Source of the DNA: Flavobacteriales bacterium
GTDB lineage: Bacteria; Bacteroidota; Bacteroidia; Flavobacteriales_C; GCA-002722245
DNA length: 64,000 bases
Direction of reading: 5' to 3'
NCBI GenBank assembly: GCA_023251075.1
Contig: JAHEZM010000002.1
Coordinates: forward strand, 1 to 64,000
Shown here: positions 1 through 64,000 of the stretch, piece by piece
How positions within the stretch are numbered: position 1 is the stretch's first letter
How the letters are laid out: each line of letters opens with the position of its first letter
The notes under the pieces: generated by a model
Told to the model about the DNA's origin: nothing
What the model saw: only the letters and a program-made list of their open reading frames with translations
Databases searched by the model: none
Program-made: the position numbers and the translations under genes

Positions 1-420
1 GGCACCGATATTCATGAATTGCGGACTATAGGTTCCTATTCCACCTTCTGGTAAATCGGTGGTGGTGATTTGAATTTGACCAAAATTCAACGACATTATA
101 CCCAAAGCGATAAAGTTTTTCTGCCCTAATTTCTGACTAAATCCGAAAGTGTTAATGTTGATTCCGGTACCCATTAACCAGGCAGTTCTACTAAATATTA
201 ATTCTGTTTTTTTGGTTTTGGTTAATCCTCCAATATTCAGGTATTGCGATTCTAATCCTTCAACTAATGAAATATTTGATCCTCCTAAACCTGATGTTCG
301 CGCATAAGGATTAATGAGCAGTTGAGTGGCACCCGCTTGTCCTGCCCTGTCACCATTTCCGGCATAAGCAGCGGAACAGCTCAACAGAATCAAAAACAAT
401 ATTTTAAATATTTTCTGCAT
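1..420 (-). CDS. PorV/PorQ-like outer-membrane protein, 3' part cut by window edge
   Basis: The first 140 codons are present and the gene runs off the left edge. A signal peptide (MQKIFKILFLILLSCSAAYA) is followed by GDRAGQAGATQLLINPYART and then SGLGGSN. This is the N-terminus typical of the PorV/PorQ family, outer-membrane beta-barrel proteins that shuttle or anchor T9SS cargo. The start codon overlaps the stop of the upstream 1264-residue gene as TAATG, so the two are translationally coupled. The neighbouring TonB receptor and large secreted protein suggest a dedicated surface complex (inference). The family call rests on the N-terminal pattern only, because the barrel is mostly missing. 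Confidence 0.7.
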   Translation of the reverse strand, partial: MQKIFKILFLILLSCSAAYAGNGDRAGQAGATQLLINPYARTSGLGGSNISLVEGLESQYLNIGGLTKTKKTELIFSRTAWLMGTGININTFGFSQKLGQKNFIALGIMSLNFGQIQITTTDLPEGGIGTYSPQFMNIGA

Positions 421-3400
421 TAAAAAGTACTTAAATCTGTTTGTCGCATTACACCAAACCACTTCAATATTTTCTCACCCACACCTTCCACTTCTACATG
501 TATCAAATACATTCCCGATGCAATAGGAACCCCTGCATCATTATCTAAATTCCATTCTATATTGGTAGTGCTTCTATCGTCTTTATTGAAAGTTTTTACA
601 AGAGTACCATTCAAAGTAAAAATTCTGATTTTACATTTATCCGGAAGATTTACAATTTTTACAATTCTATCCAGTTGCTCTTGCTCGTAGCTTGAGTATC
701 CGTAGTAAGGATTAGGAACCACATTGATTTTATCGAGTGAAATTTTGGCCGTATTGGCATCGTTATTCACTGTTTTAATATCGGCCGTATTAAAAGTAAA
801 TTCGGGTAATTTCTGACTGATATCTTTTGCGTAGGGCTTGGCTACTCTTAATTTAATAGCTACATCAATGGGTAGATAACCGAAAACAGGATTCGCCAAT
901 GGATAAGGATATACCCAGGTAATATCTTTAGTGACGTTAATTTTTAAGTTTGCGTTGTATTGAGAAAGTTGAGAATAGTAGTAGGCGCATCCATCATAAA
1001 CCGGTGCGTTGGGGGAAGCACCTTCTCCCTGAAAAACATAAATGCTATGCATTCCACCATAAATAATATCGGTGGCTTTAACAGTATCGGCTTCTAAATT
1101 GGTTAAATTATTGGTTGGATTCCAAATCATATCCGCTCCGTTATTCTCTACCTGATAGGAGTTTTCACCAAAGGCAATATTCAATCGAACTCCTGTTTCT
1201 ACATTGATGGCATAACCAGGAAACCAACCCATTCCCATTGTTCCGGAGTTATCGGGTTTACCCTCTTTATCCACCGAGGGTGATTGCCGTAAATCTAGCT
1301 TACCTGCGTTTCCTATTGTTTTCGATGGGTCATCAAAAGTTTCCAAAACTACGCATCGGCTCCATTTCGATTTATCGCTGGTAAGCACAATATCTACACT
1401 AGAGATATAAGAAAATTTATTGGCTGAAAGAGAAGTGCTGAATTCCCATTGCGGACCATATTGTTTGTAGCTGGTTATTCGATAAGGAGAAATGATTCCT
1501 TCCAGAATTTTTTCATAATCCTGATTGGGATCGAGTTTCACGGTTTTATCTGTTCCTGGTGTTATATCATCATCGCCTACACCAGATCTTATCCAATCTG
1601 AAAAAGCACCGGTTCCATCAAAATCTTTTACCCCTGTTAACCACTTTAACCCCGATCCATCTTTCCCGAAAGTCATTGATGCATCTATGTATCCATTGGT
1701 TAACGATTTGCTGTCGGCAGGCCCATAAGCATATTTTGCCGTTACCGATAAGCCCCATTTTTTAATGATTTGTTCATTGGCTATTTTGATGGTGTGATCG
1801 GCATAAACAGTATCATTTTTTTCCTGATGAATTAAAATCCAGTAAGCATCACTAACATCATTGGTGGTTACAGTATCTAAAAATTTAAAAGTAAAATTCC
1901 CTTCAGGAATGTTTAATGGATCTATTACTTTGATATTTATAGGAGCGCCATCGTTGTTATAAGTAACACTGGTGGCAGTATTGTTTTCCAGAATATCAGA
2001 GATGGTTTGTGGCGATAAATTAATGAATTCAGCACCATGTCCTTTTCCTTTTATTCTCGTTAATTTAGGTTGTAAACCATAGCTCGAATTCATAATAGTG
2101 CCGCCATCTTGTGGTGAAGGCAGATGTGGCATTCCTTCGTAAACTTTAACATTCAAACGACTCATTTTATAAGGCTTCTTTTGTCCGTCGTAACTGGAAG
2201 GATTTGCGTAGGAAAAAGTTTTAAAATTGTTGTATCCGTAAGCCACAGCCATGTAGTAATACGGTTTATGATTCACTAAAGTATTACTGCTTCCAGTAGC
2301 GAATTCGTCGCTAGTAATAACAAAACTATGTACGATACCTTTATCGGCTCCTTTCACCATTTCTGTGGGCACTAAGGTGTTCATTGCCTGATCTTGTTTG
2401 TAGTTAATCAATTGCGAAACACTATCGTGTATATCACATTGAGCCACCAATCTCGCTTTGGTAATATCAGTAAGTTCACCTGCAGAAACTGTTTCATCTT
2501 TCAATTGAAAAATTTGGTATCCCTGAAAGCGGTATTTTTTATCGTATCCTTTAATTCCGGTAGGATCTATCAAAGGATCTTCTTCAGTATAAGATTCTGT
2601 TTCAACTGAATTTTGAAGAGTTAAAATCAATTTATTTTCTAATTCTTTAATTTCTAAATCGGGAGCTTTGGGTCCGTTTAAAATTTTAAAATTATTATCA
2701 AAAAGCGCTTGAGCGATATCATCTGAAATTTGTAATGTTTGAACCGACGACCAGGCCGTAGCACCTGATTGTGCTCGAGCCCAAAGTGCACCTACTGTTA
2801 CCGTATTTACCGCTCCGCTTTTTAAAGTAAAAGGACCAGCAGATAGAATAAATCTTAAATCGCCAGGAACATCATTTTCTGTTTTTTGCGACCATGCTCC
2901 GTAGCTTCCGTATTTGGTAGCATCGGTATTATCGGGAAAAGCAAAATTGGTATTCGAGCCGTTGGTTAATCCTGAACCCGGCCATCCATTTCCATCATAT
3001 TCTAAATGAGTTCCATCTTTCCAATAGTTTCTTAAATAGCCGTAATACTGAGTAGCGTTGGTTGGATTACCCATTTGGGTTTGATCGTTGTAATAGTACA
3101 TGAAATTCGACATGATGATTTCTTCTCCTGCTTCATCTGTAGTTCCATCTCTATCATTATCGATCCCATCTAATAAATCAGCTATAGGTCCTTTAAAAAA
3201 ATCTAAACCAACGGCAGGGGGAGTTGCTCCATAACCAGGAGAGCCCTGATCGGGAGCATCATCTTCATCAGCATTGTAGCAATAGCCAAATCCTCTTTCT
3301 ACATCACATCCTATATAATCATCTCTGGGTCCTCCTAAATCGGGATCAACCCATTGTCCGAAATAGGTTTCCTCCATATCAAAGCTCGATTTGTTTTCAA

Positions 3401-4214
3401 TGATATAGTTGTAAAAAGTCATGTTGTTTACTTCATCATCGGTGCTAAAACCAAAAGCCTGAGCTTTAATTTGTAAACCTATAGGAAGTCCTTTTGATTC
3501 GCCGTGAATATTTCCTACGTCATTAAAAATCCACCATATAGATTCATCACCATACAATACAGAGGAAGAGTTTCCTTGTGTTCCATCCAAATCAAAATTC
3601 GGATAATCTCCTTTGGAGGGATCGTATTTGGTATCTCCATCGCTATCGAAAAATGGTGCTAAATAATAATCTTGTCCGATAGCTGTATTTCCATGTGCCG
3701 GCCAGTTGAGCATAGACTGTGGGATACTTGGATTTTTTCCGGCTTTATATGCCGTTACATATTCTTCAACCTCTTCTCTACTTACTTTGTAGTGATTATC
3801 GTATTGCAAGCAGGTACTTTTATCGGCAAATTTTGAACTCCCCACAGGTCCGGGCCAAAAGTCATTTCCATTCTGACGATAAGTCATTGCGGCGACTTTT
3901 AAATTTCCATTTTGATCTTTTCCTCCAATCCATAAAGCACCAGAGAAAAGAGAACTCACACCACCACCTTTAGGAATTTCGTATTGAGGTGTTTTATTCA
4001 AATCCCACCACATATCGCCACCGCCCAGTATTCGCACGCGCGCATTGTTGATACTCATATCAATTTCACTGGTAGCAGGATCACAATCGGCTGCTTTGTA
4101 CTCACCTTGCGGACTATTATTCGCAGGTGGAGTACCCACATTTTCGCGAGCAAAAATTGAATTAACCATTAAAATGATCAACGAGAAGAGAGATATTATT
4201 TTCTTTTTATCCAT
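420..4214 (-). CDS. Large secreted protein with FlgD-like/T9SS C-terminal domain
   Basis: This 1264-residue protein begins with a signal peptide (MDKKKIISLFSLIILMVNSIFA). The body is not of a family I recognise. It carries Asp-rich calcium-type stretches such as DSDGDTKYDPSKGDYP (near residue 200) and DGIDNDRDGTTDEAGEE (near 355). The last 90 residues start at NVVPNPYYGYSSYE and continue with KIRIFTLNGTLVKTF, WNLDNDAG and GMYLIHVEV, the FlgD-like/T9SS sorting fold. It is the middle gene of the operon, 2 nt after the TonB receptor gene and overlapping the PorV-like gene. Secretion to the surface with the help of the PorV-like neighbour is inferred. Confidence 0.75.
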   Translation of the reverse strand: MDKKKIISLFSLIILMVNSIFARENVGTPPANNSPQGEYKAADCDPATSEIDMSINNARVRILGGGDMWWDLNKTPQYEIPKGGGVSSLFSGALWIGGKDQNGNLKVAAMTYRQNGNDFWPGPVGSSKFADKSTCLQYDNHYKVSREEVEEYVTAYKAGKNPSIPQSMLNWPAHGNTAIGQDYYLAPFFDSDGDTKYDPSKGDYPNFDLDGTQGNSSSVLYGDESIWWIFNDVGNIHGESKGLPIGLQIKAQAFGFSTDDEVNNMTFYNYIIENKSSFDMEETYFGQWVDPDLGGPRDDYIGCDVERGFGYCYNADEDDAPDQGSPGYGATPPAVGLDFFKGPIADLLDGIDNDRDGTTDEAGEEIIMSNFMYYYNDQTQMGNPTNATQYYGYLRNYWKDGTHLEYDGNGWPGSGLTNGSNTNFAFPDNTDATKYGSYGAWSQKTENDVPGDLRFILSAGPFTLKSGAVNTVTVGALWARAQSGATAWSSVQTLQISDDIAQALFDNNFKILNGPKAPDLEIKELENKLILTLQNSVETESYTEEDPLIDPTGIKGYDKKYRFQGYQIFQLKDETVSAGELTDITKARLVAQCDIHDSVSQLINYKQDQAMNTLVPTEMVKGADKGIVHSFVITSDEFATGSSNTLVNHKPYYYMAVAYGYNNFKTFSYANPSSYDGQKKPYKMSRLNVKVYEGMPHLPSPQDGGTIMNSSYGLQPKLTRIKGKGHGAEFINLSPQTISDILENNTATSVTYNNDGAPINIKVIDPLNIPEGNFTFKFLDTVTTNDVSDAYWILIHQEKNDTVYADHTIKIANEQIIKKWGLSVTAKYAYGPADSKSLTNGYIDASMTFGKDGSGLKWLTGVKDFDGTGAFSDWIRSGVGDDDITPGTDKTVKLDPNQDYEKILEGIISPYRITSYKQYGPQWEFSTSLSANKFSYISSVDIVLTSDKSKWSRCVVLETFDDPSKTIGNAGKLDLRQSPSVDKEGKPDNSGTMGMGWFPGYAINVETGVRLNIAFGENSYQVENNGADMIWNPTNNLTNLEADTVKATDIIYGGMHSIYVFQGEGASPNAPVYDGCAYYYSQLSQYNANLKINVTKDITWVYPYPLANPVFGYLPIDVAIKLRVAKPYAKDISQKLPEFTFNTADIKTVNNDANTAKISLDKINVVPNPYYGYSSYEQEQLDRIVKIVNLPDKCKIRIFTLNGTLVKTFNKDDRSTTNIEWNLDNDAGVPIASGMYLIHVEVEGVGEKILKWFGVMRQTDLSTF

Positions 4215-4216
4215 TT

Positions 4217-7200
4217 CTAAAAATTATAAATCACACCTAATCGAATGGTTCTGGGAGCGCTAAAATTATTAGGATTATTAATTACAATAGAATACAAATC
4301 AATGAATGATTGCGTATTCACTTTTGAATTAATTTCCTGTTGTGATACCGCTGCAGTTAAAAATCCGTCATCGTTTGCATTGCCAGTGTAGCGATATACA
4401 TTTAAAATATTTCGTCGGTTCAATACATTATTAATGGTAATGAAAGCATTCAGAACAGTTACTTTTTGTTTTTCATTTTCTCCTCCGAATTTGAAAATAA
4501 AATTTTTATCTATTCTAACATCTATTCTATAAGTCCATGGTAATCTCGATCCATTAGGTTGTCCGCTTAAGGTATGACTTTGCGATTTTGTTAATGCCGC
4601 ATCCTGTGTAATATTTGATTGGCGGGAATACGGTGTTCCTGACCCTGTTCTGAAAAGAAAATTTACTCCAAAATCGGCCAGTATTTTTCTACCCCATGAT
4701 GGACCATTGTATGTTTTACCTCGACCATATCGATAATCAGCCTCTAAATTTATATTGTGTCGTCTGTCGTAATCCAAAGGAATAATAGTTCTTAAATTTG
4801 GAGAACCAGAATTTAAAAGATTGATACTGCTGGTAGAGTTACTACCTGTTCCTTCTGCGTATTGCAAAGTATAATTTACATTAAAACGAAGGTTGTTTAC
4901 TCTTCTTTGCTCATAGTTGAAAGACAATCCTTTGATGGTTCCAAAATCAACATTACCAAAAGTTAAGTAGTTAACAGGATAGGCATAATTCACAGGAATC
5001 AATTGAATCATGTCTTTTATTTCACGGTAAAAAGCAGAGATGGTAATGGCAGAAACTCTACTTACTTTTTGTGCAAATCCTAATTCGTAATCGGTAGTTT
5101 TTTGTGGTTTTAAATTCGGATTGTTCAATACAGCACCCACCGAATTTTCCATAAATAAGTAGTTCATAGGATTTGCTCTTGAAAAAAGAGCATCGGGTCT
5201 TTGTGCCAATAAATCGTAGTGTGCAAAAAATACAGCTTCGGTAGAAATAGGAAAAGAAAAAGATACACGAGGCATTAAAACATATTGTGCTTCATATTTT
5301 TTGAATGAACCGTCAACATTGAAATTCGACAATTTGACATTTTCATTTTTGTTTACAAGGTAAGGAGTAATATTTCCGGTGGTTGATGCCTCAGCAATTA
5401 CAGAGGGGTCGTTAATTTTTGTGCCGGCACTGTTGTACCATTTGTTGTTATTGTCTCTAAAACCAACTGCCGTTTTAGTGGAAGCATCAGCATCGTTCAC
5501 ATAAACTTTGTAATCATCAGCGATAGTACTTGGAACAGCAATTCCTTCAGCTCTTACTTCGGCAGCAGTTTTAATAGGGTAAAGCGAGTACAAATCTTTG
5601 GGCACCATTTGGTTGGCATCATAACGATCCAAACGAAGTCCCACATTAAAGATCATATCTTTAAAAGTAAATTTATCTTGAATATAACCAGCTATGTATA
5701 CCGGTTGAAAGCCAGGAATATTTCTGGCCATAGCATTGTTGTCGTTGGTTTGTGTGAAGAAATCAGAAAAGGCGGCTTTAGTATTTAGAGAATTTCCGAG
5801 ATAATCATATCCATAATTGGCACCTAGTAAACTATTTCCTCCGTTTTGCATCAACTCATCGGGATTAAACATGGAAAGAGATAAATCGGAAGGGCTGAGA
5901 TTATCCACATCCACATAATCGGTATTTGATTTTCCTAAAGAGCTTCTAACATTTTCAAAAAATCCTTTAATAGTTTTTCCCGAAGCTGCATCTACGGTAG
6001 GCACATATTTGTAATTGTAATTTACGGTATCACCATTTACTAATGGGTTCGATTTATCCAATTCTGAATTGTTAGAATTGGCCAATTGTCGGCCTAGAGT
6101 CCATAAATTCATAGGAGTGATTAAGTAAGATCTGCTCAGTCTTTTTTCATATTCAAAACCTACATTGATTTCATGTTTTTTAATATCTGCAAAGAAAGAT
6201 CCTACTACTCTAAATTGATCGTTTTCAGCTTTGGTATAACCATTATATTGTCGGCCTGTACTGTACCAAACATCATAAGTATGTCCCGGACGATCACCGT
6301 TTAATAACGCACCGCCTTGTTGCACTTGAGAGTAATTTTCGTAATTGCCTACTCTGTTTCCTTTGTACAATTCATAGTATTGTTGAGTGTAACGTGAAGC
6401 AGTAGTGTTATTACCCGCCGATAAGAACATGAATTCTTTGTCTTGCCAACCGGTCATGTAATATTTAGCGCCATTAACGCCATTAGAATCGAAGGCATAA
6501 TTTCTTTCCTGTGTGGTTTGAAATTTACCAATGTAGCCGTAATCAAAAAGATTAGAGCCATGACTATCATCTTCTTCGGTTCTGTTTTTTTTAGAATAAT
6601 CTACCTGAAGAGTATAGTAGCAATTTTTGATCAAAGGTTCTTTATCTGTTTTAGAAATATCTTCACTTTGAATTCCTACTTTCTGCACTATTTTACCATA
6701 CAGCCTGAAGTCTCTGTTGGTGATTAAAGGGTTGTTCTCATAATTAAGTAATGAATATTGATAGATGTTGTAGTGTTGTGCATTATATTGAAAGCTACCT
6801 CCCGCATAAATAGAAATCTTTTTATTTGGTCGGAATTCTAATCTACCATTCAACATAATTCCTTTCGATGCTGAATTTTTATGCACTTTACTGTATTCTA
6901 AAGAATCGTAAGTTAAAAATTCACTTTTTCTTACCGTTCCAATTCCTGAATTGGAAGGGCTTAGTGGGTTTTCCTGAATTCTTTTCAATACGTCGTCTTT
7001 CACATAGTAATTTCCCACTGCAGAAGGGTTTCCATCGAGAGTAGAATTCAATTGACCAGTAAGCGAATATCCCAGAAAGCTTGATGTTTTGTCTTTATTC
7101 AAAAGCGGACCCATGAAAAAGAATTCCAAATTGTTATAGCCATAACCGTCTAAAAATTGAGAGCTTTCTAAGTTCACTCCCTGCTCATGTTTGTTGGTGG

Positions 7201-7867
7201 CATTTCTGGTAGTAACAGAAATTACTCCTCCGGTGGCGTCTCCATATTTGGCAGGCATACCCCCTGTAATTACGGTTACTTGTTCTAAACTTTGTTTGGG
7301 AAGTGAAGCCAGTCCGCTGAGCTTAACACCATCTACATAATACAATGTTCCTTCCGATCGGGCACCACGAACATTGATTTCTCCGCTACCATCGTCGGGA
7401 GAATAAGTTCCTGCCGTAGTAGAAGCAATTGCTGAAACAGATGCTAAAGGTGATTTAATAATTTCTTCATAGGTTTTGGTACTTCCCGATTTAAAGTCGG
7501 GATCAATCAATGGTACCTTATATTTTTTGATACTGATAGTACCTGCTGTTGAATTGTTTTTCAAAATAAAATCAAGAAAAGTAATTTTCTCCATTTCAAT
7601 TCTAACGGCTTCTATTTTCACACTTTCATAACCGACATAAGAAACCATTACATCGTAATCACCAGGGTTAATGGCTTTGATGGCATATATTCCGGCTACA
7701 TCCGTTTGGGTTCCGGAAACAGGAACTCCATTTTTTTGCAAAATCACCGTAGCATAAGGAAGAATAGTTCCTCCGGTATCTTTTACTATACCTTTTAGTG
7801 TACCCATTTGAGCGCTACAGATAGCGGAAACAAAAAGGAAAAATAAAAGACAAAACTGTTTTCTCAT
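4217..7867 (-). CDS. TonB-dependent receptor with carboxypeptidase-like regulatory domain
   Basis: This 1216-residue outer-membrane receptor has a signal peptide (residues 1-19), then a CarboxypepD_reg-like beta-sandwich (about 22-108, GTLKGIVKDTGGTILPYATV). A plug domain follows (about 130-235, GEINVRGARSEGTLYYVDGV and MPAKYGDATGGVISVTTR). A long barrel ends in the aromatic terminus RLGVIYNF. This is the SusC-like architecture of Bacteroidota. No SusD gene lies next to it; instead it heads an operon with a large secreted protein and a PorV-like protein, so glycan uptake is not indicated. The substrate is unknown. A strong promoter lies just upstream of the start. Confidence 0.88.
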   Translation of the reverse strand: MRKQFCLLFFLFVSAICSAQMGTLKGIVKDTGGTILPYATVILQKNGVPVSGTQTDVAGIYAIKAINPGDYDVMVSYVGYESVKIEAVRIEMEKITFLDFILKNNSTAGTISIKKYKVPLIDPDFKSGSTKTYEEIIKSPLASVSAIASTTAGTYSPDDGSGEINVRGARSEGTLYYVDGVKLSGLASLPKQSLEQVTVITGGMPAKYGDATGGVISVTTRNATNKHEQGVNLESSQFLDGYGYNNLEFFFMGPLLNKDKTSSFLGYSLTGQLNSTLDGNPSAVGNYYVKDDVLKRIQENPLSPSNSGIGTVRKSEFLTYDSLEYSKVHKNSASKGIMLNGRLEFRPNKKISIYAGGSFQYNAQHYNIYQYSLLNYENNPLITNRDFRLYGKIVQKVGIQSEDISKTDKEPLIKNCYYTLQVDYSKKNRTEEDDSHGSNLFDYGYIGKFQTTQERNYAFDSNGVNGAKYYMTGWQDKEFMFLSAGNNTTASRYTQQYYELYKGNRVGNYENYSQVQQGGALLNGDRPGHTYDVWYSTGRQYNGYTKAENDQFRVVGSFFADIKKHEINVGFEYEKRLSRSYLITPMNLWTLGRQLANSNNSELDKSNPLVNGDTVNYNYKYVPTVDAASGKTIKGFFENVRSSLGKSNTDYVDVDNLSPSDLSLSMFNPDELMQNGGNSLLGANYGYDYLGNSLNTKAAFSDFFTQTNDNNAMARNIPGFQPVYIAGYIQDKFTFKDMIFNVGLRLDRYDANQMVPKDLYSLYPIKTAAEVRAEGIAVPSTIADDYKVYVNDADASTKTAVGFRDNNNKWYNSAGTKINDPSVIAEASTTGNITPYLVNKNENVKLSNFNVDGSFKKYEAQYVLMPRVSFSFPISTEAVFFAHYDLLAQRPDALFSRANPMNYLFMENSVGAVLNNPNLKPQKTTDYELGFAQKVSRVSAITISAFYREIKDMIQLIPVNYAYPVNYLTFGNVDFGTIKGLSFNYEQRRVNNLRFNVNYTLQYAEGTGSNSTSSINLLNSGSPNLRTIIPLDYDRRHNINLEADYRYGRGKTYNGPSWGRKILADFGVNFLFRTGSGTPYSRQSNITQDAALTKSQSHTLSGQPNGSRLPWTYRIDVRIDKNFIFKFGGENEKQKVTVLNAFITINNVLNRRNILNVYRYTGNANDDGFLTAAVSQQEINSKVNTQSFIDLYSIVINNPNNFSAPRTIRLGVIYNF

Positions 7868-7877
7868 GATGGATAGC

Positions 7878-7908
7878 CAAACTTACATGATTAAGAGTAA
7901 AAAACAAA
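7878..7908 (-). promoter_or_regulatory. Bacteroidota promoter of the TonB receptor operon
   Basis: Reading the minus strand, TTTG (7905-7908), a 19-base spacer and TAAGTTTG (7878-7885) match the Bacteroidota consensus TTTG-N19/21-TAnnTTTG exactly. Transcription should begin around 7872, only about 5 nt before the ATG at 7867, so the leader is almost absent. Confidence 0.7.
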
Positions 7909-8010
7909 ACAAAAAGAAGATACATTTTCTTTGCTTTGGCACGATATTGGAAAAGGATTTATTACTTCCTTATTCCCCCTTTAAAGTAAGTTCTGATCGC
8001 CTTTTGAAAG

Positions 8011-8027
8011 CCCTGCCCCCAGCAGGG
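8011..8027. terminator. Short hairpin after the aminotransferase gene
   Basis: CCCTGC and GCAGGG pair around a 5-base loop, starting 5 nt past the aminotransferase stop codon. On the minus strand the following bases are CTTTC rather than a T run, while the T run (8028-8032) sits on the plus strand. It may therefore be a weak or bidirectional terminator. Confidence 0.4.
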
Positions 8028-8032
8028 TTTTT

Positions 8033-9232
8033 CTATTGTATTCTACCTGGGTATTGTGCCAATGCAACTTCCAAACATTCCATTGCTTTTAATAAAGATT
8101 CTTTCTTCAATACATAAGCAATTCGAATTTCCTGATCTCCCATTCCTTTAGTAGAATAAAAACCATTCCCTGGAGCAAACATTACTGTTTCACCTTTGTG
8201 TTGAAATTCTTTCAACAACCAAACACAAAAATTTTCTGCACTATCTACAGGCAATTTAGCCATAATGTAAAATGCGCCAGAAGGTTTAGAGAAAATTACA
8301 CCTTTCATTTTTGAAAGTGCTTCAGATACGATATCTCTTCTTTCTATGTATTCTTTTTTTACTTCATCGAAATAAGATTGGGGAGTATCCAACGCTGCTT
8401 CACCAGCAATTTGGCCGTAAGTAGGAGGGCTCAATCTTGCCTGAGCAAATTTTAAAGCGGTTTCAATAATAGATTTATTTCTTGAAATCAATGTGCCAAT
8501 ACGCGATCCGCACATGCTATATCTTTTCGAAATAGAGTCAATTAATATTACGTTGTTTTCTATCCCTTCCAATTGCATTACCGATAAAGGTGTTTTTTGA
8601 TCGTAACAGAATTCGCGATAAACTTCATCAGCAAACAAAAACAAATCGTGTTTTTTTACAATTTCTTTAATTTGTTCTAATTCCTGAATAGAGTATATTT
8701 TACCCGTTGGATTACCGGGATTACAAAGCATAATAGCTTTTGTTTTGTCGGTAATATAATTTTCAAAATCGGAAATAGGAGGTAAGGCAAAACCTTCTTC
8801 AATATAAGTTGGAATGGTTTTAATTGATGCACTTGCAGCCTTTGCAAAACTAATGTAGTTTGCATAGAAGGGTTCGGGCACCAATACTTCATCACCAGGA
8901 TTTAAGCAAACCAAAAAACCAATCAATATAGCTTCCGATCCACCGGTGGTGATAATCATATCTTCTGTGGAAAGATTGATGCTGAACTTACTGTAATATT
9001 CTACCAGCTTTGTGCGAAAGGTTTTATTTCCTGCTGAATGACTGTATTCAATTACTTTAATATTTGTATTTTTAACGGCCTGTAAGGCAATTTCAGGAGT
9101 TGGAATATCGGGTTGACCAATATTTAAAAAGTGCACATGAACTCCTCTGCGTTGAGCCGCTTCTGCATAAGGCACCAACTTTCTGATGGGAGACAATGTG
9201 ATCTCTTTTCCTCTTTCTGAAATCTTTACCAT
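8033..9232 (-). CDS. PLP-dependent aminotransferase, class I/II
   Basis: This 399-residue cytosolic fold-type I aminotransferase resembles aspartate/aromatic aminotransferases. The PLP-site signatures are visible in order: GGSEAI (phosphate-binding turn), LCNPGNPTG, ADEVYREF (Asp contacting the pyridine nitrogen) and SISKRYSMCGSRIG, whose Lys should form the Schiff base. The family usually moves an amino group from aspartate or a similar donor to 2-oxoglutarate, but the exact substrate cannot be read from sequence. The gene stands alone between the TonB operon and the DUF1573 cluster. The ATG start gives the usual N-terminus (SERGKEITLSPIRKL). Confidence 0.9.
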   Translation of the reverse strand: MVKISERGKEITLSPIRKLVPYAEAAQRRGVHVHFLNIGQPDIPTPEIALQAVKNTNIKVIEYSHSAGNKTFRTKLVEYYSKFSINLSTEDMIITTGGSEAILIGFLVCLNPGDEVLVPEPFYANYISFAKAASASIKTIPTYIEEGFALPPISDFENYITDKTKAIMLCNPGNPTGKIYSIQELEQIKEIVKKHDLFLFADEVYREFCYDQKTPLSVMQLEGIENNVILIDSISKRYSMCGSRIGTLISRNKSIIETALKFAQARLSPPTYGQIAGEAALDTPQSYFDEVKKEYIERRDIVSEALSKMKGVIFSKPSGAFYIMAKLPVDSAENFCVWLLKEFQHKGETVMFAPGNGFYSTKGMGDQEIRIAYVLKKESLLKAMECLEVALAQYPGRIQ

Positions 9233-9300
9233 AAAATATTAAACAGATAGTGAGCTGCAAATTTCACATTTTTTTGCGAATGCACACCATATATAAAATA

Positions 9301-9332
9301 AAAATCCCTTTGTGCTTCAACAAAGGGATTTT
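9301..9332 (-). terminator. Terminator of the first DUF1573 gene
   Basis: A perfect 13-bp stem (9301-9313 with 9320-9332) and a 6-base loop follow the DUF1573 gene ending at 9351. Read on the minus strand, the stem is followed by a T-rich run, as expected of an intrinsic terminator. Confidence 0.8.
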
Positions 9333-9350
9333 ATAAAATAATTAAATATA

Positions 9351-9800
9351 CTAGTTGGCAACCGGACCACTACTGTTTTGAGGTAAAGCATTTTCTTCAG
9401 GAAGAACTTCTCCTTTAACATTAATAACTACATCTCCGGTGGTAGAGTTTGACCTGATCGTTACAGTTTTATTGAATTTTCCCAACCGTTCAGTTTTGTA
9501 CTCTACTTTAAATTCTTGTATTTCACCTGGTTTGATTACCATATTTTGCGGACATTTTGGTGTGGTACAACCGCAAGAACCCAAACAAGTATCAATAATT
9601 AAATTTGCTTTACCACTGTTGGTAAATTGAACTGTTCTGAATCTATCTGAATTTTGTTTAATCGTTCCATAATTCACTTCTTTAGTGATTAAAGTTAATA
9701 CAGCACCATTAGAATCTATGGGTGCTTGATTTGGAAATTGAGCCCAGCAATTTACCAGAAGGGCAAGAGTGAAGCTTAACGTTAAAAATATCTTTCTCAT
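9351..9800 (-). CDS. Secreted DUF1573 protein (paralogue 1 of 3)
   Basis: I place the start at ATG 9800, giving 149 residues, because the signal peptide MRKIFLTLSFTLALLVNCWA begins there and the longer frame adds a non-conserved extension. One DUF1573 domain (immunoglobulin-like ASH/Hydin-type fold) follows: NYGTIKQNSDRFRTVQFTN, then the Cys signature LGSCGCTTPKCP, then KPGEIQEFKVEYKTERLGKF. The biochemical role of the family is not settled. Two paralogues lie directly upstream, and each gene of the first pair has its own terminator and a tandem TTAACA motif upstream. The Cys residues may form disulfides after export or bind metal (inference). Confidence 0.85.
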   Translation of the reverse strand: MRKIFLTLSFTLALLVNCWAQFPNQAPIDSNGAVLTLITKEVNYGTIKQNSDRFRTVQFTNSGKANLIIDTCLGSCGCTTPKCPQNMVIKPGEIQEFKVEYKTERLGKFNKTVTIRSNSTTGDVVINVKGEVLPEENALPQNSSGPVAN

Positions 9801-9850
9801 AAATTTTGGTTTAGTGTTAACTAAAGATACTTTCAAAATCATGTGGTTGG

Positions 9851-9867
9851 TGTTAATCACTTGTTAA
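9851..9867 (-). promoter_or_regulatory. Tandem TTAACA-N5-TTAACA motif upstream of DUF1573 gene 1
   Basis: On the minus strand two TTAACA hexamers repeat with an 11-bp period, about 50-67 nt before the start codon. The arrangement equals the Bacillus PhoP box (TTAACA-N4/6-TTAACA) and suits an OmpR/PhoB-type response regulator dimer. The same motif lies before the next paralogue. Confidence 0.5.
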
Positions 9868-9901
9868 TGTTTTGATAGTCAATAAAATGTGTGAAAATAA
9901 A

Positions 9902-9926
9902 AATCCCTCCGATTTTCGGAGGGATT
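9902..9926 (-). terminator. Terminator of the second DUF1573 gene
   Basis: A perfect 10-bp GC-rich stem (AATCCCTCCG with CGGAGGGATT) closes a 5-base loop. On the minus strand it is followed by a T-rich stretch. It lies 50 nt past the stop of the upstream paralogue. Confidence 0.8.
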
Positions 9927-9975
9927 CATATTGTAAGTGTAAGTTATAAACTGGAAATGTTGAATTGGAAGATTT

Positions 9976-10425
9976 TTAGTTGGCAGTAGGACCGTCTTTT
10001 TTAACTGGTAGTCCGCCGTCGTTTGGCTCTACAGTTCCTTTGATCGTTATTATTACTGTTCCGTTACCTGCGTTTGAATTGATTGTTACAGTTTTATTGA
10101 AAGCACCCATTCTATCGGTTGCATATCTAACTTGTATTTCTCCTTTTTCACCTGGCATGATTGGTTCAACCGGACAAGTTGGAACTGTACAACCACATGA
10201 TCCAGCACAGTTAGTGATAATCAATGGAGACTTTCCTGTATTGGTGAATTTAATGGTTCTAAATGGTTCAGAGTTTTGTTTGATGGTTCCGTAATCTAAT
10301 ACGTTAGTTTCGAAAGTGATAATAGGAGCGTTTGGATCTGGAGCAGTTGTAGTTTGATCACCTTGTGCAAATGACGTAAAAACTGTTCCTGCTGCTAACA
10401 CTAGAGATAAAATAAACTTTTTCAT
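9976..10425 (-). CDS. Secreted DUF1573 protein (paralogue 2 of 3)
   Basis: This 149-residue protein has a signal peptide (MKKFILSLVLAAGTVFTSFA) and a single DUF1573 domain: LDYGTIKQNSEPFRTIKFTN, the Cys signature CAGSCGCTVPTCP, EIQVRYATDRMGAFNKTVTI and a C-terminal VIITIKGTVEP strand. It is close to paralogue 1 over the whole length, including the DGPTAN-like tail, so the pair arose by tandem duplication. It is probably periplasmic or surface exposed. The gene is monocistronic in appearance, with a terminator downstream and a tandem TTAACA motif about 80-95 nt upstream. Its function is not known. Confidence 0.87.
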   Translation of the reverse strand: MKKFILSLVLAAGTVFTSFAQGDQTTTAPDPNAPIITFETNVLDYGTIKQNSEPFRTIKFTNTGKSPLIITNCAGSCGCTVPTCPVEPIMPGEKGEIQVRYATDRMGAFNKTVTINSNAGNGTVIITIKGTVEPNDGGLPVKKDGPTAN

Positions 10426-10502
10426 TTTTTTTGGTTTTTATTGGTTCTGAAATAATTTGTTTCAAACCTTGTACCAAGATAACAATAGAAATAAAGGGGC
10501 GG

Positions 10503-10519
10503 TGTTAACGACTTGTTAA
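10503..10519 (-). promoter_or_regulatory. Tandem TTAACA-N5-TTAACA motif upstream of DUF1573 gene 2
   Basis: The minus strand carries TTAACA twice at an 11-bp period. The surrounding bases match the motif upstream of paralogue 1 at 21 of 23 positions (the two differ in the spacer). No comparable copy is seen before the third paralogue. Confidence 0.5.
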
Positions 10520-10608
10520 TGTTTTATTTCTCTTTACAGTAAAGGGATGTGCAGAATTTAATCTTCTGTTTTGAGAACTTTGTTAACGAAGCGATAAAAG
10601 AGAGAATA

Positions 10609-11043
10609 CTATTTTTTCTTTTTGTCTTTTGTAGTAGGTTTTTTCGCTACTACTATACCTTTCACACTTAATACTACCGTTTTTTTTGAGTTAGAATAAA
10701 CAGTTACCGTTTTATTAAATGTACCTACTTTTCCTGTATCATATTTTAATCTTATTTCTCCACTTTCTCCAGGTAAAATAGGTTCGGTAGACGAGGAGGC
10801 GATTAAACAGGGACAAGGACTAGCGCAATGTGAAATTTTTAGAGGGGCATTGCCTGTATTTTTGAATTTAATGATTCGCATTGGATCCGATCCTTGCTCA
10901 ATGGTTCCGTAGCTCAGTACAGTTGTTTCAAAAGCAATAACAGGAGCTTTAGTGGTATCTTTTACAACCTTCGCTGTATCTGCCTTTTGAGCAAAAACTC
11001 CCATCGAAATCGAAATAAAAAACAAAAGCAAAAATTTGCCCAT
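10609..11043 (-). CDS. Secreted DUF1573 protein, divergent (paralogue 3 of 3)
   Basis: I place the start at ATG 11043, where the signal peptide MGKFLLLFFISISMGVFA begins, giving 144 residues. The longer frame would overlap the valS promoter. The domain order matches the two neighbours: LSYGTIEQGSDPMRIIKFKN, a Cys region, EIRLKYDTGKVGTFNKTVTV. However, the conserved SCGCT-P-CP signature has become CASPCPCLIASSSTEP, losing the CGC pattern and the last Cys. The C-terminus is a lysine-rich tail (KKPTTKDKKKK). It is a diverged copy whose Cys-dependent chemistry may have changed (inference). Confidence 0.82.
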   Translation of the reverse strand: MGKFLLLFFISISMGVFAQKADTAKVVKDTTKAPVIAFETTVLSYGTIEQGSDPMRIIKFKNTGNAPLKISHCASPCPCLIASSSTEPILPGESGEIRLKYDTGKVGTFNKTVTVYSNSKKTVVLSVKGIVVAKKPTTKDKKKK

Positions 11044-11147
11044 TAACCGAATTTTATCGCAAGCTAATAAAGAATTGGGAAAAATGCTACAGTTTTTATT
11101 CACATCAAACATTGAATTATAGTCGCAATTTACTTCAAACATTTCCT

Positions 11148-11155
11148 TATTTTTG
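11148..11155 (+). promoter_or_regulatory. -7 element of the valS promoter
   Basis: TATTTTTG matches TAnnTTTG exactly. Transcription would start near 11160, leaving about 15 nt before the ATG at 11175. No good -33 TTTG is seen at the right distance. The 131-bp region also serves the divergent DUF1573 gene. Confidence 0.5.
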
Positions 11156-11174
11156 CCCATCAAATTTTTTCGGC

Positions 11175-13835
11175 ATGGCCACTTTAGACACAAAATACGA
11201 TCCTTCGGGAATTGAAAACAAATGGTATCAATACTGGTTAGATAAAGGCTTCTTTAAATCTATTCCCGATGCCCGTGAACCATTTACTATTGTGATGCCT
11301 CCGCCTAATGTTACCGGACAATTGCACTTGGGACATACCTTAAACAATACCATTCAGGATATTTTAATTCGTCGCGCCCGTTTGCAAGGCAAAAATGCGT
11401 GCTGGGTTCCAGGTACCGATCATGCTTCTATCGCTACCGAAAATAAAGTGATTGAAATGTTGGCTGCGCAAGGCATTAACAAAAAAGATTTGAGCAGGGA
11501 AGAGTTTTTGAAACATGCTTGGGATTGGACCGACAAATACGGTGGTATCATTTTGAGTCAATTGAAAAGATTAGGTGCATCTTGCGATTGGGATCGCACG
11601 GCTTTCACCATGGACAAAAATCTATACGATTCTGTCATTAAAGTTTTCGTTGATTTATATAACAAAGGATACATATATAGAGGTGTTAGAATGGTGAATT
11701 GGGACCCTATGCGCCAAACTGCTCTTTCTGATGAAGAGGTTAATTACAAAGAGGTTCAGTCGAAATTGTATTATGTGCAGTATGCGATAGAAGGAAGTTC
11801 TGAATTTATTACCATTGCTACTACTCGTCCGGAAACCATTTTAGGCGATACCGCTATTTGCGTTAATCCTACCGATGAAAGATATGCTCATTTGAAAGGA
11901 AAGAAAGCCATTGTTCCTTTAGTGAACCGTTCTATTCCTATCATTTTCGATGAATATGTAGATAAAGAATTTGGTACAGGTGCTTTGAAAGTAACACCTG
12001 CACACGATGAGAATGACTACAAATTGGGGATCAAACACAATTTAGAAATCATCGATATTTTAAATTCCGATGGAACAATAAGCGAGAAAGGTTTGTTCTT
12101 TATCGGACAAGATCGCTTCCACGCGCGTAAGGCTATTGCCAAACAAATGGAAGAGGAAGGTCAGCTGGTAAAAGTGGAAGAAATAAAAAATAAGGTATCT
12201 GTTTCCGAACGTTCGGGCGCTGTGGTAGAACCTAAATTGTCGTTGCAATGGTTCTGTAAAATGAAACACTTAGCAAGTGAGGCGTTAAGCGTTGTTGTAG
12301 ATGAAAAGTTAATATTTCATCCTAAGAATGCCGTGAACACTTATAAGCATTGGATGGAGAATATCAACGATTGGTGCATCTCTCGTCAGTTGTACTGGGG
12401 ACAACAAATTCCGGCTTACTATTATGGTAACGGCGTGAATGATTTTGTGGTAGCCGATACGGTTGAAAAAGCATTGGAAATTGCGAAAGAAAAAACAGGA
12501 AAAAATTTGACTATCGACGACTTAAAACAAGATGACGATACTGTCGATACCTGGTTCTCTTCCTGGTTGTGGCCTACTTCTGTTTTCAATGGAATTACCG
12601 ATCCCGGCAATACTGATATCAAATATTATTATCCTACCAATGTATTGGTAACCGGACAAGATATTATTTTCTTCTGGGTGGCCAGAATGATAATGGCGGG
12701 CTTGGAATACGAAAAAGAAATTCCTTTCAAAGATGTTTATTTCACCGGAATGGTGCGAGATAAACAAGGAAGAAAGATGTCGAAATCTTTAGGAAACTCT
12801 CCTGATCTATTCGAGATCTTCGATAAGTATTCTGTAGATGGTGTTCGCGTAGGTGTATTGTTTTCTTCTCCTGCAGGTGGCGATCTAATGTTCGATGAAA
12901 AACAATGTGAGCAAGGAAGAAATTTCGGAAATAAAATATGGAATGTTTTCCGTTTATTGAAGGGATGGACAATAAATGATGAGATTGAGGATGAAAGTGA
13001 TGCCATATTTACCTGGTTCGAAAATAAGATGGAAGAAAGTTTGGATAAAATCAATGATGCCTTTTCAAAATATCGTATTTCCGATGCTTTGTTGGAGACC
13101 TATCGTTTAATCTGGGATGAGTTTTGTGCTTGGTATTTAGAAATGGTAAAACCTGAATTTGGACAACCGATCTCTAGAAATGTGTATAATAAAACAGTAG
13201 AATATTTTGAAAAGCTTCTAATTATTCTTCATCCTTTCATGCCTTTCATTACTGAGCATGTATGGCAAAAATTAGTTGATGATAGACCCGATGGTGAAAC
13301 CATTATGCTAAAGACTTGGCCTATAAAGCAGTGGGTAGATCCTAATGATTTGGCTAATCATCCTAAAGAAAAACAAATTAGATTAATGAAACAAGGCGAT
13401 TTAGCGAAAGAATTAATCTCGGGAGTGCGTAATGTTCGTAATCAGAATAATCTTTCTCCGAAAGAAAAATTAGAAGTGAAGATCAATACTGCGAACAAAG
13501 AAAACTATACTTCTTTTGAAGCCATGGTAATCAAATTAGCGAATCTTACTTCTATAGAATATGTGAATGCAAAAGTAAGTGATGCCAAATCATTTATCGT
13601 TCAACGCGATGAGGTTTTTATTCCGTTAGCAGTGAATGCTGCCGATGAATTAGAGCGTATGCAAAAGGAGTTGGAATACAACAAAGGTTTTTTGATTTCA
13701 GTAGATAAAAAATTATCGAACGAGCGTTTTGTTCAAAATGCAAAACCCGATGTAATCGATGCTGAACGAAAGAAAAAAGCCGATGCAGAAGCAAAAATTA
13801 AAATGTTGGAAGAGAGCTTGGCAGCGTTGAAATAA
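11175..13835 (+). CDS. valS: Valine--tRNA ligase
   Basis: This 886-residue class I aminoacyl-tRNA synthetase charges tRNA-Val. The start at 11175 gives MATLDTKYDPSGIENKWYQY, the family N-terminus; the longer frame adds 21 residues reaching into the promoter. Visible motifs are PPPNVTGQLHLGH (HIGH motif at residues 51-54), the catalytic GTDHASIATE, an editing domain with TTRPETILGDTAI and VTPAHDENDY, and KMSKS at 534-538. An anticodon-binding helical domain and a C-terminal coiled-coil arm (ELERMQKELEYNKGFL to the end) complete it. It stands alone, with a strong bidirectional hairpin downstream. Confidence 0.98.
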   Translation: MATLDTKYDPSGIENKWYQYWLDKGFFKSIPDAREPFTIVMPPPNVTGQLHLGHTLNNTIQDILIRRARLQGKNACWVPGTDHASIATENKVIEMLAAQGINKKDLSREEFLKHAWDWTDKYGGIILSQLKRLGASCDWDRTAFTMDKNLYDSVIKVFVDLYNKGYIYRGVRMVNWDPMRQTALSDEEVNYKEVQSKLYYVQYAIEGSSEFITIATTRPETILGDTAICVNPTDERYAHLKGKKAIVPLVNRSIPIIFDEYVDKEFGTGALKVTPAHDENDYKLGIKHNLEIIDILNSDGTISEKGLFFIGQDRFHARKAIAKQMEEEGQLVKVEEIKNKVSVSERSGAVVEPKLSLQWFCKMKHLASEALSVVVDEKLIFHPKNAVNTYKHWMENINDWCISRQLYWGQQIPAYYYGNGVNDFVVADTVEKALEIAKEKTGKNLTIDDLKQDDDTVDTWFSSWLWPTSVFNGITDPGNTDIKYYYPTNVLVTGQDIIFFWVARMIMAGLEYEKEIPFKDVYFTGMVRDKQGRKMSKSLGNSPDLFEIFDKYSVDGVRVGVLFSSPAGGDLMFDEKQCEQGRNFGNKIWNVFRLLKGWTINDEIEDESDAIFTWFENKMEESLDKINDAFSKYRISDALLETYRLIWDEFCAWYLEMVKPEFGQPISRNVYNKTVEYFEKLLIILHPFMPFITEHVWQKLVDDRPDGETIMLKTWPIKQWVDPNDLANHPKEKQIRLMKQGDLAKELISGVRNVRNQNNLSPKEKLEVKINTANKENYTSFEAMVIKLANLTSIEYVNAKVSDAKSFIVQRDEVFIPLAVNAADELERMQKELEYNKGFLISVDKKLSNERFVQNAKPDVIDAERKKKADAEAKIKMLEESLAALK

Positions 13836-13851
13836 CTATGTAAAGTATAGA

Positions 13852-13876
13852 ACAGGCATGTCAAAAACATGCCTGT
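13852..13876. terminator. Bidirectional terminator between valS and the delta-60 protein gene
   Basis: A perfect 10-bp stem (ACAGGCATGT with ACATGCCTGT) has a CAAAA loop. It lies between two convergent genes, 16 nt after valS and 22 nt after the minus-strand gene, with A/T-rich flanks on both sides. Confidence 0.75.
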
Positions 13877-13897
13877 GATTTTAGTTAAAAGTCATTT

Positions 13898-15349
13898 TTA
13901 TTTTTCAATTACTACTTTAATGTTTTGTAATTCATCTTTTGATTTTAATTGTATAAAATATATTCCCTCGGCATAATTATTTAGGTTTATTGTAATACTG
14001 TTGCTGTTGGGAATAGCGTTTAATATCTCTTTTCCAACTTCATCGAAGACGCTGATATTACTTAGTATAGTAGGCGAGTTTAATGTAATAACTCCATTGG
14101 AAGGATTTGGAAATACATTACCTAGTTGTATGGAGTTGGCAATGTTTTCAGTGGAAGTTTTAATATCACCCATTACCCGCGCAATATGATTTTTACCATT
14201 GTTGTCATAATGGTTGAAGTTACCTGCAATTACAATGTTACCATCTGCTTGAATGAAGGCAGAGAATATGTAGCCGATCATAAAATTATCTTCACAACCA
14301 AACCCTGAATCAAAAGAATTATCTAGTGTTCCATCGGTGTTGAGTCGGGCGATATTTTTTGCAGGGTTTCCATTGTAATTCGAAAAATATCCATTGATAA
14401 TAGCTTTGTCATCATATTGAATCAATATTCGAAATACAGATAAATCTGTACCATTGCCAGTGAGATAAGTATTGTCAACGGAACCATTAGTATTCAATCG
14501 AACAATATTTTGAGTAGCAACTTTATTGAAAGTAGTGAATTCTCCGCCAACAATAATTTTTCCATTGGATTGTACTGCTATTGTATTAACATCATTATCG
14601 GCACCATCACCTACATTAAAGCTGTTGTCGATTGTAGCATTACTATTAATTCTACAAATCATATTTACAATATTTCCTTTGTAGGTGTCAAAAAAACCAC
14701 CTAACAATATTTTTCCATCACTCTGTTGCGCAATACAATTTACAGATCCGTTCGTGCCCATATTGGTATTAAAACTGTTATCTATAGTTCCGTCGGTATT
14801 TAGGCGAGCGATATAGTAAGCTGCAATATTATTGTATTTATTAAAGTCTCCTCCAATAAGAATTTTCCCATCATTTTGTAAGCTAATGCAATTTATTCTG
14901 TCATCGGGCCCTATTCCTGAATTAAAAGTATTATCGATAGAACCATTACTATTTAATCTTAAAATATAGTTTTTAAGATTGCCGTTGAATGAGGTGAAGT
15001 CTCCGGCAATTAATATTTTTCCATCCGTTTGCACAGCAATAGACATTACGGTATTATTTGCGCCCAGTCCAGTGTTAAAGGTATTGTCGAAACTTCCGTC
15101 AGTATTTAAACGGGCAATATGTGAGGCTGGATTGCCATTAAATGAAGTAAAGTCACCCCCAATCAATATTTTTTTATCGGCTTGTGGAGTAGTGCTGAAA
15201 ATCATATCCGAAGCTCCTTCTCCTGTTCCTCCCTGATCCATAACATTGAAACTGGCATCAATAGAACCTTGTTGAGCAATTGCTGTGGTACTTTGAAGTA
15301 TAATTAAAAACGTAAATACATTTTTAATTTGTCGAAAATAGTTAGTCAT
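13898..15349 (-). CDS. Secreted delta-60 repeat protein with T9SS type A sorting domain
   Basis: This 483-residue protein begins with a signal peptide (about 1-25, ending STTAIAQ). It is followed by seven copies of a roughly 52-residue delta-60 repeat with the pattern GKILIGGDFTSFNGN then IARLNTDGSIDNTFN, probably forming a beta-propeller or solenoid. Two copies are degenerate. The last 80 residues (LGNVFPNPSNGVITLNS, ISVFDEVGKEIL, EGIYFIQLK) are a type A T9SS sorting domain, so it should be exported through the outer membrane and anchored or released. The role is unknown; these proteins are common on Bacteroidota surfaces. It is followed in the same direction by two other secreted-protein genes. 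Confidence 0.88.
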   Translation of the reverse strand: MTNYFRQIKNVFTFLIILQSTTAIAQQGSIDASFNVMDQGGTGEGASDMIFSTTPQADKKILIGGDFTSFNGNPASHIARLNTDGSFDNTFNTGLGANNTVMSIAVQTDGKILIAGDFTSFNGNLKNYILRLNSNGSIDNTFNSGIGPDDRINCISLQNDGKILIGGDFNKYNNIAAYYIARLNTDGTIDNSFNTNMGTNGSVNCIAQQSDGKILLGGFFDTYKGNIVNMICRINSNATIDNSFNVGDGADNDVNTIAVQSNGKIIVGGEFTTFNKVATQNIVRLNTNGSVDNTYLTGNGTDLSVFRILIQYDDKAIINGYFSNYNGNPAKNIARLNTDGTLDNSFDSGFGCEDNFMIGYIFSAFIQADGNIVIAGNFNHYDNNGKNHIARVMGDIKTSTENIANSIQLGNVFPNPSNGVITLNSPTILSNISVFDEVGKEILNAIPNSNSITINLNNYAEGIYFIQLKSKDELQNIKVVIEK

Positions 15350-15377
15350 AAAATTGTTTTTAGAGTTAATTTGAGTT

Positions 15378-16316
15378 TTAGTTAATTATAGATAGTTTTT
15401 TTACTTGCTCATGACCTGAAGAATCTACAATTTTGAGGGTGTAAATAGCCTGTTCAAGTTCAATATTAATATGGTGTGTTAAGCTTGGACTAAAAGTTGA
15501 AATTAAATTACCATTCATATCATAGATGGAAACAGTGCTTTCTTTTTCACAGCGTATATCGAAAGAATTTTGAGCAGGATTTGGGTAGATATCAATTTTC
15601 GAATTGACTATATCACCTACAGCTGATTTATCTTTTTTCGACCACTTATAATTCACTTCATTACCATTTGAATAAACTATTTTTTCAATGAGGTTGTTGC
15701 TGTTGTAAAAATATTGAGCGCTCTGGCTAGCATTGGTTACGTTAAAACTTGTTGGGTTACCATTAGCATCGAAAGTAAAATCAGTTTCCATTGTAGTGGT
15801 AACATTGTTTTCTGTTCGGGAAATATCCATTTTTCCAACATCATTGGTGTTTTGTTTCGCCAACGGTTGTGAGTATTCTTTGGAAATTTTATTTCCATCA
15901 ATGTCAATACTCGATGATTCTTTTACTAAAGTTTGGTTGTTGAAATAGTTTAGTGTAATGATGTTGCTTAGATTATTTGTGTTGGAAAAATAATTGGTGA
16001 TGAAATTGGAGGGAGGGCTGCTTGATGAAAATGAAAAATCTATTATTCCGTTTTTAAAAATCCCTTCATAAAAAGTAACCATATACCCTGAAAAATCAGT
16101 GCCACCCAATAAATATGTTGGTTCTAATGTGAATGCGGGTTTGGTGGTTTTAAACGTTATGGAATCGATGGTGTAATTTCCCGACATGTTGTAGGGCAAT
16201 AATATTGAATTGAATTGATGTTGGTCGGAAATACATTGTGAAATGATCCATGATTGAGATTTTAAAGTGCCAGCAAGAAGCAATGATAAGAGTAGAATTT
16301 TAGTTTTCATATTCAT
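15378..16316 (-). CDS. Secreted protein with T9SS type A sorting domain
   Basis: This protein has 312 residues if the first ATG is used; a second ATG two codons on (16310) is equally plausible. A signal peptide (KTKILLLSLLLAGTLKS) precedes a beta-rich body of no recognised family. The body includes DANGNPTSFNVTNASQSAQY and FYNSNNLIEKIVYSNGNEV, stretches that resemble YD/RHS-type or FlgD-adjacent repeats seen in other Bacteroidota lipoproteins. The final 75 residues (SKIDIYPNPAQNSFDIRC, VSIYDMNGNLISTF, IYTLKIVDSSG) form a type A sorting domain. The gene lies 28 nt upstream of the delta-60 gene and may be co-transcribed. The function is unknown. Confidence 0.8.
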   Translation of the reverse strand: MNMKTKILLLSLLLAGTLKSQSWIISQCISDQHQFNSILLPYNMSGNYTIDSITFKTTKPAFTLEPTYLLGGTDFSGYMVTFYEGIFKNGIIDFSFSSSSPPSNFITNYFSNTNNLSNIITLNYFNNQTLVKESSSIDIDGNKISKEYSQPLAKQNTNDVGKMDISRTENNVTTTMETDFTFDANGNPTSFNVTNASQSAQYFYNSNNLIEKIVYSNGNEVNYKWSKKDKSAVGDIVNSKIDIYPNPAQNSFDIRCEKESTVSIYDMNGNLISTFSPSLTHHINIELEQAIYTLKIVDSSGHEQVKKLSIIN

Positions 16317-16393
16317 TAATTTATTTTTAATGGTGGTGTGCTATTTCTGTTTTATTGATTTGGATTGGTGTATGGGTGGTTCAATCATTTTAC

Positions 16394-18079
16394 TTATCTG
16401 AATAAGGAAACATTTCCAGTATGGTGAGAGTTCTCTTTTGAATCAAGTTCTTCTATGTCAAGCACAAAAAAATATGTTCCAGAAACTGCATCTTCCTTTG
16501 TGTTTTGTTTTTTTCCATTCCAGCTTTTACTATTGTCGGTTTTTGAAAAAACCAATTCACCCCATCGATTAAAAATTTGAAATTGATTAATCTTGTATCC
16601 TTCTAAAATAATTTCAAACTCGTCGTTAAAACCATCGTTGTTGGGTGTAAACACGTTTGGGATAAATAATTTTTTTGCAGCATTACAGCCAATAGCACTT
16701 TCGCAAGTGCTATTTTGTGCAAAAAGCTGAACTTTATTGTTTCTTAATTCAGGAAAAACAATTACTGTTTGGCCGTTTGTGGGTTGATTTGAAATGGTGG
16801 CCAGTGGAGCTTTATCTCCGTTGTTTGAGTTTATTTCCTCTTCCTTCAATACACTTCCCTGATCATCAAATTTCAATAGTAATAGGTTGTTGTTTTTAGG
16901 ATTACTACCATTACTTGCAGTTGCTAAATAGAGTAAGGAATAGTTTTCGCCACAGCGCTGTAAATCACATAAATTAGGATCGTAACTATCATCTATTAAC
17001 ATCAATCCCCCACTTCCAAGTAAGAGGTTTCCCGATGAAGATATCTTTTGTAAGTAAAGTTTTTGTTTGGGATCATTGTAATCCTTTGCGCCAAATACTG
17101 CACAAAATTCTCCAGAAGATGGATTTTCTGTTATACGTACATACAACTGATAATTTAAAGCAGGGTCGGCACATAGTAATTTGCCATCAACCCCCCATAA
17201 AATATTTCCATTTTGATCAATATTTTGAATGTATGCAGCTCGTCCAAACCCTCCATAAAAATAGGTGTTCGCTACAATTAATTCCTGATTGGCGCCCACT
17301 AAGCACGAGAATTCAGCAGTATATACTGTAGAGTGACTCAGAGTGCTTATGGCTGTCCATTTAGACCATTTTTTATTGCCGTCATTGTCAATAAGCTGCG
17401 CAAATCCATATCCATAACCCGCCGTTCCAATTATAGGATCGCTGGATATAAGGTAGCAATCACCGTTGTTTAAAGGCACTAATTTTTCGCATTCATATTC
17501 TATTGTTTTGGCAGAAATCCACGCCAATTTTCCGTCGGCTTCTAATTTTTGTAAAGAACTGGTGGCTACTGTACCTGAATTATACCATGAGATTAAAGTT
17601 TCATTATTTGGCAGTTTTGCCAAATTCGGACAAATCCCATATCCTCCACTAATATTATTGTGAGAAGCGATTACTATACCTTGGTTATTTACTTTATAAA
17701 CAGATAACTGGACTCCTGCACCCCAGTTTGAAAAAGCAACAATTGCGTTTTCTTTTTCATCATGCGTAATTGCTATTTGTCGTTCGGCTGTAAAGTTCAT
17801 TGTACCCACATTTTCAAGTACAATACTTCCTGTCTGAAAAACTTTATTGCCTTGTTCATCGAGTAGTTGTAATTTTAAAATCCATGTACCAGAATTGTCA
17901 TATTCAATATAAGCCACATAAGTTTTTCCACATGTTGTAGTGCTACTTACACAATCAGCGATCGACACATCACTTTCATTACAAACAAGTGTATTCTTAC
18001 TTACGTCAGTTGTAAACTGGGCGTTTATTACAGAAATGCTGTAAAAAATAAAGAGTAAGATAGAGGCAATTATTTTCAT
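16394..18079 (-). CDS. Secreted beta-propeller-like protein with T9SS type B sorting domain
   Basis: This 561-residue protein has a signal peptide ending VINAQ. The body (residues 25-465) is built of irregular beta-repeats such as LLDEQGNKVFQTGSIVLENV, LIDNDGNKKWSKWTAI and NIDQNGNILWGVDGKLLC, reminiscent of propeller blades. The last 90 residues are a clear type B (gliding-associated) sorting domain: FIPNVFTPNNDGFNDEFEI, FQIFNRWGELVFS, then GTYFFVLDI. It is surface delivered by T9SS. Two neighbours downstream are also secreted, and a divergent WG-repeat gene lies 192 bp upstream. The cargo function is unknown. Confidence 0.85.
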   Translation of the reverse strand: MKIIASILLFIFYSISVINAQFTTDVSKNTLVCNESDVSIADCVSSTTTCGKTYVAYIEYDNSGTWILKLQLLDEQGNKVFQTGSIVLENVGTMNFTAERQIAITHDEKENAIVAFSNWGAGVQLSVYKVNNQGIVIASHNNISGGYGICPNLAKLPNNETLISWYNSGTVATSSLQKLEADGKLAWISAKTIEYECEKLVPLNNGDCYLISSDPIIGTAGYGYGFAQLIDNDGNKKWSKWTAISTLSHSTVYTAEFSCLVGANQELIVANTYFYGGFGRAAYIQNIDQNGNILWGVDGKLLCADPALNYQLYVRITENPSSGEFCAVFGAKDYNDPKQKLYLQKISSSGNLLLGSGGLMLIDDSYDPNLCDLQRCGENYSLLYLATASNGSNPKNNNLLLLKFDDQGSVLKEEEINSNNGDKAPLATISNQPTNGQTVIVFPELRNNKVQLFAQNSTCESAIGCNAAKKLFIPNVFTPNNDGFNDEFEIILEGYKINQFQIFNRWGELVFSKTDNSKSWNGKKQNTKEDAVSGTYFFVLDIEELDSKENSHHTGNVSLFR

Positions 18080-18271
18080 TTTCCAAAGTGTTAGTACCGG
18101 CTTGGAAAAATAAAACTACAGGAGATTCATCCACAGGGGAAAATAAAATTCAATTATTATAATGAAGCGAGACATTTTGCTTGTTGGTGAGATGCAACTG
18201 ATTATTTTTTTTAGCATCATTATGAAAAGGATGATTTTAAATTATGCTTATAAAAAATAAATTACTTACAC

Positions 18272-18964
18272 ATGAAAACTAAAAATACTCTCCCCAGCTT
18301 AATATGCATTCTAATTGTTTTTTTTCTTGTAAATAGCACGCTCGCCCAAAATGTAGAAAGATATTATGCCGAAGGAAAATGCGGGTATAGAAATTCGGTC
18401 ACTAAACAAATTGTTGTGAATGCAATCTATGATTTCGGAAGCGATTTTAAAGAAGGTGCTGCTATTATTGTATTACAAAACAAGAGAGGTTTTATTGATA
18501 CTACCGGAAAAATAGTTATTCCTCTGAAGTACGATGATGCCGGACAATTTAATGATGGAATAGCGTGTGTTTCATTGAATGGAAAATACGGATTTATTGA
18601 TCAAGATGAAAAAACTGTAATTCCATTTTTATATGATTTTGCTGATGATTTTCATCAAAAAAAATGTAGAGTGAAATTCAACGGAAAATATGGGTTCATT
18701 AATAAAAATGCGGAATGGGTAATAGAGCCAATTTATGAAGACGCACTCAATTTTTCAGAAAATTGTGCGGCAGTAAAAAATAATAAATGGGGCTATATAG
18801 ATGCCGCAGGAAAAATAATCATTGACTTTCAATACCAAAGAGCATTTCCGTTTGAAGGAAAAATAGCAACGGTACTAATAAATAATGAACAATGGACAAT
18901 TGATCTGCAAAACAGAAAAATTAAGAAAAATGAAAGAAAAAAAGAACCTTGGGAAAATGAATAA
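18272..18964 (+). CDS. Secreted WG-repeat protein
   Basis: This 230-residue protein has a signal peptide (MKTKNTLPSLICILIVFFLVNSTLA) and about five WG (KWG) repeats of roughly 35 residues: KRGFIDTTGKIVIPLKYDDA, KYGFIDQDEKTVIPFLYDFA, KYGFINKNAEWVIEPIYEDA, KWGYIDAAGKIIIDFQYQRA and a last imperfect one. WG repeats are a beta-rich structural motif without a fixed function. There is no sorting domain, so it probably stays periplasmic or membrane associated. The C-terminus is strongly basic (KIKKNERKKEPWENE). The next gene starts inside its last codons, so the two are likely translated together. Confidence 0.85.
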   Translation: MKTKNTLPSLICILIVFFLVNSTLAQNVERYYAEGKCGYRNSVTKQIVVNAIYDFGSDFKEGAAIIVLQNKRGFIDTTGKIVIPLKYDDAGQFNDGIACVSLNGKYGFIDQDEKTVIPFLYDFADDFHQKKCRVKFNGKYGFINKNAEWVIEPIYEDALNFSENCAAVKNNKWGYIDAAGKIIIDFQYQRAFPFEGKIATVLINNEQWTIDLQNRKIKKNERKKEPWENE

Positions 18965-20618
18965 AATAACCAATTTAAAAAAAATAGTTATAGTCTTCTG
19001 TTCACTATTATTATCATTAAATATATATGGTCAAGGAGGTACGTGGGTATGGATGCATGGTTCGGATTTACCAAAACCAAACGCCATATACGGCCAAAAG
19101 GGAGTGAGTTCTCCTTTAAATCAGCCCGGAATGTTGTATGAAGCTATTGAATGGAAAGATTTGGCAGGTAATTTTTGGGTATATGGTGGAAGATTACGAT
19201 CATTGCCAGGTACTCCTGCTAATGCTGTTTTATGGAAATATGAAATAGCTATTAACGAATGGACTTGGGTGCATGGGGATACTGCATTTGGAGTGGCGCC
19301 AGTTTATGGAGTTAAAGGAGTTCCTTCTCCAACTAATACTCCTGGGGAAAGAACATTTGGTGGTACAACATGGACTGATTTAAATGGTGATTTATGGTTC
19401 TTTAGTGCTTGTACTATTTTAACAGTTATTCCAGATTTGTGGAGATATAATATTGCAACTAATCAATGGACTTGGATAAGTGGAGAATCAAGTCCAAGTG
19501 CGTTTGGGAAAAATGGTATCAAAGGAGTTCCTTCAGCATCTAATTATCCACCACCAAGAGGTGAGTCAGCCTGTTCATGGACCGACAGTAAAAATAATTT
19601 ATGGTTATTTGGCGGATCAGGACCTTTTGATAATTTGAATGATGTTTGGAAGTACAATATTTCCACAAATGAATGGTCATGGGAATTTGGTGCAAACGGC
19701 GGACTTGTTTACCCTGTCTATGGTATAATCGGAGTGGAAAGTCCTTCAAATGATCCAGGAAGTAGATGTGTGTATTCAAGATATTTTGATGGGGGAAATA
19801 ACTTATATATTTTTGGAGGTACGGGTATCAACGGCAATCACTCTGATATTTGGAAGTACAATCTTACAAGTGGAATGTGGACTTGGGTAGGAGGACCCAA
19901 TGGCTTAAATGACAATGGGTCATATACTGCTTATTGTGATGATAATGACATTAATTTGCCTGCTAACAGAATGGAATCCAGAACAAGTTGTGGCAATAGT
20001 TGTGGTTTGTGGATTTTTGGAGGATCAAGTAATTCAGCAACAGAACTAAATGATTTATGGCATTATTCTTTTAAAACAAATTCTTTTGAATGGGTAAGTG
20101 GTTCAGGATCTCAAATGCTAACTCAAAATTGTGGAACCAAGGGAGTTCCTTCTTCTTCCAATTACCCGGCAGGTAAAAATGGAGGCAATGCTTGGTTAGA
20201 TGATGAAGGTAATTTTTGGATGTTTGGTGGTTGGCAGTATAATACCTTATGGAAATTTATTCCCGACAAGGAATGTATGAGTTGTGTTACCGAAAAAGAT
20301 ACAACCAAAATCAACCCCGAAAAAGTTGAAGAATTTCCCGTACTATTTATTCCCAATGTATTCACACCTAATGGAGACGGACAGAATGATTTATTTGAAA
20401 TAGTAAATAAGGGCTATGACGAATTTAAACTTAGCATTTATGATCGTTGGGGGGTGAAAATGTTTCAAACCAATGAAAATAATTTATTTTGGAATGGAAA
20501 TTTGTCCCAAACCGGAAATGAAGCCAGTGCCGGAACTTATTATTATTCTCTTGATTTACGGGAAAATAAAACTAAAAAGACACATTTTTATCGAGGATAT
20601 TTAACCTTAATAAGATGA
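18957..20618 (+). CDS. Kelch-like secreted protein with T9SS type B sorting domain
   Basis: I place the start at ATG 18957, overlapping the WG-repeat gene by 8 bases, because the signal peptide MNKITNLKKIVIVFCSLLLS begins there; this gives 553 residues. The body has about six kelch-like blades with the pattern YGIKGVPSPxNxPGxR, then GNLWLFGG, then LNDLWKYNISTNEWSW, which should close into a beta-propeller. A Cys-rich spacer (ECMSCVTEK) leads to a type B sorting domain: FIPNVFTPNGDGQNDLFEI, LSIYDRWGVKMFQ and GTYYYSLDLR. It is exported by T9SS. The pairing with a WG-repeat protein suggests joint expression. The function is unknown. Confidence 0.87.
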   Translation: MNKITNLKKIVIVFCSLLLSLNIYGQGGTWVWMHGSDLPKPNAIYGQKGVSSPLNQPGMLYEAIEWKDLAGNFWVYGGRLRSLPGTPANAVLWKYEIAINEWTWVHGDTAFGVAPVYGVKGVPSPTNTPGERTFGGTTWTDLNGDLWFFSACTILTVIPDLWRYNIATNQWTWISGESSPSAFGKNGIKGVPSASNYPPPRGESACSWTDSKNNLWLFGGSGPFDNLNDVWKYNISTNEWSWEFGANGGLVYPVYGIIGVESPSNDPGSRCVYSRYFDGGNNLYIFGGTGINGNHSDIWKYNLTSGMWTWVGGPNGLNDNGSYTAYCDDNDINLPANRMESRTSCGNSCGLWIFGGSSNSATELNDLWHYSFKTNSFEWVSGSGSQMLTQNCGTKGVPSSSNYPAGKNGGNAWLDDEGNFWMFGGWQYNTLWKFIPDKECMSCVTEKDTTKINPEKVEEFPVLFIPNVFTPNGDGQNDLFEIVNKGYDEFKLSIYDRWGVKMFQTNENNLFWNGNLSQTGNEASAGTYYYSLDLRENKTKKTHFYRGYLTLIR

Positions 20619-20692
20619 ATGATTTCTAATCATCAAATCCAAACTATTTGATAGTTATTTCCAACGTTTTTGTAAGTAAAGCGCAATTAGGT

Positions 20693-21466
20693 TTAATCAA
20701 TATACCCAGCAATTCTATAAGTCCAGTACCCAATAGTTTCATGAAAATAAATTTCCCACATATGTACTGCCCAAATGTTGGGAACCAATAATCTTTGAAA
20801 GGTAATGTCTCTGGGCCCGCTTAATTTTCCTGTGCCATAAGGAATAACATTTAATCCTACTTTTTTGAAACACCCTACTGATCTTTCCATATGTGTGGAA
20901 GAGGTGATTAAAAGTATTTTTTTATCGTTGAGATTTTTAAACTTTGTTTTGAGTAATGCGGCACTGTACTCTGCATTCTGACGAGTGTTTTTCGATTGGG
21001 TTTCTACCCAAATATCGTTCGAATCTACACCCAATTCAATAAGAAAGCGTTTCAATAATTTACTTTCTATTATCTCAGGGTGATTGATGTCTCCTGATCC
21101 TCCCGAGATTAGTATTTTATTGAGTTGTTTTTTTTTCAAGAGCAAAACAGGTTGTAATAAGCGATCAATATTTTGATTGAAAATTAGATGATCATTCTGT
21201 GCATCGTATCTAATCATACCACCCAATACAATTCCAACGTCGAATTTTTCATTTTCTTTTAGTTGAACATTTTCAACTTCCATACTTCTTAATGCTTCTT
21301 CAGCCAAGAATTCATTAGAGAAGATCAGGAAAATAATACAAGAGGCAATTAACGATTTTCTTTTCCTTTCAGGCACTCTGCTGAATAATGAATAAATGAT
21401 TCCAGCAGCCACCCAAGTGAAGGGCGAAACTAAAAATCCGAGTATTTTAGAGATAATGAAAAACAT
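20693..21466 (-). CDS. YdcF family (DUF218) membrane protein
   Basis: This 257-residue protein has two N-terminal membrane helices (about residues 3-25 and 37-53) and a DUF218 domain (about 78-250). The domain shows [59 protein letters not shown] and a His/Trp-rich end ([17 protein letters not shown]). Relatives are SanA/ElyC/YdcF proteins, linked to cell-envelope physiology; the reaction is unproven. The start codon is 17 bp from the icmF start on the other strand, an unusually tight divergent pair. The function in this organism is unknown. Confidence 0.82.
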
Positions 21467-21471
21467 TCTGC

Positions 21472-21479
21472 TATTTTTG
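21472..21479 (+). promoter_or_regulatory. -7 element of the icmF promoter
   Basis: TATTTTTG matches TAnnTTTG and ends 4 nt before the icmF ATG at 21484. This predicts a leaderless or nearly leaderless transcript. No clear -33 TTTG is visible inside the ydcF coding region. Confidence 0.45.
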
Positions 21480-21483
21480 GTTT

Positions 21484-24400
21484 ATGTCGAAATCTACTCC
21501 CAAAAATAAAATAAGAATTGTAACCGCCGCATCTTTATTCGATGGACATGATGCTTCTATCAATATTTTTCGAAGAATTATTCAATCTTCGGGTGTGGAG
21601 GTGATCCATTTAGGCCACGACCGTTCGGTGGAAGAAATTGTGAATTGTGCGATTCAGGAAGATGCGAATGCTATTGCTATTACTTCTTATCAGGGCGGAC
21701 ATATAGAGTTTTTTAAATTCATGTTTGATCTCTTGAAAGAGAAAGGAGCTTCTGATATTTTAATTTTTGGTGGGGGTGGAGGAACAATTCTTCCTTCTGA
21801 AATTAAAGAGTTGCAAAAATACGGCATCGCCAAAATTTATCATCCTGATCATGGAAGAGAAATGGGATTGCAAGGAATGGTGGATGATATGCTGGAGCAA
21901 ATTGTAAAGTCAAAAGTTAAAAGTCAAAAGCCAAAAACAGAAAATGGCAAAATCGCTCAATTGATTTCCCTCTGCGAAAACTCTCCAAAAGAAGCTAGAG
22001 AAGAACTCAAAAAATTAAAAGCGAAAAATATTCCAGTGCTTGGAATTACAGGAACAGGTGGTGCAGGGAAATCTACTTTAACCGACGAATTACTGCGTAG
22101 ATTTTTACAACAAAATCCGAAACAAAAATTTGCTGTTATTTCTATCGATCCCTCGAAGCGTAAAACAGGTGGGGCTTTACTGGGTGATAGAATTCGTATG
22201 AATGCGGTGGTGAATGATAGAGTGTATATGCGTTCGCTCGCTACCCGACAAGCAAACCTTTCTGTTTCTCCTTTTGTGAAAGAGGCGCTGCATGTTTTAA
22301 AATCTTTTGATTTCGATTTAATTATTTTGGAGACTTCGGGTATCGGACAATCGGATACAGAAATCACCCAATATGCCGATGTGAGTTTGTATGTAATGAC
22401 ACCCGAATTTGGCGCACCTACTCAGCTGGAGAAAATTGATATGATTGATTTTTCCGATGTAATTGCACTCAATAAATTCGATAAAAAAGGCGGATTAGAT
22501 GCTTTGCGTGATGTAAGAAAACAATATCAGCGCAGCCGACAATTATGGAATATCAAGTTGGAAGAAATGCCGGTGATTGGTTCTGTTGCTTCACGGTTCA
22601 ACGATGAAGGAACCAATGCATTGTATACCAAAATAATATCGCTTCTTAATATCAAAGGAGCAAAATTCTCTGCTAAAAATTTAGCAGTTCATTCTGTAGA
22701 TACCGGTAATATTATTCCTTCTTCCCGTGTTCGCTATCTTTCCGAAATAGCTGATATTATTAAAAATTATAATGTTTCGGTAGAACAACAAGTGAAAATT
22801 GCTAATCAGTTATATGCTTTAGATAGCGCTTCAAAATTGGTGAAAAACAAAGAACTTTCAGATAAATTCTCAGCACTTAAAAAATCATTGAGTGAAGAGA
22901 GTTTTAAAATTATTGAGCGGTGGAAAAACAAGAAAGAAAGCTATCAAAAAGATGAATTCAAATATTCAGTGAGAGGAAAAGAAATTAAAGTTTCTCTTTT
23001 TACCGAATCCTTATCGCACAATAAAATTCCCAAAATTTCTTTGCCGCGCTATGAAGCCTGGGGAGATATTTTGCGTTGGACTCTACAAGAAAATGTGCCA
23101 GGTGAATTTCCCTATACTTCCGGTTTATTTCCATTCAAAAGAAGTGGTGAAGATCCTACCAGAATGTTTGCGGGTGAAGGTTCTCCCGAGCGCACAAACA
23201 AACGCTTTCATTATGTGAGCGCAGCTATGCCTGCCAAGCGTTTGTCAACAGCTTTCGATTCGGTAACCTTGTATGGAAGAGATCCCGAACATCGTTTGGA
23301 TATTTATGGTAAAGTAGGTAATTCAGGTGTGTCGGTTTGTTGTTTGGATGACATAAAAAAATTGTATTCAGGTTTTGATTTGTGTAGTCCGCTTACTTCT
23401 GTGAGCATGACAATTAACGGTCCCGCACCTATTATTTTAGCTTACTTTTTAAATGCTGCAATCGATCAGCAATGCGAACTTTATCTTAAAAATAAAAAGA
23501 TTACTATAGCCTCTAAATACAATGGTAAACTTCCCGAAGGCAATAATGGATTAGGCTTGAAATTACTAGGTAAATCAGGTGACGAGGTTTTACCAAAAGA
23601 AGTTTACGAAAAAATAAAAAGAGAAACTTTACAGCAAGTTCGCGGTACTGTACAAGCCGATATTTTAAAAGAAGATCAGGCACAAAACACTTGCATTTTT
23701 TCTACCGATTTCGCGCTTAAAATGATGGGTGATGTGCAAGAATATTTCATTGAAAATAAAGTGCGCAATTTTTATTCTGTTTCTATTTCAGGTTATCATA
23801 TTGCCGAAGCTGGTGCCAATCCTGTAACGCAATTGGCTTTCACTTTAGCGAACGGATTTACTTACGTGGAATATTACTTGAGCAGAGGGATGAATATTAA
23901 TGATTTTGGTCCGAATTTAAGTTTCTTTTTTTCTAACGGATTAGATCCCGAGTATGCAGTTTTGGGACGTGTTGCAAGAAGAATTTGGGCGAAGGCGATG
24001 AAGCATAAATATGGCGCCGATGAACGTTCTCAAATGTTGAAATACCATATTCAAACTTCGGGTAGATCTTTGCATGCGCAAGAAATAGATTTCAATGATA
24101 TAAGAACAACATTACAAGCATTAACTGCTATTTACGACAATTGTAATTCTTTACATACTAACGCTTACGACGAAGCCATTACAACGCCCACAGAAGATTC
24201 GGTACGCAGAGCTTTAGCTATTCAAATGATTATCAATAAAGAGTTTGGAATGACGGTGAATGAAAATCCAATGCAAGGTTCTTTCATTATTGAAGAATTA
24301 ACCGATTTAGTGGAAGAAGCAGTGATGCAGGAATTCGATAGAATCACAGAAAGGGGAGGCGTGTTGGGCGCAATGGAGACAATGTATCAACGCTCAAAAA

Positions 24401-24741
24401 TTCAAGAGGAATCAATGTATTACGAAGGACTCAAACACAGCGGAGAATATCCTGTGGTGGGTGTAAATACTTTTTTGTCCTCTAAAGGTTCACCCACTAT
24501 TTTACCCAAAGAAATTATTCGTGCTACTAAATTAGAAAAAGAACAACAAATTAAAACCGTAAATAAATTACATAAAGCAAAAAAAATACAAGCAGAAAAA
24601 GCAATTGAAAATGTAAAGGAAGCCGTGATAAAAGGCGAAAATATTTTTCAAGCTTTGATGGAAGCAGCTAAGGTTTGTTCTCTCGGACAACTTACGGATG
24701 CGTTGTTTGAAGTGGGTGGGCAGTATAGAAGAAGCATGTAA
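21484..24741 (+). CDS. icmF: Fused isobutyryl-CoA mutase (IcmF)
   Basis: This 1085-residue adenosylcobalamin enzyme interconverts isobutyryl-CoA and n-butyryl-CoA. Domains in order: a B12-binding domain (1-150, with the lower-axial His in FDGHDASIN at residue 22), a MeaB-like G-protein chaperone (about 180-420, P-loop [12 protein letters not shown] at 187-198), and the mutase barrel (from about 500). By hand alignment, the methylmalonyl-CoA mutase Arg before NTYIF is Gln734 here (QAQNTCIF), and its active-site Tyr region reads SGLFPFKR; both favour isobutyryl over methylmalonyl substrates. GYHIAEAG holds the radical-cage His. A heptamer DNA repeat encodes part of the first linker. It should act in valine or branched-chain acid metabolism. 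Confidence 0.92.
21906..21933 (+). repeat. Heptanucleotide tandem array inside icmF
   Basis: Four adjacent 7-base units (AAAGTCA, AAAGTTA, AAAGTCA, AAAGCCA) lie in the codons of the linker between the B12-binding and G-protein domains, encoding the basic stretch [10 protein letters not shown]. Because 3 units equal 7 codons, such an array can change length in threes without a frameshift. Confidence 0.7.
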
Positions 24742-24742
24742 A

Positions 24743-24796
24743 AATCAGAGTGGGAGTGAGATTTGAGCACTCTCTAACCTCACTCTCACTCTGATT
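24743..24796. terminator. Long imperfect hairpin between icmF and the response regulator gene
   Basis: An 18-bp stem (24743-24760 with 24779-24796) with one G-T pair encloses an 18-base loop, between two convergent genes. The outer sequence AAAATCAGAGTG recurs in the terminator after tRNA-Leu. There is no strong T run, so it may also be a dispersed repeat. Confidence 0.6.
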
Positions 24797-24799
24797 CCT

Positions 24800-25849
24800 C
24801 TACCATTTTATTTTTTTCAATGCTTCGTAATTTATTACGGTAACTTCACTTCCTTTAATATTTAAAAAGCCATCTTCTTTAAATTCTGTAAGTGTTCGTG
24901 TTACGGTTTCTGTAGAGGTTCCTACCATACTGGCTAAGTCGTTTCGAGGAATAGAAATAGAGAAACTTTTTTCGTTTTCTTTTTTGTATTTATCGTGCAA
25001 TTCGATTAAGGCATCTGCAATTCTTTTGCGAACGGTGTTGTAGGCCATATTGAGCAATTGCTTTTCTTTATCCAGAATATTTCCAGAAAGCATTTTAATG
25101 AATTGATGTGCAACATCTCTGTTTTTTCTGAGGAGATTTAAAAAATCTTCACGTGGAATTTTCAGTACTTCAGAATCTTCCATAGCCGTTGCTGTATCGA
25201 TATAATCTTTGTCTTCAAGTATTGAGAGATAGCCAATAAAATCACCTTCTTTGTACAATCCGGTAATGAATTCTTTACCATCGTTATTCATTACAGAAGT
25301 TTTTATTTTTCCTTTACTCACGAAATAAACACCACTAGGGTAATCACCCTGGGTAAACAAAGTATCTTTCTTTTTGAGAGGTTTTATTTTTTTGTTTTCT
25401 GATAATTTATTGAGTTCTTCCATTCCTCTTGCCGCATCAATAAATTGATTAATGTTGGAGGATTTACTAGAAATTAATTTGCTTTTATTTAATCTTCGTT
25501 CGATAGTATTTAGCAAATCCATTTCTTCAAATGGTTTAGTTAAATAATCATCAGCACCTAAATTCATCCCTTTTCTGAAATCGCTTTTTTCTGTTTTAGC
25601 AGTTAAGAAAATAAAAGGAATACCAGCGGTTTCTATATCTTTTCCCAACATATATAAAACGCCGTAGCCATCTAATTCTGGCATCATAATATCGCAAATA
25701 ATTAGATCGGGTTTTTCGCTTTTTGCTTTTTCAACACCTCGTTTTCCATTTTCGGCGCTTACTACAGTGTAGTTAGACAATTCTAAAATTTCCTGAATGT
25801 TTTCACGTACTTCGGTGTTGTCTTCAATGATTAATATTTTATTATTCAT
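24800..25849 (-). CDS. Response regulator: receiver + cNMP-binding-like + Crp-type HTH
   Basis: This 349-residue regulator fuses a receiver domain (1-120; IIEDN, phospho-acceptor Asp53 in ICDIMMPELDG, Thr83 and Lys85 in LTAKTE) to a Crp/FNR body. The body is a cNMP-binding jelly roll (about 155-245, FTQGDYPSGVYFVSKGKIK) and a winged HTH (about 265-345) with recognition helix TSTETVTRTLTEF. The Glu and Arg of that helix are the Crp/FNR residues that read TGA-N6-TCA. The cAMP-binding Arg of Crp is missing (EDKDYIDTATA) and there are no FNR iron-sulfur cysteines, so phosphorylation is the likely input. It is 3 nt downstream of the kinase gene. Matching boxes occur before the kinase, ccoI, ccoS and others. 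Confidence 0.9.
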   Translation of the reverse strand: MNNKILIIEDNTEVRENIQEILELSNYTVVSAENGKRGVEKAKSEKPDLIICDIMMPELDGYGVLYMLGKDIETAGIPFIFLTAKTEKSDFRKGMNLGADDYLTKPFEEMDLLNTIERRLNKSKLISSKSSNINQFIDAARGMEELNKLSENKKIKPLKKKDTLFTQGDYPSGVYFVSKGKIKTSVMNNDGKEFITGLYKEGDFIGYLSILEDKDYIDTATAMEDSEVLKIPREDFLNLLRKNRDVAHQFIKMLSGNILDKEKQLLNMAYNTVRKRIADALIELHDKYKKENEKSFSISIPRNDLASMVGTSTETVTRTLTEFKEDGFLNIKGSEVTVINYEALKKIKW

Positions 25850-25852
25850 AGC

Positions 25853-27376
25853 TTATAATTTTTGATTGGGTAAATGAATTAAGAACGTGCTTCCTTCTCC
25901 TTCGGTACTGGCGAAATGAATTTCACCGCCCATTAAATCCACATATTTTTTCACGATGTTTAGTCCTAATCCTGTTCCCTCAATGTTAGTAGAGTTTTTC
26001 GCTCTGAACAATCGCTCGAACATATGTTTTTGGTCTTCGGCAGGTATTCCAATTCCCTGATCTTTTACTTCTATTTTAATTAGTTCAGATTCACAACTAC
26101 AGCGTAAAAAAATACTTGAGTTTGCGTTGGAATATTTAATGGCATTCGAAAGTAAATTGTTTACAATATTGCGCAACATGTTTTTATCGAGAATAACTTC
26201 TTCTTGTCCTTTGTATTCGAATTTAATTTTTTGATTTTCTTTGGTGACTTGTTGAATTTCCTCTACAGAAATTTTAAGTAAATCTTTTAAATTCAAAGCT
26301 TCAGGGTTACATTCCGTTTTTCCTTCTTCTAACTTGTCTAACGACAGGAAGTCATTTAAAATACTGGTTAAATGGTGTACAGAGCTTTTTATTCTGTTCA
26401 CATGTTTTTGTCGTTTTTCATGATCTTTTTCCTCTTTATATTTATCAATAAGCGATACTGAAGAAAGAACAGTGCTGAGGGGTGTTCTGAATTCATGAGA
26501 GGCCATTGAAACAAATCGAGATTTTAATTCATTCAATTGCTTTTCTTTTTCGAGAGCGTTGAGCATTTCTTGCTCTGTTTTTTTCTGTTTGGTGATATTT
26601 CTTTCTACCACCAATATGTTTTCAACGCTTCCATTTTCTTCTATTAAAGGTACAGCATCAACCACATAGAAATTTTTTCTAAGTTCAAATTCAACACTTC
26701 CTTTTTGACCTTTTAGAACATTATGTAATAAGGCTTCAACCTCTTCTTTTATTTCGTTGGGAAGTCGGTCGATGTATTTGGTTCCAATTAATTTATTGCC
26801 GCTGATGCCCAATTTCCGAAGTTCTTTTCCTTCAGCTAAAATGTAGCGTAATTCTTTGTCGAAAACACTAATAATACCATCAGGAAAATTTTGAGCAATA
26901 GCGCTATGCAGTCTTTCACTAACACGTAATTCTTCTGTTCTTTTTTTTACAGTTTCTTCAAGATTTTGATTGAGTGTTTTTAATTCTGTTTCTAATTTTT
27001 TTCTTTCAGTAATGTCCGTAATTAAACCCATCACAAAAGTTTCATTATCTCTTTTGAAATAGTTCAAACTAATTTCAACAGGAAATTCTTCTCCATTTTT
27101 TTTGCATCCTTTAAGATCAATTCCTTGTCCCATCGATCTTTGTTTGGGTTTATGAATATATCCATCTCTTTGTGTAACATGACTAGTTCTTAGTTTTTTG
27201 GGCAGAAGAATTTCGATGGTTTTTCCCAGTAATTCTTCTTTGTTATAACCAAAGAGTTGTTCTAAACGAGGGTTTACCAGTATGATCTCACCTTTTTGAT
27301 TGGTTACAATGAGACCTTCCACGGCACTGTCGAAAAGGTATCTATATATTTCGCTATTTTCTTGCATTAGATTCAT
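25853..27376 (-). CDS. PAS-domain sensor histidine kinase
   Basis: This 507-residue kinase has no membrane helix. An N-terminal PAS domain (about 10-130) resembles the FixL sensor (ILLPKKLRTSHVTQRDGYI, RSMGQGIDLKG, FPVEISLNYF), but the FixL proximal His before DGY is Arg, so haem binding is doubtful. A coiled coil and a second PAS-like domain (about 155-275) follow. The HisKA motif MASHEFRTPLS has phospho-acceptor His294; the ATPase has NNLLSNAIKYS, KDQGIGIP and GTGLGLNIV. The partner is the Crp-like regulator 3 nt downstream. A Crp/FNR-type box and -7 element precede it. Given that promoter, the ATG at 27367 (MQENSEIYRYLF) may be the true start. Confidence 0.9.
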   Translation of the reverse strand: MNLMQENSEIYRYLFDSAVEGLIVTNQKGEIILVNPRLEQLFGYNKEELLGKTIEILLPKKLRTSHVTQRDGYIHKPKQRSMGQGIDLKGCKKNGEEFPVEISLNYFKRDNETFVMGLITDITERKKLETELKTLNQNLEETVKKRTEELRVSERLHSAIAQNFPDGIISVFDKELRYILAEGKELRKLGISGNKLIGTKYIDRLPNEIKEEVEALLHNVLKGQKGSVEFELRKNFYVVDAVPLIEENGSVENILVVERNITKQKKTEQEMLNALEKEKQLNELKSRFVSMASHEFRTPLSTVLSSVSLIDKYKEEKDHEKRQKHVNRIKSSVHHLTSILNDFLSLDKLEEGKTECNPEALNLKDLLKISVEEIQQVTKENQKIKFEYKGQEEVILDKNMLRNIVNNLLSNAIKYSNANSSIFLRCSCESELIKIEVKDQGIGIPAEDQKHMFERLFRAKNSTNIEGTGLGLNIVKKYVDLMGGEIHFASTEGEGSTFLIHLPNQKL

Positions 27377-27377
27377 A

Positions 27378-27421
27378 CAAAGTTGCTTTATTCATACATT
27401 TAAAATACTGATATAAATCAA
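27378..27421 (-). promoter_or_regulatory. Kinase promoter with Crp/FNR-type box
   Basis: The box (27408-27421) reads TTGATTTATATCAG on this strand. The -7 element CAACTTTG (27378-27385) differs from consensus at one base. Box centre to the end of the -7 element is 36.5 nt, the same as at ccoI and ccoS, a class II activator position. Confidence 0.6.
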
Positions 27422-27473
27422 AAATAGCTTTGCGAAGTGTCATAAACAACTATTCCCTAAATGAATATTTTCG
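27408..27473 (+). promoter_or_regulatory. Universal stress gene promoter with shared Crp/FNR-type box
   Basis: CTGATATAAATCAA (27408-27421) is shared with the divergent kinase gene. A -7 candidate TATTTTCG (27466-27473) ends 58.5 nt from the box centre, two helical turns further than the class II spacing and equal to the distal box at ccoS. Confidence 0.5.
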
Positions 27474-27478
27474 TAGTC

Positions 27479-28297
27479 ATGCAAAAGATACTCATCCCAA
27501 CCGATTTTTCAGATGCTGCAAGAGATGCATTGCGTTATGCGGCTAAATATATTGATAGTGGCACGGCTGATTTTTATTTATTAAATGCTTACGATCAGCC
27601 TTCGAATACAGATATGTTGATTTCTATTGTAGATATTTTGAAGGAGGAGTCGGAAAAAGCTTTGAAAGAAGAAGTGGAATTTTGCAAAAAAACTTTACAT
27701 ATCAAAGAAGAAAAATTGCATTTAATAAGTGTGTTGGGTTCAGTGGAAGAAGCAATTCAAAAGGCGCTTAAAACACAAAATATTGATGTGGTAGTAATGG
27801 GTACAAAGGGGGCGAGTGGGGTGAAGGAAATTTTGGTGGGTACTAACACCGTTCATGTAATTTCAAAGATTGATGTTCCTGTTATTGCAGTGCCTAAATT
27901 TAATGAAAATATATCTTTAGATGTTATTGCTATAGCTATTGACAATGAAGGTTTAGCTAATGAGCATATTTTAGATAGGGTAAAAGAAATTGCAGAATTG
28001 AATGCTGCGAATATCGTTCTGCTTAATGTTTTAAAAAACGATGAAGAACCTTTTTGTTTTAATGTTCAGCAACAAAATAGATTGAGAAAATATTTCGGTA
28101 GAATGGATATTGAATGTGTGGCGTTGAAGGGAGCTGATGTAGAGAAAGAAATCAATGAATTTGTTTGGAATAATGATATAGATATGTTGGTTATTTTTCC
28201 CAGAAAAATGTCCTTACTTCAAAAATTATTTGGCAAAAAAAGTATTTCCCGAAAAATAAATTTTCATTCTAAAGTTCCGGTATTTAGCTTGGGGTGA
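27479..28297 (+). CDS. Universal stress protein, two UspA domains
   Basis: The start at ATG 27479 (MQKILIPTDFSDAARDALRY) is the family N-terminus; the longer frame adds six residues overlapping the predicted -7 element. The 272-residue protein has two Usp domains. The first ends with the ATP-binding pattern VMGTKGASGVKEILVGTNT; the second (about 145-272) is diverged and lacks that glycine-rich loop (VIFPRKMSLLQKLFGKKS). Usp proteins are cytosolic and induced by starvation or low oxygen. The gene is divergent from the kinase/regulator pair and shares their Crp/FNR-type box, which suggests control by that system (inference). Confidence 0.9.
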   Translation: MQKILIPTDFSDAARDALRYAAKYIDSGTADFYLLNAYDQPSNTDMLISIVDILKEESEKALKEEVEFCKKTLHIKEEKLHLISVLGSVEEAIQKALKTQNIDVVVMGTKGASGVKEILVGTNTVHVISKIDVPVIAVPKFNENISLDVIAIAIDNEGLANEHILDRVKEIAELNAANIVLLNVLKNDEEPFCFNVQQQNRLRKYFGRMDIECVALKGADVEKEINEFVWNNDIDMLVIFPRKMSLLQKLFGKKSISRKINFHSKVPVFSLG

Positions 28298-28312
28298 GTT
28301 TTTTATCCGATT

Positions 28313-29152
28313 TCACGAATTTTCGGGATATCCAATTCGTAAACTCAATACAGGTTGATTTCTTTTCTTAATGATTTCTTCTGCTATACTTCCTGAAATG
28401 ATATGAGCCAATCCTGTTCTTCCATGAGTTTCCATTACTAATAATTCAGGATTTAATTCTTCACAGTAATGCTGAATTCCTTCTTCCACATTTTCTGCCG
28501 TGATGATATCGCAAACGAAGTTTTTAAATCCAGTACTTTTTGCGAATTCAGCCATAGCTGTTTTTACATTCTTCGTAGTTTCAAAATGTGCCCTGGTAAT
28601 TATTTTTACAAAATGAAGTTCAGGATGAAAAACATCCATCAATGATTTTATTTTTTGGAAGGCATTTTTACTTTCTCCTTCAAAATTGCTGCAGAACACT
28701 AATGTGTTTAATGCAAAATCAGGAGTAGCTTGTTTTACTATGATTACGGGGTAATCGGTTAATCGCAGTAATTTTTCTGTATTGCTTCCAAAAACGAAAT
28801 CATTTAATTTGTTATGGCCATGACTCCCCATTACAATTAAATCCACTTTTTGTAAATCAGCGTAATGGTGAATTCCTTTGATGGTAGAGTTATAATGAAC
28901 ATGATCAATGATTTTAACTCCCTCTAAATTTTTAAGTTGAAGTATTTCAAGAAATTGCTGATTTATTTTTTTAGTGGCTTCAATTCCTGTTTCAGTTTTT
29001 AAAAAATCCTCTAAGTGGTGTGCCGCTATAGGATAATCAACGATATGCAATAAATGTACTTCAGCATTGGCTTTTCTGGCTATAGCCGCGGCTACTCCAA
29101 GTGCATTTAAAGAGAAGGTGGAAAAATCGGTAGGGACTAGTATTTTTTTCAT
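28313..29152 (-). CDS. Universal stress protein, two UspA domains
   Basis: The start at ATG 29152 (MKKILVPTDFSTFSLNALGV) is the family N-terminus and gives 279 residues. The first Usp domain ends with VMGSHGHNKLNDFVFGSNT and the second with VMETHGRTGLAHIISGSIA. Both retain the G-2x-G-9x-G-S/T ATP-binding pattern, unlike the second half of its neighbour. It is convergent with that neighbour (15 nt between stops). Upstream is a palindromic repeat element that separates it from the ccoI control region, so its own promoter is unclear. It probably belongs to the same stress or microaerobic response. Confidence 0.9.
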   Translation of the reverse strand: MKKILVPTDFSTFSLNALGVAAAIARKANAEVHLLHIVDYPIAAHHLEDFLKTETGIEATKKINQQFLEILQLKNLEGVKIIDHVHYNSTIKGIHHYADLQKVDLIVMGSHGHNKLNDFVFGSNTEKLLRLTDYPVIIVKQATPDFALNTLVFCSNFEGESKNAFQKIKSLMDVFHPELHFVKIITRAHFETTKNVKTAMAEFAKSTGFKNFVCDIITAENVEEGIQHYCEELNPELLVMETHGRTGLAHIISGSIAEEIIKKRNQPVLSLRIGYPENS

Positions 29153-29173
29153 AAATATTTTTTGAAGTGGGGG

Positions 29174-29255
29174 CAATAGTTCCTTCGTTCCTCAGGATGA
29201 CAACCAGAGCTTGGATGAGCATTGTCTGTCATCCTGAGGAACGAAGGAACTATTG
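29174..29255. repeat. Palindromic repeat element, copy 1
   Basis: A perfect 29-bp inverted repeat (29174-29202 with 29227-29255, core CATCCTGAGGAACGAAGG) encloses a 24-base loop. The second copy is at 38020-38107; the loops are also related (both contain GATGAGC). No reading frame or transposase is present. It lies between divergent genes. Confidence 0.9.
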
Positions 29256-29318
29256 TCCTGTTTGTCTTAAATGTACTACTAATATTTTTATTGATAATGA
29301 CAATTGATACATCAAAAA

Positions 29319-29362
29319 CTGATTTTTGTCATATCCTTCTTTTTCTCCGTTGAGCACCTTTG
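29319..29362 (+). promoter_or_regulatory. ccoI promoter with Crp/FNR-type box
   Basis: The box CTGATTTTTGTCAT (29319-29332) and the -7 element CACCTTTG (29355-29362, one mismatch) are 36.5 nt apart, centre to end. The -7 element ends 5 nt before the ccoI ATG, predicting a leaderless message. The bases around the box closely match the distal box at ccoS. Confidence 0.6.
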
Positions 29363-29366
29363 CTAT

Positions 29367-31739
29367 ATGACACCTGTTTTATGTTTTCATTGTGGAGATG
29401 TGGTAAAGGATAATTCTTTTGTTGCTGAAAGCAAATCATTTTGTTGCATTGGGTGTGAAAATGTATATGTTCTACTCACCCAATCAGGTTTAAATAATTA
29501 CTACTCTTTAGAGAAAAATCCCGGTTTTTCTCCTCTGCTTAAAGAAGATGCTTTTGCGTTTTTAGATTTACCAGCGGCGGTAGATAAATTATTGGATTTC
29601 AAAAGTGAGGAGATAGAAAAAGTTCGTTTGGTATTGCCTAAAATACACTGTAGCTCTTGTATTTATTTGCTAGAGAATTTAAGTAAAATTAAGGAGGGTG
29701 TTTTAACGGTGCATGTAAATTACTCTTTAAAGGAAGCTTCTGTTACTTATGATCCTTCAAAAGTTTCATTGAAAGAGATGGCCTTGTTGCTTACTAAAAT
29801 TGGATATGAACCTACTTTTAAAAGGAAATCGGCAGATGCTACACCTAACAACAAATACAAAAAGCAATTGTGGAAAATTGGGGTGGCTGGTTTTTGTTTT
29901 GGAAATATTATGTTGTTGAGTTTTCCTGAATATTTAGCGATTTCTGAAATATCTGAAAATTTTAAATTGCTATTTCGTTATTTGAATATGTTACTGATTA
30001 TTCCTGTTCTTTTTTATTCGGGTACAGAATATTTTGTGAACAGCATCAATGCTTTAAAAATTCGAAAAATAAGTATTGACGTTCCTTTGGCAATAGGCAT
30101 AGTTGCACTTTTTGGAAGAAGTATTTATGAAGTGTTGAGCGCCACAGGTTCGGGCTATTTTGATACATTGGCGGGTTTAATATTTTTGCTTTTAACAGGG
30201 AGGTATTTTCAAAATAAAGTATTCGATGAATTTTCTTTTGAGCGTGAATTGTACTCGTATTTTCCTTTGTCGGTGGTGAAAAAACACAACCACAATGAAC
30301 AAAGAGTATTGATTGAAGATTTGCAACCAGGAGATCATATCACCATTAAAAATGAAGAAATTATTCCGTGTGATGCGCAACTAATTTCCGAAAGTATCAC
30401 GGCTGATTTGAGCTTCATAACGGGTGAAGCTTTGCCCAAAGTATTTGCAAGAGGAAGTAGGATTTATGCGGGAAGTAAAGTGGTGGGAAAACCTGGTGAA
30501 TTTATGGTTTTACAAAAAACAGATAAAAGTTATTTAGCCCGTTTGTGGGATGAAGTAAAATCGAGTGGTGGGGTGGATGTACTGGAATCTCTAACAGGAT
30601 CTTTGAGTGGCTATTTTACCACTTTGGTTTTGTTGGTGGGTACTGCTGCTTTTTCATTTTATTATTTTAACGATAATGTTTCGGGGGCTTTTAATGCACT
30701 TACTGCGGTGTTGTTAATTACTTGTCCGTGTGCCTCTGCATTATCTGCTCCTATGGCTTTAGGTAATGCCATTCGTTTGTTGGCGCGTAAAGGATTTTAT
30801 TTAAAAAATGCTTTTGTGGTAGAGAAAATTGCTCGGATCAAAAATGTGGTTTTAGATAAAACAGGAACAATCACTGTTGCCGAAAAAGTAGAGGTTTCCT
30901 ATCATGGTGAAACATTGAATCAGAAAGAAGAGTCTTTCATTTTTTCTGCTGTGAATTCCAGCAATCATCCCTTAAGCAGAATACTTTCCGAAAAATTAAA
31001 AAGCACTTCAGATCTCTTGCTTGTTGATTTTTATGAGGAACTAAAAGGGAGTGGTATCAAAGCTTTGGTGGGTGATGCAGAAGTGAAGGTGGGTTCTGCA
31101 AAATTTACTTCTGCTGAAATTGAAACGAAGGTGGATGGATACGGATCATGGGTACATGTAATGATTAATAAAAAATATAAAGGATATTATTTTATAGAAA
31201 GTAAATATCGGGATGGTTTATGGGAAATGTTGAATGCCCTAAAAAGAAATTCAAATATTTATTTACTGAGTGGTGATCACAGGGATGAGAATCCGAAACT
31301 AGAAGAAGTTTTTGGGTCTCATATGGTGTTTAATCAGAGCCCGGCCGATAAAAAATATTTTGTTCAATCTTTGCATAACAGCGCACCAACAATGATGGTA
31401 GGTGATGGAGTTAATGATGGAGTTGCTTTAAAAGTAAGTGATGTGGGCATTGCGGTTTCCGATAATGTAAATTCATTTTATCCATCGGCACAGGTGATTT
31501 TAGATGGAAAAATGTTCAATGAATTGCCGCAAATGTTGTTGTATTCTAAAAGAGTTTTACGAGTGATTTATGTCTGTTTAAGTTTGTCGTTTTTATACAA
31601 TATTGTAGGAATGTATTTTGCTTGTAGTTTACAGGTAACACCTTTGTTTGCAGCAGTATTAATGCCAATAAGTTCTATTACAGTTGTTTCATTGGCGGTG
31701 GGAGGAACGTATTTGGCTTACCGTAGAATTTTCTTGTAG
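29367..31739 (+). CDS. ccoI: Copper-type P1B ATPase for cbb3 oxidase maturation
   Basis: The start at ATG 29367 (MTPVLCFHCGDVV) puts the CxxC of the N-terminal metal-binding region at the beginning, as in the family; the longer frame runs into the promoter. The 790-residue pump has FCCIGCENVY, an HMA-like domain with IHCSSCIYLL (about residue 100), the actuator loop TGEALP, the ion motif TCPCASALSAP in a membrane helix, the phosphorylation site DKTGT and the hinge MVGDGVNDGVAL (usually GDGINDAPAL). It should supply copper for CcoN. It is 3 kb from the oxidase genes with two unrelated genes between, but shares their promoter box. Confidence 0.93.
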   Translation: MTPVLCFHCGDVVKDNSFVAESKSFCCIGCENVYVLLTQSGLNNYYSLEKNPGFSPLLKEDAFAFLDLPAAVDKLLDFKSEEIEKVRLVLPKIHCSSCIYLLENLSKIKEGVLTVHVNYSLKEASVTYDPSKVSLKEMALLLTKIGYEPTFKRKSADATPNNKYKKQLWKIGVAGFCFGNIMLLSFPEYLAISEISENFKLLFRYLNMLLIIPVLFYSGTEYFVNSINALKIRKISIDVPLAIGIVALFGRSIYEVLSATGSGYFDTLAGLIFLLLTGRYFQNKVFDEFSFERELYSYFPLSVVKKHNHNEQRVLIEDLQPGDHITIKNEEIIPCDAQLISESITADLSFITGEALPKVFARGSRIYAGSKVVGKPGEFMVLQKTDKSYLARLWDEVKSSGGVDVLESLTGSLSGYFTTLVLLVGTAAFSFYYFNDNVSGAFNALTAVLLITCPCASALSAPMALGNAIRLLARKGFYLKNAFVVEKIARIKNVVLDKTGTITVAEKVEVSYHGETLNQKEESFIFSAVNSSNHPLSRILSEKLKSTSDLLLVDFYEELKGSGIKALVGDAEVKVGSAKFTSAEIETKVDGYGSWVHVMINKKYKGYYFIESKYRDGLWEMLNALKRNSNIYLLSGDHRDENPKLEEVFGSHMVFNQSPADKKYFVQSLHNSAPTMMVGDGVNDGVALKVSDVGIAVSDNVNSFYPSAQVILDGKMFNELPQMLLYSKRVLRVIYVCLSLSFLYNIVGMYFACSLQVTPLFAAVLMPISSITVVSLAVGGTYLAYRRIFL

Positions 31740-31741
31740 AG

Positions 31742-31766
31742 TTGCCCCTTAACTTGTAAGGGGCAA
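31742..31766. terminator. Bidirectional terminator between ccoI and the SIMPL-like gene
   Basis: A perfect 10-bp stem (TTGCCCCTTA with TAAGGGGCAA) closes a 5-base loop in the 37-bp gap between convergent genes. No long T run follows on either side. Confidence 0.6.
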
Positions 31767-31776
31767 TCTTGCAAGG

Positions 31777-32748
31777 TTATTTCCCCATATCTATTTTCTT
31801 CAACTCACCACTTTTACCAAGAATGTAAAATGTTTTTTCTTTGCTTTTTTCTTCTTCACGTTTTTCTTTTTCTTCTTTCTCTTTTTCACGATCGCGTTTC
31901 ACATAACCGTAATTTATCTGATATTGAAATTGTATTACCGGATTGGTTTCTTTAGCGTTGAAAACATAATCGGCATCTTTTAAATTAAGGTTGAAATATT
32001 TATCGGCATTCACTGTTCTGGAATAAGTAATATTTGAATTTTCTGCTAAATGATGTTTGTAAATACTTTGGTTGTTGATGAACGATTTTAAATATCTATC
32101 GCTGGGATATAATACTTCTGAGTTTTTGCTGAAGCTTGGTTTTCCATCATCGAAAACCCAACCTAAATCGGTACATAGTTTTTTCTTTTTATTGGTGTAT
32201 TCCAGTGCTTTCATTGCTAGGCTATCGTAAATGGGAGTGGAATTGTTTAGATACGCTTCAGCCGAAACCATGTCATATAAATTGTATTCTAAACATTTTT
32301 TAGCGAGTTCGCGCAGCAGAGAAATCTTTTTCACATTAAAGGTTATGTTTTCTGTGATTTTGTAGCCTATGGGTTTTTGTGCCACAGAATCGCTTAAGTT
32401 AAAATCAAAAACCGGATCGAGTGCAACAATATCTACCAATGCATTTTCAGAAGTAATTCCTGATTTTTTAACATCTGCCACTAGTTTATCAGTTTCTGTA
32501 TTCATGGTTTTTTCTACTTCTTCTACCGTTTTATTGATGTATGATTTTGAATAGGTAATATGGTAACCATCGGGTATAGCATTGTAAATAATAGTGCTGG
32601 TAATATTTACGCTATTGCTGGCAGCATCGGCTACAATACTGCTGTTTTCATTGTTGTTTATCTTGTCTATAGGGTTTAAATGGAAACTGCTTTTTTGTGC
32701 GTAAATACTGCTGTTGATAAGGATTAAAGATAGAAGTAGTTTTTTCAT
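31777..32748 (-). CDS. Secreted SIMPL-domain-like protein (DUF541)
   Basis: The start at ATG 32748 opens a signal peptide (MKKLLLSLILINSSIYA); three further codons upstream would need a TTG start. The 323-residue protein shows YHITYSKSYINKTVEEVEKT followed by VADVKKSGITSENALVDIVA and, later, SLLRELAKKCLEYNLYDMVS. This arrangement resembles SIMPL/DUF541 proteins, in which a conserved strand-helix unit is followed by a helix pair. The C-terminus carries an extreme charged run (residues about 285-305, mostly Lys/Glu/Arg). Location is the periplasm or outer membrane. The family call is tentative and the function unknown. Confidence 0.55.
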   Translation of the reverse strand: MKKLLLSLILINSSIYAQKSSFHLNPIDKINNNENSSIVADAASNSVNITSTIIYNAIPDGYHITYSKSYINKTVEEVEKTMNTETDKLVADVKKSGITSENALVDIVALDPVFDFNLSDSVAQKPIGYKITENITFNVKKISLLRELAKKCLEYNLYDMVSAEAYLNNSTPIYDSLAMKALEYTNKKKKLCTDLGWVFDDGKPSFSKNSEVLYPSDRYLKSFINNQSIYKHHLAENSNITYSRTVNADKYFNLNLKDADYVFNAKETNPVIQFQYQINYGYVKRDREKEKEEKEKREEEKSKEKTFYILGKSGELKKIDMGK

Positions 32749-32879
32749 AGCGCTCAATTTTGAAGTATAATCTGGTTTTTCTAATTCGTTACATTTCCTT
32801 CTTTAATGGAAAAAAATAAAAAGGTAACTATTGAATCTTTTAATGTTTATATTTAAGTTCTAAACTTAAACTTTACTTT

Positions 32880-34442
32880 ATGTTATTTACTTCTCGTGTT
32901 CCTGAGCAAAGATTTTCTTTTTTAGTTTCAAACATTGTTTTAAAAGATTCTAGTAAATCTGTAAGCTTTGATTTATCTGCTACTTCATGTAGAGATATGA
33001 AAAATGTATCAATGAAGGTGATTGATTCCAGCACCAGAAATGAAATTCATTTTTCTGAAAAAATTACTACTCTTCAGCATAGTAAAAATGTAATGGCGCT
33101 GGAAAGTTCTCCGCTTAAATTTCCATTTGAAACCATTGTTTACTTGCAGGGAGAAATGGAGAACGGAGCGAGTTTTAATGATTCATTTGCGTTTACTATT
33201 GGTTATGCAGTGGATGGAACTTTGGCTTTGGTAACTGCGCCTGATGCTCCGGAATCACCGGCTAATCGATCTGACATTGTTTTATTCGATAAAGCAAAAG
33301 AAACAAAATGTGTTATTGATTTAGACACTGTAAAAGGAGATAGTAAAGGATTCAATATTTTATTTGATTTTGGAAATACACATCCCTTTACCGGAAAGAT
33401 TGAAAAAATGCATTCGTTTAAAGTAATGGTTTACAATAAAGGTTCGCTGATTATCGATAAGGTGATGGAGTTGAGCGATTCGGAGAGATTAAACTTACAA
33501 TCTTCCTCTTTAGATTTAAGAGATATCGTTATTTATTTTGTTGCAGAAAACAATGCAACATTTATTGATCCGCAACGATCAACGGTAATTAAAATGGCCG
33601 ATTTTTATCAACCTGGCCTAAGTGATTACGGAATGTTTTATTCGGCAGGTGGTGATTTATGGAATCGTGCTTTTTTTACCCTCGATCAAATTTATTTGTT
33701 CAGAAAAAATATTGGCGACACATGCGCAGTTTGGATGCCAAGAATTAAAACCAAATATCCAAGTACCGATGTGAAAGACAATATGGCGCATTGGGATGGA
33801 TTGTGGAATGAAATGGTTTTAGGAAAAGTGTTTCATAGTTATTGGGTGGTGGCCCATGAATTCGGACACGGAATTATGGATCATGCTTTATCGGCAATGC
33901 CAATGTATTCGGTAATTAAAGATCATGATGTGGATACTTACGACAATGTTTCTGATGGTAGTCATGCATGGGTAGAGGGATATGCTGAGTTTATGCAGGT
34001 TATGCTTACCGGCGGAAATGTACAGGATTGTCGCCCGGCAATCAATTGGAAAAAATATCTCGATTCGGCAGGTAAACCAATGTCAACAGATATTGAAACT
34101 CCGGAAGCATACAACAGAAAATGGTTGAAAGGTTTTAATGGAGATGGATCAGAGGCAAACAACGATAAAGGTTATTTAATTGAAGGAGTAGTAGCTGCTT
34201 TTTTATGGGATTTGTACGATTACAATGATGATAGTGGAGATCAGGTAAGCGGTTCGTTTACACAAATCATTAAAGTGATTCAAGATAAAAAACCAAAAAA
34301 TTTAATTGATTTTGTTCGTGGCTGGGGCGATTTATACAAATTCTCTCCAGAGTTCGCCCGTTTGTATTTTTATCATAGCATTGGCGGACCATCAATGAGT
34401 TTGGAGAGTTTGCAAAACGAAAAAAAGGAAATTCCTGCATAG
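32880..34442 (+). CDS. HExxH metallopeptidase-like protein without signal peptide
   Basis: I do not recognise the family. The 520-residue protein has a beta-rich N-terminal half (1-235) and a C-terminal half with HEFGHGIMDH at 326-335, a zinc-binding HExxH motif. GSHAWVEGYAEF follows, and its Glu366 or Glu370 could be the third ligand of a gluzincin-type site. The upstream RAFFTLDQIYLFRKNIGD region and the downstream IEGVVAAFLWDLYDYNDD are typical of the helical half of such peptidases. The start (MLFTSRVPEQRFSF) has no signal peptide, and the upstream bases give no better start. It sits between the SIMPL-like gene and the cbb3 operon without evident link to either. Confidence 0.6.
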   Translation: MLFTSRVPEQRFSFLVSNIVLKDSSKSVSFDLSATSCRDMKNVSMKVIDSSTRNEIHFSEKITTLQHSKNVMALESSPLKFPFETIVYLQGEMENGASFNDSFAFTIGYAVDGTLALVTAPDAPESPANRSDIVLFDKAKETKCVIDLDTVKGDSKGFNILFDFGNTHPFTGKIEKMHSFKVMVYNKGSLIIDKVMELSDSERLNLQSSSLDLRDIVIYFVAENNATFIDPQRSTVIKMADFYQPGLSDYGMFYSAGGDLWNRAFFTLDQIYLFRKNIGDTCAVWMPRIKTKYPSTDVKDNMAHWDGLWNEMVLGKVFHSYWVVAHEFGHGIMDHALSAMPMYSVIKDHDVDTYDNVSDGSHAWVEGYAEFMQVMLTGGNVQDCRPAINWKKYLDSAGKPMSTDIETPEAYNRKWLKGFNGDGSEANNDKGYLIEGVVAAFLWDLYDYNDDSGDQVSGSFTQIIKVIQDKKPKNLIDFVRGWGDLYKFSPEFARLYFYHSIGGPSMSLESLQNEKKEIPA

Positions 34443-34483
34443 AATGAAATAAATTAGAGGCTCAATTTATTACCTCGAATTTT

Positions 34484-34512
34484 AAATGGTATCACAAATT
34501 GTGATACCATTT
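34484..34512 (+). terminator. Terminator of the HExxH gene
   Basis: A perfect 14-bp inverted repeat (AAATGGTATCACAA with TTGTGATACCATTT) with a one-base centre is followed by ATTTTTTA. It starts 42 nt past the stop codon. Confidence 0.8.
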
Positions 34513-34554
34513 ATTTTTTAGCAGTGTTGTAAAATAGTTCGGAAAATCTCCAAC

Positions 34555-34620
34555 CTGATTTTTATCATATTCCTCTTTGACTCCCATCAAAACTGATTTA
34601 AACCCATCCCTATACTTTTA
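34555..34620 (+). promoter_or_regulatory. ccoS-ccoNO promoter with two Crp/FNR-type boxes
   Basis: Distal box CTGATTTTTATCAT (34555-34568) and proximal box TTGACTCCCATCAA (34577-34590) lie 22 bp apart, centre to centre. The -7 candidate TACTTTTA (34613-34620) ends 58.5 and 36.5 nt from the two centres. The following bases extend a 13-mer (TACTTTTACCACA) shared with the MBL gene promoter. Confidence 0.65.
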
Positions 34621-34637
34621 CCACACAAAGTATTGAT

Positions 34638-34799
34638 ATGAGTGTTTTAATTATTTTAATTCTGTTGAGTTTATCGATTGCCGCTCTATTCGTAGGGTTT
34701 TATTATTGGGCAATTAAAACCGATCAGTTTGAAGATGATTATACTCCCTCTGTTCGAATACTCTTCGATGATGAACTAATCAAAAAACAATCCGAGTAA
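34638..34799 (+). CDS. ccoS: cbb3 oxidase assembly protein CcoS
   Basis: This 53-residue single-span membrane protein begins MSVLIILILLSLSIAALFVG and then has FYYWAIKTDQFEDD, the conserved CcoS signature in which the aromatic/Gly segment is followed by QFEDL/D. CcoS is needed to insert haem and copper into CcoN. Its TAA stop overlaps the ccoNO ATG as TAATG, so translation is coupled. It is the first gene of the oxidase operon, about 13-18 nt downstream of the predicted transcription start. No Shine-Dalgarno sequence is seen, as is normal for the phylum. Confidence 0.9.
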   Translation: MSVLIILILLSLSIAALFVGFYYWAIKTDQFEDDYTPSVRILFDDELIKKQSE

Positions 34800-36988
34800 T
34801 GGAAATGCAATTAGAAAAATTTTCCTACGACAACAAGATTGTACGCAACTTTTTGTATGCTACAGCAATCTGGGGACTAGTAGGATTTTTAGTGGGCCTT
34901 ATTTTGGCCATTGAAATGTTTTGGCCTGCTATTTCAGGTGAACTTCCATTTTTATCTTTTGGCCGATTGCGACCGCTGCATACCAATGCCGTGATTTTTG
35001 CATTCGTGGGTAACGGCATTTTTGCCGGTGTTTATTATTCGCTCCAACGTTTGTGTAAAACAAGAATGTTTAGTGATGTTTTAGGTAAAATTCATTTTTG
35101 GGGATGGCAACTCATCATCGTTTCTGCTGCTGTTACCATCCCATTTGGTTACACCAGCGGTAAAGAATATGCCGAATTAGAATGGCCGATAGATATTGCC
35201 ATTGCCTTAATTTGGGTAGTGTTTGGATGGAACATGATTGGTACTATTTTAAAAAGAAGAGTGAAACATTTGTATGTTGCTATTTGGTTTTATATCGCTT
35301 CGTGGATTACAGTAACGATGTTGCATTTGGTGAATTCATTTGCCATGCCGGTTACTTTTTTAAAATCATATTCATGGTATGCGGGTGTGCAAGATGCATT
35401 GGTACAATGGTGGTACGGGCACAATGCCGTTGCATTTTTTCTTACCACAACATACCTGGGATTGATGTACTACTTTATACCCAAAGCTTCAGGCCGGCCC
35501 GTGTTCTCTTATAGATTATCTATCATTCACTTTTGGGCGCTTATCTTCATCTATATTTGGGCCGGCCCTCATCACTTGCTATATACTGCCTTGCCCGATT
35601 GGGCACAATCTCTCGGTACTGTATTTTCCATTATGTTGATTGCTCCGTCGTGGGGTGGTATGTTGAATGGCTTACTCACTTTACGTGGTGCTTGGGATAA
35701 AGTGCGTGATGATGTTACCTTGAAATTTATGGTGGTTGCTTTAACTGCTTACGGTATGGCTACTTTCGAAGGTCCGATGTTGTCGTTGAAATCTTTGAAC
35801 GCATTGAGTCACTATACCGACTGGACTATTGCACACGTGCACATTGGTGCTTTAGGGTGGAATGGTTGTTTGACTTTTGCCATTTTCTATTTCTTAATTC
35901 CTAAAATGTTTAGTGCAAAATTGTATTCTCAAAAATTAGCCAACTGGCATTTTTGGTTGGCTACTTTAGGTATTTTGTTTTATGCTGTTCCAATGTATTG
36001 GGCCGGTATTGTACAAAATCAAATGTGGAGAGAATTCAATGCAGATGGTACTTTAACCAATCAAAATTTTTTAGATACCGTAACGCAAATTATTCCAATG
36101 TATGAGTTGCGTGCCATTGGTGGTTTCATTTTTATTGCTGGTGTAGTGTTGATGTTTTACAACTTAATTAAAACCATTAAGAGTGGAAAATTAATTGAAA
36201 ATGAAGAAGCAGAAGCTTATTCATTAGCCAAAACAAATGTTAAGCATGAGAAAGAACACTGGCATCGTTGGATTGAAAAACGTCCGGTTCAAATGTTGGT
36301 TTTGAGTTTAATTATGGTGTTGATTGGTGGTGCTTTAGAAATGGTTCCAACCTTTCTGGTGAAATCAAATGTTCCAACAATTACGAGTGTTCATCCTTAC
36401 ACTCCGCTGGAACTAGAAGGTAGGGATATCTATATTCGTGAAGGATGTTACAACTGCCATTCGCAAATGATTCGCCCCTTCCGTTGGGAAACAGAAAGAT
36501 ATGGCGACTATTCCAAAGCAGGTGAATTTGTGTACGATCATCCACATCAATGGGGATCGAAAAGAACGGGGCCAGATTTAGCACGTGAAGGTGTAAAAAC
36601 AGGTAGGTTGTATAAATCCAACGATTGGCATTTTAATCACTTGTTGCTACCCGATTCAGTATCGAACGGATCTATCATGCCTCGTTATCCTTGGTTGTTA
36701 GCGAAATTGAGTACGGGCGATTTAGATAAAAAAATATCTGCGATGAGGGTGTTGGGTGTTCCTTATTCTGAAGGATATGAAAATAAAGCATTGGCTGATT
36801 TGCAAATACAAGCTAAAGAAGTTGCAAAACCTTTGTACGACAATATTGACGCTTTAGTGATTTCTGATGAAACATATGATAAAGTAAAGTCGGGAGAAAT
36901 GAAATTTGAAGAAACAGAAATGGTTGCGTTGATTGCATACTTGCAACGATTGGGAACTGATATTTATCCAAAACAAGCTAAAAAATAA
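34799..36988 (+). CDS. ccoNO: cbb3-type cytochrome oxidase, fused subunits I and II
   Basis: This 729-residue protein joins CcoN (about 1-465, at least 12 membrane helices) to CcoO (about 495-729). The CcoN part holds haem and copper ligand regions: RPLHTNAVIFAFVG, VQWWYGHNAVAFFLTT, WAGPHHLLYTALPDW and TIAHVHIGALGW. The CcoO part has one membrane helix (about residues 497-520) and one c-type haem site, EGCYNCHSQMI, with RPFRWETERYGDYSKAGEF downstream. The complex reduces oxygen to water at the inner membrane with high affinity. The fusion is usual in Bacteroidota. It is coupled to ccoS and followed after 3 nt by ccoQ. Confidence 0.97.
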   Translation: MEMQLEKFSYDNKIVRNFLYATAIWGLVGFLVGLILAIEMFWPAISGELPFLSFGRLRPLHTNAVIFAFVGNGIFAGVYYSLQRLCKTRMFSDVLGKIHFWGWQLIIVSAAVTIPFGYTSGKEYAELEWPIDIAIALIWVVFGWNMIGTILKRRVKHLYVAIWFYIASWITVTMLHLVNSFAMPVTFLKSYSWYAGVQDALVQWWYGHNAVAFFLTTTYLGLMYYFIPKASGRPVFSYRLSIIHFWALIFIYIWAGPHHLLYTALPDWAQSLGTVFSIMLIAPSWGGMLNGLLTLRGAWDKVRDDVTLKFMVVALTAYGMATFEGPMLSLKSLNALSHYTDWTIAHVHIGALGWNGCLTFAIFYFLIPKMFSAKLYSQKLANWHFWLATLGILFYAVPMYWAGIVQNQMWREFNADGTLTNQNFLDTVTQIIPMYELRAIGGFIFIAGVVLMFYNLIKTIKSGKLIENEEAEAYSLAKTNVKHEKEHWHRWIEKRPVQMLVLSLIMVLIGGALEMVPTFLVKSNVPTITSVHPYTPLELEGRDIYIREGCYNCHSQMIRPFRWETERYGDYSKAGEFVYDHPHQWGSKRTGPDLAREGVKTGRLYKSNDWHFNHLLLPDSVSNGSIMPRYPWLLAKLSTGDLDKKISAMRVLGVPYSEGYENKALADLQIQAKEVAKPLYDNIDALVISDETYDKVKSGEMKFEETEMVALIAYLQRLGTDIYPKQAKK

Positions 36989-36991
36989 TTT

Positions 36992-37174
36992 ATGTTGAAG
37001 TTTATAAAAGGTCATTTGGATTCGATTTCTGGGATTGAAATCTATCCCATTATTTCACTACTTATATTCTTCACTTTTTTTACGGTGATGTTTGTTTGGG
37101 TAATGAAATCAGATAAAAAATATTTAGAAGAAATGAGTGAAATGCCTTTCGATAATAAAAACGATATGCTATGA
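36992..37174 (+). CDS. ccoQ: cbb3 oxidase small subunit CcoQ
   Basis: This 60-residue protein has one membrane helix (IYPIISLLIFFTFFTVMFVW) and a charged tail with the conserved-type pattern MKSDKKYLEEMSEMPFD. CcoQ stabilises the assembled oxidase. The call rests on size, topology, the tail motif and position between ccoNO and ccoP. Its stop overlaps the ccoP start (ATGA), which indicates coupling. Confidence 0.85.
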   Translation: MLKFIKGHLDSISGIEIYPIISLLIFFTFFTVMFVWVMKSDKKYLEEMSEMPFDNKNDML

Positions 37175-38013
37175 TAACAACAATATTTTTACAAGCAAAT
37201 CCGGTAGAACCAGTGGCTGTTTCTACTGATTTATTAACTCATCCTATTTTTAAAGATCCACTTTTGCTGGCTTTACTTTCTGTAATTTCTGTACTGCTAA
37301 TTTGTATGGTGATTTTATGGAATACCTATAAGGGAATAACCAGAAGTTTGTATCCCGAAGCAATTAAGGAAAAAACAGTGAAAGAAAAATCGGTGATCGC
37401 TTCTCTAACTGCCTATGTTCCTGTTGAAGAAGAGCACACCATTTTAATGGATCATGAGTACGATGGAATTCGTGAGCTGGATAACAACTTACCACCTTGG
37501 TGGGTTTATATGTTCTACGTTTGTGTTGTTTTTGCTGTAGTTTATATGGTGTATTTCCACATGATGGATGGACCGGGATCTGAACAAGAATACAAAAATG
37601 AACTGGCTGAATTTAAAGCGCAAAAAGAGGCGGAAATTAAAACTGCTGATGTGAAAGTAGTCGATGAAAATTCAGTAACTCTTTTAAGTGATGCAGGTTC
37701 TGTTTCACAAGGTAAATCTTTGTTTGAAGGAAATTGCCAAACTTGTCATGGTGCCGGAGGTAAAGGTTTAAATGGTCCGAATTTAACCGATGAATATTGG
37801 TTGTATGGAGGAAGTGTAAAAAATATTTTTAACACGATTAATCAAGGTAAAATTGAAAAAGGTATGCCGGGTTGGAGCACTTTGGGTGGAAATAAAATTC
37901 AATCAATTATTAGTTATATCAAATCATTGAAACCAGCTGAAGGAGGAAAAGCTCCGCAAGGAGAAAAATATGTGGAGTTTACAGACACTTTAAAAACAGA
38001 TACAGTGAAATAA
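37171..38013 (+). CDS. ccoP: cbb3 oxidase cytochrome c subunit III
   Basis: This 280-residue protein has two membrane helices (about 27-50 and 111-130) and a periplasmic cytochrome c domain. The FixP N-terminal signature is present (EYDGIRELDNNLPPWWVYMF). Only one haem site is found, FEGNCQTCHGAGGKGLNGPN, with the axial Met expected in KGMPGWS. Proteobacterial CcoP has two haem sites, so this is the short mono-haem type. CcoP passes electrons from soluble or membrane cytochromes to CcoO. A palindromic repeat element follows directly after the stop and separates it from ccoG. Confidence 0.93.
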   Translation: MITTIFLQANPVEPVAVSTDLLTHPIFKDPLLLALLSVISVLLICMVILWNTYKGITRSLYPEAIKEKTVKEKSVIASLTAYVPVEEEHTILMDHEYDGIRELDNNLPPWWVYMFYVCVVFAVVYMVYFHMMDGPGSEQEYKNELAEFKAQKEAEIKTADVKVVDENSVTLLSDAGSVSQGKSLFEGNCQTCHGAGGKGLNGPNLTDEYWLYGGSVKNIFNTINQGKIEKGMPGWSTLGGNKIQSIISYIKSLKPAEGGKAPQGEKYVEFTDTLKTDTVK

Positions 38014-38019
38014 CGAGTA

Positions 38020-38107
38020 GGACAATAGTTCCTTCGTTCCTCAGGATGACAACCACAGTACAGATGAGCTTAGTTTGTCATCCTGAGGAACGAAGGAACT
38101 ATTGTCC
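38020..38107. repeat. Palindromic repeat element, copy 2
   Basis: A perfect 33-bp inverted repeat (38020-38052 with 38075-38107) encloses 22 bases. The stem is the same as copy 1 with two extra pairs on each side. It lies 7 nt after ccoP and 14 nt before ccoG, inside what is otherwise one operon, where its RNA hairpin could lower downstream expression or protect the upstream message. Confidence 0.92.
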
Positions 38108-38121
38108 TTTACTTAAAACTT

Positions 38122-39549
38122 ATGGAACCAAAAGAAACATATTCCGATGATTTTAGAGGGCATCTCTCTACGGTGGATGAGAAGGGAAAAAGAATATGGA
38201 TTTATCCCAAGGCAGTTAGCGGAAAATTCTACAAATACCGAAAGATTGTAAGTTATGTTTTACTGGCTTTCCTATTCGGAATGCCGCATATTTATTTGCA
38301 TGGTGAACCTTTCTTTTTGTTTGATATAATCCACCGTAAGTTTATTTTATTCGGACAAGTTTTTTTTCCACAAGATTTTCATTTGTTCGTATTTGGAATG
38401 ATTGCTTTCATCTTATTTATTGTTCTTTTTACTGTGGTTTTTGGTAGAGTTTTTTGTGGTTGGATTTGTCCGCAAACTATTTTTCTGGAAATGGTTTTCA
38501 GAAGAATAGAAAGATGGATTGAAGGGGATTATATAGAGCAAAAAAAACTCCATAAAGCAAATTGGAATGAAGAGAATAAACTTCTGAAAAAAGTATCCAA
38601 GCATATTATTTTCTTTGGTGTTTCTTATGTTGTTGCCAATACTTTTTTAGCCTATATTATTGGTTCCAAAGCTTTATTTGAAATTCAAACTGATAATCCT
38701 TTATCACATATCGGTGGCTTAGTGGCAATCACTTTATTTAGTTTGGCATTCTATGGCGTATTTGCTTTTTTTCGCGAGCAGGTTTGTACCAATGTTTGTC
38801 CTTATGGAAGGTTTCAAGGTGTTCTTTTAGATAGCAATACCGTGGTGGTTGCCTACGATCATAAACGTGGAGAACCTCGAGAGAAAAATGTGAAAGAGAG
38901 ATCTTCTTCTGCCGGAAGTTGTATTGATTGTCATCAATGCGTTTTAGTTTGTCCTACGGGAATCGATATTAGAAATGGAACTCAATTAGAGTGTGTGAAT
39001 TGTACAGCATGTATCGATGCTTGTGATGATGTAATGGAGAAAATTCATGCCCCTAAAGGATTGATAAAGTATGCTTCCGAAAAACAAATTTCTAACAATG
39101 AAAAATTTGTTTTTACCAATAGAATGAAAGCCTATACCGTGGTATTATGTTTAATCATTGTGATATTTAATGTGTTGATGTTATTGCGTGGAAGTATTGA
39201 AACTACTGTGTTGCGCGCACGCGGACAAAATTTCACGATCATGGAAGACGGACGAATTAGTAATTTATACAAGTATAAAATTATCAATAAATCGAATGAT
39301 GAAATGCCTATAAAATTGCAATTGGTAAATATAAAAGGACAAGTGGAAATAATTGGGGTGGGGGATAGTATAATGTTAAAACCCGAACAGAAATTAGAAG
39401 GAATAATGATGATAAAAATTGATTCCACTCAATTGTCGTCAAGAACCAACGGAATAATAATTAATGTGATGAGTGGTGATCATAAATTAGAAGAGGTTTC
39501 TTCTGTATTTATGGCGCCACGTCATCATAAAGCAAGTGATAAAAAATAA
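38122..39549 (+). CDS. ccoG: Cytochrome c oxidase accessory protein CcoG (FixG)
   Basis: This 475-residue membrane protein has about five helices, including a C-terminal one (about 333-352), a polyferredoxin region and an Ig-like C-terminal domain. Cys motifs: GWICPQT, TNVCPYGRFQG, CIDCHQCVLVCP and CVNCTACIDACDD, two ferredoxin-type 4Fe-4S sites. CcoG is thought to reduce Cu(II) for delivery to the oxidase. It is the first gene after the palindromic element and is followed closely by ccoH, so it still belongs to the cbb3 cluster even if the element uncouples expression. Confidence 0.95.
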   Translation: MEPKETYSDDFRGHLSTVDEKGKRIWIYPKAVSGKFYKYRKIVSYVLLAFLFGMPHIYLHGEPFFLFDIIHRKFILFGQVFFPQDFHLFVFGMIAFILFIVLFTVVFGRVFCGWICPQTIFLEMVFRRIERWIEGDYIEQKKLHKANWNEENKLLKKVSKHIIFFGVSYVVANTFLAYIIGSKALFEIQTDNPLSHIGGLVAITLFSLAFYGVFAFFREQVCTNVCPYGRFQGVLLDSNTVVVAYDHKRGEPREKNVKERSSSAGSCIDCHQCVLVCPTGIDIRNGTQLECVNCTACIDACDDVMEKIHAPKGLIKYASEKQISNNEKFVFTNRMKAYTVVLCLIIVIFNVLMLLRGSIETTVLRARGQNFTIMEDGRISNLYKYKIINKSNDEMPIKLQLVNIKGQVEIIGVGDSIMLKPEQKLEGIMMIKIDSTQLSSRTNGIIINVMSGDHKLEEVSSVFMAPRHHKASDKK

Positions 39550-39553
39550 AATT

Positions 39554-39979
39554 ATGCGTATGAATTGGGGATGGAAAATAACAATTGTGTATTCACTTTT
39601 TGTGATTGCCATGGTAAGTGCAGTGATCTTTAGCACTACGTTAGATGTAAATTTAGTAGAAGAAAATTATTACGATAAGGAAGTTGCCTTTCAAAAAGAA
39701 ATTGATCAGAAACAAAATGCAATTAATGATTCGGTGGTGTTTAAAGTGAATGTTTTAAATGATAGTATAGAGTTAAATATTCCTGTTAAAGAGGCGCAAG
39801 GAAAAATTTATTTTGTTCGTGCTGCCGATATTAATAACGACAAAAAATTTGAGTTGAAATTGGTGAACGGAAAACAAAAATTTGCCAAAGAATTATTCAA
39901 ACCAGGAAGCTATGAAATACAGGTGGAGTGGAAGAATAACAACAAAGAATATTATTGGGAAGAAAAAATAACAATTTAA
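39554..39979 (+). CDS. ccoH: cbb3 assembly protein FixH/CcoH
   Basis: The start at ATG 39554 (MRMNWGWKITIVYSLFV) follows the ccoG stop by 4 nt; the longer frame begins at GTG inside ccoG. The 141-residue protein has one N-terminal helix, then DVNLVEENYYDKEVAFQKEI, the FixH hallmark in which a Tyr-Tyr pair precedes a coiled region, and an Ig-like tail. FixH assists assembly of the oxidase, probably with CcoI. The gene ends 1 nt before the next start. Confidence 0.9.
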   Translation: MRMNWGWKITIVYSLFVIAMVSAVIFSTTLDVNLVEENYYDKEVAFQKEIDQKQNAINDSVVFKVNVLNDSIELNIPVKEAQGKIYFVRAADINNDKKFELKLVNGKQKFAKELFKPGSYEIQVEWKNNNKEYYWEEKITI

Positions 39980-39980
39980 A

Positions 39981-40682
39981 ATGGTGATTTATTTTACTGC
40001 CATATTATTAGGTTTAGTTTCTTCTTTGCATTGCGTGGGTATGTGTGGTCCCATTATTATGAATGTTCCTTTTTTACATTTTGAGCGAAGCAAATATTGG
40101 GCAATGGCTACTTATCATTTCAGTAGAATTTTAATTTATTTCTTATTGGGAATATTTTCTGGAAGTATTGGTGCTGCTATATCGATCGCAGGTTTTCAGC
40201 AGTGGCTATCGATAATAGCCGGAGCATTTTTATTGTTACTTTTCTTAATTCCTAAAATCAAAAATATCTTAGAGAAAAAATTGAATTCTCCCGTGAATAA
40301 AATTTATTCCTCTGTGGGTGAATATTTGTTTAAACCTACTTTTTCATCGGTGGCGTTAATGGGATTGGTAAACGGAATTTTACCTTGCGGAATGGTGTAT
40401 GCTGCTTTGATAGCGTCAACGGCGGCAGGTTCTGTAGGAGGTTCGATGTTGTACATGGTGTTTTTCGGATTGGGTACTTTACCGCTATTACTTAGTTGTT
40501 CTGTTGGTATTTCTTTTTTAGGAAATTCATTTAGAAATCGTTTTAGAAAAATTGCGCCTTACGGTACTTTAATCATTGGAATTTTGTTTGTGCTGCGCGG
40601 ATTGAATTTAGGCATTCCTTATGTGAGTCCGCACTTTGAAGAGAAAACAAAAAGGATGGAGTGTTGTCATAAAAAAAAATAG
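39981..40682 (+). CDS. SafE/DsbD-like membrane protein of the cbb3 cluster
   Basis: This 233-residue protein has six predicted helices. The N-terminal SLHCVGMCGPIIM carries the conserved Cys-x3-Cys of the COG2836 (sulfite exporter TauE/SafE-like, DsbD-like) family, and a second signature NGILPCGMVYAALI lies near residue 137. Family members next to cbb3 genes are thought to move copper or reducing power. The C-terminus ends KRMECCHKKK, a possible metal-binding CC-H tail. It overlaps the hemN region closely (hemN starts 1 nt after the stop), so it is within the operon. Confidence 0.85.
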   Translation: MVIYFTAILLGLVSSLHCVGMCGPIIMNVPFLHFERSKYWAMATYHFSRILIYFLLGIFSGSIGAAISIAGFQQWLSIIAGAFLLLLFLIPKIKNILEKKLNSPVNKIYSSVGEYLFKPTFSSVALMGLVNGILPCGMVYAALIASTAAGSVGGSMLYMVFFGLGTLPLLLSCSVGISFLGNSFRNRFRKIAPYGTLIIGILFVLRGLNLGIPYVSPHFEEKTKRMECCHKKK

Positions 40683-40683
40683 C

Positions 40684-42039
40684 ATGAAAAACTTAATACA
40701 AAAATACGACATCGCTTGTCCGCGATATACTTCTTACCCAACAGTTCCTTATTGGGAAAATAATATCACTATAGAAGAGTACAAAAAACAAGTAAAAATT
40801 ACTTTTGATGAAACCAATGATTCTTCCGGAATCAGTTTGTATATCCATCTTCCATTTTGTGAAAGTTTGTGTACTTACTGTGGCTGCAATACCAGAATTA
40901 CGGTAAATCATAAAGTGGAATCTCCTTATATCGATGATGTTTTAAGTGAATGGAATTTATACAAACAGGTTTTTAAAGTGGCACCAAAAATTAAAGAGTT
41001 GCATTTAGGTGGGGGAACTCCCACTTTCTTTTCTGCTAAAAATTTAGCGCAATTAGTCAATGGGATTTTAGAAGGAACAGAAAAAGTTGAAGATCCTAAA
41101 TTTTCTTTTGAAGCACATCCGGCAAATACTACTGATGAGCATTTACAAACATTATTTGATTTAGGATTTAGAAGATTGAGTTTGGGTATTCAGGATTTTG
41201 ATGTGGTGGTGCAGGAAGCCATAAATAGGAAGCAAACAGTGGGAGGGGTGGAGCGCGTAACCACAAGAGCGCGTGAGATGGGCTATACATCTATTTCGTA
41301 TGATGTGATTTATGGTTTGCCATTTCAATCTTCACACAGCGTGCAAGAAACTTTTAGAAAAGTATTGTATTTGCATCCCGATAGAATTTCATTTTACAGT
41401 TATGCACACGTGCCTTGGAAACGCCCGGGGCAACGTCGTTACGATGAAAGTAACTTACCGTCAAAAGAAGCAAAGCGTTCGCTGTATGAAACAGGCAAAG
41501 CGATTTTGAGTGCCAATGGTTATTTGGAAATTGGAATGGATCATTTTGCACTTCCACATGATGAATTGTTTGTGGCAGAAAAGGAGGGAAGGTTGCACCG
41601 AAATTTTATGGGCTATACTGAAGGACAAAATAAATTGTTGATTGGTTTGGGGGTTTCATCAATTGGTGATACCTGGACTTCCTTCGCGCAAAATATTAAG
41701 GATGTGGAAACTTATCAAAAAATAGTTCGTGAAGGTAAATTACCTATAGCGTACGGTCATCATCTCAATGAAGAAGATCTAATGATTCGCCGACATATTT
41801 TAAATATCATGTGCAAGTATCGTACGGAATGGATGCATGAAGATTTGGTGCAAATGCGACAAGATGGAATAATTAAACGTTTGCACGAATTAGCACAAGA
41901 TGAATTAATAGAATTACATCATTATTCTTTTTCTGTAACCAAAAAAGGAAAAATATTTTTGCGTAATATTTGTTTGGCGATGGATTTGCGTTACTGGAGA
42001 AAAATTCCAGAGAAAGATACTTTTAGTAAGGCAGTGTGA
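40684..42039 (+). CDS. hemN: Oxygen-independent coproporphyrinogen III oxidase
   Basis: I choose ATG 40684 (MKNLIQKYDIACPRYTSYPT), the family N-terminus, giving 451 residues; the longer frame starts inside the preceding gene. The radical-SAM cluster motif is CESLCTYCGCN and the SAM-binding glycine stretch is LHLGGGTPTF. The C-terminal HemN domain contains DHFALP and MGYT. The enzyme converts coproporphyrinogen III to protoporphyrinogen IX without oxygen. Its place at the end of the cbb3 cluster fits haem supply for the oxidase under low oxygen. It converges with the DUF3820 gene, leaving only 6 nt between stops. Confidence 0.97.
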   Translation: MKNLIQKYDIACPRYTSYPTVPYWENNITIEEYKKQVKITFDETNDSSGISLYIHLPFCESLCTYCGCNTRITVNHKVESPYIDDVLSEWNLYKQVFKVAPKIKELHLGGGTPTFFSAKNLAQLVNGILEGTEKVEDPKFSFEAHPANTTDEHLQTLFDLGFRRLSLGIQDFDVVVQEAINRKQTVGGVERVTTRAREMGYTSISYDVIYGLPFQSSHSVQETFRKVLYLHPDRISFYSYAHVPWKRPGQRRYDESNLPSKEAKRSLYETGKAILSANGYLEIGMDHFALPHDELFVAEKEGRLHRNFMGYTEGQNKLLIGLGVSSIGDTWTSFAQNIKDVETYQKIVREGKLPIAYGHHLNEEDLMIRRHILNIMCKYRTEWMHEDLVQMRQDGIIKRLHELAQDELIELHHYSFSVTKKGKIFLRNICLAMDLRYWRKIPEKDTFSKAV

Positions 42040-42045
42040 TGGGTA

Positions 42046-42258
42046 TTACTTCAAAGGTTTTAATAAATCCTCCAAACCATTCAGCTTGATTTCATAAATG
42101 GTTTCCAGTATTACGCCCAGCTTACTTTTTGGAAATCCTTGTCGGGAAAACCACTCTAAATAATGAATAGGCAGATCGCAAATTTTTCGGTCTTTGTATT
42201 TGCCGTAGGGCATGGGTGTTTTAACAATGTCGATTAATATTTGAGGGTTGAAACTCAT
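42046..42258 (-). CDS. DUF3820 family protein
   Basis: This 70-residue protein matches the DUF3820 pattern almost completely: MPYGKYKDRKICDLPIHYLEWFS (in two parts MPYGKYKDR and YLEWFSRQGFPKSKLG), then ILETIYEIKLNGLEDLLKPL. It is small, soluble and of unknown function; some relatives are fused to exonuclease domains, and a DnaQ-like exonuclease gene lies 1.2 kb upstream on the same strand. Its ATG overlaps the stop of the glycosidase gene as TAATG. Confidence 0.85.
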   Translation of the reverse strand: MSFNPQILIDIVKTPMPYGKYKDRKICDLPIHYLEWFSRQGFPKSKLGVILETIYEIKLNGLEDLLKPLK

Positions 42259-43376
42259 TAATATTTTTTGTTTTTCATTGTCATTATTCTTCGATACGAT
42301 TCATCGATTCGGGCTTCACTAATTTGTCCGTTCAGCACCATTTTTTTTATGATGGCGTGAATTTCTTTAGCTGAATTTTGTTTGCTTAAGATTACATTAT
42401 TTCCAAAAACCAAAACATCAATTCCGGCATCAATGGCCATTTTAATAGAGTTTTCTAAACCATACATTTTTGCGATAGCATCCATTTGCATATCATCAGA
42501 AAAAACAACTCCTTTAAACCCTAATGAGCCTCTTAATAAATGGGTGGTGATTGCTTTTGAAAGAGTGGAAGGAACACAGCCGGTGTCTAAATTACAGTTG
42601 ATTACATGGCACGACATTAATGCATCGCACTGTCCGGCAGCAATAATTTGTTGGTAAGGAAGTAGTTCTATCTCCTGCCATGTTTTAGTAACATCTACCA
42701 TTCCTTTGTGTGTATCGCCGGCAGAAGAACCATGACCAGGGAAATGTTTCAGTGAAGTTTTTATATTGTATTGATGATGTGCTTTAATAAATGCTAATGC
42801 ATGATTGCTCACTGCCTGCGCATCGGCAGAATAACTTCTGTTGGCTTTTGCAATGATTGGATTATTGGGATTTATGGCAACATCAACGGTGGGTGCAAAG
42901 TTGAGATTAAATCCTAAATCGGCCAATTGTTGGGCCAATCTATCGGCAAAGAAAAAAGTTGAATCGGTATTTTCTTTTTTACCCAAATAAGCCGCCGAGG
43001 GCATTGCAACAAAACCATACTTTTCTTTTAGTCGGTGCACTCTTCCCCCTTCTTCATCAATGGCCATAAACAATGGAGTGGAAGCAGAAGCTTGTAAATC
43101 GCTGATTAGTTTTTTTATTTGTTCATATGATTTTTCTGCAGCAATATTTTTTTCGAATAGAATGATGCCACCCATTTTATTTTTTAATTCTTCTAAGAGG
43201 GAATCTTTTTCATCCAGCGTTTTTCTGTCGTGAATTCCCATCATAATCATTTGTCCGATTTTGATGTCTAAGCTATCGATAGTTTTAACTTCTTCAACAC
43301 TATTTGAAATAGCTGCAGGAATAAAAGCAAATGCTAATACCAAAAGAATAGCGATGGATAGAAATATTTTTTTCAT
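42258..43376 (-). CDS. Glycoside hydrolase family 3 (NagZ-like) with signal peptide
   Basis: This 372-residue protein has a signal or anchor sequence (MKKIFLSIAILLVLAFAFIP) and one GH3 N-terminal barrel. Signatures: GGIILFEKNI, IDEEGGRVHRL, the NagZ-specific loop KHFPGHGSSAGDTHKG (His-Asp pair) and the nucleophile region FSDDMQMDAIAKMYG. NagZ-type enzymes remove N-acetylglucosamine from muropeptides or chitooligosaccharides. A signal sequence suggests periplasmic action here. It is upstream of, and translationally coupled to, the DUF3820 gene. It lacks the C-terminal GH3 domain, as NagZ does. Confidence 0.9.
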   Translation of the reverse strand: MKKIFLSIAILLVLAFAFIPAAISNSVEEVKTIDSLDIKIGQMIMMGIHDRKTLDEKDSLLEELKNKMGGIILFEKNIAAEKSYEQIKKLISDLQASASTPLFMAIDEEGGRVHRLKEKYGFVAMPSAAYLGKKENTDSTFFFADRLAQQLADLGFNLNFAPTVDVAINPNNPIIAKANRSYSADAQAVSNHALAFIKAHHQYNIKTSLKHFPGHGSSAGDTHKGMVDVTKTWQEIELLPYQQIIAAGQCDALMSCHVINCNLDTGCVPSTLSKAITTHLLRGSLGFKGVVFSDDMQMDAIAKMYGLENSIKMAIDAGIDVLVFGNNVILSKQNSAKEIHAIIKKMVLNGQISEARIDESYRRIMTMKNKKY

Positions 43377-43462
43377 GAAAATGATTTGTGCGTTGTTTTC
43401 AAAAATAGTTGATTCTACTTCTTAGCTAATAGGATTGCTAAATAATTATGAAAGATCTTTTG

Positions 43463-43945
43463 TTAAAACAATTTCCCTTTCACCAAATGTCGTCGAAACA
43501 ATTCTGCACAAGCCATTGCATCACTCAAAGCATCGTGATGTTTTAATTTTATTTCTTCGATTTCACAAATAGCCGCCAATCCTTTTTTGTAGATTTTATA
43601 GGTGCATTCTTTTCGGTATTTCACTGGAGCTAAATCGTAAAACGCTAAAACTTGTTTTAAGCACGAGCAATCGAAAGTAGCATTGTGTGCTACTAATATT
43701 TCATCTTCAATAAAAGGTTTTATTGTTCCCCAAACTTCTTCAAATGTTGGAGCATCGGCAGTATCTTCTGCTGTAATTCCATGTACTCTTGTGTTGTGGT
43801 AAGAGTAAAAATTATTAGGTGGACAAACCAATTGATTGATTGTTTGGATGATTTCACCACCTTCCATCCTTACCAATCCAATCTGACAAATACTGGAACC
43901 TTTTTGGTTGGCAGTTTCAAAATCTATGGCGGTGAAGGTGGGCAT
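43463..43945 (-). CDS. DnaQ-like 3'-5' exonuclease (DEDDh)
   Basis: This 160-residue soluble protein has the DEDDh exonuclease core: FTAIDFETANQ (Asp8, Glu10), VAHNATFDCSCLK (second Asp) and HHDALSDAMACAEL (His and last Asp). The QIGLVRMEGGEI stretch and size match stand-alone epsilon-like exonucleases rather than the polymerase-bound subunit. It may act in DNA or RNA trimming. It lies 37 nt downstream of the beta-CASP MBL gene on the same strand, so the two nucleases are probably co-transcribed. Confidence 0.92.
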   Translation of the reverse strand: MPTFTAIDFETANQKGSSICQIGLVRMEGGEIIQTINQLVCPPNNFYSYHNTRVHGITAEDTADAPTFEEVWGTIKPFIEDEILVAHNATFDCSCLKQVLAFYDLAPVKYRKECTYKIYKKGLAAICEIEEIKLKHHDALSDAMACAELFRRHLVKGKLF

Positions 43946-43982
43946 TGTTTTTTATTTCGAATATAGAATTAATCTACCGAAA

Positions 43983-45350
43983 CTAAACTTCCACAATATC
44001 CCACAAAGCAGGTATTTCGCAATTCCAGCCATAAGTACTTTCTATTTTTGTTCTCAAGACATCAGCGGCTTGTGCTTCTCCATGTATGATAAAAACTTTT
44101 TGGGGGGTATTTTTAATATTCGACATCCAGTCGATTAATCCTTTTTGATCGGCATGACCACTCAATCCCCGAATTTCATCGATGTGAGCTTTAACTTCAT
44201 AATATTTTCCAAATAATTTTATTTCCGATGCCCCACGTAACAATTGTCTTCCCCTTGTTCCTTCGGCCATATATCCGGCCATTAAAACAGTAGTGCTGGG
44301 ATTGCAGATATAATGTTGTAAATAACTCAAGACTCTACCACCCGTGAGCATACCTGCTCCGGCAATAATTATTTTGGGTGCAGGATTGTGAATAATATTC
44401 AATGATTCTTTGAAGTCTTCGGTGTAAGTAAAACAGTTGCACATTTCTCTGCATTCTTCCGCACTTAGTTTTTGCCATTTTAAATGGTGCTGAAATACCT
44501 TAAGTACATTTCCTCCCATCGGACTATCCATTACCATCATCACCTCCGGAATGAGTTTTTTCTCTTTTAATTTCCACAATAAATACATGAGCAACTGAGT
44601 GCGTTCTACCGCAAAACTAGGAATGATCAAAGTGCCTCCTGCAGTAATAGTATCGTTTACCGTTTTTTGTAAATGTTCTTCAATATTTTCTGCTTGGTGT
44701 AAACGATCTCCGTATGTACTTTCTATAAAAAGCACATCGGCTAGTGCGGGAGCTTGTGGGGGAAACATTATGAAATCTTCTTCGCGGCCAATATCACCGG
44801 AAAAAACCAATGTTTTTCCGTTCACAAAAAGTTCTATGCAGGTAGCTCCTAAAATATGTCCAACATACGTGAATCTTGCGCTGATTCCATCTCCTAATTC
44901 AATGATTTTATCGATTTCAACTGCTTTGAAATGAGGTATAGTTTTTTCTACATCGGCAACAGTATAAAGTGCTTTTGCAGGATGATGTTTGGTGAATTTT
45001 TGTTGGTTGGCACGTTCGGCATCTTCCTCTTGAATTTTAGCACTATCGCGTAAAATAATTTCTGCAATTTCTAAAGTGGGGGCTGTACCGTAAATACTTT
45101 TTTTGAAACCCATATCTACCAATCGAGGAAGAAATCCGGTATGATCCATATGTCCGTGCGTGAGTAAAATACAATCAATTTCATTTGCATTCACTGGTAA
45201 ATATTCCCAGTTTAATTGTCGTATTTTCTTAACTCCCTGAAAGAGTCCGCAATCAATCATTATTTTTTTCTTTTCGGTTTCCACCAAATATTTTGATCCG
45301 GTAACTGTTCCGGCAGCGCCCAGGAAATGCACTCTTATAGAATTATTCAT
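43983..45350 (-). CDS. MBL-fold beta-CASP nuclease-like protein (COG1236/Ysh1)
   Basis: This 455-residue protein has the metallo-beta-lactamase core with zinc motifs LTHGHMDHTGFLP, GHILGATC and FSGDIGREEDF, then a beta-CASP domain (about 210-340) and a C-terminal SGHADQKGLIDW. This order is that of CPSF73-like RNA-processing nucleases. The exact RNA substrate is unknown. A Crp/FNR-type box and a -7 element identical to that of ccoS precede it; the -7 element ends 5 nt before the ATG, predicting a leaderless transcript. It may adjust RNA turnover under low oxygen (inference). Confidence 0.92.
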   Translation of the reverse strand: MNNSIRVHFLGAAGTVTGSKYLVETEKKKIMIDCGLFQGVKKIRQLNWEYLPVNANEIDCILLTHGHMDHTGFLPRLVDMGFKKSIYGTAPTLEIAEIILRDSAKIQEEDAERANQQKFTKHHPAKALYTVADVEKTIPHFKAVEIDKIIELGDGISARFTYVGHILGATCIELFVNGKTLVFSGDIGREEDFIMFPPQAPALADVLFIESTYGDRLHQAENIEEHLQKTVNDTITAGGTLIIPSFAVERTQLLMYLLWKLKEKKLIPEVMMVMDSPMGGNVLKVFQHHLKWQKLSAEECREMCNCFTYTEDFKESLNIIHNPAPKIIIAGAGMLTGGRVLSYLQHYICNPSTTVLMAGYMAEGTRGRQLLRGASEIKLFGKYYEVKAHIDEIRGLSGHADQKGLIDWMSNIKNTPQKVFIIHGEAQAADVLRTKIESTYGWNCEIPALWDIVEV

Positions 45351-45354
45351 GTGG

Positions 45355-45397
45355 TAAAAGTATGGGATGGCATGTAAAATGAATTGATAAATATCAG
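45355..45397 (-). promoter_or_regulatory. MBL nuclease promoter with Crp/FNR-type box
   Basis: On the minus strand CTGATATTTATCAA (45384-45397) precedes TACTTTTA (45355-45362); box centre to end of the -7 element is 35.5 nt. The 13-mer TACTTTTACCACA is shared with the ccoS promoter. The same box could also serve the small plus-strand gene at 45465. Confidence 0.6.
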
Positions 45398-45464
45398 GTT
45401 TTAAACTGACCTACTTCATTCTTTCTTTAAGGTTAAGGTAGGAGCTTTGGGTAAAATAAATTTT

Positions 45465-45641
45465 ATGAGCAAGAATTCAATCATCGCCACAGCAATAATT
45501 ATATTGGTGTTATTAGTTCCTTTCCGTTTTGCTTTTTTGGAAATAGATATTAAAAATCCAATGCTAACAATGATTTGCTTTTTGAGCACTATGGGAGGTG
45601 TGTTTCTTTCTTTGTTTTTTGCATTGAGATCCGACAAATAG
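45465..45641 (+). CDS. Small two-helix membrane protein
   Basis: Taking ATG 45465 (MSKNSIIATAIIILVLLVPF) gives 58 residues with two predicted membrane helices (IIATAIIILVLLVPFRFAFL and a second around MICFLSTMGGVFLSLFFAL) and a charged end RSDK. I do not recognise a family. An alternative in-frame ATG six codons upstream exists. A Crp/FNR-type box lies 68-81 nt upstream, and a second tiny membrane protein gene follows after 23 nt, so the pair may form a small operon. Coding status is supported by the helix pattern and intact start and stop only. Confidence 0.5.
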   Translation: MSKNSIIATAIIILVLLVPFRFAFLEIDIKNPMLTMICFLSTMGGVFLSLFFALRSDK

Positions 45642-45664
45642 TTGAATAAATTTATAACATCTTT

Positions 45665-45781
45665 ATGGTTGCAGAATATTATACATTGGGTATTATCGCT
45701 TTCATTCTGGTACTTTCCGTATTCGCTTTATCGAATGCAATTAAAGTATTGGTAGACAATAAAAGGAAATCTTTTAAATAA
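45665..45781 (+). CDS. Tiny single-span membrane protein
   Basis: This 38-residue open frame (MVAEYYTLGIIAFILVLSVF then ALSNAIKVLVDNKRKSFK) has one membrane helix and a basic tail. This topology and charge distribution are those of real small membrane proteins. It lies 23 nt after the 58-residue gene and 12 nt before the cinA -7 element. The function is unknown. Confidence 0.5.
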   Translation: MVAEYYTLGIIAFILVLSVFALSNAIKVLVDNKRKSFK

Positions 45782-45792
45782 GTTCTACCTGG

Positions 45793-45800
45793 TAAGTTTG
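45793..45800 (+). promoter_or_regulatory. -7 element of the cinA promoter
   Basis: TAAGTTTG matches TAnnTTTG exactly, 31 nt before the cinA start codon. No convincing TTTG is seen at the -33 position. Confidence 0.45.
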
Positions 45801-45831
45801 AGATCATGATGCAAATTCCTAATCTTGTATC

Positions 45832-47061
45832 ATGGTTTCAGCTATTATAACTATTGGTGATGAATTGTTGATCGGGCAAGTAATTGATACCAATTCAGCA
45901 TGGATTGCTCAGCAGTTAAATCTTATTGGAGTAAAAGTAGAAGAAAGGGTAAGTGTAGCCGACGATAAAGCGGCGATTGAAAATACGATAACACGTTTAC
46001 TAAAATCAGTAGATTATATTTTTATAACGGGTGGTTTGGGTCCCACGAAGGATGATATTACCAAACATACTTTGTGCAGTTATTTTGAAGATGAGTTGGT
46101 AATGCATCAACCCACTTTAGAAAATATTACTCGCTTATTCAAATTGTTTGGTAAAGATGTAAATAACATCAATGCTCAGCAGGCAATGCTTCCTTCGCGA
46201 GCTAAAATTGTTGCCAATAATAATGGAACTGCTGCCGGTATGTGGTTTCAAAAAAATGGAAAATCAATTATTTCCATGCCCGGAGTTCCTTTTGAAATGA
46301 AGGGAATGATGACAGAGTTCATTCTTCCCGAAATTCAGCAGTTAAATAATATTACTATTTATCATAAAACCATTTGTACTCAAGGAATTGGTGAATCATG
46401 GCTGGCCGAAAAAATTGCTGATATTGAAAGTGCTTTACCTTCTTACATCAAGTTGGCGTATTTACCAGCTCCCGGTTTGGTGCGTTTGCGCTTGTCGTGT
46501 TATAATCATACCAGCGATAAAGAATTAGGAGAATGGGTAGATAAAATTGTGGAAAGAGTAGGTGTTCATGTTTATGGTTTTAATAATGACACCTTGCCTT
46601 ATGTTGTGGGCAAACTTTTAAAAGAAAAATCAAAAACTTTGGCTGTGGCCGAAAGTTGTACGGGTGGATATATTAGTCATTTAATTACTTCCATTCCCGG
46701 ATCTTCTTCCTATTATAAGGGAGGAGTGGTTTCTTATGCCAATGAAGTAAAAGTGAATTCTTTAGGCGTAAGTGCCAACTCTATATATGCCGAAGGGGCA
46801 GTGAGTAAAGAAGTAGTGGAGCAAATGGCAATAGGTGTACTGAAAAAAATGGATAGTGATTATGCTATTGCTACATCGGGTGTAGCCGGACCAGATGGCG
46901 GATCAATTGAAAAACCAGTAGGTTTGGTTTGGATCGCTATCGCATCAAAAGAGGGAATATTCTCAAAAGATTTTAAATTTGGCGATAATCGAGAAAGAAA
47001 TATTGAAAGAGCCGCGCTAACGGCGTTGAGTTTTTTAAGAAAGGAATTAATTAAAAAGTAA
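45832..47061 (+). CDS. cinA: CinA family protein (nicotinamide mononucleotide deamidase)
   Basis: This 409-residue protein combines a molybdopterin-binding-like (MoeA/COG1058) domain (1-170; AIITIGDELLIGQVIDTNSA, TGGLGPTKDDIT, PGVPFEMKGMM) with a C-terminal CinA deamidase domain (about 255-409; LAVAESCTGGYISHLITSIPG, IATSGVAGPDGG, KPVGLVWIAIA). The Ser-Cys region AESCTGG is the active-site loop of NMN deamidase, which recycles NMN to nicotinate mononucleotide. The COG1058 part hydrolyses ADP-ribose-type pyrophosphates in characterised members. The terC gene starts 4 nt after its stop. Confidence 0.95.
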   Translation: MVSAIITIGDELLIGQVIDTNSAWIAQQLNLIGVKVEERVSVADDKAAIENTITRLLKSVDYIFITGGLGPTKDDITKHTLCSYFEDELVMHQPTLENITRLFKLFGKDVNNINAQQAMLPSRAKIVANNNGTAAGMWFQKNGKSIISMPGVPFEMKGMMTEFILPEIQQLNNITIYHKTICTQGIGESWLAEKIADIESALPSYIKLAYLPAPGLVRLRLSCYNHTSDKELGEWVDKIVERVGVHVYGFNNDTLPYVVGKLLKEKSKTLAVAESCTGGYISHLITSIPGSSSYYKGGVVSYANEVKVNSLGVSANSIYAEGAVSKEVVEQMAIGVLKKMDSDYAIATSGVAGPDGGSIEKPVGLVWIAIASKEGIFSKDFKFGDNRERNIERAALTALSFLRKELIKK

Positions 47062-47065
47062 GAAA

Positions 47066-47782
47066 ATGGATTTGTTTTCAGTGGAAGCTTTACTAGGTGT
47101 TTTAACCTTAACGGTAATGGAGATTGTTTTGGGAATTGATAATATCATTTTCATAGCAATTATTGCGAATAAACTTCCTAAACACCAACAACCAAAGGCA
47201 AGAAGAATAGGCTTGACTTTAGCTTTGGTTGTGCGGGTGGCATTTCTATTAGGCATTACTACCCTCATTAAGTTTAAAGATCCTTTGTTTACTGTTTTTG
47301 ATATTCCATTAAGTGGTAAAGATTTAATTCTAATGGGGGGTGGAATATTTTTGGTGATCAAAAGTTTGATGGAAATATTGGAGAAATTGTCAACCCACGA
47401 AAAAGAGAAGGTATTAAATGCTAAAAATGCTATGTCAGCTATCATTATGCAGATTGTACTGATCGATATTGTTTTTTCTTTTGATTCCATCTTAGCTGCG
47501 GTGGCTTTGGTAAAAGAGGTAGAAATAATGATTGCGGCTGTAGTTGTATCTATGATTATTATGATGTTGTTTTCGGGCCCTATTGCCGATTATATTAATA
47601 AACGACCTTCACTTCAAATTCTGGCTTTGTCGTTTTTAGTATTGATAGGTGTTATGCTTTTTACCGAGGCTATTCATCATCCTTTAGAAAAAGAATATAT
47701 ATACTCGGCTGTGGTTTTCGCTTTGTTGGTTGAACTTGTAAACCTTAAAATGGAAAAGAATCAAAAAATAAAGGGAGAATAA
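47066..47782 (+). CDS. TerC family integral membrane protein
   Basis: This 238-residue protein has about seven membrane helices. The two TerC signatures are clear: TVMEIVLGIDNIIFIAIIAN near the start and IVLIDIVFSFDSILAAVALV in the second half, each with the conserved acidic pair within a helix. TerC proteins are linked to metal-ion (for example manganese) export and metalation of secreted proteins. It is co-directional with cinA, 4 nt apart, and 65 nt before rpmB, which has its own promoter. Confidence 0.92.
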   Translation: MDLFSVEALLGVLTLTVMEIVLGIDNIIFIAIIANKLPKHQQPKARRIGLTLALVVRVAFLLGITTLIKFKDPLFTVFDIPLSGKDLILMGGGIFLVIKSLMEILEKLSTHEKEKVLNAKNAMSAIIMQIVLIDIVFSFDSILAAVALVKEVEIMIAAVVVSMIIMMLFSGPIADYINKRPSLQILALSFLVLIGVMLFTEAIHHPLEKEYIYSAVVFALLVELVNLKMEKNQKIKGE

Positions 47783-47795
47783 CTTTTATTAAAGT

Positions 47796-47826
47796 TTTGA
47801 TGTTTAAAAAAAATATCAGATATTTG
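47796..47826 (+). promoter_or_regulatory. rpmB promoter
   Basis: TTTG (47796-47799), a 19-base spacer and GATATTTG (47819-47826) fit the consensus with one mismatch. The following bases make an 18-base identity (ATTTGCCGTCCTTAAAAA, 47822-47839) with the rpmG promoter. Confidence 0.65.
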
Positions 47827-47847
47827 CCGTCCTTAAAAAAATGAGTC

Positions 47848-48087
47848 ATGTCTAAAGTTTGTCAGATTACAGGAAAGAAAGTGATGTCAGGAAACAACGT
47901 TTCTCACGCTCACAACAAGACTAAGAGAAAGTTTTATCCGAACCTTTTCGAGAAAAAATTCTTTATTCCTGAGGAAAATAAATGGGTTAGCCTTAAAGTT
48001 TCTTCTGCAGGATTGAAATTGATCGATAAAAAAGGAATTTTTGTTGCAATGAAAGAAGCTAAAGAAAAAGGCTTCTTGGTTAAGTAA
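47848..48087 (+). CDS. rpmB: 50S ribosomal protein L28
   Basis: This 79-residue ribosomal protein bL28 begins [20 protein letters not shown] with [12 protein letters not shown], the standard N-terminus, and ends [20 protein letters not shown]. In most Bacteroidota it is directly followed by rpmG, but here a terminator and three unrelated genes lie between. Its promoter and leader share an 18-base block with those of rpmG, consistent with equal expression from separate promoters. Confidence 0.97.
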
Positions 48088-48109
48088 TAAATTTCTGAAT
48101 GAATTATAT

Positions 48110-48138
48110 GATTGTCCTGCCTTTTAGGCGGGACAATC
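48110..48138 (+). terminator. Terminator of rpmB
   Basis: A 12-bp stem (GATTGTCCTGCC with GGCGGGACAATC, one G-T pair) with a 5-base loop is followed by TTTTTTA. It ends only 17 nt before the TTG start of the M1 peptidase gene. Confidence 0.85.
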
Positions 48139-48155
48139 TTTTTTAAACCTAAGCC

Positions 48156-49886
48156 TTGAGAAGAATACTCTTCATATTTACCCTCCTTGTTTTTAGCCAT
48201 TCTTCGTTTTCTCAATTTACTCAAGCTGATACTCTTCGTGGTTCTCTGCGTGAAGAAAGAACTTGTTTTGATGTTAAGTATTATCATTTAAACATTGATG
48301 TTGATACCTTAAATCAGAGTATTTTGGGCTACAATGAGATTTTGTTTCTAACTCTTGAAAACACCGAAAGAATTCAAATCGATTTGTTTGCCAATATGAT
48401 TATTGATTCTATTGTTTTTAGAAGAATGCATCTGGATTTTAAACGCGAGTTCAACGCGGTATTTGTTGATTTTCCGGGAACTATATTAAAAGACAACGTG
48501 GAGAAAATAAAAGTTTACTATCACGGAAAACCTATTCAGGCGAAGAAAGCACCGTGGGATGGGGGGTTTGTTTGGAGAAGAGATAAAAATGGAAAACTGT
48601 GGATGGGGGTGGCCTGCGAAGGAATAGGGGCTAGTTTGTGGTGGCCCAATAAAGATCATCTTTCTGATGAGCCCGATAGTATGCGGATTACATGTACTGT
48701 TCCGGAAGGATTGCAATGTATCAGTAATGGTAATTTAGAAAAAGAGGAAGGACAAAAATCTGTGAATAAAGGTCAAGGAGTGAATAACTCCACTCAAACT
48801 TTTCATTGGAAAGTATCTTACCCTATCAATAATTACAACGTCACTTTAAACATTGGTGATTATGTACATTTTCAGGAATATTATGTGTCAGGAAAAGATA
48901 GTATGTCCTGTGATTATTATGTGTTACCCTACAATTTAGAAAAAGCAAAAGTTCAGTTTAAGCAAGTTAAACCTATGCTTAAAATCTACGAAGATTTATT
49001 TGGTCGATATCCTTTTTGGAATGATGGTTACGCTTTAGTGGAAACTCCCTATTTAGGTATGGAACACCAGGGGGCTATTGCTTACGGTAACAAATACCGA
49101 CCGGGTTATAATGGGCATGTTGATTCAGCTTTAGCGAGTTTGGGAGTGAACTTCGATTATATCATTATTCATGAAAGCGGACACGAATACTGGGGTAATT
49201 CTGTAAGTATCAATGATATTGCCGATATGTGGATTCACGAAGGGTTTTGTACTTATACTGAGGCCTTGTATGTGGAAAAAATGTACGGCTATGATGCGGC
49301 TTTAAAATACATGGAGGTAATGAAAAGGGGGATAGATAATGATAAAGCCATCATAGGAACTTACGGGGTGAATAATGAAGGAAGTAGTGATATGTACCCA
49401 AAAGGTGCGTGGATGTTATATACTATTAGAAATGTGATGAATAATGACTCGTTGTGGTTTGCTTGTTTGAAAGGGATACAGGAGGAGTTTAAAATGAAGA
49501 ATGTGACTACTGATGAAATTAGGGTTTATATGGAAAAAGTTTTGAAAATCAGATTAGGCAATTTTTTTCAAGCATATCTCCACAATAGTGAAATCCCTTT
49601 GTTGAATGTTATTGTTGATAAAGGTTTTTTGAAAAACAAAGTGTATTTTTCTTTTGACCCAAAGTATAGAGAGTTTTTTTCTGTAGCCTATTCTATCGAT
49701 AATGGAAAAATATGGAATAATGTAGATTTTAATGTGCTGGTTCCAATGTGTGATCGAGGTCTGTTTACCAAGAAAATTGAATGGAAGAATGAAATTACTC
49801 TCACCAAAAAACAATTTAAAAACCTTCGTTTCAACAATCATCTGTTCTTATACGATGTGAAGTTTTCCAAAGCAGCAAAAAAGTAA
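48156..49886 (+). CDS. Secreted M1 family metallopeptidase, TTG start
   Basis: This 576-residue aminopeptidase-type protein has a signal peptide (RRILFIFTLLVFSHSSFS). An in-frame TAA lies two codons upstream (48150-48152) and no ATG precedes the signal peptide, so TTG at 48156 must be the start. The exopeptidase motif is GMEHQGAIAYG, and zinc binding is HESGHEYWG (His339, His343) with Glu362 in MWIHEGF, the HExxH-18-E of family M1. The protein ends soon after a short C-terminal beta domain. It is located outside the cytoplasm and trims N-terminal residues of peptides. The gene starts right after the rpmB terminator. Confidence 0.9.
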   Translation: MRRILFIFTLLVFSHSSFSQFTQADTLRGSLREERTCFDVKYYHLNIDVDTLNQSILGYNEILFLTLENTERIQIDLFANMIIDSIVFRRMHLDFKREFNAVFVDFPGTILKDNVEKIKVYYHGKPIQAKKAPWDGGFVWRRDKNGKLWMGVACEGIGASLWWPNKDHLSDEPDSMRITCTVPEGLQCISNGNLEKEEGQKSVNKGQGVNNSTQTFHWKVSYPINNYNVTLNIGDYVHFQEYYVSGKDSMSCDYYVLPYNLEKAKVQFKQVKPMLKIYEDLFGRYPFWNDGYALVETPYLGMEHQGAIAYGNKYRPGYNGHVDSALASLGVNFDYIIIHESGHEYWGNSVSINDIADMWIHEGFCTYTEALYVEKMYGYDAALKYMEVMKRGIDNDKAIIGTYGVNNEGSSDMYPKGAWMLYTIRNVMNNDSLWFACLKGIQEEFKMKNVTTDEIRVYMEKVLKIRLGNFFQAYLHNSEIPLLNVIVDKGFLKNKVYFSFDPKYREFFSVAYSIDNGKIWNNVDFNVLVPMCDRGLFTKKIEWKNEITLTKKQFKNLRFNNHLFLYDVKFSKAAKK

Positions 49887-49916
49887 TATATCCTTTATTA
49901 TTCCCATTATTCTTCT

Positions 49917-49924
49917 ATTTTTGA
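49917..49924 (+). promoter_or_regulatory. -7 element of the epimerase promoter
   Basis: TATTTTTG matches TAnnTTTG and lies 15 nt before the ATG. A weak CTTT is at the -33 position with a 19-base spacer. Confidence 0.45.
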
Positions 49925-49939
49925 CCCACAATAAATAAA

Positions 49940-50743
49940 ATGGCGCAAACAAGAAATTTAGTACTAGGTGGTTCGGGGATGATTGGCTCTCATTTGTGTA
50001 AATACCTATTGGAGAAAGGTGAAGAGGTAATTAATCTCGATTTATTGAATGGCTTTGATTTACGTAAAGATGATTTGTCGACTTACAAAAACGTTGATTT
50101 TGTGTGGTTTTTAGCCTGGGAAGTAGGTGGATCAAAATTCCTTACCGATAAAAATAACTACTTAACTATCCTTAAAAATAACACAAAAATTTGTGAACGG
50201 GTTTTTGCTTTTTTGGAAGAAACCAAGATCCCTTTTGTTTTTGCGAGCACTCAATTAGCAGCTCCCGATAATGTTTATGGTGTTACTAAGTTGTTGGGTG
50301 AAAACTGGACTAAAGCTTTAGGCGGCAAAATTGTTAGATTTTGGAATGTATATGGCTGGGAAGATCCTAGTGAAAGATCACACGTGGTTACTGATATGGT
50401 GTTGAACGCCCTTACCCATAAACATATTCAATTGATGACCACAGGTGAGGAAGAGCGACAATTTATTTATGGTGCCGATTGCGTGAAAAACCTCTATTTA
50501 ATTAAGAGTTTGAAAGAAAATGAATTCGATTTATCGAATGGTAATTGGATTTCTATTAAAAATTTAGGTGAATTAATCGCCGGTAAATTACAGGCAACAT
50601 TATCTGTGGGAACTACCAAAGGGTATAACAATCATATCGATCCACAGTTCAATACGAAGTATTTCCACTTCGATTATGATCTTAATAAAGGGGTTGATGA
50701 AGTTATTGAAAATGGAAGAAGGTATTTGACTTCTAAAAATTAA
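49940..50743 (+). CDS. NAD-dependent epimerase/dehydratase family protein
   Basis: This 267-residue short-chain (extended SDR-like) protein begins with the dinucleotide motif LVLGGSGMIGSHLCKYL. The acidic residue after strand 2 (INLDLL) suggests NAD use. The catalytic pair is in VYGVTKLLGE (Tyr and Lys), with FVFASTQL providing the Ser. It probably acts on a nucleotide sugar, but the substrate cannot be read, and the protein is shorter than most epimerases (about 310-340). No sugar-metabolism genes are nearby. It is followed after 10 nt by a lipoprotein gene. Confidence 0.85.
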   Translation: MAQTRNLVLGGSGMIGSHLCKYLLEKGEEVINLDLLNGFDLRKDDLSTYKNVDFVWFLAWEVGGSKFLTDKNNYLTILKNNTKICERVFAFLEETKIPFVFASTQLAAPDNVYGVTKLLGENWTKALGGKIVRFWNVYGWEDPSERSHVVTDMVLNALTHKHIQLMTTGEEERQFIYGADCVKNLYLIKSLKENEFDLSNGNWISIKNLGELIAGKLQATLSVGTTKGYNNHIDPQFNTKYFHFDYDLNKGVDEVIENGRRYLTSKN

Positions 50744-50753
50744 ATACATCGAT

Positions 50754-51134
50754 ATGAGTAAGCTAAAATACTTCATCATCGCATTTTCTGCCTTTCTATT
50801 CTCTTGCAAAGAAAGCACCACTTATCAACTATTGGTTTATAATGACACCGCAGAGCAGGTAAAACTTAAAGTTTATTCTCCCTTAGCCCTTCAAAAAGAT
50901 TCTATTGTACTGAATGTAAATCAGCAATACGAGTTGTATTATAGTGCGGAAGATGGAACTGGAGCTGTGTTTAATTGTAGCAATCAGCTTGATTCTGCTT
51001 TTGCTTACACTACAGTAAAAAGAAAGATTCCATTAAAAAACCCAGCTGTTTGGGATCAGGCTACCAACGATGCCAATGGCGGTACGCAATACAAATGCAC
51101 CCTCAATTTATCTCTGGGAGATACCATTCAATAG
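50754..51134 (+). CDS. Small lipoprotein of unknown function
   Basis: This 126-residue protein has a lipoprotein signal with Cys18 (MSKLKYFIIAFSAFLFSC). The mature part (KESTTYQLLVYNDTAEQV and NGGTQYKCTLNLSLGDTI) is beta-rich with two further Cys (in FNCSN and KCTLN). No family is recognised. It is probably anchored to the outer or inner membrane. It is 10 nt downstream of the epimerase gene and upstream of the rpmG promoter. Confidence 0.7.
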   Translation: MSKLKYFIIAFSAFLFSCKESTTYQLLVYNDTAEQVKLKVYSPLALQKDSIVLNVNQQYELYYSAEDGTGAVFNCSNQLDSAFAYTTVKRKIPLKNPAVWDQATNDANGGTQYKCTLNLSLGDTIQ

Positions 51135-51151
51135 AATTATTTTAAAAGTTT

Positions 51152-51183
51152 CTTGTGTAGTAAAATCTTTCTTATTACATTTG
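51152..51183 (+). promoter_or_regulatory. rpmG promoter
   Basis: CTTG (51152-51155), a 20-base spacer and the perfect -7 element TACATTTG (51176-51183). It then shares ATTTGCCGTCCTTAAAAA (51179-51196) with the rpmB promoter, so the start site and first leader bases are common to both. Confidence 0.7.
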
Positions 51184-51205
51184 CCGTCCTTAAAAAGTTA
51201 AGAAA

Positions 51206-51388
51206 ATGGCAAAGAAAGGTAACAGGATACAAGTGATTTTGGAATGTACAGAACACAAAACAACTGGACAACCAGGTACATCACGTTATATCACTACTAA
51301 AAACAGGAAAAATACTCCTGATAGAATTGAGTTGAAAAAATACAACGCAATCCTAAAGAAATATACTATTCATAAAGAAATTAAATAA
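51206..51388 (+). CDS. rpmG: 50S ribosomal protein L33
   Basis: This 60-residue ribosomal protein bL33 ([18 protein letters not shown]) has [20 protein letters not shown] and a basic C-terminus. It has a single Cys, so this is the zinc-free form. It is followed by the DUF4295 gene after 7 nt. Its own promoter, rather than read-through from rpmB, must drive it because rpmB ends in a terminator 3 kb upstream. Confidence 0.96.
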
Positions 51389-51395
51389 GTAAGTC

Positions 51396-51554
51396 ATGGC
51401 TAAGAAAACGGTAGCGAGCTTTAAAGACAAATCAGCTGGTAAATCATATACCAAAGTGATTAAAGTGGTTAAATCTCCAAAAACAGGAGCTTATTCTTTC
51501 AGAGAAGAAATGGTTCCTAACGAACAAGTAAGCGCGGTTTTATCTGCGAAATAA
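51396..51554 (+). CDS. DUF4295 protein, likely ribosomal protein bL38
   Basis: This 52-residue basic protein (MAKKTVASFKDKSAGKSYTK then VIKVVKSPKTGAYSF and EEMVPNEQVSAVLSAK) belongs to DUF4295, found next to rpmG in Bacteroidota. A new small ribosomal protein, bL38, was seen in the Flavobacterium johnsoniae ribosome structure; I believe this family is the same protein, but that link is from memory. It is 7 nt after rpmG and ends at a strong terminator. Confidence 0.8.
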   Translation: MAKKTVASFKDKSAGKSYTKVIKVVKSPKTGAYSFREEMVPNEQVSAVLSAK

Positions 51555-51573
51555 GCTTGATTCTAAAATCTTA

Positions 51574-51607
51574 AAAGAAGCTTCTGTCGAAAGATAGGAG
51601 CTTTTTT
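51574..51607 (+). terminator. Terminator of the rpmG-DUF4295 unit
   Basis: A 15-bp stem (51574-51588 with 51593-51607; three G-T pairs) capped by a GAAA tetraloop carries the T run within its 3' arm. It starts 20 nt after the DUF4295 stop. Confidence 0.8.
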
Positions 51608-51610
51608 AGT

Positions 51611-51618
51611 TACCTTTG
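51611..51618 (+). promoter_or_regulatory. -7 element of the ftsY promoter
   Basis: TACCTTTG matches TAnnTTTG. It lies just after the preceding terminator and predicts a leader of about 60 nt that contains a heptamer array. Confidence 0.5.
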
Positions 51619-51649
51619 TTGATGTTTTTTAGTGCAGGTCAAACTAAGC

Positions 51650-51677
51650 TTTAAACATTGAACTTTAAACATTGAAC
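51650..51677 (+). repeat. Heptanucleotide tandem array in the ftsY leader
   Basis: Four 7-base units alternate TTTAAAC and ATTGAAC, so the visible direct repeat is 14 bases twice. It lies 8 nt upstream of the ftsY ATG, where an SD sequence would be in other phyla. Confidence 0.8.
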
Positions 51678-51685
51678 AAATTACT

Positions 51686-52636
51686 ATGGCTTTTTTCGGA
51701 CTCTTCGGTAAAGAAAAAAAAGAAAAACTAGATCAGGGTTTAGCTAAAACCAAAGAAAGCGTTTTTTCTAAGTTGGCTCGTGCTGTAGTAGGTAAATCAG
51801 CTGTTGATGACGAAGTTCTCGATAATTTAGAAGAGGTTTTAATTACTTCCGATGTAGGAGTAGAAACTACCCTTAAAATCATTAAAAGAATTGAAAATAG
51901 AGTATCGAAAGACAAATACATGGGCACTTCCGAACTCAATGGTATTTTGCGTGAAGAAATTGCTGCTCTTTTAGAAGAGAGCAATTCCGGAGATGGTAAA
52001 GATTTCGATATTGTTCTTCCTGCTAAACCCTATGTCATTATGGTGGTAGGAGTGAATGGTGTGGGTAAAACTACTTCTATTGGAAAAATAGCTTATCAGT
52101 TTAAAAAAGCAGGTAAAAAAGTAATGTTGGGTGCTGCGGATACTTTTCGTGCTGCTGCTGTTGATCAATTGAAAATATGGGCTTCCCGTGTTGATGTACC
52201 TATTGTTGAACAGGGCATGAATGCCGATCCGGCTTCGGTGGCCTACGATACTTTACAATCGGCTAAAGCCAAAGATATTGATGTGGTAATTATTGATACC
52301 GCCGGACGATTACACAATAAAATTGGTTTGATGAATGAACTTACCAAAATCAAAAAGGTGATGGAAAAAGTAGTGCCCGATGCTCCACATGAAGTACTAT
52401 TGGTGTTGGATGGATCCACCGGGCAAAATGCCATTGAACAAGCCAAACAATTTACTTTGGCTACCGATGTTACAGCGTTAGCGCTTACCAAACTCGATGG
52501 TACTGCTAAAGGTGGTGTGGTTATCGGTATTTCTGATCAGTTTAAAATTCCGGTAAAATATATAGGTGTTGGCGAAGGGATGGAAGATTTACAAGTGTTT
52601 CACCGCAAAGAATTCGTTGATTCTTTGTTCGGATAA
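51686..52636 (+). CDS. ftsY: Signal recognition particle receptor FtsY
   Basis: This 316-residue SRP GTPase has an N domain (about 15-100) and a G domain with VGVNGVGKTTSIGKIA (P-loop), AADTFRAAAVDQL, IDTAGRLHNK, TKLDGTAKGG and the closing GVGEGMEDLQVF. The acidic A domain found in many FtsY is reduced to a short basic/charged start (MAFFGLFGKEKKEKLDQG) that may bind lipids. It docks ribosome-SRP complexes at the inner membrane. It heads a likely operon with rimO, an unknown secreted protein and bshC, with gaps of only 3-9 nt. Confidence 0.97.
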   Translation: MAFFGLFGKEKKEKLDQGLAKTKESVFSKLARAVVGKSAVDDEVLDNLEEVLITSDVGVETTLKIIKRIENRVSKDKYMGTSELNGILREEIAALLEESNSGDGKDFDIVLPAKPYVIMVVGVNGVGKTTSIGKIAYQFKKAGKKVMLGAADTFRAAAVDQLKIWASRVDVPIVEQGMNADPASVAYDTLQSAKAKDIDVVIIDTAGRLHNKIGLMNELTKIKKVMEKVVPDAPHEVLLVLDGSTGQNAIEQAKQFTLATDVTALALTKLDGTAKGGVVIGISDQFKIPVKYIGVGEGMEDLQVFHRKEFVDSLFG

Positions 52637-52645
52637 AAATTACTC

Positions 52646-53959
52646 ATGAAAACAAAAACGCTCAAAAAAAATAAAGTGAATGTAGTGACCTTAGGTTGCT
52701 CAAAAAACATTTACGATTCAGAAGTATTGATGGGGCAACTGAAGGCGAACAATTTTGAAGTTGAACACGAATCAACTAAAAAAGATGCTGCTATTTTAAT
52801 TATCAATACCTGTGGATTTATCGATAATGCCAAACAACAATCCATTGATACTATTTTAGAAGCAGTGGCCGCTAAAGAAAAAGGATTGGTGGAGAAAGTA
52901 TACGTTACAGGTTGCTTAAGCGAGCGGTATAAACCTGATTTAGAAAAAGAAATTCCTAACGTAGATGAATACTTTGGTACTCGCGATTTACCTCGTTTAC
53001 TTAAAACTTTAAAAGCCGACTATAAACATGAATTGGTAGGAGAACGTTTGCTTACTACTCCTAATCATTATGCTTATCTGAAAATATCAGAAGGTTGCGA
53101 TCGCCCCTGTTCTTTTTGTGCTATTCCTTTGATGCGTGGCGTACACAAATCTACACCTATTGAAGAATTGGTGGCTCAAACCAAAACCCTGGCTGCTAAA
53201 GGGGTAAAAGAAATTATGCTGATTGCTCAGGATTTGACTTACTACGGTTTAGATATTTATAAAAAAAGAAATTTATCGGAATTACTGAAGCATATTTCCG
53301 ATGTGGAAGGTATTGATTGGATTCGTTTGCATTATGCATTCCCACATGGTTTTTCAATGGATGTACTGGAGGTGATGAATGAACGCGATAATATTTGTAA
53401 GTACTTAGATATGCCTCTGCAGCATATTTCCGATCCGGTTTTAAAATCGATGCGTCGTGGTACTACTAAGGCAAAAACAGATGCTTTGCTGGAAGATATC
53501 CGTGCTAAAGTTCCGGGAGTTTCTTTGAGAACGACTTTAATTGTTGGTTACCCCGGAGAGACGCAAAAAGATTTCGAAGTGATGAAAGAGTGGGTGGCTG
53601 AACAGAAGTTTGACAGATTGGGCGCCTTCACTTATTCTCACGAAGAAAATACACACGCACATAAATTGGTAGATGATGTTCCTGCGGAGGTTAAATCTGA
53701 GCGCGCAGAAGAAATCATGGATATTCAATCTTATATTTCTCACGAAAAAAACCAGACTAAGATCGGTCAAACGATGAAGGTTATTTTTGATAGAAAAGAA
53801 GGTGGGAATTATTTCGGTAGAACTGAGTTCGATTCTCCTGAAGTAGACAATGAAGTGATTGTAGATGCTAAAGAAAATTATGTTCGTATTGGTGATTTCG
53901 CGAATGTGAAAATTGAAAGTGCAGATTTCTTTGATCTTACAGGAACTGTGGTAAAATAA
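52646..53959 (+). CDS. rimO: Ribosomal protein S12 methylthiotransferase
   Basis: This 437-residue radical-SAM enzyme adds a methylthio group to the conserved Asp of ribosomal protein S12. The N-terminal MTTase domain has VVTLGCSKNIYDSEV, INTCGFIDNA and VTGCLSERY, each giving one Cys of the auxiliary cluster. The radical-SAM motif is CDRPCSFCAIP. A C-terminal TRAM domain ends the protein (KVIFDRKEGGNYFGRTEFDS). It is 9 nt downstream of ftsY, the usual Bacteroidota order. Confidence 0.97.
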   Translation: MKTKTLKKNKVNVVTLGCSKNIYDSEVLMGQLKANNFEVEHESTKKDAAILIINTCGFIDNAKQQSIDTILEAVAAKEKGLVEKVYVTGCLSERYKPDLEKEIPNVDEYFGTRDLPRLLKTLKADYKHELVGERLLTTPNHYAYLKISEGCDRPCSFCAIPLMRGVHKSTPIEELVAQTKTLAAKGVKEIMLIAQDLTYYGLDIYKKRNLSELLKHISDVEGIDWIRLHYAFPHGFSMDVLEVMNERDNICKYLDMPLQHISDPVLKSMRRGTTKAKTDALLEDIRAKVPGVSLRTTLIVGYPGETQKDFEVMKEWVAEQKFDRLGAFTYSHEENTHAHKLVDDVPAEVKSERAEEIMDIQSYISHEKNQTKIGQTMKVIFDRKEGGNYFGRTEFDSPEVDNEVIVDAKENYVRIGDFANVKIESADFFDLTGTVVK

Positions 53960-53962
53960 GAC

Positions 53963-54922
53963 ATGAGATTAATTTTTATATTCTTTATTTTTTTGTTTTT
54001 CCAAGGCAAAGCACAAGATTGCCCGAATCTTTATGTTAATTATTTTACCGGGATACATATTTGCAATGAAAAGAATTGGGAAATCTCAAAAGAAAAAAAG
54101 TCCATTAGAATTAAAACTTCAAATGGGGTATATAATTTACAGCCATTTACAGTTTATCCTGAAGAATGTGCAGCATTTTACTCTGATAGTTTACCTATTA
54201 TTGAAACCGTTTGGAAACGTTCTTATGAAGATTCACTGATTTCGAATCCTTCCCGCAAATTAATCTCTAAGCAAAATGTTAAGAATAAAGTAATAATAAG
54301 CAAATTCTTTACCGAAAGGGATTCAATAATTAAGTTGAACTTGTTTTCTTACGAAGGCACAGAGGTGGTATTTATTCTTCAGGTTGAGGCTTCAAAGGAA
54401 GAAGCAAAATTAAAGGAAGAGTTTCTGCATGATTTGGCCTATTCCTTAACGACTTTCCCTCCAGCACCCGTTTTTAACAAAGAAGATTCATTAATTGTTG
54501 AAAAAGTAGGAAAACAGATTTTTGAATCGTTTAAAAACAAAAATATATCCCAATTTTCATCCTGTCTTTTTTCAACTAAGGCAATTAAGGAAGAATATGC
54601 ACCAACGATTCGAGACAAAGAATTGGCAAGTAATTTAACTCGTCCGAAAGTTTTGAAAGCATTAAAAAAGCAATTCTATAAGAGGAACAATAAGATATTT
54701 AAAGAAATCCTTAATCAAGAAGAAATAAACTGGAGCGAAATAAAAATGGTTTCCTTTGAATATCGTGTAGGTAAATATGAAGTGGGGGCCTACGGGATTA
54801 AAGGTGCGAAGTTGAATATTGAATATAATGGACAAGTTTACTCCATTGAAATTAAGGAATTGACTTTTTTTTCAGGCAAATGCTATATTGTTGCAATGGG
54901 TGATACCTTAATCAAAAAATAA
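53963..54922 (+). CDS. Secreted protein of unknown function
   Basis: This 319-residue protein has a signal peptide (MRLIFIFFIFLFFQGKA) and a mature start QDCPNLYVNYFTGIHICNEK with two Cys that could form a disulfide. The middle (ISKFFTERDSIIKLNLFSYE, VVFILQVEASKEEAKL) and the end (YRVGKYEVGAYGIKGAKLNI, GKCYIVAMGD) are beta-rich around a helical centre. I do not recognise a family. It sits 3 nt after rimO and 5 nt before bshC, so it is co-transcribed with housekeeping genes. Confidence 0.7.
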   Translation: MRLIFIFFIFLFFQGKAQDCPNLYVNYFTGIHICNEKNWEISKEKKSIRIKTSNGVYNLQPFTVYPEECAAFYSDSLPIIETVWKRSYEDSLISNPSRKLISKQNVKNKVIISKFFTERDSIIKLNLFSYEGTEVVFILQVEASKEEAKLKEEFLHDLAYSLTTFPPAPVFNKEDSLIVEKVGKQIFESFKNKNISQFSSCLFSTKAIKEEYAPTIRDKELASNLTRPKVLKALKKQFYKRNNKIFKEILNQEEINWSEIKMVSFEYRVGKYEVGAYGIKGAKLNIEYNGQVYSIEIKELTFFSGKCYIVAMGDTLIKK

Positions 54923-54927
54923 TCTTA

Positions 54928-56397
54928 ATGTTCAACTCCTCTCAAATATCATTCTCTCAAACGAATCTTCTTCCTTTAATCGTTAGCGATTTGTTGGAAG
55001 CCGGAGAGTTGAATTTCAATAAAAATACCGACAGAAAATTATTGGTATCGAAGCTTCAGGAGCAATATCAATCTCTTCAGGTAGATGAAAAAGTAAAAAC
55101 AAATATTTCTTCTTTGGGAGATGAAAAAACTTTTACGGTAACCACCGGACATCAATTGTGTTTGTTCGGGGGGCCGGCTTATTTCATTTATAAAATTGTT
55201 TCTGCCATTAAAGCATGCGAGTTATACGCGCTGCACAATCCCGATAAAAAGTTTGTCCCTGTTTTTTGGCTGGCTTCAGAAGATCATGATTTTGAAGAGG
55301 TGAATCATTTGTATTTATTCAACAAAAAAATACAATGGAATAAAGAGGGGAAAGGTGCTGTAGGACGCTTAAATACTGAAGGATTGGCAGAAGTATTGAA
55401 TGAGGTGAAAGCTTTGGTAGGCGAAAGTGAGGTGACCAAAATATTTGAAGAATCGTTAGCTGCTACTTCGTTATCAGCAATGACCCGCTATTGGGTAAAT
55501 GCACTTTTTGGAAAATATGGTTTGGTGATCATCGATGCAGATGACAAAGATTTGAAAAGAAGTTTTTCTTCTGTTATTGAAAAGGAATTCAAAGAAAAAG
55601 TAGGGAAGTCAGAGGTGGAAAAAACGAATGCTATTTTAGGAGAGAAATATAAATTGCAGGTAAATCCGCGTGATATTAATTTCTTTTTGATGGAAGATGG
55701 AAAGCGCGAAAGATTCACTGAAGCAAATACCGATTGGCAAAAAATATTGCAGGAACATCCCGAGAAATTTAGTCCGAATGTGATTTATCGTCCGCTTTAC
55801 CAGGAATATATTTTACCCAATGTGGCTTATGTGGGCGGGCCCAATGAATTGGCTTATTGGTTTCAGTTGAAGGGAGTTTTTACAGCGAATGATCTTGTTT
55901 TTCCACAATTGGTTTTACGAGATTCGTTTTTGCTGATCAATGCTCAACAACAAAAGTTGATGAACGCTTTATCACTTTCTGTTGAAGATATTTTTAAAAG
56001 CACAGATCAGTTAAAAGCGCAATATATTTCGGGTAAGGAAGAATGGAATATGGCTCAGTATTCTAACGATTTCTCAAATGTATTTTCTTCTTTGAAAGAG
56101 GAAGTAAATAAAATTGATGCTTCGCTGGAAGGTATGGTTGATGCTGAAAAAGCAAGGCTTTTCAAACAATTGGAAAATCTTTCTTCTAAAATAATGAAGG
56201 CGCAAAAATTGCGTTACGAAATCGATTTGAATAAAATTGAAAAACTGAAAAACCAGCTCTTTTCCGGAGGTGTTTTTCAGGAAAGAAAAGTAAATTTCAT
56301 GGAGTTTTACGTCCATTACAATGAACAGTATTTTGAGCAGCTTTTTTTAAGTTCTAATCCGTTCAATTCTTGTTTAAAAGTTTTGTCAGACCTATAG
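54928..56397 (+). CDS. bshC: Bacillithiol biosynthesis cysteine-adding enzyme BshC
   Basis: This 489-residue protein carries the BshC signatures: TTGHQLCLFGGPAYFIYKIV, VFWLASEDHDFEEVNHLYLF and YRPLYQEYILPNVAYVGGPN. A long coiled-coil domain follows (about 385-460, MAQYSNDFSNVFSSLKEEV to LRYEIDLNKIEKLKNQL). BshC joins cysteine to glucosaminyl-malate, the last step of bacillithiol synthesis. It implies that the organism makes this thiol; bshA and bshB are not in the window. Confidence 0.95.
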   Translation: MFNSSQISFSQTNLLPLIVSDLLEAGELNFNKNTDRKLLVSKLQEQYQSLQVDEKVKTNISSLGDEKTFTVTTGHQLCLFGGPAYFIYKIVSAIKACELYALHNPDKKFVPVFWLASEDHDFEEVNHLYLFNKKIQWNKEGKGAVGRLNTEGLAEVLNEVKALVGESEVTKIFEESLAATSLSAMTRYWVNALFGKYGLVIIDADDKDLKRSFSSVIEKEFKEKVGKSEVEKTNAILGEKYKLQVNPRDINFFLMEDGKRERFTEANTDWQKILQEHPEKFSPNVIYRPLYQEYILPNVAYVGGPNELAYWFQLKGVFTANDLVFPQLVLRDSFLLINAQQQKLMNALSLSVEDIFKSTDQLKAQYISGKEEWNMAQYSNDFSNVFSSLKEEVNKIDASLEGMVDAEKARLFKQLENLSSKIMKAQKLRYEIDLNKIEKLKNQLFSGGVFQERKVNFMEFYVHYNEQYFEQLFLSSNPFNSCLKVLSDL

Positions 56398-56456
56398 TGT
56401 GAATATCTTAAATTTTAAGATTTTAGCATTCTAATTAACTTCGCTAAAAATAAATT

Positions 56457-57335
56457 ATGAAGAAATTATTTTCTATAGTTGCTATTGCTGCCTGTATGGC
56501 ATCATGTATTGAAGAGAATTCACAAAATACGGTTCAGGGAATTGTTAAAGTACCTACCGATACTATCCCTTTGGTTACTCCAGCCGATAAGCTTTCTTAT
56601 GTATTAGGATCAAATCTTGGAATGGGCTTGCTGGATGCTAATTTTAAAGATGCCAATTTAGATGAAGTAATGAAAGGAGTTAAAGGTGGAATTGATGGTG
56701 CCGTGGATAGAATGGATAAAGTGAAAGCGAATGCTCTAATCAATTCCTTTGTTAACAAGGATACTTCAGCCCTTGCTAACAAAGCTGATGTTGCTTATGC
56801 TTATGGATATAATTTAGGAAGCAGCTACGCTGGTTTTGGTGATATGAGTAAATTGAATTTGGTGATTTACAAAAAAGGAATGCAACATGGCTTTTTTGAA
56901 ACCGGATTGCAAATTGATCCAAGAAAAGGAGATCAGTTCATGAGCAATTACAAAACAAGTTTATTTGCTAATTTTTTGGAAGAAAATAAAAAGAAACCAG
57001 GTGTAGTAACTACTGCGAGTGGGTTGCAATATCGTGTGATTAAAATGGGAACTGGTAAAAAACCAGGACCAACAGATAAAGTTTCCGTTACTTACCGTGG
57101 TACTTTTCCCGACGGACGAGAATTCGATAGCTCATTTAAAACCGGAAAACCTTTTGAATGTTCTATGGAAGGTGGTGTAATTCAAGGGTGGTTGGAAGGA
57201 ATGCGCTTGATGCCCGTTGGATCTAAATTTGAATTTGCTATTCCATCCAATTTGGCTTACGGAGAAAGAGGACAAGGTCCTATACCAGGTGGTGCAACAT
57301 TATTGTTTGAAATAGAATTGTTAGCAATCAAATAA
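56457..57335 (+). CDS. FKBP-type peptidyl-prolyl isomerase, lipoprotein
   Basis: This 292-residue protein has a lipoprotein signal with a Cys at position 17 (MKKLFSIVAIAACMASC). An FkpA/Mip-type N-terminal dimerisation region (about 38-170) contains two copies of the pattern LSYVLGSNLGMGL and VAYAYGYNLGSSYAG. The FKBP domain (about 185-292) has VSVTYRGTFPDGREFDSS, GGVIQGWLEGMRLMPVGSK and NLAYGERG. It helps fold exported proteins at the membrane. The next gene starts on its last base (TAATG). Confidence 0.93.
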   Translation: MKKLFSIVAIAACMASCIEENSQNTVQGIVKVPTDTIPLVTPADKLSYVLGSNLGMGLLDANFKDANLDEVMKGVKGGIDGAVDRMDKVKANALINSFVNKDTSALANKADVAYAYGYNLGSSYAGFGDMSKLNLVIYKKGMQHGFFETGLQIDPRKGDQFMSNYKTSLFANFLEENKKKPGVVTTASGLQYRVIKMGTGKKPGPTDKVSVTYRGTFPDGREFDSSFKTGKPFECSMEGGVIQGWLEGMRLMPVGSKFEFAIPSNLAYGERGQGPIPGGATLLFEIELLAIK

Positions 57336-57808
57336 TGGAAGCGAAACTCGACATAGCTAAAGATTTAGAGTACATTAAAACGCAGGTGCTTTATTTGGAG
57401 AATTTTGCCAAAAAAGTGACCGAGGAATGCAACGATTATTTTAGTTCAAAAAATTATTGGTCGGGAATTCCAACCGATGCTCCTATCTATCTTAATATTG
57501 AAAAATGGGTAAGTAATTATTTGAAATTACACAAGCATATTTGGGAACAAAGTTACGATCCCGAAATTATGGAATTGGTAGTGACTTTACATGCCGTAAA
57601 ATTTGAAAAACCAACTTTGCCTTCTCACGATTTACTTTCTTTTCCTGTGTGGAAAAAAGCATTGTATTATTTAGTAATTCCTTATCGTTGGAGTTATAAC
57701 AAGAAAAAAGTAAAAGCCATTAAAGAGAAATTAAAAGAGTTCTCTCAATGTATTGAAGTGGCTAAAAAATTGGTGATTCGATTAGAGGGACATTATTTTT
57801 ATTCTTAA
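57335..57808 (+). CDS. Hypothetical soluble helical protein
   Basis: This 157-residue protein has no signal peptide or membrane helix. It looks mostly helical (YIKTQVLYLENFAKKVTEEC, EKWVSNYLKLHKHIWEQSYD, KVKAIKEKLKEFSQCIEV). No family is recognised. Its ATG overlaps the FKBP stop, so the two are translated together, and a phosphoesterase gene follows after 14 nt. Confidence 0.65.
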   Translation: MEAKLDIAKDLEYIKTQVLYLENFAKKVTEECNDYFSSKNYWSGIPTDAPIYLNIEKWVSNYLKLHKHIWEQSYDPEIMELVVTLHAVKFEKPTLPSHDLLSFPVWKKALYYLVIPYRWSYNKKKVKAIKEKLKEFSQCIEVAKKLVIRLEGHYFYS

Positions 57809-57822
57809 ATTACTTTCTCTTA

Positions 57823-58443
57823 ATGAAAGTAGTTTTTATATCCGATACTCATAATCAACATCACAGTTTATCTGTTCCTACAGGCGATGTACTTATTCAC
57901 GCAGGTGATGTTTCAGGAAGAGGAACCAGAAGAGAAATTGAAGATTTTTTACAATGGTTTTCCGCTCAACCACACACTCACAAAATTTTTATTGCAGGGA
58001 ATCACGATTTTTTTATTCAGCTTTCTCCCAATGAATTCAAAAAAATACTTCCATCTAATTGTATCTATCTGCAAGATGAGATGGTGGAGATAGAAGGGTT
58101 TAAGATTTATGGTAGTCCGTGGACCCCAAAATTCATGAATTGGGCATTTATGAAAGATCCTAAAGTGATAGAGGAAGTTTGGCGAAATATCCCAAAGAAC
58201 TTGGATATTTTAATTACGCACGGACCGGCCCACGGTATTTTGGATCAATTGCATACAGGCCCGTCGGTAGGTTGTTCCACTTTAATAAACAAAGTGAAAG
58301 AGCTGAAGCCTCGCTATTTTCTTTTCGGACACATTCATGAATCATACGGTAGTGAAGTGAAAGATGGAACAACTTACTTGAATGGAGCAGTTTTAAATGA
58401 ACGCTATTATTTGCAGAATAAAGCGCATTCTTTCCACTTATAA
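57823..58443 (+). CDS. Calcineurin-like metallophosphoesterase
   Basis: This 206-residue protein has all five metal-binding blocks of the family: FISDTHNQH (Asp, His), IHAGDVSGRG (Asp), FIAGNHDFF (Asn, His), LITHGPAHGILD (His) and LFGHIHESYG (His). The size and the GPAHGILD form match the bacterial/eukaryotic UPF0046-like (MPPED) group of phosphodiesterases. The substrate is unknown. It is the last gene before tRNA-Leu. Confidence 0.92.
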   Translation: MKVVFISDTHNQHHSLSVPTGDVLIHAGDVSGRGTRREIEDFLQWFSAQPHTHKIFIAGNHDFFIQLSPNEFKKILPSNCIYLQDEMVEIEGFKIYGSPWTPKFMNWAFMKDPKVIEEVWRNIPKNLDILITHGPAHGILDQLHTGPSVGCSTLINKVKELKPRYFLFGHIHESYGSEVKDGTTYLNGAVLNERYYLQNKAHSFHL

Positions 58444-58449
58444 CAAGTC

Positions 58450-58480
58450 TTTGATTTATCCTCCCCAGTACTTACCTTTG
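58450..58480 (+). promoter_or_regulatory. tRNA-Leu promoter
   Basis: TTTG (58450-58453), a 19-base spacer and TACCTTTG (58473-58480) give a perfect Bacteroidota consensus, ending 8 nt before the mature tRNA. Confidence 0.75.
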
Positions 58481-58488
58481 TTCCTTAT

Positions 58489-58572
58489 GCCCAGGTGGCG
58501 AAATTGGCAGACGTACCATCTTGAGGGGGTGGCGCTCGTAAGGGCATGAGAGTTCGAGTCTCTTCCTGGGCA
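58489..58572 (+). tRNA. tRNA-Leu (anticodon GAG)
   Basis: The 84-base sequence folds into a type II tRNA. The acceptor stem GCCCAGG pairs with CCTGGGC, with discriminator A. The D arm is GCGAAATTGGCAGACGT, the anticodon stem CCATC/GGTGG, and the anticodon loop TTGAGGG with anticodon GAG (codons CTC and CTT). A long variable arm and a T arm with TTCGAGT complete it. The 3' CCA is not encoded. It has its own promoter and terminator. Confidence 0.97.
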
Positions 58573-58573
58573 C

Positions 58574-58614
58574 AAAAATCAGAGTGAGGAGCGAGAGCGA
58601 CCGCTCTGATTTTT
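58574..58614 (+). terminator. Terminator of tRNA-Leu
   Basis: An 11-bp stem (58574-58584 with 58604-58614) with a 19-base loop is followed by more T. Its 5' arm AAAAATCAGAGTG is the same sequence as in the hairpin after icmF. Confidence 0.8.
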
Positions 58615-58618
58615 TTCA

Positions 58619-58634
58619 TCCGTCAGCTGACGGA
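58619..58634. repeat. Perfect 16-bp palindrome
   Basis: TCCGTCAGCTGACGGA is fully palindromic and GC-rich against an AT-rich background. It lies 5 nt after the tRNA terminator and 29 nt before the rpe stop. It could be a protein site or a dispersed short repeat. Confidence 0.6.
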
Positions 58635-58662
58635 CAAGTCCACACTCACCCTTCCAAAGTTT

Positions 58663-59310
58663 TTATTTCTTCAACTCAGCAATAGTTGCCACAGGGTCTT
58701 TGGAAGCAAACACAGCATTTCCTGCCACCATAGCATTTACACCAGCTTCTACCAGTTTTTTGTAGTTGTTTAAGCCTACGCCGCCATCGACTTCAATCAA
58801 AGCGGAACTTCCTTTTTCGGTAATCAACTGTTTTAGTTTTTTGACTTTATTGTAGGTGTTTTCAATAAATTTTTGTCCGCCAAAGCCCGGGTTTACCGAC
58901 ATAATTAAAACTAAATCCAGTTCAGCAATGATGTCTTCCAATACACTTACTGGAGTGTGCGGATTCAAAGCCACACCCGCTTTCATGCCTTCTGCTTTTA
59001 TTTCCTGAATGGTTCTGTGTAAATGGGAGCAAGCTTCATAGTGAACAGTTAAAACATCGGCACCAATTTTTTTGAAAGTAGAGATATATCTTTCTGGTTG
59101 AATAATCATTAAATGCACATCTAAAGGTTTTTTAGAATGTCTTTTTATGGCTTCAATCACCGGCATTCCAAAAGAAATATTGGGAACAAATTCACCATCC
59201 ATCACATCGATGTGAAACCAGTCGGCCTGGCTATTGTTAACCATCTCGATATCTCTCTGAAGGTTTGCGAAATCGGCCGCTAAAATAGAGGGTGCAATTA
59301 AATGTGTCAT
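58663..59310 (-). CDS. rpe: Ribulose-phosphate 3-epimerase
   Basis: The start at ATG 59310 (MTHLIAPSILAADFANLQRD) is the family N-terminus; the longer frame would need TTG. The 215-residue TIM barrel has FHIDVMDGEFVPNISFG (metal-binding His and catalytic Asp), LDVHLMI, LTVHYEA, LIMSVNPGFGGQKF and IEVDGGVG (second Asp). It interconverts ribulose 5-phosphate and xylulose 5-phosphate in the pentose phosphate pathway. It is downstream of rpoD on the same strand with a terminator in between. Confidence 0.97.
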   Translation of the reverse strand: MTHLIAPSILAADFANLQRDIEMVNNSQADWFHIDVMDGEFVPNISFGMPVIEAIKRHSKKPLDVHLMIIQPERYISTFKKIGADVLTVHYEACSHLHRTIQEIKAEGMKAGVALNPHTPVSVLEDIIAELDLVLIMSVNPGFGGQKFIENTYNKVKKLKQLITEKGSSALIEVDGGVGLNNYKKLVEAGVNAMVAGNAVFASKDPVATIAELKK

Positions 59311-59340
59311 AGAATTCAATTATGGCTTAAAGGTAAAACA

Positions 59341-59377
59341 AAAAAAGCTGTCCGTAAGTTGAGCGGACAGCTTTTTT
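59341..59377 (-). terminator. Terminator of rpoD
   Basis: A perfect 14-bp stem with A-run and T-run ends (59341-59354 with 59364-59377; core GCTGTCCG/CGGACAGC) encloses a 9-base loop. It starts 21 nt after the sigma factor stop and precedes rpe. Confidence 0.85.
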
Positions 59378-59397
59378 GGTTAAAATTGAAAAGTAGA

Positions 59398-60264
59398 TTA
59401 ACCAAGATATTTGGAGAGCAAGGCACTTCTAGAAGAATGCTTCAATCTGCGCAATGCTTTTTCTTTTATTTGTCGAACTCTCTCTCGAGTTAAATCGAAT
59501 TTCTCACCAATCTCTTCTAAAGTCAACGATTGGTTTTCCATACCTAATCCAAAGTAAAGTGATATTACATCTGCTTCACGAGGAGTTAGAGTATCTAAGG
59601 TTCTTTTTATCTCGTCTTTTAAAGATTGATCTAACAATTGGAAATCGGGACGAGGACTATCGTTTTTCAATAAATCGTACATGTTTCCAGAGTCATCTTC
59701 ATCTTGCAATGGAGCATCCATAGAAACATGACGTGAATTGCTTTTCAATGATTCCTGTACTTCATCTAATGGTAAGTCAAGGGCTTCTGCAATTTCATCG
59801 GCCGATGGTTCTCTTTCAAATTCTTGTTCTAAGAGAGAGAAAGTTTTATTGATCTTATTGATAGAACCAATTTTATTTAAAGGCAAACGCACAATACGTG
59901 CTTGTTCAGCTAAAGCCTGAAGAATCGACTGACGAATCCACCATACTGCATAAGAGATAAATTTGAATCCACGGGTTTCATCAAAACGTTGTGCAGCTTT
60001 AATGAGTCCTAAGTTTCCTTCGTTAATTAAATCGGGAAGAGATAAGCCCTGATTTTGATATTGTTTAGATACAGAAACCACGAAACGCAAGTTCGCTCGG
60101 GTGAGCTTTTCTAAAGCTTTTGCATCGCCTTGTTTAATTTTTTGTGCCAGTTCAACTTCCTGATCCGCGGTAATCAATCCCTCTTTGCTGATTTCATGAA
60201 GATATTTGTCTAAAGAAATGGTTTCCCTGTTGGTTACCTGTTTAGTTATTTTTAGTTGCCTCAT
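59398..60264 (-). CDS. rpoD: Primary sigma factor of RNA polymerase (RpoD/SigA)
   Basis: This 288-residue sigma-70 protein has region 1.2 ([32 protein letters not shown]), region 2 with [20 protein letters not shown] and [15 protein letters not shown] (-10 reading), region 3 ([20 protein letters not shown]) and region 4 with [20 protein letters not shown] (-35 reading HTH). It lacks region 1.1 and the long non-conserved insert of proteobacterial RpoD, as is normal for the housekeeping sigma of Bacteroidota. It directs recognition of the TTTG/TAnnTTTG promoters seen throughout this window. Confidence 0.95.
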
Positions 60265-60447
60265 GATGTATTTTGTATTAAATTAAATTTAATTTATCGT
60301 ATTGTTTTCCCTGTCTATCGAAACGAGGGGGAGTAGTTTTTAGTTTCAATCATTTTGTTTTCTTTTATTAACAATAGTGTATAAACCTTTTGTTAAAGCG
60401 TGATACAGGTAAACGTTATTTTTATAGATTTATTAAAAATTGTTTTC

Positions 60448-61785
60448 ATGCATAAAATTGTAATGTTAGGTGCTGGTAGAAGTAGTTCTGTTTTGCTGGA
60501 TTATTTGAAAGAACATGCTGCTGAAATGAATCTTCAAATTACTGTGGCTGATATTAGCCTAAATCATGCCAAAGAAATAGTACAAAACCACGGTGCTTTT
60601 AGCTTTGTTGATTTGAGTACCCAAGTTGATAAAGAGATTTTGGTTCAATCTGCAGATGTAGTGATTTCAATGCTTCCGGCAGCTATGCACTTAGAAGTAG
60701 CTCGTTATTGTGTTAAACATAAAAAGCATTTGGTTACTGCTTCTTATATCTCCAAAGAAATGCGGGAAATGGAAAAGGAAGTGCTGGAAAATGATTTGAT
60801 TTTTATGAATGAAGCGGGTTTAGATCCCGGTTTAGATCACATGTCGGCAATGAAAATTATTGATGAGTTACATCAAGAGGGAATGATTATTCACGGTTTT
60901 GAATCATTTTGTGGTGGATTGGTAGCTCCGGCTTGTGACGATAATCCCTGGAAATATAAGTTTACGTGGAATCCTAGAAATGTGGTGGTAGCCGGACAAG
61001 GGGGTGCTGCCAAGTTTTTACAGGAAGGAACTTATAAGTATATTCCTTATCACAAATTATTCAGAAGAACAGAGGTTATTTCTATTGAAGGCTATGGAAA
61101 ATTTGAAGGTTATGCCAATCGTGATTCCTTAAGTTATATTGACGCTTATGGTTTAACAGGAATTAAAACCATGTTTAGAGGAACTTTGCGTCGTTTGGGT
61201 TTTTGCAGAGCCTGGGATTTGTTTGTTCAATTGGGAATGACGGATGATAGTTATACTATTCCTGATTCAGATAAAATGACTCACCGACAGTTTATCAATT
61301 TGTTTTTGGCTTATAATCGTCATGATTCTGTAGAGCTGAAATTAAAACACTATTTAAAACTGGAACAAGATGATGTTGATATGTGGGAGAAATTGGAGTA
61401 CACGGGAATATTTAGTCAGGAAAAAATTGGATTAAAAAATGCCACCCCGGCACAAATCCTTCAGCATATTTTAGAGAAGAAATGGAAACTCAACAAGAAC
61501 GATAAAGATATGATCGTTATGTTTCATAAATTTCATTACTATAAAGAGAAAGAAAATATGTTGGAGTTGCATTCTCATTTGGTAGTAGAGGGGAGTGATC
61601 AGCACAGAACAGCTATGGCGAAAACAGTAGGATTACCAGTAGGAATAATAGCTTTGATGATTGTACAAGGGAAAATAAAACAACGTGGAATTTTGTTGCC
61701 GGTTCAGAAAGAAATTTACTCTCCGGTTTTGAAAGAATTAGAAAAATACGGAATCCATTTTTCGGAGAAAAGATTAACGAACTAG
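60448..61785 (+). CDS. Saccharopine dehydrogenase family protein
   Basis: I choose ATG 60448 (MHKIVMLGAGRSSSVLLDYL), which puts the Rossmann glycine motif at the start as in the family; the longer frame begins at GTG in non-conserved sequence. The 445-residue protein has the N-terminal NAD(P) domain (ADVVISMLPAAMHLEVARYC) and the C-terminal saccharopine reductase domain (NEAGLDPGLDHMSAMKIIDE, GFESFCGGLVAPACDDNPWK). The reaction is between glutamate-aminoadipate semialdehyde and saccharopine in lysine metabolism. The direction is not known from sequence. Its last 12 bases overlap the convergent T9SS protein gene. Confidence 0.92.
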   Translation: MHKIVMLGAGRSSSVLLDYLKEHAAEMNLQITVADISLNHAKEIVQNHGAFSFVDLSTQVDKEILVQSADVVISMLPAAMHLEVARYCVKHKKHLVTASYISKEMREMEKEVLENDLIFMNEAGLDPGLDHMSAMKIIDELHQEGMIIHGFESFCGGLVAPACDDNPWKYKFTWNPRNVVVAGQGGAAKFLQEGTYKYIPYHKLFRRTEVISIEGYGKFEGYANRDSLSYIDAYGLTGIKTMFRGTLRRLGFCRAWDLFVQLGMTDDSYTIPDSDKMTHRQFINLFLAYNRHDSVELKLKHYLKLEQDDVDMWEKLEYTGIFSQEKIGLKNATPAQILQHILEKKWKLNKNDKDMIVMFHKFHYYKEKENMLELHSHLVVEGSDQHRTAMAKTVGLPVGIIALMIVQGKIKQRGILLPVQKEIYSPVLKELEKYGIHFSEKRLTN

Positions 61786-63297
61786 AGTAACTCTAGCATG
61801 TTTTTTAATTTCTTTTTTAGAGCCATCTTTAGGTGAAATTTCCTGGTAATTGTAGTAAACTACATACACGTCGTTTTCCACTATTTCATTTTTATATTTT
61901 CCATCCCATCCTTTTGAAGCATCTTTACTTTCAAAAATTAATTCTCCCCAGCGATTGAATATCAGCATTTGAAATTCATAAATTGATTCTCCCACCGGAA
62001 TAAAAATTTCATTGAGCCCATCTCCATTGGGTGTGAAAGCATTGGGGAGGTTGAAATAGGTAGGTGGACAATAGTTTTTGATATGTACACTATCGGTACT
62101 GATGCAATGTTTTCCGTTGGAGGCAGTAACGGCGAAAGTTCCTTCTCCAGAAACGTTGATGTAGGCAGTGTTTTCTCCTGTTGACCAAGTATATTGTAGG
62201 GCCGAAGTTCCACTGTGTAAAGTATATTGCGGTAGAAATTGAAAGCACAGTGTGGTATCTGGTTCTATTTGAACAGAAGGAATAGGCAAGGCGCTAAATG
62301 AAATGGTATCGGAACCGGCGCAACCCAATCCGTTATCTATAGTTACACTGTATTTTCCGGCATTGGTAACATAAATATTGGGAGAATTAGCTCCAGTTGA
62401 CCATTGAAAAATGTAATTGGAAGGTTGATTGGATTTAAGTAAAACACTATCGCCATTACATATTTTCTGATCTGCCCCTAATTGTACATTTACGTTAGGA
62501 TATACTGCTACTACCACACTATCTTCACTATAACAAACGGGTTTAAATGAAATGTCGTCCATTGCAAAGTCGTTTCCTTCCCCAATGGTGTTTTGATTCA
62601 CAATACATATTTGAGCAGTAGTGTTTGCTCCTGAATTCCAAATAGAATAAAATTCAGTCCATTTACAAGTTGTAGGATTAGCATTGAATACATTTCCAAA
62701 CAAATTGCCGTTAATAGTGAATTGAAGTGCAGCGGGATTAGGTGTATATACGGAAGTTATCCAGGTAGAAAATGCATATTCTGTATTAGGATTGACGGTG
62801 ATATTTTGACACCATAGATCTACATTTGCTGCCGTTGAAGCATTTAATAGCATCATATTTCCACTGCCAGAGGTGTGGTCCGGACAATCGCTCCATGTTG
62901 CGTAATATACTTTAGAGTCATTGTTTACACAGTAATACCCTTCTTCAATGCTACCATAAGAGCAATCTACAGCGTACTGACTGGTAAACCCAATATTTCC
63001 TAATTCAAAATCGCCATTGGTAATTCTTTCGTCGGGATAAGTATATCTGTTTCGCAACTTATATTTTGTAGTGGAGGGAGGAGAAGCGATAGGGTTTTTA
63101 ATAGTAGCATCACTTAAGTTGTTGGTTGGGGTCCAGTCGATTTTGTAGGGATTTCCAGAAGTGTTGATTTGTATTGATTCCCCAGCACAGATTTTTAAAG
63201 TATCAGTAGTGATATTGATAGAACAATTGATTTGACTAAACAAGATATTTCCCGTCAGTAAAAGCAAAACAAAAACTATTTTTTTTATTAATTCCAC
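61774..63297 (-). CDS. Secreted protein with T9SS type B sorting domain
   Basis: This 507-residue protein has a signal peptide (MELIKKIVFVLLLLTGNILF). Modules in order: an Ig/PKD-like repeat (CAGESIQINTSGNPYKIDWT), a carbohydrate-binding-like jelly roll starting ITNGDFELGNIGFTS (about 92-255), and two more Ig-like repeats (KICNGDSVLLKSNQPSNY; LCFQFLPQYTLHSG). The end is a type B sorting domain (NLPNAFTPNGDGLNEIFIP, FQMLIFNRWGELIF). It may bind surface polymers (inference). It starts 4 nt after trmN6, so both share a transcript. Confidence 0.87.
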   Translation of the reverse strand: MELIKKIVFVLLLLTGNILFSQINCSINITTDTLKICAGESIQINTSGNPYKIDWTPTNNLSDATIKNPIASPPSTTKYKLRNRYTYPDERITNGDFELGNIGFTSQYAVDCSYGSIEEGYYCVNNDSKVYYATWSDCPDHTSGSGNMMLLNASTAANVDLWCQNITVNPNTEYAFSTWITSVYTPNPAALQFTINGNLFGNVFNANPTTCKWTEFYSIWNSGANTTAQICIVNQNTIGEGNDFAMDDISFKPVCYSEDSVVVAVYPNVNVQLGADQKICNGDSVLLKSNQPSNYIFQWSTGANSPNIYVTNAGKYSVTIDNGLGCAGSDTISFSALPIPSVQIEPDTTLCFQFLPQYTLHSGTSALQYTWSTGENTAYINVSGEGTFAVTASNGKHCISTDSVHIKNYCPPTYFNLPNAFTPNGDGLNEIFIPVGESIYEFQMLIFNRWGELIFESKDASKGWDGKYKNEIVENDVYVVYYNYQEISPKDGSKKEIKKHARVTLVR

Positions 63298-63301
63298 CGC
63301 A

Positions 63302-64000
63302 TCAAAAATTCAAGTAAAAATCTTTTGTCATGTTTTTATATTGAGTAGTAAAATCACCGTTTTCTTCGTGAATTACTATTTCATTAATTAAACATTCCAA
63401 ACTAACTTCTCTGGTTATTTCTACCAGTACTCTCCGAGGTGGTTTCTTTCTATTAGGTTTTACTAATGTAAGGCATTTTATCGATAGGCTGCAAATTTTT
63501 ATTGTCTCTTCAATAATTTTCAGATTCTCGAAAGGGTATATAATAGCTATAGATCCATTGTGAGCAAGATGCTTTTCAGCTTGTGTAAGAAAAGATACCA
63601 AACTTAGTGAATCTGCATGTCGGGCAGTATTTCTGCTTTCAATATCGCCTTTTAAACTATTGATGAAATAAGGAGGATTGCTCACAATCAAATCAAATTT
63701 TTCAGAAGATAACCATTGCCTATAATCTTCATGAATCAATACTAATCTATTCTTCCAGGGTGATTGATTGAAGTTTACTTTGGCCTGGTCGAAAGCATTT
63801 TTTTCAATTTCAATTGCAGTGATATGTGCTTCTGAATTTCTTTGCGCAAGCATTAGTGCGATTAAGCCACTACCGGTGCCCACATCTAAAATTCTTTTTC
63901 TATGATGACAATTTACCCAAGCCCCCAGTAAAGTGCCATCAACTCCTACTTTCATCGAGCATAGATTATGGTCAACCTGAAATTGCTTAAATCTAAAGGG
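63302..64000 (-). CDS. trmN6: tRNA1(Val) (adenine37-N6)-methyltransferase, 5' end cut by window edge
   Basis: The frame stays open to the right edge: before the ATG at 63955 it reads FRFKQFQVDHNLCS, then MKVGVDGTLLGAW, the normal N-terminus of the YfiC/TrmN6 family, so the real start lies outside. About 232 residues are present. The SAM site is ILDVGTGSGLIALMLAQ and the target-base motif is IVSNPPYF (NPPY), typical of N6-adenine methyltransferases. It methylates A37 of one tRNA-Val isoacceptor. It is upstream of the type B secreted protein gene by 4 nt. Confidence 0.93.
   Translation of the reverse strand, partial: PFRFKQFQVDHNLCSMKVGVDGTLLGAWVNCHHRKRILDVGTGSGLIALMLAQRNSEAHITAIEIEKNAFDQAKVNFNQSPWKNRLVLIHEDYRQWLSSEKFDLIVSNPPYFINSLKGDIESRNTARHADSLSLVSFLTQAEKHLAHNGSIAIIYPFENLKIIEETIKICSLSIKCLTLVKPNRKKPPRRVLVEITREVSLECLINEIVIHEENGDFTTQYKNMTKDFYLNF

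Follow-up and report, generated by a model that had tools for sequence, protein, structure and literature searches.

Genes and features at the locus

The window analysed here is the whole 64,000-nucleotide stretch of a Flavobacteriales bacterium contig (JAHEZM010000002.1, positions 1 to 64,000; assembly GCA_023251075.1), and its relevant features are listed in Table 1. On the minus strand, a histidine kinase gene lies upstream of a gene for a regulator in which Response_reg, cNMP_binding and HTH_Crp_2 domains are joined in a single protein, and only 3 nt (25850-25852) separate the two. A first-pass annotation, made from the sequence alone, had described the pair as a receiver fused to a Crp/FNR body with a cytosolic PAS kinase just upstream, and the domain searches bear this out: the kinase has two PAS domains and no transmembrane stretch (19-residue Kyte-Doolittle maximum 0.82). 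The pair adjoins usp genes and a complete cbb3 oxidase cluster that includes a ccoQ-like ORF. Homologues of the beta-CASP hydrolase of the window are divergent to the kinase-regulator pair in two other loci (L035 and L039).

Other features of the window were recorded. Between usp2 and ccoI, at 29174-29255, CAATAGTTCCTTCGTTCCTCAGGATGACA and its complement form an inverted repeat of 29 bp that is possibly a dispersed repeat. Three adjacent paralogous small secreted-looking proteins with the common pattern YGTIxQxSxPxRxxxFxNTGxxPLxI are encoded at 9351-11193. A comparison with an anti-phage defence library gave nothing beyond weak matches to partial domains.

Table 1. Features of the window around the kinase-regulator pair and the cbb3 cluster.
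Feature	Positions	Strand	Basis
REC-cNMP fold-HTH_Crp fusion regulator, 349 aa	24800..25849	-	ORF, Pfam, family alignment, AlphaFold2
HTH_Crp domain, aa 275-347; recognition helix with invariant E314, R318	24809..25027	-	HTH_Crp_2, E 2e-16
cNMP-fold beta-roll, aa 157-243; cAMP-contact positions lost (Y207, D218)	25121..25381	-	cNMP_binding, E 5e-22
Receiver domain, aa 5-116; D53 (codon 25691-25693), T83, K105	25502..25837	-	Response_reg, E 4e-29
Cytosolic histidine kinase, 507 aa, PAS-PAS-HisKA(H294)-HATPase_c	25853..27376	-	Pfam domains
PAS1, FixL/FG214-type heme-PAS candidate; His66 (codon 27179-27181), Met82	27005..27352	-	Gapless alignment
FNR-type box CTGATATAAATCAA, kinase/usp1 divergent promoter	27408..27421		Motif scan
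Universal stress protein Usp1; ORF from 27461, likely start 27479	27479..28297	+	ORF, domains
Universal stress protein Usp2	28313..29152	-	ORF, domains
Box TGATTTTTGTCA 5' of ccoI, centre about 41.5 nt before likely start codon	29320..29331		Motif scan
ccoI-type copper P-type ATPase; likely start codon 29367	29367..31739	+	Domains
Box TGATTTTTATCA, first of tandem pair 5' of ccoS	34556..34567		Motif scan
Box TGACTCCCATCA, second of tandem pair, exactly 22 bp from first	34578..34589		Motif scan
ccoS-like small membrane protein, 53 aa	34638..34799	+	Sequence
Fused ccoNO, cbb3 oxidase catalytic subunit	34799..36988	+	Domains
ccoP, ccoG, ccoH, DsbD_2-family membrane protein, hemN	37171..42039	+	Domains
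beta-CASP/RMMBL metallo-hydrolase	43983..45350	-	Domains
Box TGATAAATATCA, 5' of beta-CASP metallo-hydrolase gene	45385..45396		Motif scan

The fusion regulator

The receiver carries the residues of its superfamily. The acidic pair is E9/D10, D53 and K105 are present in all 41 full-length relatives of the alignment, and the T83 position is Thr or Ser in 40/41. Asp53 and Thr83 had been assigned correctly in the first-pass annotation, but Lys85, which it had taken for the active-site lysine, lies two residues after T83 and is kept in 39/41 relatives; the catalytic lysine is the invariant K105. A cysteine directly precedes the phospho-Asp (C52, codon 25694-25696) in 41/41 relatives and might make the receiver redox-sensitive or be a simple inheritance.

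In the body of the protein, neither of the CRP residues that contact cAMP is kept. The position of Glu72 is taken by Tyr207 (mostly Tyr across the family) and that of Arg82, which binds the cAMP phosphate, by Asp218 (Asp or Glu in 40/41). The Cys set for a [4Fe-4S] cluster is absent from the window regulator as well; since C52 is its sole Cys, it cannot hold the FNR cluster. The loss of the cAMP-contacting Arg and of the FNR cysteines, both noticed earlier, was thus confirmed. The recognition helix (RNDLASMVGTSTETVTRTLTEF in the window protein, REDLAxxVGTATExxIRTLSDF as family consensus) is of the FNR type, with the E314 and R318 of its ExxxR invariant among the 41 relatives. Judged by domains and residues, the regulator would be a member of both the receiver superfamily and the CRP/FNR family.

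The AlphaFold2 model, obtained with 41 relatives as input, is mostly confident (mean pLDDT 84.9, pTM 0.56), except for the linker at 124-140, which is poorly defined. The modelled body resembles CRP and FNR structures, which among the matches listed covered the body only and not the fusion. As the beta-roll is kept and confidently modelled (pLDDT about 90), and as a non-cAMP ligand could fit into a pocket that has Y207 and an acidic side chain at position 218, the receiver could be only an add-on, with phosphorylation merely tuning a CRP/FNR body that answers another small molecule. We consider this distinctly unlikely: the cAMP-contact positions are lost in 40/41 relatives whereas the receiver active site is invariant, and in the plain FNR relatives of Bacteroidia, which carry a Cys set instead, position 207 is likewise Y and position 218 is occupied by a small residue, so that the beta-roll looks structural. 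The invariant D53 and K105, the lost cAMP-Arg, the missing Fe-S Cys set and the adjacent kinase argue instead for phosphorylation as the switch that replaces the ligand, as the first-pass annotation had proposed.

The partner kinase and its PAS1 domain

The best solved match of PAS1 was FG214 (PDB 10JX), followed by FixL and DosP, and its alignment with proven heme PAS domains of three kinds is gapless. FG214 binds heme through His156, as established by mutation, EPR and crystallography (PMC13060918; PDB 10JX, 10JY), and Met172 was the second heme ligand in a dithionite-soaked crystal (PMC13060918). In PAS1, His66 falls at the proximal heme-ligand position of FixL and FG214 (His156 in the latter) and Met82 at that of Met172. 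The FixL distal Arg220 is absent from the window PAS1, with Ile86 in its place. A reading of PAS1 as a domain without the heme His of FixL was overturned by the gapless alignment.

Among the alignable partner kinases of the family, the proximal His is found in 25/25 and the Met in 24/25, the remaining kinase having Ile together with the full FixL signature. Most weak PAS homologues of the same genomes are without the His, and in two stronger, non-adjacent homologues its place is taken by Tyr or Gln. A purely structural role thus does not explain the His, although certain other FixL/FG214-like PAS domains encoded elsewhere in the genomes share it. In two Bacteroidia loci, a PAS at or near the fusion gene bears the full FixL signature (heme His and RIIGIGRE): L067 (genome G048), where it is in the partner kinase, and L228 (genome G010). 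Upstream partner ORFs of six loci (L046, L057, L058, L062, L064 and L065) have no PAS1-type domain, and several paralogous pairs use other sensor types, some of them transmembrane or receiver-type.

These other sensor types, the missing Arg220, a PAS2 with no assigned ligand and the many ligands that PAS domains bind would suit a kinase responding to a cue other than oxygen (flavin, quinone or another metabolite), in which case the link to cbb3 would reflect general redox control. Such a cue is unlikely in our judgement, given that PAS1 aligns without gaps with solved heme PAS domains of three kinds and that the partner kinases conserve the ligand His and the counterpart of FG214 Met172. PAS1 is likely a heme-based oxygen sensor.

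A shared box at the kinase, cco and usp promoters

Every 5-mer palindrome with spacers of 0-12 was searched for in the kinase, cco and usp promoters. A single motif family, TGAY-N4-RTCA, emerged from this unbiased search; it is mostly preceded by A or C and sits at the kinase, ccoI, ccoS-NO and usp promoters. Of the target promoters 49/87 had the box, compared with 73/501 of the remaining promoters at these loci (p=8e-16), and it is spacer-specific, alternative spacers staying at a few per cent. It was found before hemN in 1/12 cases and before ccoG in 0/13, both genes being usually operon-internal. Within the window, five of the eight TGAY-N4-RTCA sites fall in the 7.9% of the DNA that is intergenic (p=1.4e-4).

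That the kinase promoter carries a box had been noticed in the first-pass annotation and holds for the promoter shared with usp1. The autoregulation deduced from it appears to apply to part of the family: a perfect box is present in 12/32 kinase promoters (p=0.002 versus control promoters) and missing from the others. In fusion-bearing genomes, 19/20 unlinked ccoN promoters have the box. Second boxes (at most one mismatch allowed, a pair of two perfect boxes being counted twice) at 40 further ccoN promoters lay at exactly 22 bp in 36 cases, at 23 bp in five and at other offsets of 14-44 in six. The 22-bp spacing could place two dimers stacked on one face of the DNA, two turns apart. Such 22-bp tandem boxes before the ccoS/ccoN operon occur with and without the fusion (window 34556-34589; loci L239-L278).

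Two broader proposals were abandoned. A box private to the fusion was rejected, since 16/20 genomes without the fusion carry it before ccoN. A wider regulon cannot be claimed from single-genome scans, since the exact TTGAT-N4-ATCAA gave 15 scattered sites genome-wide and the 12 sites of the stricter MTGAYRNNYRTCAK lay mostly within genes.

The plain proteins of the fusion-less genomes mostly have CxxC...C motifs and recognition helices such as REDIANIVGTATETVIRLLSEF, similar to that of the fusion, and several fusion-bearing genomes also retain a Cys-rich FNR protein. It is conceivable that another FNR protein of this kind reads the cbb3/usp boxes and that the fusion controls something else. 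The window genome makes this very improbable. It has four cNMP-fold proteins in all, none of them a Cys-rich FNR protein; two are without a recognisable HTH, and the only other HTH-bearing one has a different recognition helix without the ExxxR reading residues, which leaves the fusion as the only evident box reader. The fusion, moreover, has a matching helix, sits in the cluster and has a box in its own promoter. With the same box and a similar helix in fusion-less genomes, the regulon looks old and common to fusion and plain FNR genomes, the fusion differing in its input.

Distribution and linkage to cbb3 oxidase

The first-pass annotation had suggested searching other genomes for the REC-cNBD-HTH_Crp architecture, and full-length relatives were found in 144/296 sampled Bacteroidia genomes. 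Carriers among the matches listed include Mucilaginibacter, Arcticibacter, Aquimarina, Chitinophaga, Sphingobacterium and Flavobacterium. In a phylum-wide sample, whose number of genomes from other classes is not stated, 44/44 positives were Bacteroidia. Trees with plain CRP/FNR proteins, for which approximate E. coli CRP and FNR sequences served as the two outgroups, placed the fusions on one side of a single branch in all bootstrap trees, on a weak backbone; this is consistent with a single origin of the fusion.

The kinase gene is directly upstream of the fusion gene in nearly all of 40 relatives, with gaps mostly of -4 to +15 nt, and cbb3-cluster genes (cco or hemN) are close to the pair in 14/40 relatives and in 6/14 named Bacteroidota contigs. 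Of the fusion genomes, 113/144 also have ccoN (odds ratio 4.4, p=6.5e-9 over the 296 Bacteroidia genomes, kinship ignored). By hand tally, the fusion and ccoN are 40 kb or less apart in at least 42 genomes, 33 of them within about 12 kb. The cbb3 linkage of the pair recurs across the class Bacteroidia.

In some genomes (among G053, G045 and G023) there are three or four paralogues of the full-length fusion, certain of them paired with transmembrane or receiver-type kinases; the presence of several paralogues with other kinase types suggests that the family has diversified beyond cbb3.

No paper describing the fusion or its regulon was found in literature outside the subscription journals; earlier censuses of response-regulator architectures may already list the domain order. 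CRP/FNR homologues of Flavobacteriales and Saprospiraceae MAGs have been assigned to carbon sensing, in a text from which the word 'receiver' is absent (PMC8510549).

Proposed pathway

We propose, with a probability of roughly 0.7, that the pair is a FixL-FixJ-FixK-like oxygen pathway in two proteins that activates cbb3 through the boxes. The cbb3 enzyme scavenges oxygen with high affinity, and many Bacteroidia appear to turn it on in this way. The kinase would sense oxygen or redox state through a PAS1 heme held by His66, possibly with Met82 on the opposite face, autophosphorylate at H294 and then phosphorylate the fused receiver by transfer to D53. This modification, in place of cAMP or an Fe-S cluster, would yield an active dimer of the CRP/FNR body able to bind TGAY-N4-RTCA boxes, including the tandem boxes at 22 bp before the ccoS-NO-Q-P operon. 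Bound there, the dimer would activate the cbb3 oxidase and its copper pump together with the usp genes; some members of the family would also activate their own operon. The architecture, conservation, gene linkage and boxes are read directly from the sequences, and the heme, the phosphotransfer, the DNA binding and the activating direction of regulation are what we infer. The first-pass annotation had missed how widespread the family is, along with the likely heme sensor and the cbb3/usp regulon.

If this pathway is correct, phosphorylation can serve as the switch of the FNR fold instead of a ligand or an Fe-S cluster. Low-oxygen control in a large class, on which little was described in the literature found, would gain both a mechanism and a binding site. 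The box, which recurs across the class and in tandem at exactly 22 bp, can be put to the test at once.

Comparison with known systems

In Bacteroidia, one fixed FNR regulon may be served by two inputs that can replace each other: a Cys-rich FNR protein, and a once-arisen FNR body that traded its cluster for a phospho-receiver under a His/Met heme-PAS kinase. We give this generalisation about an even chance. Under it, control of cbb3 by oxygen in much of the class would run via phosphorylation of an FNR-type protein; a description of FNR-family activation by phosphorylation was not found in the literature searched. It would amount to a natural sensor swap, with the same box and the same targets under another input, of use for studies of regulator evolution.

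In rhizobia, the FixL-FixJ-FixK2 cascade is spread over three proteins; its FixJ is of the LuxR type, and the signal passes through a transcriptional relay. The present pair resembles it in its candidate heme-PAS kinase, its receiver, its CRP/FNR-type activator and cbb3 as predicted target. It differs in that a single protein combines receiver and FNR body, with no relay step left, in that the window PAS1 is without Arg220 of FixL, and in its output, which is a cNMP fold with HTH_Crp and not the LuxR-type HTH of FixJ/NarL. Like hFixL-FxkR of Rhizobium leguminosarum, it would link a low-oxygen kinase to a regulator outside the FixJ pattern, but FxkR is reported to induce a separate FixK gene and is not itself an FNR-type activator (PMC7888657). 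FG214 is the closest solved relative of PAS1, yet it is an HTH-PAS transcription factor and no kinase, and its distal His175 corresponds to Gly85.

With FNR/ANR and the Cys-rich FNR proteins of Bacteroidia, the fusion shares the fold, a similar recognition helix, the TGA-N6-TCA core box and the predicted target genes, but the Cys-rich proteins have an N-terminal CxxC..C set and further Cys for a putative Fe-S cluster where the fusion has a receiver and no such set. It has the beta-roll, long dimer helix and HTH of CRP, without the cAMP-binding Arg or Glu and without an Arg at the R180 position of the recognition helix. Since the LuxR output of FixJ, the distal Arg of FixL, the Cys set of FNR and the cAMP residues of CRP are all missing, the pair is a full member of none of these systems.
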